From Halichondria panicea (taxonomy: Eukaryota > Porifera > Demospongiae > Suberitida > Halichondriidae), in NCBI RefSeq assembly GCF_963675165.1, contig NC_087382.1, forward strand, positions 248,001 to 312,000: a stretch of DNA of 64,000 nt. The letters are read 5' to 3'. Positions 1 through 64,000 of this stretch are shown here, one piece after another. Each line of letters starts with the position of its first letter. The stretch's first letter is position 1. The position numbers were made by a program, and so were the translations under genes. The notes beneath the pieces are model-generated. The model did not search any database. It worked only from the letters and a program-made list of their open reading frames with translations, and was not told the origin of the DNA.

Positions 1-62
1 GTCGTGGTAATGCCACATAATTATAGGATATAATGTATTAATTATTGTATACTGATCATTAG

Positions 63-2809
63 ATATTAGCTAAGGTCGGTACAAGTGCAAAGTTTCCTGT
101 AAAAGAAATTGTCAGTAAACAAGTGACTAGCATCAAACAGTTCGTCAATGGACAAAGTGAAGATAAAACACTTGATGCATACGTAACAGTAACATTGTAC
201 AATATCAACTCCAAAGAAGACTGGTGCAACATTGAAGACTATGTAAACAATATTGGCGATGAAATAAAGAAAACCACTGGCAAAGCCAGGTAAGTATTAC
301 ATATACCTCAGTTGTATTTGTGTTGGGCAGGTGTGAAAGTTCGTATATGTGTGATTGCTATAGCTAAGTTATAAAGCAGGGATCAATTAAGTATACACCA
401 CTAGGCTAATGGTGTTTTTAGCTAAGTTTGGTAGCATAATTATGCCTCGGTGCGCATGTGCAAATGACTTTGCGGAGAAAACTTGTCCATGGAGTCTTGC
501 TATGGACAAGTTTTCTACGCACTTTTGAAAAGGCTGCAATGACATTCAAAGTATATAATAAGCAAACTATAGGCAACTCGATAACCAATTGCAAGCATTA
601 TAATTTTGCAAATCCACAAATGAAAGTCATAATGCACTAACCGCAAAGTCATTTGCGCATGCGCACCGAGGCATAATTATGCTACCAAACTTAGCTAAAA
701 ACATAATTATACCAATATCTATAGCGTTCTAGTGCAGGCTATAACTATATATATAAGCATCTGCACTAGAACGCTATAGATGTTAATTGGTAGCTGCAAG
801 GCCAGGGGCGTAGCCAGGATTTGAGAGAGGGGGGTGCTTGATGAATGGATTGTCCTAGCCTCCTTCACTGGCCTCCACTTCCCTAGTGGGAAGTGCGGCC
901 TGGGATCGAGGCTAGGATTGTCCGGGCACTCCCCCAGAACTTTTTTGTTGTTACATGCTCTGAGATTGATTCTAACGCAATCTGGCTAAAGAAATGAGAG
1001 TACTGCTGCTTTGAGGGTACTGGTGGGGTTAAGCCACATCTTCATCTGAATTATGTCCTGCATTGTTTTGAGTTGTGACAATTAAATCATGCAGCTGCTA
1101 ACCAGGTTCTGCTTGTGAATTAGCAGGACAGGGTGGCAAGCCACTTGCAGTTTTGCAGTGCTGCTCTGTGAACTAACTGGGCTCAACTCAAAGAGTGACA
1201 TGATGATGATGGTGATAGCTGCTGAATAGTCTGCAACTCTGTGGGGGACCTTGGTCTGCTCAGCCACGTGGCTTTGCGCATGTGCACTGGCTGGAATGAA
1301 TATATTTGGAGGTGGAGCTAGATAGTTAGAGGTGGAGTTTTGAGTTGATCGTGCAATTATAGAGCTCAGCTAGCTAGCTTATAGTTAGCTAGTTAGTAAA
1401 AGGAACTTGTGGAGCAGAGTCTGAGGCCAGGGGGGTGCTGGAGCACCCTCTGCACCCCTCTGGCTACGCCACTGAAGGCTCTGCTGATCATGATGCAGCC
1501 GCCATTAATTTTAGACTTGGACTTTTGGCATCGATCCTTTTTAACAACAATCATGGTCGATCTTTTCTGTGATTCTGGATTCTGCCTGCAGCAAAATTAA
1601 TTACTAATGTGTGTATAATTTTAATAAGTATTGCTAATACCAATAGTAGCTTTATGTTATGTATAGCTTGACACCTCAACTGCATGAGGCATCAGCACCT
1701 GCGGTGCTTTCATTATCTATATAGCTGTCATCGACTTAGCTCACCCCACAAATATCCTGTTTATAGGACTCATCTGGGCATATCAGTGCATGAGAGCTCC
1801 CCTATATATGCAGAGCTTCTGTCGATTGGCCACGTCGCAAGTGTATGCTACACAAAGACAGTCGCTTAAAGAGTTTGCACGCATTTCTATAATTATGTCC
1901 CTATATAATTATTGCCGCTGCAATTAGGAAGTTAGTATCACCTTGTTATGACCACAGTAAAATTAATACATGCATAAAAAATTATGATTCTACAAATTTA
2001 TCATGCTGTTCAGCTAAAATCCAATACAGGCAGACTGATTTTTTAAGCAGTTGGCATACAGTGCTAGATATTTTTCTGCAGCGTGGTGGTGAAACCCATC
2101 TGGCAATAAAGCATTGTATGCAAATGCACGTGATGCAGATGGTTGTGAGGCTGATTGTGCTAAGACTAAAGAATTCGTCATCAGCTTCACGGAAGATGTT
2201 GTTTCTTCTTTTACACATGTTCCCCAATATATTGCTTACCCCCAACAACTACAATAAATTCCTATCAACATCATGCAAGCAGTACAATAGTGTGATTGTG
2301 AGAAATCAACAGTAAAAGCATTTTCATTTGTTGTCAGTGGAGTCCTATATAGGTGTGTACGTCTGTCGAATAGCTGACACACACATTGTACGTTACTGAT
2401 TTCAGAATGAATAAATAATTGATCAGAGCAAAAGCATAATATACTCAGAATTGTTAACTCTATAAACAGGTGGTGTCTCTCCACGTAGCCCTCGCTGACA
2501 TGTGTATGTTGCCCTGGGGGGCTACTCACAATCTCCAAAGACACAGTGAATAGTTTTTTTATTGTATTATGCTGTTCTAAAATCCAGACTGATTGTATAG
2601 TTGACAGTGCTATAAATTCACTTCCATTTTTCTGCAGCGTGGTGAAGCTAATCTACAATAAAGCATCGGACAATGCAAATGCATTACCGGCTGCAGATTG
2701 TTGTGAGAGTTGTACTAAGACTAAAGGATTCATCATCAGCTTCATGGAAGCTTTTGTTCCTTCTTTTACATATTTTGCCCGATATATTGCTTACCGCCAA
2801 CAACAGTAA
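63..2809 (+). CDS. Small module protein copy 1, partial (first exon lies left of the window)
   Basis: Two exons are visible: 63-289 (227 nt) and 2638-2809 (172 nt, ending TAA). The same exon lengths and phases (phase 0 in, phase 2 between) occur in the complete paralogue at 12462-13498. The first exon contains VSKQVTSIKQF and the strand-like AYVTVTLYNINS. The second starts SVVKLIYNKAS and ends in a Gln-rich tail. No signal peptide or membrane segment is seen in this part. The first coding exon, about 20 residues in the paralogue, would lie before position 1. A second, broken version of the last exon (2082-2257) lies inside the intron. I do not recognise the family; it looks lineage specific. 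Function unknown. Confidence 0.6.
413..702. repeat. MITE with ~62-bp terminal inverted repeats
   Basis: Positions 413-474 and 641-702 are near-perfect inverted repeats built on TTTTTAGCTAAGTTTGGTAG and a GCGCATGYGC core. The middle resembles other short elements in the window (near 6010, 23700, 37200, 52050, 55000). It sits in the intron of the small module gene. Confidence 0.75.
717..782. repeat. Short palindrome
   Basis: ATCTATAGCGTTCTAGTGCA and its reverse complement flank a short AT-rich loop, directly downstream of the MITE at 413-702. Confidence 0.6.
803..1474. mobile_element. Non-autonomous hAT-like element
   Basis: The left end reads CAGGGGCGTAGCCAGG and the right end CTGGCTACGCCACTG, inverted repeats typical of non-autonomous hAT elements. 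AAGGC directly abuts both ends (798-802 and 1475-1479). A related sequence near 23640-23670 reads through the join as GCAAGGCTCTGC and looks like an empty site. No transposase is encoded. A smaller inverted element (855-916, TAGCCTC...GAGGCTA) is nested inside; related copies lie near 13850 and 46440. Confidence 0.65.
2082..2257 (+). pseudogene. Broken extra copy of the small module gene's last exon
   Basis: It follows TTTTTCTGCAG and begins CGTGGTGGTGAAACCC like the functional last exons, but one extra base near TCTGGCAAT shifts the frame and brings an early TAA. Past the shift the family sequence is intact (EFVISFTEDVV, THVPQY, ending YPQQLQ). It looks like a tandemly duplicated terminal exon that has decayed. 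Confidence 0.6.
2266..2545 (-). pseudogene. Fragment of the module membrane-protein gene
   Basis: This minus-strand stretch matches the middle of the membrane-protein exon at 21817-22808 (the part around the CQRGLRGE and TYNVSAIRQ segments), with small indels. It lacks both membrane segments and the upstream exons. It lies between two versions of the small gene's last exon, which suggests it came in by unequal exchange within the array. Confidence 0.6.
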
Positions 2810-3038
2810 AATGACTATATACGTGCAGTACGGCTTTAGCTGTGACCCCAAAAAAATCTATTTCTGTATACATGTACAAATATAATTTTTTATTGTCTTG
2901 TTGTGACAGTAATGTGTGATGAAACTCTTTCTCATTGTTATAGCATAATTATTACATCACATTCCCTTTTCAAAATTAAATATTAATAATTGCTCAGATG
3001 CATCGCTAGCTTCTAACATATATATTGATAGTTAAATA

Positions 3039-4054
3039 TCAGTCGGAGTTAATCACTAGATCTAGATCTCCAGAATTCTTTTGATGATATTTTCTAAAGC
3101 AGCTGTGTACTATTATAGTTATCACAAAATGAATTGCAAACAAAACGCCACCAATGATAAATGAAAGGAGCGGAATGTCCATTCTTTGTTTCAACTCGAT
3201 AATTATTGAGTCTATAGTTGGCACTTGTACTGCTGGGGCATTGATTGCTATCAACATCAAGCAGTATACAATAATCAATTGCACTGAAATCAAATGATTG
3301 TGTGAAATCAACAGTGAAAGCATTTCATTTGTTGTCGGTGGAGTCCTAAGTGTGTACGTCTGTCGAATAGCTGACACATTGTACGTTATTGATTTCAGAA
3401 TGAAAAAATTCCTAAATAATTGATCGGAGCAGAAAGCATAGTATTCAGAATTGTTAACTCTATAAACAGGTAGTGTCTCTCCACGTAGCCCTCGCTGACA
3501 TGTGTATGTTGCCCTGGGGGGCTGCTCACAATCTCCAAAGACAAGGTCGCAGTTGGTAGTCGTAGATTCAACATACCACACATCAATAAACTCTTTCATC
3601 AAATCGTTATGTGCACCTAAAGTGATGTTGAAGGTTGAGCCTTCTAGTAGATAGAACGGTGATGCTAGGAGATTAGTCATATCGAACTCTTGAGTCACCG
3701 TAGGCAACGTTCGACAAGTTTGATTGGTCAATACATACAGACCAGCAGTACAGGGCGATACTTGTTGCTGTCCTACTGTAGTGAGACGAAAGGAGGCAGA
3801 CGATATCCAAAATGGATCAATACCCAAGTCAACCTCGGCCATTAGAGCGTCCCTTCGTCCTGTTATCATAAGGGGGAGACTCGTTCTTGTCTGAGGTACT
3901 TGAGAGAGCACAACGGCAACAATAATTCCCAGAACTAGCCAGATCAACGAAGCGGAATATGCGACAACCCATCGCCAGTTCATCTTCAACACTGTCAATG
4001 CCCTGCTGCTTTTAGAGGATGGGGATACTTTTGGAGGCTGAGGAGCTGTGTGTG

Positions 4055-4099
<45 letters not shown>

Positions 4100-4542
4100 A
4101 TATGTGCGTGCGTGTGTGTGTGTACAGGGGAATAGTTGACGTTCAGTGTTGATAAGGTAATGCAAACCATAAATTATCTAATTTAGTATATACTGTACAT
4201 ATGTATTATGCTCAACGTTTCTAAATGTTCACGAAAACCCCTATAGAATTTAGCATTGACCTTTTGATGAACACTGGCATAGCACGTATTACTTACAATA
4301 CAGTTTATGTGATGCACATTGTTGCCCTATAGCCCCGTCCCCACACCTTCCTGTCCTTGTTAATGTCGCAACGACTGACTTATTTCATATGGCATACGTG
4401 GTTATAATTTCTGCTACTTTAATATGCATGAGGACCAGAACTAAACTTCTTAGCGTATAGTGGTTAGAAAGCTGACCTGTTGGTTGACTTGAGTCGACAG
4501 GAGGTGGTAGTGCTGCTTCATTTAGTGCTGCTCCACATGTGC
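3039..4542 (-). CDS. Module membrane protein copy D, lacking the CARD-like exon
   Basis: Two exons are seen: 4477-4542 (66 nt) and 3039-4045 (1007 nt), joined in phase 1; the acceptor of the second is the end of a CA repeat. The long exon encodes a hydrophobic segment (WVVAYSASLIWLVLG), an ectodomain with sequons such as NQT, NIT and NNS, and a second hydrophobic segment (LLSFIIGGVLFAIHFVITI). It is nearly identical to the copy at 21817, but I found no CARD-like first exon upstream, only repeats. A 1-bp loss and a 4-bp gain, relative to that copy, put about 40 residues before the second membrane segment into another frame. It is either a truncated receptor or a decaying duplicate. Confidence 0.6.
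4049..4122. repeat. (TG)n microsatellite
   Basis: TG repeat with scattered CG units. Read on the minus strand it is the CA-rich tract leading into the splice acceptor of the membrane-protein exon at 4045. Confidence 0.85.
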
Positions 4543-4559
4543 CTGTGAACAATGGAGCA

Positions 4560-6900
4560 ATAACTAGTTTAATAATAAAAGCAGTCTTATCGTAGCTGCT
4601 ATATTATACACTGGCAGTTGTCATGACATCAGGTGGATGTTATTGTATACATTATGTACAGTGTGATAAAACATGTATACCGTATTACTAGAATTTTTTG
4701 CGAGCATCAAACATAATAATGCGAATTTTATCAATAAATTGCAAAACCTAATAAATTAATGAAAGCATTGTGGGTGCTGATGCCTCGGTGGAGGTGCCAA
4801 AGCTACATAACATAAAGCTACTAATAGCTAGCTTTTATACACACATTGATTCTAATTAACATGATGAACATTTTTAATTTTTCCAGTATTAAATTTGGAC
4901 GTCACTCCATGTCAGTTGTTGGGGGGAATGTGTTGCTGCTTGAAAGAGAGCTCAGTAGACAGGTCTGCAGTTCCAGTTTGGACTTGAAACAGAATGACAT
5001 TGTTGGTCATGCTCCTAAAGTACTCACATTTCAATCAGGACTGCTGTGACTATTAGCTAGTGTGCATGCACAGTTTAGATTCAGTCTGCTGCAGTTCACC
5101 ATTCAGTCTCTCACTCACTGTCATGTGACAATAGTCCCACTTGCATCAGTTTCCAACATTAATTTGTGTGGTAGTTAATCTGTTCCCAAAGACTATGGCT
5201 ACATGTATACTGATTCAGTTCATCATATTTGTGTATTTGAAGTCATTATTGTCTCATTAAACACATTTGGGGTACCGTAACCTAACCTCCCAATAAAGGA
5301 AACCTCCGAATAGCAGACAAAATCCCCTGCACCAACTTGTCCGTTATTCGGAGGTTCCACTATATATAGTGTTTTGGAAAAGTTGTTTCTACCACAAGAT
5401 AGACAAAATATATGTGTAAAACAATTAGACATTAGCTGATAAGTTTATTTGAAGTCGCTAAAGGCACCCTAAAACAGAGTACGAAACAGCGTGTGTACTT
5501 ATGTAAACGAGTGTTGCAAGCGTGTGCTTGCTAATGCCTCTCGCCATGTTATGCTTTCGCTCAACAAGTATTAGTGTTATAGTATAGTTACTATAATGAA
5601 TTTTACATTTAAAGTTAGCTTATCTATAATTATAAACTCACTGAGAAGAAAAGACTTATTTACATGCATATATTGTTGCTATCTATTGTATTATGTGGCT
5701 TACCAGGACCTTAAGAAAGAAGAAAATTGAGGATCTGGAGTTCAGTGTATATAATATCTATTGAGACTTGTGTACATGCATATTATTGTTATTGTTATCT
5801 ATATTGTTATAATAATGGTAGTGTTTTGTGGCTTACCAGGCCCTCAAGAAAAGGATGATTCTGCCAGGAGGATCTGGATTCTGGATCTGGGATATTATTT
5901 TCTCACACGTGGGGATGAGCGCGCATTACATACACAGGAATAATTAAAGGGTGTGTCCAAAGAGATCAATAATTATTTCTGGCTACTAATGCTAGCTGTT
6001 TTAAGAAAGAAGCTTTAGTTTGCTAATCCACGAATCAAAATCCAAGAGAACGTGGCTAGAAGCCTATATATAGAAGCTGTTAGTTTCGTCGCATTGCAAC
6101 CGTTGAGCTGTTACAGCTGGAACAGACACACAGACACACACACAGAGTCAGCTTTACCGTATCCCTCGTGCAGCTACGCCTCGAGGCATAACTATGTCAA
6201 TCCATGCATAATGTTAGGTAAACTATCCACTGAGCCGATAGTAAACAAGTGACTAGTAAACAAGTGACTAGCATCAAACAGTTCGTTATGGGCACCAAAG
6301 TCTCAATAGCATGCGTTTCAACCCGTGTTATAGCATCTTTATTACAGCCTCTAGGTATACATGTGTAAAATATCAAAACTTCTTTGTGAGAAAGAGAGAT
6401 GTATTATCACTACGAGCAACAAGCAAAATCTTTACCGACAAGTCTTCTAAACAACCACGATAGATATGTCTCAGATGCACACGACTCTAAATTGTAAAGG
6501 TAAAAACTTTTAGACACTCAAACTTACTACAGTCTATTTGCGTTGAGTTCGGCCTCGGAACTTACGTAGTCAATTATGGCCTTAACATGGTTGACAAGTC
6601 TGAGTCATGGAAAATGCTAACTTTTAGCTGGTTAGAACTTATCAACTATACAGCATATATAAAAGCGCAAGGAATCCAATGGTATATGAAACTTCGAATT
6701 TCAGTGAAGTATGACAAAGTTACGACAACTTTATGAAGGTCGAACTCAACACAAATAGAAAGACACCTACATTTACATACATGTCGTAACTTTAGGTAAA
6801 GAGCGTCTATACAGAAAGCGATTAACATGAACATACAATTATAACATACACTGAATTGTTAGAAGCATGCTTGCTATATTTCTACGTGAAACACACACAT
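4560..6900. repeat. Gene-free stretch filled with dispersed repeats
   Basis: No supported coding exon. It holds a piece of the ACCGTATTACTAGAAT family (from about 4678), a GAGGTTCCACTATAT element (about 5270-5370) and a segment at about 5500-6215 resembling 51360-52330 (shared AATGCCTCTCGCCATG, GTGTGTCCAAAGAGATCAAT and CGAGGCATAAC). The missing CARD-like exon of copy D would be expected near 5.8 kb but is not there. Past 6300 I see only repeat-derived text such as GGGCACCAAAGTCTC. Confidence 0.5.
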
Positions 6901-7186
6901 AGGAGCTCACCCTATAACCATGACATCATCTGTTTTTTACTGTTTCCCGCCCAGATGGCAATCTTGTCCCCCTTGCCTCTGATCTGCACCATGGCTCCTC
7001 GCACCTCGTCAGAACTGTCGTCAAATCCTTATCCTATCAGGAGCATTATCTGCGTGGGTGTGTGTGCGTGGGTGTGTGTGTGTGAGGGGTGAGGTTGTGT
7101 GGAACTGTGGTCACCCTATAAGCAGGTCACCCTCTATAATACAGCCGGTTAATGGGCACCAAGTCTCTATAGTTCAACCCGTGTTA

Positions 7187-7397
7187 TACCGTATTACTAG
7201 AATGTTTTGCGAGCATCAAACATTTGCGAACTTTGACCAATTCGCAACAATAAAATCCGCAAAACCTAAATTATTACTAGTAAATACACATGATCCTTGC
7301 CAGAACGCAATAGTTAGATCGCAAAGGGTCAAATTTCCTGCTGATTTGGCTCATTCGCAAAGGTTTTTCACCAGCAAAATATTCTAGTAATACGGTA
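7187..7397. repeat. MITE, TACCGTATTACTAGAAT family
   Basis: Perfect 17-bp inverted termini, TACCGTATTACTAGAAT and its complement, about 210 bp, in the last visible intron of the eIF4E pseudogene. Related pieces lie near 4678, 23376 and 24000-24100; the last supplies the out-of-frame tail after the first exon of copy C. Confidence 0.8.
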
Positions 7398-7653
7398 GCT
7401 CTTTATTACAGCATCTATAGGCAGATTTCACGGTAAAATATCGTATGCACTTAAATATACAGGTAGTACATTCTGAAATACATTTAAGTTAGTAAAACAT
7501 ATAGCTACTGTGGATATGGATGATTGTGCACACTCACTGTCTCTAGCCAGAATGAGTCCAGCACATCTCTCCTGTCCTTCTTGTCTATTTAGAGCAGCCA
7601 TCGCCCACCCTTGATGTTCTGTGCGTCCTTCCAGGCCGGCTGATTCCATCCTG

Positions 7654-7654
7654 T

Positions 7655-7722
<68 letters not shown>

Positions 7723-7727
7723 CGTGT
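7654..7727. repeat. (TG)n microsatellite at a splice acceptor
   Basis: Long TG array; on the minus strand it is a CA array ending ...CACCACAG directly against eIF4E exon 6 (7650). Confidence 0.9.
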
Positions 7728-8555
7728 GTTGTACTGTGTTTCTGTGCTGTGGATAAAAACTATACATGGGAAATAGATTACTATAACATGCACAAGACAA
7801 AGTGTGCTATTGCTTCATGCAAACACACACAATGCACGTTTAGGGAAGGGAGTTTGTTAAAAATGTAGGATGCGTGTAGGTGTCATAATTATGAGAATTA
7901 ATTTCAGCAACATGACAAGAATTCCCCAAATGACAATACCTTAAAGAGCATGTAATCACATCCAGACTGTATCATGCTTGGGGGCTTTATGTGGTTGAAC
8001 ACCCTGTATGTGTGTGTGTGAGGGGGTAGTAGCCTTGTGAGCAGTGACAATATGGCGGTTGTGTAGTGAGTAAAGGACAATGCCAATGGAGTAGTTTCAA
8101 TGGCGTGCGAAGAGTGACAATACTAATGGAGTAGATATGATAGCTAGAAGACAATGGTCATATTCCCCTAGTGGATCAGTGAGTAACACCTTTGATGGGA
8201 TGCCCACATGAAATAACTTAGGGGATGTCAACATACACTAACATTGTACTCTAACAGTGGACTCTGAACCACATACCCGCAAACTCCCTGAAATCTCACG
8301 CATACATGTGTAGTGTGCGGCTAGTCCCAAATCAATAGAATCTTCCCTTACCCTATTCCTTTAAATCTGGATATACCTCAAAAATGAAACGTTTTCTGTA
8401 GGCCCCCCACTACAGTACAGGCACCATCAAGACTATTTTGTGCTGTATAAGTTTTAATGCAGAGCAGAAAGAGTATACCAAATAGCACAAGTAAGTATCA
8501 ACATTAATTATATATATAGGTCTCACAATAATTATTATAATGCGACTCTAGAGTG

Positions 8556-8763
8556 TACTACCGTATAATAGCAGAACATTTTCGGCGCAAAATTCGTGTT
8601 TTTCGAGCAGTAACGCGAAAATTAAAACCAGGATAAACTCTCAGTATTTCACATGTATTGGTGGGTGTGGTTTCCTGGCGAATATTAGAACCCACAAAAA
8701 TTTATACTGAGGGATCTAGAGCCAAATAGTGAAAATGTGAAAGTTTCCGCTATACGGTAGTAC
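8556..8763. repeat. MITE with 13-bp perfect termini
   Basis: GTACTACCGTATA and its exact complement bound about 208 bp in the intron between the eIF4E microexon and exon 5. No coding capacity. Confidence 0.75.
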
Positions 8764-9310
8764 ACACACAGCACATCATTGTTATAACTTACGACCAGAA
8801 GTCCTCCACCTTGAGACAGCAACAGATGGTGCACATGCAATGAGAGTGCAAAGGTCAACTCTTACACATCAAAGGTATGCACACATATTACGTCTACACA
8901 ACATGTGGGCGGTAAGAACAGGACATTGAAAGTGGAACTTAAACGTTATTGGGGAAGTATAGTTATCTTTTATTGTAAATTGTAGTGGTCTAGCAACATC
9001 TGGACCAAGCCAAATAAGGGGACATCAAAATAACTCTACTCACACCGTACAATGGGGCCCATGCTGACAACACATGCTATGGGGCTGGCCTGTACTATAG
9101 ACTAAGAAGGTAACCTGCTTACAGGGTGACCAAACTAGACAGGCTTCACTGTGGAAGAATCAAGCTGTACAGACTTCAAGCACCTAGTAAGACTGCAAAA
9201 TGTTCTACTACACACGTGTTGTATAACTTACAGTGTCAAAAGATATAACATTTTTCAGATTGTCTTTCCAGTCTTTCGATTTATCTTGCTTCAAGTACCA
9301 CAATGACCAC

Positions 9311-9312
<2 letters not shown>

Positions 9313-9358
<46 letters not shown>
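9313..9358. repeat. (TG)n microsatellite at a splice acceptor
   Basis: About 23 TG units; on the minus strand CA repeats end in CATAG at the acceptor of eIF4E exon 3 (9310). Confidence 0.9.
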
Positions 9359-9361
<3 letters not shown>

Positions 9362-10281
9362 TGCGGTGTGAGTGTGTGAAGGATCGGGGAGTGTATGTGT
9401 GATACATAAATTATCGGAGAATTATGCTCAATCAAAAACTATACGATTGTAGATGTAGTCTTTACAAACTTTACCAACACACTGTACTATATGTTGTGAT
9501 CCAATAAACACATAACAAGGTAGGTCTACACCCAAGTATTGCACATGACTAGACACTACAACTGGCTTATACGGTTCCACAAAATGTGGACATGCAATTC
9601 TAAACATGACTACTTGTTAACCCTAACTCCGTTCTTGCCACGCCTACTGTACAGTCCATACCTAGTGCCGTACATGCCACGTTATCCGACTACGTTACTC
9701 AGGAGTAGATATGATAGCTAGAAGACGATGGACATTAGTGGATCGATGTGTACGTGTCAGGTGATATCAGGGACACGCCCCTCTCCATAGGGTTAGTGTG
9801 TACATGTACAAATCACAGCTAAACCAGCAAGAGAGTAGGGCTCTCTGTGTGCTCTACATAACCCCCGTACTTGTTTTGTAGAGGGTGCTTCTCAGGAACC
9901 ACTTCTTCTGCGGCCATTATTGGTGCACTGTCTTCCTATAGCAGGCCACAAGGAAACAGAGGTCAAAGGTGGGCACTTTCAAGATATTGACTAAAACTCA
10001 CTTTTTGTTCAGTTTTGGACGTAGACATGCTTTTCAATAGGTGGAATAGTAACTAGTTGTTGATGATACACGGTTTTGATGGATAGATCACAAGAAAAAC
10101 GCTAAAAGTACTAGTTATAGTTACACACATGTGGTAGAAATAAAAAAATAACTTGTCTTGTTAATGATCTTTACCCATTATAATTATGACAATTCATAGT
10201 ACAATTATTGACCTTGATAAAGATGCCCTTGGTACAGTTCTGCTACTCTTCTAAAATAAAAATCACACACCAATATAGAAG

Positions 10282-12068
10282 TCATCTAATATAGTTAATA
10301 GTATTGTTCTTTTGACGTCTACACAGTCGCTTTTGACGGATATGTACAATTACAGTGATCAATAAATGGAAGATAGCCAATATCAAAGCAATCAGTATCG
10401 GAATGCACAGAATATCCATTCTCCGATGAACTTCAATTTTCAGTGGTAGTTCGTTGAATTCATCATCTCCACCACATGAGTTGATGTGCAAAAAAATTGA
10501 CAGTTCTTCTTTGTGAAAGTCAAACCACTTGTACATGTTCAAATTGACTGTTTTTTCTGTTCGTGACATTTCCATTCGTTGTCTACTCCTCTCTTGTATA
10601 GCAGTCAGATCATATGTTACCAAATTCAAAGTCTCAGTGTTTGTGAATCTTTTAGTCGCAGGGTTCACACAAAACGTATAGTAGTCCGATACATTCACAG
10701 TATACAGTGAAGTAGCTTCTCCCGATTTTGTTTTTTCACATATCTTATTATCATCCTGAGGATCAGAACAATTCCACACGTACTGATCTGGACAATTTCT
10801 AGGCTCCGATTTTATGAACCAGAACTCGACAGGAATACTCAAATTGTTAGTGACACTGTAGTTTGAACCCTGAGCCAAGTAGAAAGGTGGAAAATTAAGC
10901 CTGTGCGTTATTGTAGTACTAGTAGGTGCATCTTCACGTGATATATTTGCTAAATACAATGTGGAGCTTCCTCTAGTACTCTCCATTGTAAAAGTAGCTG
11001 AAGAGAGCCAGAACGGATCGATGCCAAGGTCGATAGCTAGCATAACATCTTGTTGGCTACATACAACACTCAACGGACTGCTACTTGTTTGTTTAGGGAC
11101 ACTGTTAAGAACAATGATGACCGTGATCGAACCAAGTAGAAGCCAGATCAAAGCTGATGCATGGATGATAATCCACTTTCCCCTTTCTTTCATTTTTCTC
11201 TTGTTTAGATTTGTTCGTCCTAAGTAAAAATCCAGTGCACATTTAAATTTACTTAATAGACAAAATTAATACCGTCGCGATATTAATGCAAATGGTAATT
11301 ACAATAAACATCACATACCAAACGTGTTTCTCAGTTTATGGTAATCATAGTCTTTTTGAGAGTATCCATTTCCAACCATCGAAGATGCTCCCTCTCTGAT
11401 CGATGTGATCGTTAGGACTGAACTGACAGACTCTTTGTGGAACATGGCACCAATTTCTATACAACAATGTACAATAATTATAATTACTTATTGTTTGAGA
11501 CAATGATCAGTGTATCTGTCGTACAAGCAGTAGAGTCTACTGTAATAATACACTGCATGAAAAGATGCACCTACCACAACACATAAACATTAAACTACAC
11601 CAATTGAAATGGTCCCTATAATGAACATACGAACTTACGTGGATCATAAATTGTTTTCTTGCTGATCTCTTCTGTTAGCGACACTTGACGAGTGAGCATG
11701 TCTTTGTACTCACTCTCTAGCAAATCTGCCAGCTCATTGTGAGCATCACCAGCGTCAGCTGCACTGCTCCTTAGACACCAGATAAACTTGAGGAGATAGT
11801 CGTCATGGCCACACATGGGTACCGCTGTGACAAGAAGATCTATCTTCTGGTAATCAAAACATTTCGGGTCAGTGTATTTCTTTCCAGCTCTATCAGAGAT
11901 CAATGACTCTTGCATTAGATAGGGGAAGATTGCAACATTCAGTTTAAAAGCAATGGCTTTTCTGTTCTTTTTCCAAATGAAATTGGAAACCTGTTTCTGA
12001 TGGCTCGTTGAATCTGTAGAATTGAAATAGTCTTGGGTAATATTATATAGAATAATCTCACCATCCAT
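10282..12068 (-). CDS. Module membrane protein A: CARD-like domain, TM, ectodomain, TM (501 aa)
   Basis: Three exons, 11639-12068, 11319-11456 and 10282-11219, joined in phase 1 both times, total 1506 nt. Residues about 34-125 have the spacing of a CARD death-fold domain (LISDRAGKKY, KIDLLVTAVP, YLLKFIWCLR, ELADLLES). A linker follows to about 198, then TM1 about 205-228 (ASALIWLLLGSITVIIVL), an ectodomain with sequons NIS, NYS, NLS, NCS and NVS, TM2 about 458-481 and a basic tail. Sequons between the membrane segments imply both ends are cytosolic. The start ATG is 393 bp from the ATG of the divergent small gene at 12462. CARD domains usually assemble signalling complexes, so a receptor or adaptor role is plausible but inferred. 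The ectodomain family is unknown to me. Confidence 0.7.
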
Positions 12069-12461
12069 AGTCAGATCCTTGAGATATGAAGTTCACTAGA
12101 TCTTATGACAAATTAGATCTAGCTAAAGTGCTACAGAATTCATCTATATAGCTATTGCATTTGCCAGTAGAGATCTGTCAGGTACTATGGTAGTATATAC
12201 CATTTATGCCAAGTTATGGGTTGTAAGCATCACATGTCTAGCACTCCTGCATAATGTGGTTGAGCTGGGGAAACTTTGTAACTGTGTAGGGCTTCCTATA
12301 GCTACTCTCAGGGGATTCTCTCCTATAACCAGTGAGACTGGCTGTCTAGCCAAAACCGGTATAAAATAGAATGGATTAAGCTCTAGGAGCAGAATACTTT
12401 ATTAGTAGAGACTATCTGAGTACAGATTCAAGTTATTGTCTGTATCCAATACTGAAAAATC

Positions 12462-13498
12462 ATGGGAACAAGGTATCCTGCATACATTGATGTGGAGTCG
12501 ACTTTAAACCTCTCTCCCTGTAATGTAAGTACTTAGCAAAAATCTAACTACCTGGTATGTAGAAAATGGCCAATTAAGTCATATTCCACATCACATGATT
12601 ATTGTATTGTATACTGATCCCATTAGATATTTAATGAGATTACCAAGACAGAGTTTCCTGTAGATCTACATGAAGTTGTCAGTAAACAAGTGACTAGCAT
12701 CAAACAGTTCGTCAATGGACAAAGTGAAGATAAAACACTTGATGCATATGTAACAGTGAAATTGTACAATATCAACTCTACAAATGACCGGTCAAACGTT
12801 GAACGCTATGTAACTATTGTCCAACAAGCTGTGCAAAAAGTGGTCAATTGCAAGTAAGTATATACCTCAGTTGTATTAATTGGTGTGAAATGATAGCTAT
12901 AATTTTTTTAATTTTATAGCTAAGTTATAAAGCTGTGATCGCATGTATATACCATAACTATAGCTATAAAATTATAGCTGTCATCGCAAATAATTCAATC
13001 CAACTCAATCACTATATATATAGCTTACACAACTCCCTTTGTAAAATGTGGGCGGCATCAGTGATATAGAGCTCCCCCATGCATGCAGAGCATTTTTTTA
13101 TTTTGGTCAATTGGCCACGTCACAAGTGTATAATTATATTTGCTATATACACCAAGACAGTCACTAAAAGAGTTTGCACGCATTAATTGCTATAATTTTT
13201 TATGTCACTATTATTGCATAGTAAAATTAATACATGTTTAGCCCTATGCTATTCAAAAATCCAATACAGACAGATTTTTTATAGTATAGTTGGCAGTGCT
13301 ATAAATTCATTTCCATTTTTCTGCAGCGTGGTGGTGAAGCCAATATACAATAAAGATTCGGATGCAAATGCACTGGATGCTGAGGCTGGTGGTTGTGCTA
13401 AGGCTAACGAATTCTTTATCAGCTTCACGGAAGATGTTGTTCCTTCTTTTACACATGTTCCCCAATATAATATTGATTACCCTCATCCCCAACAATAA
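12462..13498 (+). CDS. Small module protein copy 2, complete (153 aa)
   Basis: Three exons, 12462-12524, 12627-12853 and 13327-13498, with phase 0 and phase 2 introns; total 462 nt. It begins MGTRYPAYIDVESTLNL and contains VSKQVTSIKQF, AYVTVKLYNINS and NVVVKPIYNKDS, ending in HPQQ. No signal peptide or membrane segment, so probably cytosolic. The GTAAGT donors and TTTTTCTGCAG acceptor are strong. Same exon structure as 63-2809 and 19902-21514, and phases shared with 25337-26407. It is transcribed away from membrane protein A and probably shares its promoter. Function unknown. Confidence 0.7.
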
Positions 13499-13539
13499 TA
13501 AAATTACTACACGCATGCATGCAGTACAGCTTTAGTCTT

Positions 13540-14425
13540 GACCCAAAATCTGCATGCAAATCAGACTGAGTATGTTTTTATCATTTTGTTGTGACAGTAA
13601 TGCGTGCCGGTGTGATTGATTCAACATTTTCTTTTGTGAAAGTTTACAATGTCAGTAATAAATAAACAGTAGAACATTTTGTAATAATTGCTCAGATATA
13701 TATATAGCTAAAGCTTAAAGACGCCCTTAATTGTTACAATACATGCATGTATACTGCTGCTATATAGGAGTATAATTATAGTCTGAGAGTATATAGTCTG
13801 AAAAATCACATTTTTATCACATTTTTATCCCACTAGTTTAGTATAGCCTCGATCCCAGGCCGCACTTCCCACTAGGGAAGTGGTCAAAGGCCAGTGAAGG
13901 AGGCTACTAGTTTAGAGGATGGGGATACTTCTGCGGACTGTGAATGTGTGTACTGTGTACACAGGGAAATAGTCAACATTTTTGCATGGTTTTTAGCTAA
14001 CATATAACCCCGTTCTTGCCATGCCTACTATCGTCCACATCATCTAGATTAAAGGGTAATTATATTAGCCTCCTTTGCAGGCTCTCCTTTTTCTGTTCTT
14101 CTTGTTACAGTTCTGCTATAAAATCTATATATATATACACACATGTGGTAGAAGGTAAAAAATAACTTGTCTACCAACGGTGTTTATCCATCATATAGCG
14201 GGTTATTTTCAAGGCACTAAATATTCAAGGATTTTAGTTTCGAGGATATAGAAGTTCACTCTGGTTCAATACCGAATGTAAACCAATTTTCGAGGCAAGG
14301 CAAGGTAACAAGATGATAAGACGCCCTTGTTCTATTAGTACCAAGAGTTAGTACATATATAAAAAATTATCAAACCAATAATACATTGTATATACATGTA
14401 GTATTATTATCACACAAACTAATAA
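13540..14425. other. No gene seen; repeat pieces
   Basis: Intergenic stretch between the small gene and the dead membrane gene. It contains an inverted-element copy near 13850-13910 (CCTCGATCCCAGGCCGCACT, also near 860 and 46440) and AT-rich sequence. No exon with supported splice sites. Confidence 0.5.
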
Positions 14426-16264
14426 CTAGTTAATAGCATGGTTCTTTTGGAGTCTACACAGTCGTTTTTGACGAATATGTGCAATTACATCAATTGATAA
14501 ATGGAAGATAGCCAATATCAAAGCAATCAGTATCGGAATGCATATAGAATATCTTTTCTCCGATGAACTTCAATTTTCAGTGGTAGTTCGTTGCAGTAAG
14601 CATCAGTGTGCAGAAAAATGGACATGTCTTCTTTGTGAAAGTCAAACCACTTGGACATGTTCAAATTGACAGTTTTTTCTGCTGATGACATTTCCACTCG
14701 CTGTATACTCCTCTCCTGTATTGCAGTAAGATTATATTTTACCAAGTTTAAGACCTGACGGATTGAGTTTATTACATTAGCAGGGTTCACACAAAACGTA
14801 TAGTAGTCTGATACATTCACAGTATACAGTGAAGTAGCTTCTCTCGATTTTGTTTTTTCACATATCTTGTTATCATCGAGAGGATCAGAACAATTCCACT
14901 TTTCCACATTGTTGCAATTTCTAGGCTCTGATTTTATAAACCAGAACTCAATAGAACTAGTAAATTGGTTAGTGGCGCTGTAGTTCGAACCTCGAGCCAG
15001 GTAGTAAGGTGGAAACAAAGTTTCGGCATCGTCGATTGTCTCAGTAGGTGTGTCTTCGCGTGATACATTTGCTACATACAATGTGGAGCTTCCTGTAAAT
15101 GTGAAAGTAGCTAAAGAGAGCCAGAATGGATCAATACCAAGGTCGATAGCTATAACGGGTGATACACATTGAATAATCAACGGACTGATACTCGTTTGTT
15201 TAGGGACGTTGTTCAACACAATAACGACAATCAAACCAAGTAGAAGCCAGACCAAAGCTGATGCATGGATCAAAATCCACTTTCCTCTTTCTTCAATTTT
15301 TCCCTTGTCTAGTTTTGAGTATAGAAGTATAGTAATAGTAAAATACTAGTATGCATATTAATGCAATAGACTGAATGATAATAATGATTTACATACCACT
15401 TCTCAGTTTATGGTAATCATAGTGTCGGCTTTGAGAGTATCCATTTCCAACATATCTCCCTCTCTGATTGATGTGATCGTTATGACTGAACTGACAGACT
15501 CTTTGTGGAACATGGCACCAATTTCTAAACAACAATACATAATTATAATTATAATTATAATTATGTGCTAGACAATGATCGGTGTGTATCTGTCGTATAC
15601 CAGGAGCAAATTACAGAAGGAGCGTCTTACGTTGGGAATCACATCTCGTGCAAGTTTGCGAAGCATGACCTTATATGCAAAACCGCTAAGTGGGTGATAA
15701 TTATTTGCGGGCGAGTGCTAATTGAGCTGACGGTGCATTTTTACCAACGCGTAAATCAATAAGTAAAAAGCTACAGCTAGCTAGCTTTAGCTATAGGCCT
15801 GGTAGTAAGCTCTCTCTTCTAAGAACCTCAGTAAGACTCCCTACTGCAAAAACAAAACGCAGTAAGTGCTAGTCTATCTCAGTAATTCGATATAATCCTC
15901 TTCCAGAATTTTCTGTATATACCTCACCAATGACAGTCTATAGCTCTTCCATGATGTATATACCAACATCCATCAAAGACCTATCTATTCATTTTAAATT
16001 AGCTCTTTCTGGCTCACCTGTTGCAATACATACAAAATTTGTTCATAATGATATTCACAGGCTGACCGCCGGTCTGAATAATTATGTACCCAGTACTTAC
16101 ACACTTTTCTTATAAGGCAATGCGGCGTTTAGAAAAACACACGAGATGTGGTTCCCACACCTATGTAGAGTTAGACGCTCCTTCTCTGTAATCCTGCGTA
16201 TACATGCTGTAGCTAGACTACATGTACTTAAAAGATGCACCTATCACAACACACAAACATTAAA

Positions 16265-16671
16265 CAGGGCGGATCCATGCAGGACTTTTGGAAAGGGGGG
16301 GGCAATTAAAGAAACATTTTTATACTAAAAAAAAAAAGTTCAACTATTTTTTAAAGCCCAATCAGTGTAGCTTTTCTGGTCATGGGTTGATTGATGACTA
16401 TATATCAACAATATGACATACATACTAGCAAGAGATTGCAGAAACCATCCAGAAACCATCTTGCTCTTCAGCTTCAAAAGTCTACAACTAGATCGTCCGC
16501 TATTCTGCATGCATGCAATAATTGATTGTGCTCTAAGCCACATTCACTTCGTTCAGAAAATGAGCTAGAGTACACAGATCTTATTTGAGCTAATCTACAG
16601 CGATCATTGGTATTCTAGCAAGAAAGGGGGGGGGCACATGCCCCTTGTGCCATGCGCTGGATCCGCCACTG
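16265..16671. mobile_element. Non-autonomous hAT-like element
   Basis: Ends CAGGGCGGATCCATG and TGGATCCGCCACTG. The same intron of paralogue A reads straight through this point (ACATTAAACTACACCAATTG near 11590), giving an empty site; TTAAA is duplicated on both sides. About 407 bp, no coding capacity. Confidence 0.75.
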
Positions 16672-17117
16672 TTAAATACACCAATTGAAATGATGAATAT
16701 ATGAACTTACGTGGATCATAAATTGTTTTCTTGCTGATCTCTTCTGTTAGCGACACTTGACGAGTGAGCATGTCTTTGTACTCACTCTCTAGCAAATCTG
16801 CCAGCTCATTGTGAGCATCACCAGCGTCAGCTGCACTGCTCCTTAGACACCAGATAAACTTGACGAGATAGTCGTCATGGCCACACATTGGTACCGCTGT
16901 GACAAGAAGATCTATCTACTGGTAATCGAAACATTTCGGATCAGTGTATTTCTTTCCAGCTCTATCAGAAATCAATGACTCTTGCATTAGATAGGGGAAG
17001 ATTGCAACATTCATTTTGAAAGCAATAGTCTTTCTGTTCTTTTTCCAAATGAAATTTGAAACCTGTTTCTGATGGCTCTTTGAATCTGCAGAAAATTATT
17101 GATAAAAATTAGCCGTA

Positions 17118-19438
17118 CCGGTGTCATAGGATAGAACCTCCGGGCGACAGTTTCTCCCCCGGAGCCTGCGGTCTTAGGACAATGCCTCCCCCCCCCCGGT
17201 GGTTTCGTCCTAGGACAGAATCCCCGCCCCCAGGATATATCATCCGGGTACATGTACCCTGTCAAAACCTGTCAAGGCTATAGTATAAGCGTGCGAGTGC
17301 ATGAGAAATGTATAGACTGTTAGCAATCAGAATGGCTACTCAACAAGACTGCTGCCAGCAATGCTGGCCAGAAGAAATACAGAGACGGGCTTTCCACTAA
17401 TGACAAGAGAAGTATAAGAGACAAAGTTCAAAGATATGCTCTGCAGCAACAATGCTTATACCTGCCTGAGAAGGACAGCACTGGCATGCATAGAATGAGA
17501 AGAGTTGTGGTGAAGCAAGAGGAGAAAAGCAGGATACTAAACATGTGCCACGATGGACTGGATGGAATGCATTTTGGGAGAGACAAGACCTATGGAAAGG
17601 TATATTTATCATCATATCTTATAAAGTATAATTATATCTGTTTCATGCATGCATGTAGGTTGCTCAGGATTTCTACTGGAAAGGCCTACATGCTGACGTC
17701 ATACAGCTCTGCAAGCACTGCGACAAATGCCAACGAACGAATCACCAACTGCAGAAGCCCAGAGCAGAACTACATCCCATCCCTGTGACAAAGGTCTGGT
17801 ACAGAGTTGGTATTGACTTAGTAGGACCTCTACCTGAAACAAGCTCTGGAAACAAGTACATTATCACGCTCTCAGACTATTTCTAAGTGGCCTGAGGCTG
17901 CCCCACTCCCATCAAAATCAGTAGAAGGTGTAGCAAAATTTCTGTTTGACACATTTTGCAGGCATGGGTGGCCAAAAGTGATTCAATCAGACCAAGGAAG
18001 AGAGTTTGTCAACGAAATCAACACCCGACTTTTTCAGTTGACTGACATACAGCACTGCGTATCAAGTGCTTACCACCCACAAACAAATGGCCTTGATGAA
18101 CGCTTCAACCAGACTCTAGTGAACACTCTCAAGAAGGTAATTGATTCTAGTACTGATGACTGGGATCAGCATCTCTCTGCTGCTCTTTATGCCTGTCGCA
18201 TATCAAAACAGGTAAAATTTTAATTATTATATCATGCATGCTTTTATTTTTTGATTGTAGGCGTCATCAAAGTACACACCCTTTTTCTTAATGTTCAATC
18301 GCCACCCGCGGAAAGCTGTTACTTTTGATATGGATCAACGAGATGGTGCCGACGCTATAGAAGATAGAGGAGATGCTGACCAATTGAGTGGAGAGGAGAC
18401 TGAAAATGAAGAAGACGGAGAAGACATGGATGGAATTCTCCGAAGGTTGATGGAAATTCGTGATCGCTGTCACCTCAATGCCAAGGAGAACATTGCTGCT
18501 GCACAGCAAAAACAGAAGCAGCAGTATGACAACAAGCATAACTCTTTGAAGGTATTATTTTATATAGCAAACTTTAGCTTAATTTTTGCCATTTTTGTCG
18601 TAGAGTTATCCAGTTGGCAGCAGTGTCATGCTAAAGAATATGGCCAATTCTCATCGAATGGGAGGGAAAATGGACTGCACCTGGAAAGGTCCATATAACG
18701 CTTTCCCCAAGTACTGAGCTCCAGATAGCACAAGTGTATAGCCCATTAATTCAATGCAATGGGCTGTTGATTTCGATTCTGTGGTGGCTCTCCAGCAGCA
18801 AGAGGGTGCTAACAACTGCGGACTATTTAGCATTGCTGCTGCAATCACGCTGCTATGAACGATAATGTGGATTCTCTAGTGTTTGATGAGGCCAAAATGA
18901 GAGCACATCTCATTAAGTGCTTTGAGAAGGGCAAACTCTCACGGTTCCCTCGCACAAAGAAAGCGATGCCCAAAAGACCAACACCACAAACCATTGCCAT
19001 TACAATATACTGCATGTGCAAGAGACTGGACTCTTTTGAGGATATGGTCATGTGTGACAAATTTAGTGAGTAGTATCACTATCGCTGTGCCAAAATTCGC
19101 AATGAACCAGTAGGTAATTGGTTTTGTTCTGGTTGTATCACTTTATGATTTGTGCACTTTTGATTGTACTTCTTTCTCTTGCATTGTTGTATTTATTGAG
19201 TATTGAGATCTATAACATTAAGATACAGAATCTATTGCATCTAGTCTATGGCTGTTTACTTCGTAGCCAGATTACCTGTGGACTGACTTTCACCTGCACC
19301 GCAGAATGGGGGAGCTCTGGTCCTGGGGTAGGAGCTTTTGTCCTAGGACAGAAACTCCGGGGGGAGGAAATATCCTAAGGACGGAACCCCCCCCCCCGGA
19401 GCTACTGCCCTGGGGGAGGCCGTGTCCTGTGACACCGG
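17118..19438. mobile_element. Ginger1 DNA transposon with CCGG target-site duplication
   Basis: CCGG at 17118-17121 and 19435-19438 flanks a 2313-bp element with ends TGTCATAGGA and TCCTGTGACA. Its long GC-rich imperfect terminal repeats share blocks such as GTCCTAGGACAGAA. Inside is a Gypsy-like integrase gene followed by Ulp1 and PHD-like remains. CCGG duplications, TGT...ACA ends and integrase plus Ulp1 are the published hallmarks of Ginger1. The flanks join into the CARD-like exon of copy B, matching intact paralogue A. Confidence 0.9.
17335..19147 (+). pseudogene. Ginger1 transposase (integrase-Ulp1-PHD), broken
   Basis: Four exon blocks with GT-AG introns at 17600-17658, 18212-18260 and 18552-18603. 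Order: an HHCC zinc-binding segment (CHDGLDGMHFGRDKTYGK then CKHCDKC); a DDE core with GIDLVGPLPE, IQSDQGREF and YHPQTNGLDERFNQ; an acidic insert; and a GPY-type end (WKGPYNAF). Next comes only the C-terminal part of a Ulp1/C48 protease (EGANNCGLFSIAAA with its Cys; the His region is missing), then a PHD-like finger (YCMC...MCD...YHYRC...WFCSGC). Lesions: a 2-bp loss after LSDYF, a frame change after AAITLL, a stop at the expected Trp before YHYRC, and loss of the first half of Ulp1. Not functional. Confidence 0.85.
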
Positions 19439-20652
19439 CGTACGTATTGGTAGAGTAATCTCACCATCCATAGCTAGATCTAGCCAGCTCCTTGAGATGA
19501 TAATTATGAGGAAATATAGACCTTCAGACCTAATTACAGTGCTACAGAAGTCATTTTACAGTAAGCAGTAGATCTAGTACTGTACGTCTAGTCTCTAGCT
19601 AGCTCTAGCTATAGTTAATTACCATTTAGGCCTAGATCTAGTACCATTTATGGTAATAGCATCACATGTCTATGAATGTGCATGGCAAGAGTGCTTGATG
19701 TGGTTGATTAATTGAGGTGACTACGTATAGACTGCAGGGGATTTTTTAAACTCCAGTGATACCTATATAAAACAATTGTGACTGCATGCATGTCTATAGC
19801 TGAAGTTTTAGACCTACAGAGCAGAACACTTAAAGTATCTGAGTACAGATATCTATCCAGGATCTAGGACTGTGTACAGATATCTATCCAGGACTGAAAG
19901 ATGTCTTCCGGGCAACAGTTTCATGTATATGCATTGATGTGGAGTCGACCTTAAGCTGCATCAGTCCCCAAGCCATACACAGCAACATGGTAAATAAATT
20001 ACTTAGACTAGTATTGTACATGCATGTAAATGCCATTAATTGTATACTGATCCATTTAGGTCTTCACAGGTACAGATGTTTCATCTAAATGGTTTCTTGC
20101 AGAAATTGTCAGTAAACAAGTAACTAAAATCAAACACTTCTGCGAAAAGGACAACGAAGAGGACATACTCTGTGCATATATAACAGTGACATTTACTATG
20201 ATTAATAGTTTAAGCAAGCCATTCGCCAAAACATATGTACAAATTGTCGAAAAAGCTGCGCTAGAAGTGGTTGCAGGACAGGGCAAGTAAGTATATCACA
20301 TACCCTCAGTTGTATTTGGTGTGAAACTTCGTAGCCGGGATCAAGTTATCTAGTTTTTCAGATAGCCACTTTATTTAAGATGCAACTAGTTTTTGGTAAC
20401 ATTATTATATATATAGCTGCCATCGCAAATACATGTAGTTTGATCTATTAAACTCCTATAACTCACTCCCACAATTCGATCCCTTTTTCATGCTTTTTGT
20501 GACAGATATCCATGAGCTACTATAGGATATAATTCTACCATTTTAGCACATCAGTAATAGAGCTCCCCCAGAGTATTTTTGATCGATTGGCCACATAACA
20601 AGTGTATGCTACACCAAGACAGTTCCAGAGTCGCATTGCTATATATGTCACT

Positions 20653-21160
20653 ATAGTCTCATGAATCAGCCGCTCTTCCTAGGGGAGAGACCTTCTGAGT
20701 ACTTCAGTCTGAAGCAGAGGAGGTACGACAGGCGCGGTGCAGCTCAGGCAATTAGCCTTTGATTGAGCAATATTTATCCGCCCACGTCGTAATGTTTTTA
20801 CTGAAGGCTAATTACTTGTGTCTGTCGGACCTCCTCTGAGTCTGAAGGTCATTGCACAATGGAATGTTAATTGTCATTACGTCAGTGTCATAAACCAGAA
20901 GAATGCAAGGTCAACCACGAACACTTGACTAGCAGCTATGAATTTGTTTGGCTTGCTCCAAGAAGGTTGCTAAAAAAAGTGTTGTACAGGCCTATAGTGC
21001 AGTCAACTATAGCTCCTTGACTGACTATATAACTATAGCCATAGAGTTATCATGCACTAGCTATAAATGCGTCCCCATAGAATGCATTATTTTCTTGTCA
21101 ACTCAAAGTGCTCAGACAGTCTCTACCCTATAAGAAGGGCGGCTGATTCATAAGTCTATA
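20653..21160. repeat. MITE, AGTCTCATGAATCAGCCG family
   Basis: Inverted termini TATAGTCTCATGAATCAGCC and its near complement about 500 bp apart. Minimal copies of the same family lie at 39930-39992 and 41609-41685. Confidence 0.7.
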
Positions 21161-21315
21161 TAATATAATATGTCACTATTTATTGCCTTGTATACATATA
21201 CAAAGTTCAGCATGACAGCTAGACTAGCTTTGTTACCTCATGCAAGCTATTCTATAATTCAGGACTGGTTGACAGTGCTATAAAGTCGCTTTCATTTTTC
21301 TGCAGGGTGGTGGTG

Positions 21316-21381
21316 AAGCCAATCTAGTTGGGCGGAGTCCAACCAACGCTTCGCTCACTCCGCCCAACTAAAGCCAATCTA
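21316..21381. repeat. Palindromic insertion with 11-bp duplication
   Basis: AAGCCAATCTA occurs at 21316-21326 and 21371-21381. The intervening 44 bp is an inverted repeat (AGTTGGGCGGAGT...ACTCCGCCCAACT). It lies in the last exon of a small module gene and creates its stop. Confidence 0.85.
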
Positions 21382-21816
21382 CAATAAAGCAACACCGTGT
21401 CCTTGTTGTGAGAATTGTACTAAGACTAAAGGCCTCATCATCAGCTTCATGGGAGCTTTTGCTCCTTCTTTTGCCCGATATAATATTATTGCTTACCCCC
21501 AACAACAATACTGAATTACTACATGCAGCTGCAGTACGGCTCTATATAGCCTTAACTCCCAAAATCTGTATGCATGTCTACATGTAGCTGTTAAAGGAAA
21601 TCTGAAACTTACCACAAGATCGTTCTTTGTATCGTCTTGTTGTGATAGCATAAATTGTGTGATGCAACCTTTTCTCATTGTTATAATTTATACACATTAA
21701 CACTTCACCCTTACAATGTATATACAAAATTAATGAACAACGGAACATGAAATAATAATTGTTCAGATGCATCGCTATAGCTTAATATAATATTGACAAG
21801 TATTGATAAGTTAAAT

Positions 21817-24483
21817 TTAATTAATCATTAGATCTCCAGAATTCTTTCGATGACATTTTCTAAAGCAGCTGTGTACTATTATAGTTATCACAAAATGAAT
21901 TGCAAACAAAATGCCACCAATGATAAATGAAAGGAGCGGAATGTCCATTCTTTGTTTCAACTCGATATTGAGTCTATAGCTGGCACTTGTACTGCTGGGG
22001 CATTGATTCCTATCAACATCAAGCAGTATACAATAATCAATTGCACTGAAATCAAATGATTGTGAGAAATCAACAGTGAAAGCATTTTCATTTGTTGTCA
22101 GTGGAGTCCTAGGTGTGTACATCTGTCGAATAGCTGACACATTATACGTAATTGATTTCAGAATGAAAGAATTCCTAAATAATTGATCGGAGCAGAAAGC
22201 ATAGTACTCAGAATTGTTAACTCTATAAACAGGTAGTGTCTCTCCACGTAGCCCTCGCTGACATGTGTATGTTGCCCTGGGGGGTTGCTCACAATCTCCA
22301 AAGACACGGTCGCAGTTGGTAGTCGTAGATTCAACATACCACACATCAATAAACTCTTTCACCGAATCGTTATGTGCACCTAAAGTGATGTTGAAGGTTG
22401 AGCCTTCCAGTAGATAGAACGGTGAAGCTAGGAGATTATTCATATCGAACTCTTGGGTCACCATAGGCAACGTTTGACAAGTTTGATTGGTCAATACATA
22501 CAGACCAGCAGTACAGGGCGATACTTGTTGCTGTCCTACTGTAGTGAGACGAAAGGAGGCAGACGATATCCAAAATGGATCAATACCCAAGTCAACCTCG
22601 GCCATTAGAGCGTCCCTTCGTCCTGTTATCATAACGGGGAGACTCGTTCTTGTCTGAGGTACTTGAGAGAGCACAACGGCAACAATAATTCCCAGAACTA
22701 GCCAGATCAACGAAGCGGAATATGCGACAACCCATCGCCAGTTCATCTTCAACGCCGTCAATGCCCTGCTGCTTTTAGAGGGTAGGGATACTTCTGGAGG
22801 CTGAGAAGCTGTGTGTGTGTGTGCTGTGTGTGTGTACAGGGGAATAGCTGACGTTTAGTGTTGATAAGGTAATGCAAACCATAATATCAATTTAGTATAG
22901 CATTAGTACATACCTATATATGTATAATTATGCTCAACGTTCACAAAAATCCCTTGCATTGACCTTTTGATGAACACTGGTATAGCACGTATTACTTACA
23001 ATACAGTTTATGTGATGCACATTGTTGCCCTATAGCCTCGTCCCCACACCTTCCTCTCCTTGTTAATGTCACAACGACTGACTTATTTCATATGGCGTAC
23101 GTGGTTATAATTTCTGCTACTTTAATATGAGGACCAGAACTAAACTTCTTAGCGTATAGTGGTTAGAAAGCTGACCTGTTGGTTGACTTGAGTTGACAGG
23201 AGGTGGTAGTGCTGCTCCATTTAGTGCTGCTCCACATGTGCCTGTGAACAATGGAGCAATAACTAGTTTAATAATAAAAGCAGTCTTATCGTAGCTGCTA
23301 TATTATACACTAGCAGTTGTCATGACATCAGGTGGATGTTATTGTATACATTATTTACAGTGTGATAAACATGTATACCGTATTACTAGAATTTTTGCGA
23401 GCATCAAACATAATAATGCGAACTTTATCAATAAAATCGCAAAACCTAATTAATGAAAGCACCGCGGGTCCTCGGTGGAGGTGCCAAAGTTACATAACAT
23501 AAAGCTACTAATAGCTAGCTTTTATACACACATTGATTATAATTATCATTTTTAATTTTCCTGCATGCAGAATCCAGGTAATGATTGACGATGATTGTTG
23601 TTAAAAATGATCGATGCCAAAAGTTCAAGTCTAAAATTAATGGCTGAGCAGAGCCTTGCAGCTACCAATAGCTAGCGTTCTAGTATAGAGCTATCTACTA
23701 AGTAGAGTAGCAACACTCGGTGAACAAGTTTTACTACGGACTCCTCTGAAAAGGCTCCAATGGCATTCCAAGTGAGCAAAACTAGGCATAACTTGAGAAC
23801 GAAGCTTTATTTTGCAAATCCACAAATACGAATCCAAGAAAACATGACTAGAAGCCTATAGAAACTCTTACTTGCACTTCATTGATCCTTGAGCAGCTGT
23901 AACAGTCTACACACACACACACATGCACACACACAAACACACTACCATACACCTCGCTTGCGCATGCGCACCGAGGCATAATTATTATTACTAAATACAC
24001 AGTATCCTTGCCAAAACGCAATAGCAAAGGGTCAACTTTTTGATCTGCTGATTTGGCTCATTCGCAAAGGTTTTCACCTGCAAAATATTCTGTATGAGAA
24101 TTGATTTTACAGCTCTTACGTGTTGTGCTATCATTTTTCATTTCCTTTTTCGTTTCCTCATAATCACCCTCGAGCAGTTTAACCAAGTCTTCATGAGCTT
24201 TTCCAGCCTCTTTATAAGTATTCTTCAGGCACTCAATGAACCTCAATAAATAATCGTATTGCTCACACTTCGGGATAGAGTCAATAATACGGTTTCTCTT
24301 GTCAACTTCAGTTTGTAAATCTACGTAAGCTTCTTGTGCGTCTTGGGGAACTATTTTAGCTTGCACTAAAAAATCAAAAGCCACTCTGATGCTAAGATTT
24401 TTTCGGATGCTTTCCTTGTTCTTTCTCCACACAGTGTCTGAGATCAACTTCTCTCGACTTTTTCCTATAAAGTAAGCCAGCAT
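21817..24483 (-). CDS. Module membrane protein C: CARD-like domain, TM, ectodomain, TM (473 aa)
   Basis: Exons 24120-24483, 23176-23241 and 21817-22808, both introns phase 1, total 1422 nt. The first exon has a CARD-like pattern at residues about 26-108 (FDFLVQAKIV, RNRIIDSIPKC, YLLRFIECLKN, EDLVKLLEGD). The short second exon is a Pro/Ala linker. The third encodes TM1 (WVVAYSASLIWLVLGIIVAV), an ectodomain with VDLGIDPFWISSASF, several Cys and sequons (NQT, NIT, NNS, NVS), TM2 (LLSFIIGGILFAIHFVITI) and a short basic tail. The third acceptor is the end of a CA repeat and the second donor is GTCAGC, weaker than GTAAGT. Divergent from the small gene at 25337. Nearly identical to copy D in exons 2 and 3. 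Receptor-like role inferred. Confidence 0.7.
23690..24000. repeat. Dispersed short element with internal CA repeat
   Basis: Contains AGGCATAACTTGAGAACGAAGC, a CTTGAGCAGCTGTAACAG block, a CA repeat and the GCGCATGCGCACCGAGGCAT end seen also near 6010-6200, 36880-37540, 52050-52330 and 54920-55200. It lies in the first intron of copy C. Confidence 0.6.
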
Positions 24484-25336
24484 GAAATAATTGACTAATT
24501 TATACTATAGAAAAACGCTAATTAATCAATTACAACAGAACCTGAAAGAAGCGAGTGGAGTAATTATATATATAGCATAATTATTATTATGAGCTATTTA
24601 ACGCACCTTGTGACTCAGCCATTAACATTAACAGGATCGTGGGAGAGATGACTGAATAAACTAACTTCAGGGCAGCCCTGACACGTACTTGTGGAAACAA
24701 AGAAGCATGAAAAGTGAACACACTTATATGGTCGTCACGAAATCTATTATCACTATCAGGTGATTGTGACCACGTGCATTTGTTAAAGTTATATTGCATG
24801 GCATACAGGATTTTCTTATATAGGTCTGGATGTTTAGTGTGTAGCTACTTCAGTTCATTGCATGACTGGTAATAATTCATGGTGCTCCAGATCTGAATGT
24901 TGACATGCATGCATGGTAGATAGGTAATTATGGCCTTAAGTAATTAATTAAGTACAGATTTTATTTCTCACCTCTCACCAAGGCTGGTAGATCTAGATCG
25001 ATCTATGAGATCTAGTTTAAAAAGTTCTGCAGTGGCCTATTAAACAGTAGCATAATTATAGTCTAGTCAGCTAGTCCTGTTCTGTTCATTTCCTGCACAA
25101 ACTCCTCCTATATCATCCTAGATCTAGATTGAGAAAGGGGTGGGGCTGCTCTAGCTTGCATAGCTCATGGGAATTACTTTTAAATTTCTTCCCCTTTTAG
25201 TGTGTGTTCATTGTTCAAGCTTTCAGAAAGGATAAGCATATACTGACCCCACATCCTAGCTATAGCTAGCAAACTACATTAGTGGTTAAAGCAGCACATC
25301 TGCATGATAATTATCTACAATAGATAGTTCTTGAAG

Positions 25337-26407
25337 ATGGGTGACTATCCCTTGCAGATTATCATTGATGGAACCCCACCTCTCGACGCAAACACTCTGA
25401 AGAAAGCAGTGATCAGAGTAAGTCATCTTTCTAGAAGGTTTTCCATATAAGGTCATGCTTGCAAAACTTAAGACGATACCCAATCCCCGACGTTTTGTAT
25501 ACACAGTACTTATTCTGTAATCTGCTCCTGTTATTATACACATACAGTTGACTGTACATACATGCTTGCTCTATAGTACAGTGAAACCATAATAATAATT
25601 ATTGTTACTTTGCTCTGATTATAGAAATTGGGCTCTTCAGGAAGTTTTAGCTCCAATACGTTTCCCATTCGAAACCTTGCCTACCAGACTATTAGTGGCA
25701 ACCTGACATGCTCGGGAGATTCAAATACAAACAAGCCATGTTTGAATGTAACTGTCACTATCTTCAACGTTGGAAGTCTTGACGTACCAGAGATTGTGAA
25801 AGAAGCTTTGCACTTAATACAGAGGGGTCTAGAATCTTGTATACCTGATTATGCGTAAGTTTATAATTATAGCCCTTCAATTCAGGTAAATTATTTTTAT
25901 GGGTGCTAATTTCTGCGAATTGTGCGAATATAATTATAAGAGTAAAATCGCAAAATTTGTACTTGCAGATAATGGAAAATGCAATGATAACACCATAAAA
26001 AATTTATCATGCGAGTTAATTAAAAACGCTATGAATAACATTAATTTCACAACTAAATCGCAGACAAATAATGTCACCATAAGGTATTATAGCTTATGGT
26101 GATAATATATCTATAAATACACATAATGTATTCTATAGTCAAATAAAACTACGTATACATTGTGTATGATAATAAGTATCATCGCAAATGGCTGTAAATT
26201 CCATTCATGGCCGGTGATATAATATAGTATTGCTACGTCTACAGGGTAATTGTGAACCCAAAGTTTGATCCAAGCTATGCGGCGCTAACAATACTACGAA
26301 AAATCGAGGAGATCAAACTTGAAAACTTTGAGAAAGTGAAAGAGGAGCTATATCGAGAGTTAGGAGTGCCTGCTGGTGGATCTTTGCAGCTCAAATCAAA
26401 GCTATGA
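25337..26407 (+). CDS. Divergent paralogue of the small module protein (157 aa)
   Basis: Exons 25337-25417, 25625-25854 and 26245-26407, phases 0 and 2 as in the gene at 12462; total 474 nt. Starts MGDYPLQIIIDGTPP. The middle exon has LNVTVTIFNVGS followed by a predicted helix (VPEIVKEALHLIQRGLES), matching in position AYVTVKLYNINS and its following helix in copy 2. The last exon starts AVIVNPKFD where copy 2 has NVVVKPIYN, then a charged helix (ALTILRKIEEIKLENFEKV). Shared intron phases support common descent despite low identity. No signal peptide or membrane segment. It lies 853 bp head to head from membrane gene C. Function unknown. Confidence 0.65.
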
Positions 26408-26674
26408 TCGATTGAGATGTCTACCAAGAACTATGATAGCTAGCAGCGGAGAACACAAGTATTACTATTCTGTTTATGTAATTTTTGTATGGGTATATAT
26501 TATTATTATAATTTTTATATAGAGACAATTAAAATACATTATAGTGCTAGGGTGTGTTTGAACATTACTTTTACTTAACGTACTGCATGACACATTATAT
26601 AAATATTAAGAGGACGGTAATTGCATGGAAACCTCATGCAAGGATTGACATCGCTGATCAGGTTTGTACACTTA

Positions 26675-26856
26675 CAGTACGCGTGGAACCTCTGTTAACA
26701 ACTACCTCCGATTAAAGGCCAGTTGCTATATTTAACAGCCAGGCACCCAGGTCCCAAATGAACAGTTTGTGTATACAAAGCAACCTCTCAACAAAGGTAA
26801 AGGCCTTAAAACATTGTTCCCCAAAGGTGTCCATTATAGAGGGGTTCCACTATAAA
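26675..26856. repeat. GTGGAACCTCTGTTAAC element
   Basis: Ends GTGGAACCTCTG and GAGGGGTTCCAC form inverted repeats around AAAGGCCAGTTGCTAT. Related to 39178-39362, pieces near 5270-5370 and text near 33940-34020. Confidence 0.65.
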
Positions 26857-26956
26857 TCAACTGCTGCAATCATAATAATTGTATAGAAGGTGCTGCATGA
26901 AAATAGATACAAAAAAGCATCAACATAGAAGGTGCAAAAAATTGACATACAGACAT

Positions 26957-33888
<6,932 letters not shown>

Positions 33889-34296
33889 TTAAATACTCAG
33901 AATAAAGAAGTTTACCGTAACTGTACTACTATACAATGGAGCCACTCTTATAGTGACCACCTCTGAAGAACGCCCAACTGCACTACCTAGGAACTTAGGT
34001 CCCACATGAACAGTTTGTGTACCTATACATATTAATTCGGAGTTATAGTATGGATTGCTATTCCAGACATTTACAACATTTTATAAGTGAGACCGACATT
34101 GACGTGACAATGGACATTGTTATGCCATTTTATATTTATAAGGATCCTACAAGCTTAGTTTCCAAACTTAAGCACCAATTTGAGCTGATCAAGATCAAAA
34201 CTGAACTCATAGAAGACAAGTGGCTACTACATAGAAGATCTGCTAAGCACCACTGTATTTATATATAGGTTATAGACACACCCACACAATTAGCTT

Positions 34297-34640
34297 TACC
34301 TGTAACAAAACAGCTGTGGTCTCTTTACTTTGGCTGCAGTGAGTAATATCCAGACACCACCTCAACTCTAGTTGTGTAAGTAACCCTGTAGCAGCTTCAT
34401 ATGCTGTGGGGACGAGCTGAGGTTGCCTTAGTGAGCTGGGGATGAATCTACTTGCTGTACTGCTTGAGACACGTGATTTTCTGCAGAAAGAGGGGAGGGG
34501 CTGCTCGCTATAGGCGTATGACATGTAGGCGTGTCTTGTATAACACATGGTTGACTCTGGACTGTTTGTCTCAGGGACTCCATTGTATTTCCCGATCCCA
34601 TGGCCATATGAAACATATCGTCAGTTCCTAACTGACAACA
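34297..34640 (-). other. Possible 5' exon upstream of the kinase gene
   Basis: Minus-strand stretch bounded by CAGTTAG and a plausible donor TTACAG/GTAAAG at 34297, lying between the kinase start and the divergent cupin gene. It could be a 5' leader exon of CDKL2. Frames inside (for example MFHMAMGSGN) end early and match nothing I know. Confidence 0.25.
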
Positions 34641-34754
34641 AGTCTAAATCTAGAAGGTGAGTTTATTATTCCAAGCTGACATATTAAAATAATAAACTGT
34701 TCATTGCCCAAATCTATTCAACCATCACTCCATTCCGCCCTATATCAGTTCACG

Positions 34755-35831
34755 ATGTCTTCCGCTACTCAAGCACTGATCGTACTGTCCTCCAAAGACC
34801 TTCCGGATGACATATCTTTCTTCGTTGCAATCGGTTTCCGACAAGACAGAATATACCCAGCTGACAACCCTGCTGTGGCAATACTGACTGGCCATGGCTT
34901 ACAAATCCAACTGGACAAGGGAACTGAACCTCAACCAGCTACAATTCACATTTTAACCGATTCTCCAGAGTCCATCTCACCGGATGCAAAAACGGAATTA
35001 TTTGCTCCCAACGGTACAAAAATCCGGGTCCTTCCGAAATCAAACAAACTCGTAATTCCACCACCTCAGCTGAAATTTGAAGTAAGTTTAGAGAAAGATT
35101 CTTCTTGGGTAGTAGGCCGTGCAGGCATGCTCTATCGAGATCTTGTGCCTTCGAGAGTTGGAGGAGCGTTTATAGCTTCTCACATTCACATACCGAATGG
35201 AGGTCCGGTACCGGATTTGGTTCACTTCCATACGGTACGATTTCAACTCATATTTTGCTACAAAGGATGGGTAAAGGTGGTGTATGAAGACCAAGGCGAA
35301 CCTTTCGTTCTGTACCCTGGAGATTGCGTCATTCAGCCACCTGAAATACGGCATCGGGTTTTAGAATCAGGAGATGGTCTTCAAGTTATCGAAATTGGTG
35401 TCCCTGCACAGCACATGACCACAGGGGATCACAATATGGAGTTGCCTACAGGTGTGCACAGGCCAGAGAGAGAATTCAACGGACAAAGATTTTGTCATCA
35501 CACAAAAGACAATGCCACTTGGTCTCCGTGGAGAATGGACGGCTTTGAATTCTGTGATACAGGTGTTAGTACAGCTACTAAAGGAGTCGCTAGTGTGCTC
35601 ATTGCTCGACCACAACCTAATTCTATTTCGTCTACTTCACACTCCATACACGAGTTCGATATCCACTTTACGTTTCTGCTAAAAGGAAACGTTGATGTTA
35701 GCGTTGAGGGCAAAGAACGTCAAGCTTTAACTGACGGAGATGCTTTTACTATACCTTCAAATGTTAAATACGAATATTCGAACTGTTCGAATGATATGGA
35801 ACTGTTAGAAGTCTCAATAAAGTCAATTTGA
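34755..35831 (+). CDS. Intronless VOC-like/bicupin protein (358 aa)
   Basis: First ATG of the frame is at 34755 (MSSATQALIVL). Residues about 1-70 resemble a glyoxalase/VOC half-domain (DDISFFVAIGF, AVAILTGHGLQIQL). Residues about 125-215 form a cupin: HIHIPNGG, HFHTVRF, then PGDCVIQPPEIRH, with His residues placed to hold a metal. Residues about 299-355 are a second, weaker cupin (FTFLLKGNVDV, LTDGDAFTIP). No signal peptide or membrane segment. Substrate unknown. It is a single open frame among genes with 3-12 exons, and the architecture looks bacterial, so horizontal acquisition is possible. Its 5' end faces the kinase gene, suggesting a shared promoter. Confidence 0.75.
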   Translation: MSSATQALIVLSSKDLPDDISFFVAIGFRQDRIYPADNPAVAILTGHGLQIQLDKGTEPQPATIHILTDSPESISPDAKTELFAPNGTKIRVLPKSNKLVIPPPQLKFEVSLEKDSSWVVGRAGMLYRDLVPSRVGGAFIASHIHIPNGGPVPDLVHFHTVRFQLIFCYKGWVKVVYEDQGEPFVLYPGDCVIQPPEIRHRVLESGDGLQVIEIGVPAQHMTTGDHNMELPTGVHRPEREFNGQRFCHHTKDNATWSPWRMDGFEFCDTGVSTATKGVASVLIARPQPNSISSTSHSIHEFDIHFTFLLKGNVDVSVEGKERQALTDGDAFTIPSNVKYEYSNCSNDMELLEVSIKSI

Positions 35832-36261
35832 AATTTATATATGAATTCATGCTACATGTATAATTATGTTTACGTTGATATGGCACTATAATTATAGATA
35901 ATTAACGTTTGTATATATAATTTGATACATCACTGTTACTATATATATATGTACGTAGATACTCTCTACAAATACAATATTTACGTAATTATAATTATGC
36001 ATGTGACTTTAATGTCAAACATAATCATAGAATGTAGACAGACAGAGTATATACAATTATACAAACGCACTCGTTGAATCTAGTATATACATGTGTAAGT
36101 TTATACACCTATAAATGTCAGTATAACAGTGTTGACAGTTCACTCAAACCAAGTATTTTTACACATCAAGTACTGAGGAATAAAAAGCGTCAATCTATGT
36201 ACGCATTATAATAGTGTATATAATGGAACGTACACACACAACGTGTAGCTCTATTGTTGTT

Positions 36262-37420
36262 TCAAAAGGTAACAAACGCTGTTAGAGCTACTACTAAGAG
36301 AGTCATCACAGAGAGAGCAGACAAAGTTGAGGCTGCATCCTTGCCAGCATTATTGTCAACAGTACTATAAGTTGTCGCTGGTGGTATAACCGTGGTGATT
36401 ATAGAGACGCAGTCTGTGGACGTGTGGGAGAAATGATGTGTGTGCGTGTAAGCACGGATATACAATAATTATATACAAATAATGTGACTGCATGCTGTAC
36501 ATGCACTGTATACAGTGAGGTTATATATATATACTATAGTTGATAGTACATGCAGACATTTCTAGAACTATATAGCAAGGCAGAGCATCCATCAGAGATG
36601 AGTAAATTAGAGCACTGAAGAGGATCACTTCAGTTGCAAATAAGAAGATCTACCTCGAATAAAGGTCGCATGTGGCCAGAGTGCTTCTTAGCTTCTAAAG
36701 CTCGCTTTTATACGACAACAAAGCTTTAAGATCGAAATTTGCCAAGTGCTATTAAAATGAAAGCACCGCAGGTGCTGATGCCTCGGTGGAGATGCCAAAA
36801 CTACATAACATAAAGCTGAATTTTATGCACATGATGACCATTTTTTTTAATTTGCATGCTGACAGACACACAAACACACTATACCGTATACCTCGCTTGC
36901 GCATGGCATAATGATCAAGCACTGCGGGTGCTGCATGATGCCTGGGTGGAGGTGTCAAAGCTACGTAACATAAAGCTACAGCTACTATAGCTATTGTAGC
37001 AATAGCTTTTATACACTGTCACATGCACAGTGATTATAATTATCATGATAAACATTTTGCATGCAGAACAGAGAAATTAACTCAACGAGTGGGTAATGAT
37101 CGGCCATGATTATTATTAAACGATCGATGCCAAAAGTCCAAGTCTAAAATGAATGGCTGCTAGTAGCAGCAGAGCCTTGCAGCTATAGTGTTCTATAGTG
37201 CCTATATATATAGAGTAGCAACACTCCATGGACACGTTTCGCTACGCACTCTTCTGAAAAGGCTGCAACGGTATTCCAAGTAAGCAAAAGTAGGCATAAC
37301 TCAAGAACGAAGCATTATTTTGCAAAATCCACGAATTAAAATCCAAGAAAACGTTACTATATATATAGAAACTCTTACTTACAGTTCATTGATCCTTGAG
37401 CAGCTGCACACACACGCACG

Positions 37421-37503
<83 letters not shown>

Positions 37504-38918
37504 CTGCATACCTCACTTGCGCATGCGCACCGAGGTATAACTAATAACTTGTTGTGTGGAGTCTATCCATGCTCTGTAAACGCAGTGCTACGGTATCCAG
37601 GTCAGTAGACCCAGAAACTACAAACAAACTAACTAGAGCACTGAAGTGCTAACCCTCGGCTGTTGATGTATCTACTTCAAATAAAAGTCGCGTGTAGAGC
37701 TAGAAAACGTGCAAATTCAAGCTTCTTAGCTTCTTAGCTTTTAACGAAGCTTTAACATCGAAAACTAATAACTTGCTGTGTGGAGGCAGTGCTGTGGCAT
37801 CCAGGTGAGTTGACTCACACATATCACAAACAAATAGGCAAACTAGAGCACTGAAGTGCTAACCCTCGCTGTAACAAACCAAACGACTACAGTAACTATA
37901 CCCATGCATGGCCGCTTAACACGCCTACTACTATAATACCCGTGGCCGCGTAATAAATCATCCCCGCACATTTGGAGAGTGTACTCCAGACACCCCTGGC
38001 CCCCTAGTCAAGCACGGTCATCATCTTTTTCAAAAATACATAATATCTAACGAAGTGTACTAATCAGATATTCATGCAGGTTTCATACCAGTAACTGGAT
38101 TAGCATCCCCAGTGTAACCACATTCTTCATAAGCGTTGAAGATTAGGTTGAAGCACTGAGTATAGCAGAACAATGCCAGACTATCATTCCGTGTGGCTGG
38201 ATCAGTGGTGGCTGCCTGCACAAGAAAGTTTGATCATAATCATGATTTCCTGTACTAAAGACATTATCACATAATAAGACATACACTGTCACATTTTGTT
38301 GTTGTGCCAATAAACCCTTATCTACACTATAATCTACACAAAACTACGCAGTTACAGTGTACATGTATACATTTGGGAGAAAATACATGACATCAAGAGT
38401 TCCTAATGAACTCTTGATGTCATCTATAGCATACCGTATAGCGCGAAATTTTCGAGGCACTTATATTTCGTGGATTAGCCTCTAAAAGCTATTTCGTTGC
38501 ACAATGTTCGCGGAATGACTGCTTACCGGAAGCCACGCCTTTAAATCTATGCATGTTATAGCAGGTAATTCAATTTTCGTGGACTTAAATTTTCGTATAG
38601 GATTCTAACCCACGAAATTCGCGAAAATTAAGCCCCTCGAAAATTTCGCGCTATACGGTATACTATACATGCATGTATATACGTACAATAATTACGCAGA
38701 TCAACACAACTCTGATCTGATGGCAGAAAACCAAAACGCAGCTACACAGTGGCCCAGAATTTACACATGGCATATAGCTAGTTAGCTTTAACCTGTTGCA
38801 TTGCCACACATTCTGGGATTGTGTTTAGCCTGGTTCCAAGGCATCCTGCATTTTGTTGACCCAGCACTGTAGTAGTGAGTATTGCTGAAAACAGCAAGAT
38901 TTTCATGAACGCCTCCAT
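36262..38918 (-). CDS. Secreted six-cysteine, probably GPI-anchored protein (134 aa)
   Basis: Exons 38793-38918, 38089-38215 and 36262-36413, phases 0 and 1, total 405 nt. Residues 1-20 (MEAFMKILLFSAILTTTVLG) are a clear signal peptide. The mature part has six Cys (AGC, PEC, FCY, QCF, EEC, DC), so up to three disulfides. A Thr/Pro-rich stalk leads to NNAGKDAAS, a plausible GPI omega region, and a hydrophobic C-terminus (VMTLLVVALTAFVTF) with nothing after it. I do not recognise the family. The second intron is filled with repeats. Confidence 0.65.
36880..37540. repeat. Two dispersed elements and a (CA)n microsatellite
   Basis: Two copies of the GCGCATG...CGAGGCATAAT family in the long intron of the six-Cys protein gene. 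The second contains a pure CA run of about 45 units (37422-37500). Confidence 0.75.
38431..38661. repeat. MITE with 27-bp perfect termini
   Basis: ATACCGTATAGCGCGAAATT starts the left end; the exact 27-bp complement closes the right end (38635-38661). Non-coding, in the first intron of the six-Cys protein gene. Confidence 0.85.
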
Positions 38919-39177
38919 TTTCTATCAGTGCTCCAGCAGCCTGAAGGGGTTGGTAGATTATGCTGCATACATGGATTAATTTGTGTACCGTTACTGTAAT
39001 TGATGTACTTACAGCGCCACCCATATAGCTAGCACCATAATCATAAATTCATTTGTTTTATGTACATATAATTATAGTCTCGCAAAAATAAGCTGTAATT
39101 ACATCAATTATCAGTACAGTAAGCATAATTATTAACGGGCATTATAGATGTCTATTTAGTATGAAAATAGGCAGAAG

Positions 39178-39362
39178 TACAGTGGAACCCCTCTATAACG
39201 GACACCTTTAGGGAACAATGTTTTGGCCTTTATACAGAGGTGGCCTTTGCTGAGAGGTTGTTTTGTACACAAACTGTTCATTTGGGACCTGGGTGCCGGG
39301 CCGTTATATAGCAACTGGCCTTTATTCGGAGGTGGTTGTTAACAGATCGAGGTTCCACTGTA
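39178..39362. repeat. TACAGTGGAACC element
   Basis: Ends TACAGTGGAACCCCTC and GAGGTTCCACTGTA are inverted repeats. Same family as 26675-26856. Confidence 0.75.
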
Positions 39363-39929
39363 TTAAGAAAGTCAGTACCTAGTCCAGTAGCCAGTAGTAT
39401 GCATCATATTGATAGGCAGATAAATTACCTCGGACATCATTCAAATCATTATTACTTGTACTAGTATTATAAATTGTATGACCGAATGGGATATACGATA
39501 ATGAATCACATACCGTACCGTGGTCTATCACATTAATTTTTATACTCTGTGTACGTGTACGTGTATAAACCACAACTGTGTCCATGTGGTTCACTGAAAT
39601 CAAACAAACATGATAGTACGAACAATATATATTTAGAAACGAATAAAAGGTTGTCTTATTAGGCAATGGCGCGGCGAGCATAACTACCCACTCCTAGATC
39701 CTAGCAGCAAGACTCTGTTAGCTATACTTTAATTAACAATGTAACTCACTTTTAGTTGTTCTTTGTAAGTTTTTAGACAAGATCAGGCTAGATGGCTACC
39801 TATGCCGCGTACCTACCGTAGCTAGCTAGCTAGCTATAATATCTATAGCTTCTTCCTAGATATACTAGATCATAATATCCTAGCATGACCTTTTGATGGG
39901 CGTAGCTAGCTATGAATGCATGCAATGCA

Positions 39930-39992
39930 GTCTCATGAATTAGCCGCCCTTCCTAAGTGAGAGACCTAGGAAGGGCGGCTGATTCGTGAGAC
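39930..39992. repeat. 63-bp near-perfect hairpin
   Basis: GTCTCATGAATTAGCCGCCC and its near complement with a small loop: the minimal form of the MITE at 20653-21160. A related hairpin is at 41609-41685. Confidence 0.8.
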
Positions 39993-40469
39993 TAACTAAC
40001 AAGCTGAATCATGCAAGACAGCCTGGAGCAAAGAGCTTGTTTGCCATCAATAGAATCATGTCAGGGAACACTCTAAAACAACCAGCTATAAGAAGCAGAA
40101 GCCATCATCTATGATTAAAAGAAGTTATATCCAGGACCATGCATGTACCACAGCAGAAGAGCCTGAGGCCTCCTTTTACAATGTATATACGTATATAAAA
40201 GTGGACCGTACATGCATGCTATTGAGAAGCCTGGCCAAAATCTCATCCGCCCTGTGTTCGACTGTGGGAGGGAGCAGCTCAATACTTGACTGAAAGTGGT
40301 CGCAAAGCAGCTAGGCTAAACGCATAAGTTAGTTTTATTCTCTGTTTTACGTTTTAATAATCCATTCTCGTTCACACAGTTAATGTGCATGTGACGCTCA
40401 TTCAACTCCAAAATGATCTTGTTGTTACCAAACCAGTTTAAGATACGACAAGAAATGAAGATTTTGATG

Positions 40470-40990
40470 AGTTCGAGCATTCTTCCTCATTAGTATTCAC
40501 ACCTGAGTTTGCCAATGTGGTCAATGTCGATGGATTGAGAATTAAAGACGGCAAGGTGTTTGTTATTTGGAAGTGGCAGGTGCTACATCCACAAGACAAG
40601 ACGGTAATAATAGTGAGGGGAATTGCTGTTTGTTTTCGGCCAACGGAACCCCGGACTATTCAGACGCAGAGTCTTAAACAGTCACACACCATACCTTTCA
40701 AGGTGATCGGATGTATTAAGGAAAAACTATATCCAGAAGTACTCTGAAAAGCAAGTGTACTTATTGACAAAGGTGTCCCTGTACCTATATATAGAAGTAC
40801 ATTGAACCTGACAATCCTGTGACTCCAAATGCAATTGCCTTGTAGATGCTTCCTTTGGATACGTAGTGAAGGAAGCACGGGATGCTGTGTACGATGCCCT
40901 CATAAGGAATGACATTACTGTTGTAACATTCAAGTGGGTCAAATATGTCAGTGACTGGTATATACCGTATGGGCCCAGGATTTTTTTGCT
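40470..40990 (+). pseudogene. Degenerate HIRAN-like repeat-family ORF
   Basis: One frame reads FANVVNVDGLRIKDGKVFV and IPFKVIGCIKEKLYPEVL to a stop at 40747. A second frame further on reads FGYVVKEARDAVYDALIR and VKYVSDWYIPYGPR. The order and the NAIAL...GYV...AL pattern recall HIRAN-like ORFs common in sponge and cnidarian repeats. Frame changes between the pieces mean it is not functional. Family assignment is from memory and tentative. Confidence 0.4.
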
Positions 40991-41608
40991 AACATAACAA
41001 CGAAAGGTGTATGGCCATCAAATTAATGTTGAAGTACACATTAAGTACTGTTGTCGCCTAACCTAATTTTACGTTGATCGATTTCCAATGACTGCATTGT
41101 ATAACTCTCGCACGACTATAAACAATCATGTTCTAATAGCATTGTTCACCGCTCATGTCATTTTTTGTTGTACATTTCTATTGAAATTCGACCAAGTGCA
41201 GCAATAACATGCATCATATAATTATACACGTATTAATAGCTGTTAGCCATGAATATAATGCTCATGATTATCAATGTCCAATTTATAAATAGTTGTGGTC
41301 AGTTATATTGCAGTAACTTGTGAGGGAGGATGATCAACTGGCACATTGTAGTATATATTCGAACGTACATCAAATGAAGGCATTTGATAAAACAGTAATA
41401 ATTGATGGCAACGAGGGATCCATTCGTTTGGGAGAACTTTCCTCCAATTTTACTTGACGGTGTGAAGTGTAAAATGTGCCCACCATATCTCTGAAGAAGC
41501 ATTCCACATCTCACATCTTCAGTTGTGGAAGCTCTTGAATGCTTGATATCTCCTCAGTGCAAGTGAGAGAGATCTTTATAGCAGTTCACTCCTGTGTACC
41601 CATGGTTA

Positions 41609-41685
41609 GGCTCTTAAATCAGCCGCCCTTCTCAAGGTCTCTCCCCCTCTTCCTCAGGTAGGAAGGGCGGCTAATTTATGAGACT
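41609..41685. repeat. Hairpin of the GTCTCATGAATTAGCC family
   Basis: Left arm GGCTCTTAAATCAGCCGCCC, right arm GGGCGGCTAATTTATGAGAC, with a C/T-rich loop. It lies about 210 bp upstream of the CDV3 start. Confidence 0.75.
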
Positions 41686-41895
41686 GGCATGCAATTAACA
41701 CAACGGCAATTAGAGACCTGATTAGCAAAGGTTAAGTGCTTCGCGCCTCGGCGTCGCCTGTCGTCCTGCGTCACCCAAAAGAGCCTGTACGGGTCAAAGT
41801 TCAATAGCTGAAGTCTGTAAATTTTCGAAACAAGCTGCGGCCAGTAATTGAGCTTCTTACTTTGACCACGTGTAGAGAGACTGAGGCAAAACATT

Positions 41896-43803
41896 ATGGC
41901 TGATTTGGATGATTTTTTCGCCAAGAAAGACAAGAAGAAGAAAAGTAAAGGGAAGAAATTCACCTCAAAAACACCAACAACATTATCTGAGGTAATTTTC
42001 ATAAGTATTGATCTATACGGCTTGAAAAATGTAAAAATGTACGTACTTTGTGAAGTATGTATTTATACAACACATACTTTATACACATAATTATTAAACA
42101 CACACGTAATCCACCCACCCACCCCACCACTCACACACACAACACATAGCCGACTGTAAAACCATTAGAAGACGACTCGGCTAAGGAAGTGAAGATTGAT
42201 GATATTCCAGCCCAATCCAAGGTAGTGTCCATGTAGCCATATTTCAGTACACACAATTATTCTCAATTATGTACTTTTTCAAGTATTTTCAGTACTTATT
42301 CAAGGATTCTAAAAATGTGCTTTCTTGCGATGCAAATAATGAAAACACACGATCTATTATTTTATGTGTGTGCAGTCTAGTTACATGTGTTGACCTTTGT
42401 CCCCAGGACGAGGAGTGGCTGGAACAGACGGAAGTTGTGGAGGATTTAGAAGGAATTAAAGTCACCCCTCTCGGACAAGAGTGAGCTGCCGTAAAACGTT
42501 TCATAAAGACGCCACAGTAATCTTAGTGCCAACTTGAACAGTCTTGGCTGTTTCCACGTGGCCGCCGGTTAAAACTCGTTTATTTGTGCGCCAAAGAAAA
42601 ATTGTTCTTTTTGTGGAGCCTATATTAGAAGTTTACAGTAGCTGAGCAAATGTTTACTCTATGTTGTTGATTCGTTTGGCAGAAAGAACTACAATAGTTA
42701 CTGCCTCTATATGACCGAACAATACATGTACTTCCATGCATTTGTTTTGTGTTGAAAAATTCATTGCTGGATAAGAATGGGAAAGTACTTTTTAAAATGC
42801 CTGACCTCAACCCCAGGCCGTGGAATTGTTCAGACAATAGGCAGAGTGCAGTGTGCAGTGTACTATCTTCTTCTTAGCTATGATCGAAACATCAACATTG
42901 CGTATTGAAACGTTCCTTCATTATAGATGTATAATTATGTCTTATAACTAGTTAGTTGACTATAACTGCACACGTTCTGTGCAGGGAATCTGAAGAGGCA
43001 TCAAAGTCCTCACAGCCAGCAGATGACAATGGCGATCAAGATGGGGAAAGTTGTAAGTTAGTGTTACTTAGCATTACCAAAGGCGTATTATAAAAGAAGA
43101 GAGCTAGGCATGCAACAGTAAAACAGCAGAATTCAAACGTGGGCGGATGAATGTACTAAAAATAGACATTTATATTTTTAGCAAAACATTTATCTGCCCA
43201 CATTTTGAATTCTGCTCGAATTCTGCTCGCTACGTGTACTAGATAGGGAGTTACATGCCCTCCCTTCGTTTATACGCCCTTGATGTTATAAGTGTAAATT
43301 TGAGGCACATAATTTGTGTTAATGTTCACCTTTTTATGACCCACAGCTGCTGATGCGAGTAATAAGCCCACGTCAAAACAAGCAGCATCACCTTGGCAAC
43401 AGGCAACAGCCGATGACGATGAAGATAGCGAAGATGAAGAAGATCAAAGTAAGGCTAATTTTTGAGTACGATGATCTTTGCCAAATTTATTTTTTACGTC
43501 TTAGTACCCTTCTCGCTATTACATCGTTTGAGCAGTTATCTTGGCCAAACTTATTTTACATTTAGATTATCTTTTAAATGTTGCTATTACTTTTTCCCTG
43601 CAGCACCCGCGATACTGGTTAATCGTGTCGATGAATTAACATCACAAGGCACATACGTCCCACCGTACCTTCGTAGGGGTCAAGGGATGCCACCGCCCTC
43701 AGGGAGTAGCCGCCGATTCAAGTCCAAGGCACCGCCGGATATTCAAAACGCAATGGCTTTCCCATCTCTGCAAGCTAGTGCGACTACACCCAAGTCGCAG
43801 TGA
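41896..43803 (+). CDS. CDV3: CDV3 homologue (203 aa)
   Basis: Six exons: 41896-41991, 42150-42221, 42407-42480, 42985-43052, 43347-43448, 43604-43803; total 612 nt with phases 0,0,2,1,1. Start MADLDDFFAKKDKKKK matches the hallmark CDV3 N-terminus. The middle is acidic (DEEWLEQTEVVEDLEG; DDDEDSEDEEDQ). The end has the conserved TYVPPYLRRG and a PDIQNAMAFPSLQ motif, as in vertebrate CDV3 (GVYRPP, PEIYSDTQFPSLQ). CDV3 is a small, mostly disordered, widely expressed protein whose molecular role is poorly known. Exon 2 follows a CA-rich acceptor (CTCACACACACAACACATAG). Confidence 0.9.
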
Positions 43804-45940
43804 GTCAAGACTGTTGCTAGGGGAACAATCAGATTTCGTCGCACGTAGAAACTGTTATATTTATATCAACTCTCTTTCTGAACACAATCATTGAGTGTGT
43901 GCTTGTTAATAATTTAGTAAATTTCTCTCTTTCTTTTGCAATATAATTCTAAGTGTTGTAGTGCTTGTAGACTTTGTGTGTTGTGTGTTACAATAATCAT
44001 GAATACAGTAGACTCTCGCTAATGTGGCTCTCCGAAGTACGGTCACCTCGATACACCGGTCGTTTCGTTTGGCACGGATTGTTTGCTTGATCTTTACTGC
44101 CTAATGCGGCCACTTGCTATTCCGTACATGTATACGTTCTGACTGCCCCAAACTAGATTTTATACGTTTATGGCATAATTTTAAGCATAATCGCATGTTG
44201 TCCTATTATTCACTGGAATTCGTACAGTGATTAATCGTGTATCAGTAATTGCACGTTGTTAATGACGACGTGCAATTACTGCCTTGACGACCGCACGTTC
44301 GAATAACGACCGCGGCTAATTTTTTTACTGAAACTGCAGCTAAAATGTCCTTAAAACTGCATCACAAGCGATTAACAATCAATAGTATGGCTACTCGTGC
44401 AATAAGGGATTAATAGCTTGCACTCTTAGCCATACTATTAATTATACTAATCGCATGTTGTCCTATTATTCACTGGGATTCGTACAGTGATTAATTGCGT
44501 ATTAGTAATTGCACGTCGTCATACTGCCTTGACGACCGCGCGTTCGAATAACGGCCGTGGCTAATTTTTACTGAAACTGCAGCTAAAAATGTCCTTAAAA
44601 CTGCATCACAAACAATTAACAATCAATAGTATATGGCTAAGAGTGCAATATGGGATTAATAGCACGAGTAACAAGCAATGGCAAGGATACTAATTGCACG
44701 AGGCGTAGCCGAGTCCTATTATTCACTGTACGCATCACAGTGAATAATAGGACAACATGCGATTATGAGAATTGAGGTTTTGGAAGTACAGGTCAGTACG
44801 AATCATAGTGTATCGGCGTGATGAAAGTACTGGTAGTCTGGTAGTTCATTATTTCCACTGTTAATAATTATTCCATGCATGCATGGTCTTATACTGTTAA
44901 TAGCATGCGGCCATTAATTATAGTGTGATGTTACTTGTGCGACGACATGGGGTCAATGTGTGTTGTGTTTTGGAGGATAATGCGATTTGAAAAGAAGAAT
45001 AGCGTAACAGTGATAATAGGTAATGATTTAATATCTCGAGCATAATCTACCAACCCCTATTCACAGCTGGTACGCCCATGCATCCCCAGTTCATTTACAA
45101 GTACATTACCAGCTGGTAGCATCGTTGCATGTATATACACCCCCATGCATGCATGCATCCCCATTCACCCCTATATATAGGCCTTTGATCCATCGAATTT
45201 TCCACTTTATAATACAACCATGGGTATAGTAACAACCACGGATTGCTTGATGATACATACGCGTGTCGGACATTCCATTAAAATTAACCACTACGAGATG
45301 GAAATACCTAAAACTGGTCAACAGCACGCAAATAGGACCTTACGCTCGGAATAATTAATTTTAGCATAATAATGTATTTGGCATCATGCAATGTCCATTT
45401 TTGATAAAGATCATCATATTTTTTACGAGAATAATCGGATTTTTTATAAGAATAATATTACTGATTTAAGGAATTGTTTATACAAGCATGGAGTAGTGGG
45501 TCACAATTTCATTGACTGCAATCACCCATCATGCACTCTCAAGTCAAAGAATATTTTAAGTAGAGGTATACATGTATATATATACAGTAATATGTTGAAT
45601 TCGTGCACCGAGCAGTGTCTAACATCTAACACTCAACCTAACAGTATGCACAAAACATAAAATACATACACAAAGGGCGTCGCTAGGAAGCAATAAAGAG
45701 AACTAGATATAACAGGAACCCGTGCTAAACAGTACAACACAGGAATACAGGAAATGACTAATTAAGTGATTTAATATATTAAAGCGACGTCTGTGTAGAG
45801 CCTGAACTATACAACCTGTATTAAAGTGTTGAAGAACTAACCGGGCTGCATGTCATCAAACGTCCAAGACGGTGCCAGATTATACATTGCGTGTAAATGG
45901 CTTCAGGGGTGGGCGCTTTGAATTAACGTATATATCTGGA
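43804..45940. repeat. Gene-free stretch with a tandem duplication
   Basis: About 44186-44400 and 44446-44660 are two copies of one ~215-bp block (CGCATGTTGTCCTATTATTC...CTGCATCACAA), followed by an inverted piece near 44725-44765. The rest holds AT-rich text, TGCATGCATGCATC runs near 45140 and no supported exon. Confidence 0.6.
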
Positions 45941-45947
45941 TGTAAGA

Positions 45948-46318
45948 GTGTTGAATCCCCAAGCAAGATCGAACCAACACACCAACTGCTACAGGAAGCA
46001 TGAACTTGAAAAGAAGAGACAATATGAACAACGCGTCAGAGATATCGAACACGCCTCATTCACTCCTTTGGTGATGTCAGCCACAGGTGGTATGGCCAAC
46101 CAGGCCACTGTGTTCTACAAAAGGCTGTCCTCAACTTGGCAATCAAATCTAATGAAAGCTATATAGTATATAGAACACTGTCCTGGCTAAGGAGTCGAAT
46201 TACCTTCTCTCTCTTACGCTCCGCCATTCAATGTATCAGAGGATCCCGCTCCAGTCGTGGACAGCCGGCCAGCCAGGTCCCAGAATCACCCTTCAGTGGA
46301 CTAAACTTTAACGAATGA
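45948..46318 (+). mobile_element. 3' fragment of a retroelement-type ORF
   Basis: One frame gives CYRKHELEKKRQYEQRV, IEHASFTPLVMSATGGM and TVFYKRL; another continues WLRSRITFSLLRSAIQC, IRGSRSSRG. This order recurs at the C-terminus of reverse-transcriptase ORFs of repetitive elements in invertebrates (recalled, not searched). A frameshift separates the halves; no other part of the element is present. Confidence 0.5.
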
Positions 46319-46319
46319 A

Positions 46320-47850
46320 TATTCGGTTTTACATGACTTTAGTTTTTTCACATTAAGTTAACTCATTATCATTATTTTGTCATCACTTGTCCTCCAACTC
46401 ACTTTCATTTTCAAAAAAAATAAAAATTAGAGACGGATCGGCCTGGGATCGAGGCTACGCACGCACCAGCCCTGAAATTATCGACCTAGCGTTCAAATAG
46501 AAAACATCCGGGGATGGCTGCGCCAATACTTAGTTATGACATAGATAGTAGAGGATCACGTGAGCTTATGCTTGCAACGTAAGGCCTCTGGGACCGTGCG
46601 CGTGGCAACAATAGACACCTTGAGGTGTGATTTTACTGGTTTTGAGGTCAAGAGAAGCTTTTGAAAAGAAGCAAATGAGAGGATACTAGGTAAGTAAATG
46701 TATGAATAGCCCTAAAATTTGTCTTGAGGCATGGCTAGGTACAAAATGAAACATTATTACTAGCTAGAAGTCATGTTCACTCTCTCTTGGTAGCACACAA
46801 AATTTGAAGATTTTACAACACTTAGCTTCTTCTTTTTATTTGTGGGGTAAGAACTGACTTATGAATTGCATCTATTGTAAATGAATGGTCACAGTAGTAG
46901 TACATGATGGTAGTTTATTGCTTCAGCTATATATTGGAAGTGGGGATATCATACTTCTTGAGTTATTGACCGATTTGTTGATTCCACTAGCCATCTTTGC
47001 GGGGTAGCATCTCCATAACTAAGCTGAATTTATATTCGAGACTCGGCAATATTAAAGATCAATGTCCATATTATTGCTTCCAATCCATTAGATTTTGAAA
47101 ATCACTATTCATGCTCTGATTTTGTCACCGCAGTGTCGATGTGTGGCAAGAACTTGGACTGAGAAATCACTGGAAGAACATTGATAATTCATGTATAATT
47201 ATGTTTAGATCCTGCTTATACCTTTTATTGATTGTTCATTGTTGTCTATGCATGATCATAAGCTTGCTTAAGCTTTTAGTTTAGCATAAACTGCCATTAG
47301 TGCACAAAAAGTTTATTGCAAGCTCAGCACTTTAAGCTGCATCCATGGTCGCGGCTATAATTGAGGACGGTCCGTGTGAAATAGTGCTAATTGCCTGTGT
47401 TTCCAATCCCCTTCCTCTACTATCTATGGTTATGAGCTATCTTAGGACATCAGAGACACCTGGTGTGGCACTATGGTGAAAAAAGGATATTGCATGCAGC
47501 AGCCATGTAGGTACTATACAGTGAATTCACTCTTGCTATAATTATACCAATAGTATTGGTCAATTGCAAAACAGATGCCCTACCTATCTCATTCATGCAT
47601 GCAGTCATTGCAGTGACTCAACACTCTAGATATTTATTACAACGCATACACATGCGACACATCTGAAAGTATGCTTATGTAAAAATTATTTACTCCCCTT
47701 TGTTCATCACGTGAAAATTAAGTGGATGTATAAACGAAGAGAGCATACAAGAAAAATTACAATACATAACAGCTTTATAAAAGGCATGATGAGGATGCAC
47801 ATAACTATAAGAGGCCAAATTACAGCTATAAAATTATACAGTACAAAGAT
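46320..47850. other. No confirmed gene; one possible short exon
   Basis: Intergenic. An ATG at 46514 (MAAPILSYDIDSRGSREL) runs to GCAAC/GTAAGG near 46579, and CTAG/GTAAGT occurs near 46690. I found no continuation exon before the oppositely oriented Eph-like gene. It might be a non-coding or untranslated exon. Confidence 0.3.
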
Positions 47851-47852
47851 AC

Positions 47853-50244
47853 TCAAACAATAACGTCATAAACAACTTCATAGTCTCTAATTGATTCATA
47901 TTCTCCATCCGAATTTGAATCATTTGGTTGAATAGCTTGTCCGTACGAGGGATTAGATTGAGTGGTTCCTCCATACGAGGGATTAGGTTGAGTGGCTCCT
48001 CCATACGAGGGATTAGGTTGAGTGGCTCCTCCATACGAGGGATTAGGTTGCACCATATGCACTTCCTTGAGCTCAATCTCCATATTCCTCACACGCTTCT
48101 TGTAATACACACAGGCAATGCAGATGACAACACTTATGACAGCTATTGCAGCAATCACTACAGCCACAACAGATACAGTCACTCCCACTATCAGTTCATT
48201 TGCAATCCCATCAGTAGTTTGAACAAGTGCATCTCCTCTGGCTAGAATGAACACCTCCTGCACGGGGATCTGATCTGTTATGTTCGTCTCTGATGTTACA
48301 AACACTGTGTACGTAGTATCTGGAGTTAGTCCTGTGCATGTGTGAGGGGGGGGAGAGGTGATACTATTATGCTTGCATGATGATAATTATTGTATAGACG
48401 GAATTATTGGCTAGTTGTGTGCATGACTTGTTCAGTAGCTGCTTACCCTCAATCAGTCCCATGGTGGTGGTGACAGTACTAGATAGTGTGATGCTTGTCT
48501 CCCCAGCAACACTAAACCAGAGGTTATATCGTAGCTCATCTCTCCCCCTACCACCAGTGGACACTGGCTCCTCCCAGGCTAGTGTTAGTGTGGTACTGGA
48601 CATATCCACCACCCTCACGTTGAGTGGAGGGGACGGGGGAACTGCGTGGGTGTGTGTATTGACATAGTGAATGACACAACAATAGATGCATCAAATTGAT
48701 GTACAATAGCACACATAGCATAAGTAACGTCTCTTTGTAATCCATTCCCCAATGCAAGCAGCTGTTCACATAAGCATGCATGCACAGTGTATGCAACAGT
48801 AGCCCAACTATGCTGTATGAGGCAAAAACAGTAAGCAAAATCACAATGGGTCAGTTATTCATGATCAGCTGTTTAGATTATCACTAGTTTACCCAAAATA
48901 TCATCACTCACGTGTGCAGGGAAGGTCCACCTCTTGTGGTGTTCTGTAGTAGCCATCATCACAGGGACACTCTGCCAGACCTGAGGCTGTGCTGTTGCTG
49001 TTGCTAGGACATGTTAGACACTCCCCATTAGCAACACTGGCATAGAACCCAGGGTCGCAAGCTGTGTGTGGGGGGGGGGGGGGTCACATTCATTCAACCT
49101 AACAGGAGGAATCATGACAGCTAACTATAAATTCAGTATGCCATGTGATAGTCAGGCCATGCATCCCTTGCATAACATGCACCCAAACTTGCTATTGAAT
49201 GTAGTACTATCGCATTGTAAACTGTTATTATTAAGCATATACAATGGTGTGTCCCAAACTGAAATATGTAGTCATACTTACACAAACAGTTTTCTCCGTC
49301 CATGGTGGTAACAAACCCAGTGTCACACTCACACCTGCTGGAGGGTACAGCAACCCAGTTACCACTCTCCAAACACATGAGTGAGAAAGCATCACCTACT
49401 GGGCTGGAGTTAGCGAAGCAGGAGGCATTAACGTTGAGTTGTATGCCAGACCCCACTGTTGGAGCTATTGTCTCAGGGCGCACCACCAAGTTGACTGTTT
49501 CACTAGGGCAAGTGTTATAGAAGACAATCAGTCGAGATATGTGTATACAAGTGCCAGGATCTCTAATAGCGAGGTAGAACCCAGTCTCATTGGTATTGAA
49601 TCCAAACTGTTCAGTGGTTGTTGTGATAGCTCCTGAGACCTGAGTTGTTAAGGTTTGTATAAGTGCATAATTACCAGTGTCTATAGCAGCCACTGGATTC
49701 ACTGTAGAGGTCTCATATTTCAGTAGGTCAAATGTTCTCCTGCATCTTGTGCTGCCATCATCAGGGCATATGCTCTGCTGGTATTCAATCTGTACAGAGA
49801 CTTGCTGTAGGGGATATCCATTCACTGTTCTGTTGATGTGCTGTGTGAAGAGCCAGTTGTTCTGGGCCCCACCTGACCAGCCGCAAACAGTGACAGCAGA
49901 CTCACAGCTAGGTCCTTGTTCTGTCCACTGAAAAAGAACAAAAAGAGTTCAAGTCCCTTTGCATATCCATAACATTAATTACTTACAGATGATTGCAGCC
50001 CAACAGGGTTGTTACCATCAAGGTCCACTGTCTGCCACACTGGATTAGAGTTTGGTGGGAGCAACCTGCTATAGTGACTGGAGTCCATTAGAATCCTCCC
50101 ATTAGGAGGGTCCTCCACAACGTTCTGTCCAAAGGCAGGTATAGATACTGTACATAATTCTTGTTCATCTCCTGGAGCCTGTCCAGCCACCATTGTCAGT
50201 ACACCCAGCAGCAGGAGGTTGGTTATAGCTATCATCTTAGACAT
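47853..50244 (-). CDS. Kinase-less Eph-receptor-like protein with NPxY repeats and ITAM-like tail (575 aa)
   Basis: Exons 49987-50244, 49282-49927, 48912-49061, 48447-48641 and 47853-48331, phases 0,1,1,1, total 1728 nt. Signal peptide 1-21 (MSKMIAITNLLLLGVLTMVAG). Ephrin-receptor ligand-binding domain to about residue 205 (GRILMDSS, QNNWLFTQHINR, TGFYLAIRDPGTCIHISRL), then a Cys-rich Eph/GCC2-GCC3-like segment to about 350, one FN3 domain (about 353-450, LTPDTTYTVFV) and TM about 463-492. The 83-residue tail has four decapeptide repeats with NPSY at 513-516, 523-526, 533-536 and 543-546, then YESI (561-564) and YDVI (571-574) six residues apart. No kinase, SAM or PDZ-binding end: a TGA follows 574-VAL within the exon. 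Any ephrin ligand is inferred. Confidence 0.85.
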
Positions 50245-50249
50245 CTTTA

Positions 50250-52600
50250 TAAATGTGCATGCGATGCAGCTATAATGTAATGATTGAGCTGAGCCCCACC
50301 CCTCTCATTCTTGCAACTGTGCAATAATAGTTGTAAACTACATCACACAGATAGCCACAACAAGGAGCAATAATGACAGCAATCAGAGTGTCCAATAGTG
50401 TACTAGTAGAGGCTATAGTGTTCCTAGACAGTGAGAGTGTTGACCCCGGAGAGTGCTTGACAGAGGAGTGTGTTGTAGTCACTCACTAGTCCCCTCACAT
50501 CATCACACACTACACTGTAGTCACCCTCACCCTGACGAGTTGCTATGACTACCAGACAGTCAAGGAAAACAATGTGAACACATGTATATTCAACATAAAA
50601 CCAATATGCACATTAATTAGAGGATACACTCTTTCATGACAAAGTTGTTTTAACTAATATATAGCCTCGGTAACCCTGCAGTGCTTCCTAGAAAAGGGAA
50701 GTTTGTGGTTACGTTTTACATTAATAGAATCACACACACCCTACCCCACCCGCACACAAACACAGAACACACGACTGGTTCTCATATCTGGGTGCCAGCC
50801 AAATTTCAGGGACAAAAACATGGGGGCGTTAGCCTAGCCTCGAGACCAGCCGTTCGTCATAGCCCGGCTACCCATGGCCATCCAATGGCAACACGCAGAT
50901 ATGATTTTATGTTAAATGTCAATATGGAGCAAATATTCACAATAATTTAAGCACATGACTCTGAATTTCAGCAAAGACAACTACCGTAAAACCTCGATTT
51001 AAAGGGACACTTTTAAATAATTACGTTTTGAGATTTAATGTACACAAAATAATTATAACGAACTCTCTAAAATAGTGATCCCTCTGTTGTAGCGGACAAC
51101 ATGCCTTGTACCAACTTACTTGGCTCCAGAGCCCTCCCTCAGCAGAAATGTTTGTGAGTTCCAATATTCGCAATTCAATTCCAGGAAACCACACCCACCA
51201 ATAGCTTTGCATGTGAAATATCGGTGGGGGGTGGGAATTTATCCTATTTTTCGTGTTAACTATAATTATGCCCGCGAAAAACGCAAAATTTTGCACCCTA
51301 AGAAAATTTCCCGCTATATATACAGTACAGCGAACTTTTAAAGTTACTCTTAATTGATTAACTAGTGTTCAAGCTGGCGCTGTGCTAATGCCTCTCGCCA
51401 TGATTTGCTTTCGCTCAAAAGTATAGAAGAGGAAAAAGTGTATAAAATAATCTGTCTAAAACTGACTTGCAATTGTATAATTATGGTATCATTGTTGTGT
51501 TTTGTGGCTGCTTATACCAGGACCTCAAGGATCTAGGAAGCAACAAAGAAGAAGATTTTGTTTTCAATTAATTATAAGCGGAAGTGCATAATTATTTCAT
51601 AAAGTTAGCTTATCTATATAAAGTCACTGAGAAGAAAAGACTTATTACATGCATCTATTGTTGTATTATGTGGCTTTAATACCAGGACCTCAAGAAAGAA
51701 GAAAATTGGATCTGTAGTTCATGCAGTGTATAATTATAATATTTAAGAAGAAAAGACTTGTGTACATGCATATTGTTATCTATAGTAGTGTTTTGTGGCT
51801 TACCAGGCCCTCAAGAAAAATATGATTCTGCCAGGAGGATCTGGATCTGGGGAATGAGCGCGCATGCGCATTACATCCATAGGAATAATTAAAGGGTGTG
51901 TCCAAAGAGATCAATTTCACAAATGCCTACTGCTAGCTAGCTGTTTTAATTAATTAACAGGTATTTTCTGAGTCTTGTAGCTAACAAAAAGCTAGCGCTT
52001 TAGTGCAAGGCTAACTCATATGTTGAATAGAAAGTTTGTGCGGATAGATGATGCTATGAAAGATTCTGAAGAGACTGCAACAGCCTTCAATGTGAATCAA
52101 ACTAGCCATAACTCGAGAAAGAAGCTTTAGTTTGCTAATCCACGAATCAAAATCCAAGAGAACGTGGCTAGAAGCCTATAGAAGCTGTTAGTTTTCGTCG
52201 CATTGCAACCGTTGAGCAGTTACAGCTGGAACAGACACACAGACACACAGACACACACACACACACACACACACACAGTCAGTCAGCTTTACCGTATCCC
52301 TCGTGCGGCTACGCCTCGAGGCATAACAAGTGGTATATATGCGGTAGATCTATATACCGCTTGTTAATGAACTATAAATGCATGAGACTTCCGAGATTTT
52401 ATATTCATAGCCTAAGACTTTGATCAAGTGAAGTTTGCGTCATGCAAGCATTCCATGTTAACGACTTGTATGCATGCATGGTTAATGCAGTCCTTTATTC
52501 CATTTAAGGAATTGTTATAATATACCCATTAATTCAGATAAATAAGTGGGTCACATTTTCGTTTACTCATTGACTCCCATCTTTCTCACTCTCAAGTCAA
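50250..52600. repeat. Gene-free stretch with dispersed repeats
   Basis: About 51360-52330 is a diverged copy of 5500-6215, ending in a CA repeat and CGAGGCATAAC. Around 50983-51318 is an element starting CTACCGTAAAACCTCGATTT and ending in a GCGAAAAACGC / TTTCCCGCTATA block. No exon with support. Confidence 0.55.
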
Positions 52601-53167
52601 AGGATTTTCTCTGCACGAAAATTAGTATCATGAAGATCTCAGTGATTGCCACTGTGGCTCTGTTATCTCTCCTGCATGGCCGTGGCCTCTTCCCCATCCG
52701 GGCGACCATGAAGGCCCTGGCTATCAGTATGAGCAAGAGGTGCAGCTGCAAACAGATGGTTCAGGTAAGTATAGAATTATATTATGCCCTTCACAACACC
52801 ACTATCAGCATGACACCGTTAATACTAGCTATATGGTTCACATGTTCTGTATAATAACTGTCATTATTATGAGAGTAAACTTGCTGCAGCTCGTGAGCAA
52901 CGCTTGATGGATGCCCCAGCCTGCTGAAACAAGATGGCCCAGGTAAGTATACTTTCCACCATGCAACATAATTATAATAGTTGTACCATGGATATCATGT
53001 CAAGAGTGTATTGGATTTGTACTACCGAGAGCAGTTCTATGTATTCTCCGAGGACATGGGATTTGTACCCTGGAATCCTGAAAGATTCAATGGATATTCC
53101 TTAGTGTCAGAGCACATCATGGTACAAAGCATGCATGTACCACCACGTTATAGTTATAGACTAATCA

Positions 53168-53262
53168 CAAGGTTTGTATGGAATATACAGTGCATGATGC
53201 CCGAGGGCTTTGCCCGAGGTTTGAATGCACTGTATATCCATACAAACCGTGTGATTGGTCAA
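53168..53262. repeat. Long hairpin
   Basis: GTTTGTATGGAATATACAGTGC and near complement GCACTGTATATCCATACAAAC flank CCCGAGGGCTTTGCCCGAGG, itself palindromic. Confidence 0.75.
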
Positions 53263-53354
53263 TAACTGTTTTCTTGCATGTTGCTATTGACAGCAATTTT
53301 GAATTTATTATTACATGTAGCTATTAGCCATACAAAGAACAAGTAGAGTAGAGA

Positions 53355-54020
53355 ATGAGTTCTACTAGACTAGGTGTAGGCTACTCAATGGACCTTAAAC
53401 TTAATGTTGCCCCTAAAGGGTGGTTCTCTGATGAAGAGGGTCCTTTGACAGGTCCTTTGACAAAGAAACAAAAACTTCAACTTGAATCTCGATTTAAAAC
53501 TGCCACTGAAGAAGACCTAGGCAGCTACACAGAAAAACAAGCACCAAAAAACACAAATTACTCTACTACTTGGGCTGTTCGCAACTTTTTAGACTGGATA
53601 AAGCAGCGGAATTTGCGTTTTCCAACTGTTCCAGTACCTGAAGCGCTCCTAACATCTGGCACTGCCAAACAATTGGACCGTTGGTTGTCTTTTTATGTAC
53701 TGGAAACCCGAAATAACAAAGGAAAACCTTATCCTCCAAAAACCCTTTACCAGCTACTGTGTGGGCTGCTTCGACACATGCGTGGAATAAACCCCAACAC
53801 CCCCAACTTCCTTGACAAGACCAACCCCTCCTACAAGAAGCTCCACCCACAAAACGGAAACATCCAGCTCCTCCCCCAGTTTTGCAGCAAACAAGCCCAG
53901 CACACTTCCCAAGAAACGAGCGGCTCGTACTACTCTCACAAAGCGAAAGGGAAGACACCTATAAGCTATAATTTGCAGCAAACAAGCCCAGCAAACGAGC
54001 GGCTCCTATACTACTCTTGA
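53355..54020 (+). mobile_element. Crypton/QRICH1-like N-terminal fragment
   Basis: One open frame of 221 codons. Residues about 40-165 match the N-terminal domain shared by Crypton-derived proteins (NYSTTWAVRNFLDWIKQRN, LDRWLSFYVLETRNNKGKPY, LYQLLCGLLRHMRG, FLDKTNPSYKKLH). The tyrosine-recombinase part expected afterwards is absent; the frame ends in low-complexity sequence with two similar copies of a GCAAACAAGCCCAGCA block. Probably a truncated element; a domesticated gene is less likely. Confidence 0.55.
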
Positions 54021-55306
54021 ACAAAGCGAAAGGAACTTTAGGAAGAAGCCAAAGCTAGAATCCCAGCACTTCCATACATCCAGCTCCTCCCCCATGCTTA
54101 AGTCATGCTTAATAATTTTCTTTGTTTATTTTCCTTATCACACAATCATGTTAAATATTATTTAAACACGTGAAAAACATCCATTGTACATCTGTATTAA
54201 CATTTTCCCTAACCACAGGGATCTGTATATGATTCCCAATCATTCCTATGTAATAGCAGGTTCTGTATCACAGTTATAAACCATTGTATACCTTAGCAAC
54301 CACATAGCAACGGGCAAGAATATATAATTATAGAAATCATGCATGCGAAAGTGACATTATTATAATTTTAGTTCGTTCATGCACATGTTCGATATTATAG
54401 TTTTCACATAAACTTACTACAGCTCGTAAGCAACGCTTGATGGATGCCCTATTGCAAAAAGATAGCCCAGGTAAGTACCTTCCACAATATACACACTAAA
54501 ATTCACGAGAAAGTGACACCATTAATTTTATGTTTGGTATATGTCGCATAAGAATTATATACAGCTCGTAATGAGCAATGGTTCACAGGCGGTCATCGTC
54601 CACATAAGGATGCCACCCAACAGCGACTAGACGGCTTATATAGGTACATAATTATACTTCTATGCACTATAACACCACCAGTCTATATATACTGTATGCA
54701 TGCACTATATAGAATTGGATTTTATGTTCGGTAGTAGTCACATGAGAATTATCTTACTACAGCTCGTAATCAGCAATGGTTCACAGGCGGTCATTGTCCG
54801 CATAAAGATGCCCAGCAGCAACAAGATGGCATAGGTATACCTTACACTAACACCACCTATGCATGCATGCACTAGAATTTCATAAGAAAGTGACATCATT
54901 ATATGTGTTCGGTTTAATTATGCCTTGGTGCGTATGTGCCAGCGAGGTATATACGGTAGTGTGTTTGGGTGTCTGTGTAGACTGCTCTACAGCTGCTCAA
55001 GGATCAATGAAGTGCAAGTAAGAGTTTCTATATAGATATCTATATAGGCTTCTAGTCAGGTTTTCTTGCATGCATGGATTGCAATTGCAAAATAATGCTT
55101 TGTTCTCGAGTAATAGTATAGGTTTGCTTACAGTATGGCATTGTAGCCTTTTCAAGACAGTGCCACTGTGCGTATAGCAAAGCTTGTCCATGGAGTGTTG
55201 GTATATTCTTAAACTATATAGTACATGACTATAGGAAAGAGACACCATCAGTTTTCGTTAGCTAGGTCTACATGTGAATAATTTTTTTGCTGCAGTAGAT
55301 CTATAT

Positions 55307-55611
55307 CAGTGCATGGCGTAGGCAGAGGGGGGCTGACAGGGCTAGAGCCCCCCCCCCTTTTGTGTTTCATCAGCTCCAAACCAGCTTGAATCACCTTGAT
55401 CTGTCAATCTATTCTGCACTGCACTGCATGTGTAGTTACTAGAATGATGTCATTCAATGGAAATGTGGGCAGGGTCATCTACATGCTTACTGCTGATGAA
55501 AAGTGATGACCTTTTTTTTAGGTAAAATTCCAAGCTATTCAGCGCCTGCTCTGGCCCTGCTCACAATGGATTTTGAGCCCTGCCCTTCCCAAAATCCTGG
55601 CTACGCCACTG
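55307..55611. mobile_element. Non-autonomous hAT-like element
   Basis: Left end CAGTGCATGGCGTAGGCAG, right end CCTGGCTACGCCACTG, same terminal family as 803-1474. About 305 bp, non-coding. Confidence 0.6.
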
Positions 55612-56020
55612 TTAATATAGTGTATAAAAATGGTGAAACTAATCCACATTTACCGTAAGCCAAGGTCAACAAGGTCACTTTTAATAATCATCTTGTCCTG
55701 GGTTATTGACCTTTGCTAGGTGGGTGTTAATGTTGCTAAGTACAACACAATTCATTCAAATCTTGGATTTTGCTCGCGTATACTGAATGTTTGCGCGCTA
55801 TTTTGTACTTATCGCAAGCATATTTTATGTGTAATTTTGAAACGTTTGGCTTTCCATATAACCTTTATAGGGTTAGGGCATTGGCATTGACTTTTGACAT
55901 TGGCGTACCTCCTCTGATCATTTGAATCATGATAATTTCTTTCATACTATACTTGCAGATAATAAAGCGCTACTGTTTTCAGTGCTGCAGTCCTTGCTGG
56001 AGTGAGTGAGACTTTTCTTT

Positions 56021-56217
56021 GATATACTGGAGTTTGCAGAATCTTTGCAACACATAAATAAAAGTGTTGAGCACTGTGGTTCCTTATATGGGAAATGCTC
56101 ACACATTTAAGTAGTAAAACAGACCACAGTGTGTACACAAAATCCATATAAGGAACGTGTAACGCTCTACGCTTTTACTGGTGTGTTGCAAAGATTCTGC
56201 AAACTCCAGTACTATAC
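56021..56217. repeat. MITE with ~70-bp inverted termini
   Basis: TACTGGAGTTTGCAGAATCT and the following ~50 bp on the left are mirrored, with small differences, on the right (TCTGCAAACTCCAGTA). Confidence 0.8.
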
Positions 56218-57305
56218 TGATTACAATTATCGTTGCATGTAAATTCACTTTCAATGTGTTTCATCCAAGCTTTGTATTTGTGCAGACAAAAGTAAATCCA
56301 GTATATAGAGAACTACGGATACCCCAAAAGAACGAAATACCGTATAGCGAGTAACTTGAATTGTGTATAATTATAACAGAATTGAGATTCAATTGCTGTA
56401 ATTTGTTTGCTCACTAATAATTATAGTCGTATTAGTACAATTGAGTTTCGTCTCGCCGTTTTTAGTCCCCTGTGAAAATATAATTGTAGGTTAGCCATTA
56501 TAATTCAAAATTATTGATCATTAATCCATGCAACTGCAGGCGGTATAATATTATCGAGTGGTGTATTGCAATGATTGAGTAATTTATTAAAATGATTGAG
56601 GGATTTATTATCATTGAGCGATGTAACACTACGTATACACATGACTCGGATTGTTAGCCATTCATGGAGGGATGTATATAACAACTCTACATTTATCCAG
56701 GGATGCACGTACCCAGTGTATATATAGCTAGGCGTGGCCCGGCCAATTGTTCAGAACCAGAGGAGGTTGGCCACAATTCATTCCACATTACTAGAATATC
56801 ATTAGTAGAGAGTCAGCACAAATGTAAGAAGCACAGTTGAAGTAGTTCACATGGCCGTGTAGAGATTCACTGTGGGAAACCGCTCTCTGCAAATGGATAA
56901 ATGTTTTAACACATCACTCTTCATAATTATAATACATCACTCATACCTGTTAAAATAATGATCATGCAACAATTAAACGAACGGTATAATTATCGTAATG
57001 GTTTACGTCAAAATGTACTGGTCAAAACAGTAATTATTGGTTCATTATAATTATTATAATAATGTATACAATTGCAACATCATATAGCTACATACACAGA
57101 CAGGATGATTTCATATACAATGTCATATAGTTACCAGAAGACAACTTGTTTGTGCAGTGTATAATACTAGATTATGTCCTGCATTTAATTGTTAATAGTG
57201 AATTTTTTGCACATGTTATAAAGATTGCACAGTCAATACAAGCATAATTATATACACGACGTACAAAACAAAGTAAAAAAATACTATAGATTAATGACTT
57301 ATACT

Positions 57306-60300
57306 CTAGACAGGAGTCTCTGTGTGCGATAAACTACTAATTTTCCTATGCGGAACAGTTTGTTCTTGGTTGAACCCGGGTTCATCTTGGTTGAATCCCT
57401 GAGCAGTGCTGGGTCTACGAATGGGGGCGGAGTCAGGACGTTGACGACGATCGTACTGGGTCTGAGATTGGACACGTTGAGGGGTGGAGCGGTTACTGCG
57501 GTTACTACTGGAAGGAGGACTCGAGTTCTGCAGGGGGTAAATAATTTTATGATCATTGAACGAGCGGTAGAAATACGTAAATTTAGCTAGGGGAGTATCT
57601 ACGGTTGTAAGAGCTAGTATACGGTAAAGATCACTATAATCACAAGTGCTTTCTGTAGCTAAATAGTTCTGCCAACCACAACTGTTACAATGTCATAATG
57701 CTTTATTGCATAATCGCATGATATAATTATAATTGACTGTCATTATTCTGAAACTGAGCATTTGGAGAGGGAAGCCCCCCCCACTAGATGAAACCCTGAC
57801 AACACTGATAACTTACTGTGGAGATTTTGTCCGAGTTGACAAGTACTGAGTACTTCTGATGGGACTTCTCGAGCTCTCTCAATCGTCGAGTGGTAGCCTG
57901 ATGCTTGTTAGACAGTTTAATGTAACGCATCTCCCCTCGCTGGCACCTGGAGGCAAAGGAAAGACTCAATCATGATGATGATTTAAAAATAGAAACTCTG
58001 TGCATTAAAATAAACAGTATTTGAATGAAGTGAGGTGTGTACCTTCTACCACAAATCTAACAAAATCAACAATTAAATATCTCTCCCTCAAATAATAACT
58101 TATTAATTATGAGAGGTGAATAGTGCCAAAAGAAAACGAATTTGCTGTGTTAGGAGGCGGCGGTGTTTACTTGGTGGCGGCGGCTTAACCTCGAGGGTGG
58201 CGGCAGGTGTCAGTTGTTGGCGGCGGCTTAACCTCCAGGGTGGCGGCGAGTGTCAGTTGGTGACGGCAATGTGGTTGGTGGCGGCGGCTTAGCCTCGAAA
58301 ATGTAAAGGCCAGCCGTGAAGTTAGAACCACTTGACCTTAGCTAATAGAGAAACAGAGGGTTGCTCCTGTGCTAGCTAGCCTCGAGACCATGAGCAGCCT
58401 GATATCAGGTCAGCGCTAGAGCAACTGTGGTCTTGACCACTCCACAATCCCTCCCAAACACTAAAAACAAGCTTGAGAAGTAGTCTGCCAATAATTAGTT
58501 AAGGTCAAGTGGTCCAACATTATCTTATTCACATCCACATTAATATATTCGAGGCTAAGCCGCCTCCACCAAGTAAACACCCGACGTAACCTCGAGGTTA
58601 AGCCGCCGCCACCGTAGATAGAGTCTCTACACTCTCATGCCGCCACCAAAAAACACCAGCCGCCACCATAGATAGAAGAAGGAAACAGCCTCCGCCACAA
58701 TCGAGGTTAAGCCGCCGCCACCTAGTAAATACCCGCCGCCGCCGCCAGCAAGTAAACACCCGCCGCCACCTTCGAGGTTATGCCGCTGCCACCAAACAAA
58801 CACCCCCCTCCTAAAAACATCCTCCTTTTGGCACTACTCACCCCTCATAATTAATTAGCTATTAATTTTGCCAAGTCCATATCAACGCCTCTAAAACTCC
58901 TCCCCTGGTACCCACCTCTCTAAAGCATGATGCAGCTTGCTCTCAGCCTCCAGTGTTTTCTGGTCTGCCAGTCTCAGAGAGAACCGCAGAGTCTGATCGC
59001 ACTGTCGCAGGAGATCCACCGTGCTCGATAAGTCTTCCACCTGACGGGAGAGGCTGACGATGACCTCCTCGTACACTGCCACAGAGTCAGCTTCTTCTGT
59101 TGGGGAGTTCTGTTTGACCTGTGCACGTGCATTGTAATATACAGTCAACAGTTTGGGTTATTGTCTATTTACACTGTGGAAACTACATGTACGTATACAG
59201 TCATTAGTATAATCTCACAAGGAATACCTCACCTAAAACAAATTATTTTGTTGTTAAGGACAAATATATAATTATGAAGGAACATATTGTGCTTGTACAT
59301 CCTATGCACCAAAATGGTCAATCTCTATGCTGACAGCGTATAGCAACAAATGCATGGCTAGCCAGCTAGATGTATAAATTATACTCACCAGTATCTGTAG
59401 TTGGTTGTGTAGGCTCTCCAAGGCTCCCATTCCTGCACCTTGAAACTCCTCCTCCAGCGGACCAGGGGACACGGAGCAGCGGGCATCTATTAGTGTGTGT
59501 GTGTGAGGGGAGTGTCAATATTATATTGGCCACCCACACATTAGCTTTCACGCATAATTATTATACACAGTACGGAACATCTTAGCTATAAGAGTGGAAA
59601 TTAAACTTTAGAATTCCAAGAATCGATCTAATTACACTATACCTTCGAATATTTCTTTGTCTTCTCTCAGTTGAGATACCGACTCTCTCTAAAAGTAAAT
59701 GAGCAAAAAATTAGTGACTAGTACTAATCCCTCGCTGAGTTGGGTGTGCCCCTGTAATTACTTACCTCTGAGGAGAAGCCTGAGTCTCGATACGTGTAGT
59801 TACCGGAACCACTGCTGGAATTACGAGCATGTCGTTTGGATGGTTGTCGTGGCAATGCACTGATTTGCTCCACACTGCTGCAAGAGTTGGAAACATCAAA
59901 ACAGTGATTACACCAAACAGTGTACAACATATACAGTGCATGTAATAAAACAACACTGAAGCTGAAATTATCGATTTGGTTAATTATTCAAGCCACACAG
60001 TAAAAAGAAAACTTCTGCGTACAAATATCAACTGGCTTGTTCTTTTCATCTACATGAAATCCACGCCAAAATGTTGATATTTGAGAATCACGCGTGCTAT
60101 ACGATATCGTATAGTACAATGTATGTGCTTTTTAGGGTCAGTACATAATTATATTATAGGAAGTATAACTACACTATCCCAGTAGTAGGGGAAGCCTCGC
60201 TGTACAGAGCACTGGCTTCATGCTTTTATCTATAGTCATTTCTTAAAACCTTAGTTCCAATAGGACAAGAGTGATTCATAGTTCTATAATTATAGTGGTT

Positions 60301-60767
60301 GGATAATAGAACATCGAAAAACCAGCTGAGTGAGTAATTAGAATGGAATGAACACACAGCTGCACTTCAAAGTAGAACACAGCCATTCAGGTGGTCTAAC
60401 CGGACGTATGAGCAGCACTACCATGGTGTCTTAACTTTCAGCATCTGTTAAACTGTCTAAAATGACACGAACCTACTGATATGTCAGGAATATGCCAAAC
60501 AATTTAGAATCAGATGAAATTATTGCAAGCTGAGCCAGATCTATCTATCTCTAATGTGTACATATCTATAATTATGTGCACATGCACATGTAGCAGACGC
60601 ATTGCAAAACAGTACGGCAACTTATGTACACATTGCGATAATAATATAAGCATTGAAATCATCCGCACCTTAATTAGAGATGCATATTTAACGTACCTTG
60701 GAGATTTGGGTGATTCTGTGGCGTGTCTGTTAGTTATCAGGTCCCCCGAGGCCGACGCCCCTCGAGG
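57306..60767 (-). CDS. Coiled-coil protein, 3' seven exons (293 residues visible)
   Basis: Exons 60697-60767, 59766-59877, 59643-59688, 59389-59486, 58916-59118, 57817-57946 and 57306-57527, phases 2,0,1,0,2,0, ending TAG; total 882 nt. The N-terminal visible part is Ser-rich and contains RDSGFSSE, which fits the DSGxxS beta-TrCP degron. Then come heptad-like stretches (VSQLREDKEIF; VSLSRQVEDLSSTVDLLRQC; RLADQKTLEAESKLHHALER; YIKLSNKHQATTRRLRELEK), and the C-terminus is disordered (Ser, Arg, Gln, Pro). Upstream exons were not identified and may lie beyond the window. I do not recognise the family; probably a cytoskeletal or scaffold coiled coil. Confidence 0.65.
58101..58857. repeat. GC-rich foldback element with GGCGGCGGCTTAACC units
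   Basis: Termini ATTAATTATGAGAGGTGA...TAGTGCCAAAAG and near complement (58824-58857). Inside, left-arm units GGTGGCGGCGGCTTAACCTC are mirrored by right-arm GAGGTTAAGCCGCCGCCACC. A nested inverted pair ACCACTTGACCTTAGCTAAT lies around the centre. It lies in the intron between the coiled-coil exons at 58916 and 57946. Confidence 0.8.
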
Positions 60768-60799
60768 CTGTGGGGTGGAATAGAAAGAATGCTGTTTAA

Positions 60800-63700
60800 T
60801 GGATCACATATTTATTGACTATGAAAAAGCAGAGTACACAAAATTAATGATACAGTGTATGTTTTACACTTATAGAACTAACACTATTGAGCTAGGTCAC
60901 TCAAGGGGCACAACTATATATTATTACATGGGAGACAACAACATTTTCTTGCATATAGGAACAGTGTCATGCAGTCGAGTGAAACCTGTCTATATAGCGG
61001 TCACACCAACAGTGGCTGTAATAAAGAGGTGGCCTACAGGTCCTATGGAGACTTTGGGGCCTATTAACCTGGCTGTATTATAGAGGGTGTCCTGCTAACA
61101 GAGGTCCAAACACATGCTATGGAGACTTTGGGGCGCCTATTGGCTGTATTATAGAGGGTAACCAGGGAAAACAGATTTCAATCAATGTTGTCACACCACA
61201 TCAACACCTACACATTTCACACACACAACACAGGTCATATCAGCTTACTTTGTAGTGGCTTAGTTTGTACAATTAGAACATTTCTGTGGTGAGATTATTA
61301 ATGTGGCGCAGTTTAATGATCAATTGACCACGAAATCACATACAATCACATGAGGAATAATTGTGTACTGAAAAAGAATAATTATGTGTATACTGAACGA
61401 GACCAGGGAAGAACCTTTACTACGTACGCTTGCAAAACACGGGCACTGATAAAACTGCAATTGAAAATTAATCGACAGTCCCAAAGTTTTGAAAATAATA
61501 GTAATCGTATAATTAAGAAAATATGTCCTGGATGAGAATTCGCGTGCAGTGAGTGGGTGGGCTCGTACACTTCAAAGAATGAGACGTGTTCTTCACACTT
61601 GGTACAAAGTGAGAGTGGCTTTGATGTTCCCACACACCGCCCACGGTTATGTGTGCCCGGGCCAACCGACGGACACACACCCAACAGTTAGAGTGTCAAC
61701 TATTGCATTAAGAATACGTGCTAGCTGGTGCCCCAAACTCTTTGTAATTACAGCTAAAATAAGCAGATAGATAAAACTTGAAGACTTCCTTCATTATAAT
61801 TATACATATATAAGGGCTACACAAACGTTGCTTCTATAGTGAGTCTTGTCTATAGTGGTGGACCTTGTGCAGACCAACAGTGGCTAGCTGTAACAAAGAG
61901 ATGGTCTGCTAATACTGGTCCAAACACATGCTATGGAGAGACTTTGGGCCCCATTAACCTGGCTAAAGAGGGTATGACCTGCTTATATAGGTTGACCACA
62001 ATAGACATGCTTCACCGATAGAATACAGCAGAGAGTGTATATAAGCATACACAAGGAATAAGTATAGGCAATTCTAGTGAAGACTAAAGAATCTACAACC
62101 GTGCCAAGTACATGCAGATATTCCATACCAGCACTCGGAACAATAGAGACAAAAACAAAGACTCAATACTTATCCAACTGCTCTAATTATAACATCTCAT
62201 GCAAAGAGAGATTTCACTTATGGAAATCACTTCATATACAGCGAGGTTGTAGACAATTATACACTAAAGAACTGGAGTTGATCTAACGCTCAGGAATGTT
62301 ACGGTACAAAGCACAAGTCATAATTACGTTTATTTGGCGCATTGTAAACCAATTCCCAGTGGAAAACAAGCCAATAATGAATAAAGAAACTGTCCTGAAA
62401 TAGGGGAGGCCTCCAGTTATGTTTAGAATTGTGGCTAGGGCAATTGGGTTCTACGCAATAGAAAAGACCTTTTGATGTGGTCAAAATAGTACACAACTTA
62501 ATTGGGAACTTGACTACTCCAGTAGACTGTTAGTCTAGAGAGGGAAATTACTAAACTGGGGCCATTGACTGCCCAAAATAGCAATGAATAGTCTTTAATG
62601 ACAGAACAGGACACACAAACACTTCTTTATTGGGCTGCATCCGTACGAGTCTCTTGAATAAATTAAATGCAGATGCTTGTATTAGCTAGGGACACACACA
62701 CCCACACACACACACACGCGCTGTCAGAGCAATTAACACAATCTGAAACCTGAAGCAGATAAGTTTTCATACAAAGGCACAGCTAGGTGGCCTGCTAACA
62801 CTGGTCCAAACACATGCTCTGTAGCTTTGAGACCCATCAACCTGACTGTATTCTATAACAGAGAGTGTACGCACTTGACCACAATAGACACGATGTACAG
62901 TCTGCAAGTAACACAGTACGACTATAGGCTTACAATAGAACGGCAGTATCTCTCATTATATTTCCTATACAGACAATAGCAGCACATGACCTTGTGATGT
63001 ATAGCAGCACATGGTGCACTTGGCAACTGAATGCATTCTTGTTACGGTCTACAACTTAGCTCATGGTTACGGCAGGCAATGGTACGGCTTAGTAATCGGT
63101 TTACGCCAACTACGTATTGCCAACTACGTATTGCCACCACGGACTGACACTATAATAGGACCTGAGGCATATGCTACATGCAAGGAGTTCAACATTCTTT
63201 AAATAGCAGTAAACCAGGAAAGAACTTACAGAAAGGCAAGTAAGGGCCGGTACCAATTTATTTGATCACGTACTCTATATATATACAGCTACTCCATATA
63301 CAGACACTATGTGCATGCATGTACACACACAAAGGTATAAAAGTTCAGTCAAAATTTGTGATTTCAGAATTTGAGTTGGCAGATGGCCACATTTATTGGG
63401 TGCATGGGTGTGGGAGGGTGTAATGACCAGAACATGGGTTGAGCTCATCCATCAACTGACTAGCCAGATACTATAATTTAAAACATTTATGTGATTAACG
63501 AGGAAATATCGCATTAAAGGCAATTATGAGCAATTAATTTCAATTATAGGAACAGGTCTGCAACATGAAGATTGCAAACACTGTGAGCTGTACTGTACTG
63601 CAACTACACATTCTTAATAAGCCCACGTATACTGTCAATACAAATGACTGCAAAAAACCCACACAAATGTGAAGTCAATGAAGCCTAGCTATAATGGTAG

Positions 63701-64000
63701 CAACACCGTAATTACGCCTGAATGTGGCTGTGATGCACGACAAGACAAGTTTCACTGTTGTGAGTTCAATACGGAAATATATCTTTCACTCTAGTAAAAC
63801 ATCAATAAAAAAAGTGTGCGATGTTGCAAAATCAAGGAAACAGGTGGCCATCATATTCACTAAATGCTATACAGACAGACAGACAGACGGACACGCACGC
63901 ACGCATGCACCAGTGACGAAGTTGACCCGGCCAAAATTGATAACAGGGAATTGAAGACAGTACTACTGACAGACATAAACCACTGCAAGTCATCCAAAAG
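60800..64000. repeat. Repeat-rich stretch without recognisable genes
   Basis: A short repeat (ACACATGCTATGGAGACTTTG then CCTGGCTGTATTATAGAGGG) recurs at about 61030-61160, 61915-61970 and 62805-62860; related text is at 6280, 7145, 9050, 29300 and 32470. Near 63880 there is a CAGACAGACAGACGGACACGC run. Upstream exons of the coiled-coil gene could be hidden here, but I could not support any. Confidence 0.5.

Follow-up and report, generated by a model that had tools for sequence, protein, structure and literature searches.

A tandem cluster of divergent gene pairs for CARD-like membrane proteins and small partner proteins in the sponge Halichondria panicea

The window, by which we mean the whole 64-kb stretch analysed here (C6:248001-312000, where C6 is contig NC_087382.1), covers part of a cluster of about eight tandem units, A to H, in which genes for CARD membrane proteins (M) are located on the minus strand and genes for small partner proteins (P) on the plus strand. 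Clear matches to the two families were confined to C6:220.9-274.4 kb (~54 kb); units A-D and the start of an additional partner gene, P_0, are situated to the left of the window. The original prediction had hinged on homologues of the two genes being adjacent, and within this genome neither family gave a clear match outside this single cluster in scans of 131 Mb on 39 contigs, the match counts for M and P being lower bounds. Pairs 1, 2 and 3 correspond to units F, G and H (M_F, P_F, M_H and P_H are also called M1, P1, M3 and P3), and the features in the window are as follows.

63-2809, plus strand: tail of P_0, with exon 2 at 63-289 and an open terminal exon at 2638-2809
3056-4546, minus strand: M_E, with the linker exon at ~4546-4475, the TM-ectodomain-TM exon at ~4004-3063 and a stretch in a shifted frame
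6195-6293, plus strand: P_E, located on the head side of M_E and reduced to a remnant of exon 2 (tblastn E 0.005; 40-base repeat copy)
12068-10282, minus strand: M_F, with the CARD exon at 12068-11639, the linker exon at 11456-11319 and the TM-ectodomain-TM exon at 11219-10282
12069-12461, unstranded: divergent intergenic region of pair 1, 393 bp, with two AGATCTAG-type sites
12462-13498, plus strand: P_F, with exons at 12462-12524, 12627-12853 and 13327-13498
14430-19471, minus strand: M_G, dead, with a start remnant at 19471, the CARD exon at ~17095-16694 and the TM-ectodomain exon at ~15345-14430
17118-19438, unstranded: DNA transposon inside M_G, with an rve integrase, inverted ends CCGGTGTCA... 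and a CGTA direct repeat on both sides
19902-21510, plus strand: P_G, dead, with exon 1 frameshifted, exon 2 still alignable and a stop in exon 3
24622-21817, minus strand: M_H, with a possible first exon at 24622-24607, the CARD exon ending at 24120, the linker at 23241-23176 and TM-ectodomain-TM at 22808-21817
24623-25336, unstranded: divergent intergenic region of pair 3, 714 bp (853 bp if the start is at 24483), with three non-overlapping AGATCTAG-type sites
25337-26407, plus strand: P_H, with exons at 25337-25417, 25625-25854 and 26245-26407

Three head-to-head pairs had been proposed; those at 12068/12462 and 24483/25337 are open and splice-consistent, while the one at 19471/19902 is dead on both sides. 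M_F encodes 501 aa with intron phases 1,1, and M_H, read from 24483 (CARD exon 24483-24120), is likewise open with phases 1,1 and encodes 473 aa. The true start of M_H may instead lie in the small exon at 24622-24607, the phase-1 donor of which would splice to the CARD exon at position 24464, giving the same layout as in unit D. P_F and P_H encode 153 and 157 aa, both with intron phases 0 then 2, in agreement with the predicted partner of ~155 aa with fixed phases. M_G contains a TAG codon in the CARD exon and a frameshift near TM2, and P_G has stops in exons 1 and 3. The transposon stands between the start at 19471 and the CARD exon of M_G, probably within the first intron, as judged by comparison with unit D; its Pfam Integrase_H2C2 and rve matches were both just under the cut-offs and its ends were read from the sequence. 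The segment 63-4542, previously taken as one half-module, turned out to be two halves that do not belong together as a pair, namely the P_0 tail and an M_E in which no CARD exon could be found. The first exon of P_0 is located at C6:247873-247938, and a second copy of its terminal exon near 2081-2258, read in the frame of exon 2, runs into an early stop.

Both genes are open in units A, F and H, and intact P copies were identified in five places (A, B, F, H and 0). Judged by sequence, four of the eight units (B, C, E and G) are without an intact M, and no intact adjoining P was found in four of the eight (C, D, E and G). In unit B, an intact P adjoins an M_B in which no CARD exon could be located, and in unit D an open M adjoins a P_D that carries a stop. 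Units A and F could be aligned over 6.3 kb at 95.4% identity in one block containing both genes. At the other end of the range, M_H shares 31-32% identity with the M_F type for both exon 3 and the CARD exon, and P_H shares 21-23% with the other P proteins (21% for F-type versus H-type). The likeness of P_H to the other P proteins is more than chance, with an hhalign score of 32.3 compared to a maximum of 24.0 among 300 shuffles.

The presence of a CARD in M, as had been suggested, is supported by predicted fold and profile similarity. The AlphaFold2 model of the M_H domain (pLDDT 89) has the six-helix CARD fold and its structural matches were nearly all CARD entries, with MDA5/MAVS and Apaf-1 entries among the best neighbours. 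In hhalign comparisons with accepted CARDs, the probability was 83.7% against four domains and 57.2% against the two of these named by Pfam (0/200 shuffles as high in both cases), but only 5.3% against the two without a Pfam name (2/200 shuffles as high). Pfam PF00619 gave no CARD match for the M exons or for spliced M1 and M3 at E values up to 10, nor was the C6 cluster among the 56 places that it found in the genome, and no PDB sequence search, whether with the CARD, the P or the TM-ectodomain alignment, produced a hit at E < 0.19. The predicted TM-ectodomain-TM arrangement was borne out by two hydrophobic spans in each of M1 and M3, separated by an ectodomain of ~223 residues with sequons and cysteines and followed by a short basic tail that ends 15 (M1) or 12 (M3) residues past the second span. 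No relative of M exon 3 was found in the viral and prokaryote-genome contig collections. The below-cut-off Pfam labels that M or P received (DUF725, WD40_WDHD1, STICHEL and CNOT11) were rejected.

P1 and P3 have no hydrophobic span, and P is probably a cytosolic protein and probably of the alpha/beta type, the order of the elements being judged by eye. Its intron phases are fixed and its indels mostly keep the frame. Pairwise dN/dS counts on related copies (with the M_G stop codon excluded, and with the H-E comparison covering 184 ectodomain codons only) ranged from 0.04 to 0.16 for the CARD, from 0.44 to 0.59 for the ectodomain and from 0.64 to 1.14 for P, with values of 1.67, 1.04, 0.91 and 0.73 for exons 1 and 2 of P alone. 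The CARD is under strong purifying selection. Since TM1 evolves as fast as the ectodomain, the rate contrast does not point to ligand contact specifically.

The start-to-start intergenic regions are 394 bp in A, 393 bp in F and 714 bp in H. A count over 162 kb gave 25 non-overlapping AGATCTAG-type sites, 15 of them in, or at most ~0.6 kb upstream of, module genes; the word had been picked out by eye beforehand. We rejected a promoter code private to the module, as CTAGATCTAG occurs 1559 times genome-wide compared to 542 for the reversed control and thus has the appearance of a general element. Scanning the window for tRNA genes and Rfam families gave no matches. An Eph-receptor-like gene, which is of animal type, was also seen.

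The best explanation, to which we assign a probability of about 0.42, is that M is a membrane CARD signaller expressed from a divergent promoter with P, a rapidly evolving and probably cytosolic partner. In the mechanism that we infer, from the topology of M and joint expression to ligand sensing, CARD nucleation and binding of P to M, the N-terminal CARD would be cytosolic and followed by the linker, TM1, the ectodomain, TM2 and the basic tail. P, transcribed away from M across the short intergenic region, would be made in step with it. The ectodomain would sense a microbial or self ligand at the surface or in the lumen, and clustering of M would bring the CARDs together to nucleate a CARD assembly that takes in other CARD proteins encoded in the genome, while P would act on the cytosolic side as an inhibitor, a licence or a decoy.

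A joint function of M and P is plausible, and the divergent layout from which it had been argued is real. However, the 6.3-kb A/F duplication covers the whole module, so that one tandemly duplicated module accounts for the repeated orientation, which is thereby ruled out as independent evidence and weaker than had been claimed. The same duplication is what would be expected if M were functional and P an unrelated neighbour that was co-duplicated, with the layout inherited from one ancestral module and devoid of functional meaning. This is a serious alternative, to which we give somewhat below even odds. The death of both genes in unit G had been read as a sign of joint function, but is offset by the one-sided decay in units B and D, which fits an unrelated neighbour and argues against strict co-dependence, as do, for the former, the high dN/dS values of P. 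Moreover, the promoters of F, A and D have no similarity to that of H beyond chance, and the one word common to all is the frequent one. Against this alternative, the frame and splice phases of P have been kept in the five intact copies and over the deep F/H split while the introns diverge, and no clear copy of P or M was found outside the cluster. The M-P pair has persisted through this deep divergence, and F-type against H-type is the sole comparison that carries some independent weight for co-function.

The cluster may represent a lineage-specific immune or self-recognition locus. A more specific version of the preferred reading, which we consider unlikely as a whole, is that of a two-gene recognition locus in an early-branching animal, where an APD-like two-pass receptor would signal via its CARD and a fast cytosolic partner from the same promoter region would set the threshold or specificity. 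Under this version, a changing ligand or self/non-self recognition would have left its footprint in the conserved CARD, the faster membrane region and ectodomain and the partner that is fastest of all.

The ectodomain of M weakly resembles APD1-4 and is perhaps of APD-like ancestry, which leads to the less probable alternative that M is mainly an APD-like protein of a trafficking or ubiquitin pathway, with the CARD as a scaffold contact rather than part of an immune receptor. The cluster would then be a lineage-specific expansion of an ordinary kind, comparable to the arrays of APD1-4 genes that this genome carries on C8 and C17. In profile rankings of 82 ORFs, which favour long ORFs, M ranked together with this genome's own APD1-4 copies in either direction, but M_H, M_E and one C17 copy (L067) did not stand out. 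Likewise, the hhalign score of 25.9 was above all 300 shuffles (maximum 23.4), but the probability was 7.9% (4.7 in the reverse direction). Pfam APD1-4_N and APD1-4_M did not match the M proteins, the APD1-4 genome scans found no place in the C6 cluster and M has no RING finger at its C-terminus. The AlphaFold2 model of the ectodomain is all-beta between two helices, with a poor pLDDT of 57.2. It is highly improbable that the locus consists mostly of decaying duplicates with little present function, as the losses in B, C, D, E and G might suggest, given the three units open on both sides and the selection on the CARD. As copies that are intact, half-dead or dead lie next to each other in it, the cluster lends itself to direct tests.

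Several known systems share features with these units. The NLR and SRCR families of immune receptors that are expanded in sponges, as far as the sources covered describe them, are alike in their lineage-specific expansion, but Pfam NACHT, LRR and SRCR gave no match in M or P. MAVS combines a CARD with a membrane anchor, as does M, which differs in having two spans around its ectodomain and a clustered partner gene. The APD1-4 families (PF16040/PF16041) share the TM-ectodomain-TM arrangement and a weak co-linear profile similarity in the ectodomain, whereas M lacks their Pfam match and carries an N-terminal CARD. A C-terminal RING, absent from M, is a feature of plant APD members, in agreement with the Pfam family name, and those C8 copies that were read have mostly glycine-rich N-termini, with no CARD in the exon covered. 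The combination of a CARD with an APD-like two-pass membrane region was not met in the titles and abstract openings of the papers covered. The paired NLR genes of plants (RRS1/RPS4 type) are divergent, share an intergenic region of several hundred bases and are clustered, according to the part of the source consulted (PMC9528088). The M-P units are alike in all three respects, although neither M nor P is an NLR by the matches found and the partner protein is small. Should M and P work jointly, they would be an animal counterpart to the paired head-to-head immune genes of plants.

The modules form a real cluster on contig NC_087382.1 (C6, with the window at C6:248001-312000) that is larger than the array originally described, as seen from genome-wide searches (131,455,214 bases, 39 contigs) and from tblastn across C6:150001-312000, which resolved about eight tandem units, A to H. 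A complete unit consists of a minus-strand gene, M (CARD exon, linker exon and TM-ectodomain-TM exon, the latter being exon 3), and a plus-strand partner of about 155 aa, P; pairs 1, 2 and 3 are units F, G and H. All matches to the TM-ectodomain frame of M_F (at least 16 at E up to 0.01, with pieces of one copy sometimes counted apart) were on the minus strand at C6:220,942-270,752, while those to P_F and P_H (at least 14 and at least 3, E up to 5) were all on the plus strand inside the cluster; for large families, these figures are to be read as minimum values. Two CARD exons yielded at least 7 and at least 10 matches (E up to 1), of which 6 and 9, respectively, were inside the cluster, the remaining ones at C39:9203 (E 0.226) and C9:2517204 (E 0.338) being within tandem-CARD frames. 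The corresponding loci, L033 (C39:7703-11038) and L042 (C9:2515704-2518913), encode tandem-CARD-like proteins in which Pfam names the second CARD only; L042 also has weak TPR matches.

Units (tblastn) and other features of the region
C6:220942-222727 (-), M, and from C6:223122 (+), P: unit A
C6:226546-227472 (-), M exon 3, with one degraded M, and C6:227777 (+), P: unit B
C6:229-233.7 kb, degraded M pieces: unit C
C6:241599 to about 243426 (-), M, then P_D at 245784 (+) and P_0 at 247873 (+): unit D
M_E, no CARD exon found, and P remnant: unit E
Pairs 1, 2 and 3: units F, G and H
Window 17118-19438, DNA transposon in M_G: segments for rve integrase and zinc binding; inverted ends; CGTA direct repeat
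Window 28259-28615, minisatellite: copies spaced 8 bases
Window 47853-50304 (-), Eph-receptor-type gene: ligand-binding and cysteine-rich domains, ectodomain part 49136-49948

Units A, F and H are open on both sides by sequence, and G is dead on both. The transposon in M_G resembles the Ginger type. Unit B has an intact P and no CARD exon of M was found there; in D the M exons are open and exon 2 of P_D contains a stop. Unit C may include a P remnant, since C6:236203-237485 matches a block starting at the P_E remnant. An ectodomain stretch of M_E (window 3180-3330) is in a shifted frame relative to M_H, returning in frame ahead of TM2.

The fixed intron phases noted for P held: they are 0 and 2 in P_F and P_H, and P_A, P_B and P_0 are spliced identically. 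M introns are phase 1 in both fully spliced genes (F and H). Judged by sequence, unit D seems to have a short first exon with a phase-1 donor upstream of the CARD exon. Similar signals are present in F, G and H, and the start codons named for pairs 3 and 1 are therefore in doubt: the former may be intronic, the latter followed by a tiny intron or by read-through.

The repeated divergent orientation had been taken as a sign of joint function, an argument that is weakened because tandem duplication of the whole module predicts the same layout. Units A (C6:218257-224478) and F (C6:255652-261821) share a block containing both genes, 95.4% identical across 6,277 alignment columns, with one synonymous difference in 223 ectodomain codons of M. 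Units F and H are, judging from their alignments, old relatives (exon 3 31%, CARD exon 32% and P 21% identity); the P similarity exceeds all 300 shuffles (hhalign probability 56.4).

The region between start codons measures 394 bp in A, 393 bp in F, 430 bp in G and 714 bp in H; for D, a stretch of 431 bp was used. Words common to H and F, A or D were no more numerous than in shuffles; those common to H and G exceeded the shuffled number, via AGATCTAG-type words. Such sites are concentrated at module promoters, 15 of 25 non-overlapping ones in C6:150001-312000 (162 kb) being in module genes or within about 0.6 kb upstream. The palindrome CTAGATCTAG is better read as a general element, since it is over-represented about threefold genome-wide (1559 against 542 for the reversed control).

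P lacks a hydrophobic span, and searches of Pfam and PDB gave nothing above its cut-off and nothing substantial, respectively; the order of its elements, judged by eye, suggests a ferredoxin-like alpha/beta protein. Exon indels among P_F, P_B and P_0 are all multiples of three and intron indels are not; a single one-base exon-3 gap (A/B) lies close to the shifted C-terminus of P_A. Substitutions are near-equal across codon positions, and in a simple simulation a gene of this length was still stop-free after 100 random substitutions with probability 0.065.

Pairwise dN/dS ratios, which are non-independent and include the broken copies G, B and E, were low for the CARD (F-A 0.12, F-D 0.16, F-G 0.09, D-G 0.04, A-D 0.12; F-H and D-H saturated). 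They were higher for the ectodomain (F-D 0.59, F-B 0.55, F-G 0.59, D-B 0.56, D-G 0.59, B-G 0.49, H-E 0.44; F-A a single synonymous change, F-H saturated), TM1 (F-D 0.39, F-B 0.43, F-G 0.48, D-B 0.38, D-G 0.62, B-G 0.51; F-A and H-E unchanged, F-H saturated), TM2 and tail (F-B 1.15, D-B 0.57, F-H 0.64; F-D two nonsynonymous changes and no synonymous one, F-A unchanged, comparisons with G limited to 5 codons) and P (F-A 0.64, F-B 1.14, F-0 0.83, B-0 0.95; F-H saturated). By these estimates the CARD is held while other parts of M, and P above all, change. This would fit recognition of a changing ligand, but since TM1 is as fast as the ectodomain, contact with a ligand is not singled out by the rates, and relaxed constraint is a possible explanation.

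Arrays of APD1-4 two-pass membrane genes occur at L055-L067 (C8:5481731-5610812, C17:1898537-1916044), with 14 APD1-4_N matches (9 above cut-off) and 13 APD1-4_M matches (12 above cut-off); no CARD was present in the exons read, and on C8 two copies separated by about 51.7 kb encode identical proteins. The Eph-receptor-like ectodomain gene is an example of animal-type gene content in the window. Near it are a TM segment, then PNPSYGG repeats and tyrosine motifs; the ORFs listed for this stretch, all 90 aa or longer, include no kinase.

Among the literature entries listed for sponge CARD proteins, allorecognition clusters and APD1-4, none described the M/P arrangement, and the domain combination is apparently new. 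Functional pairing of M and P is a reasonable hypothesis on mixed evidence. For plant NLR pairs, head-to-head arrangement, common promoter sequences and co-dependence are documented (PMC9528088).
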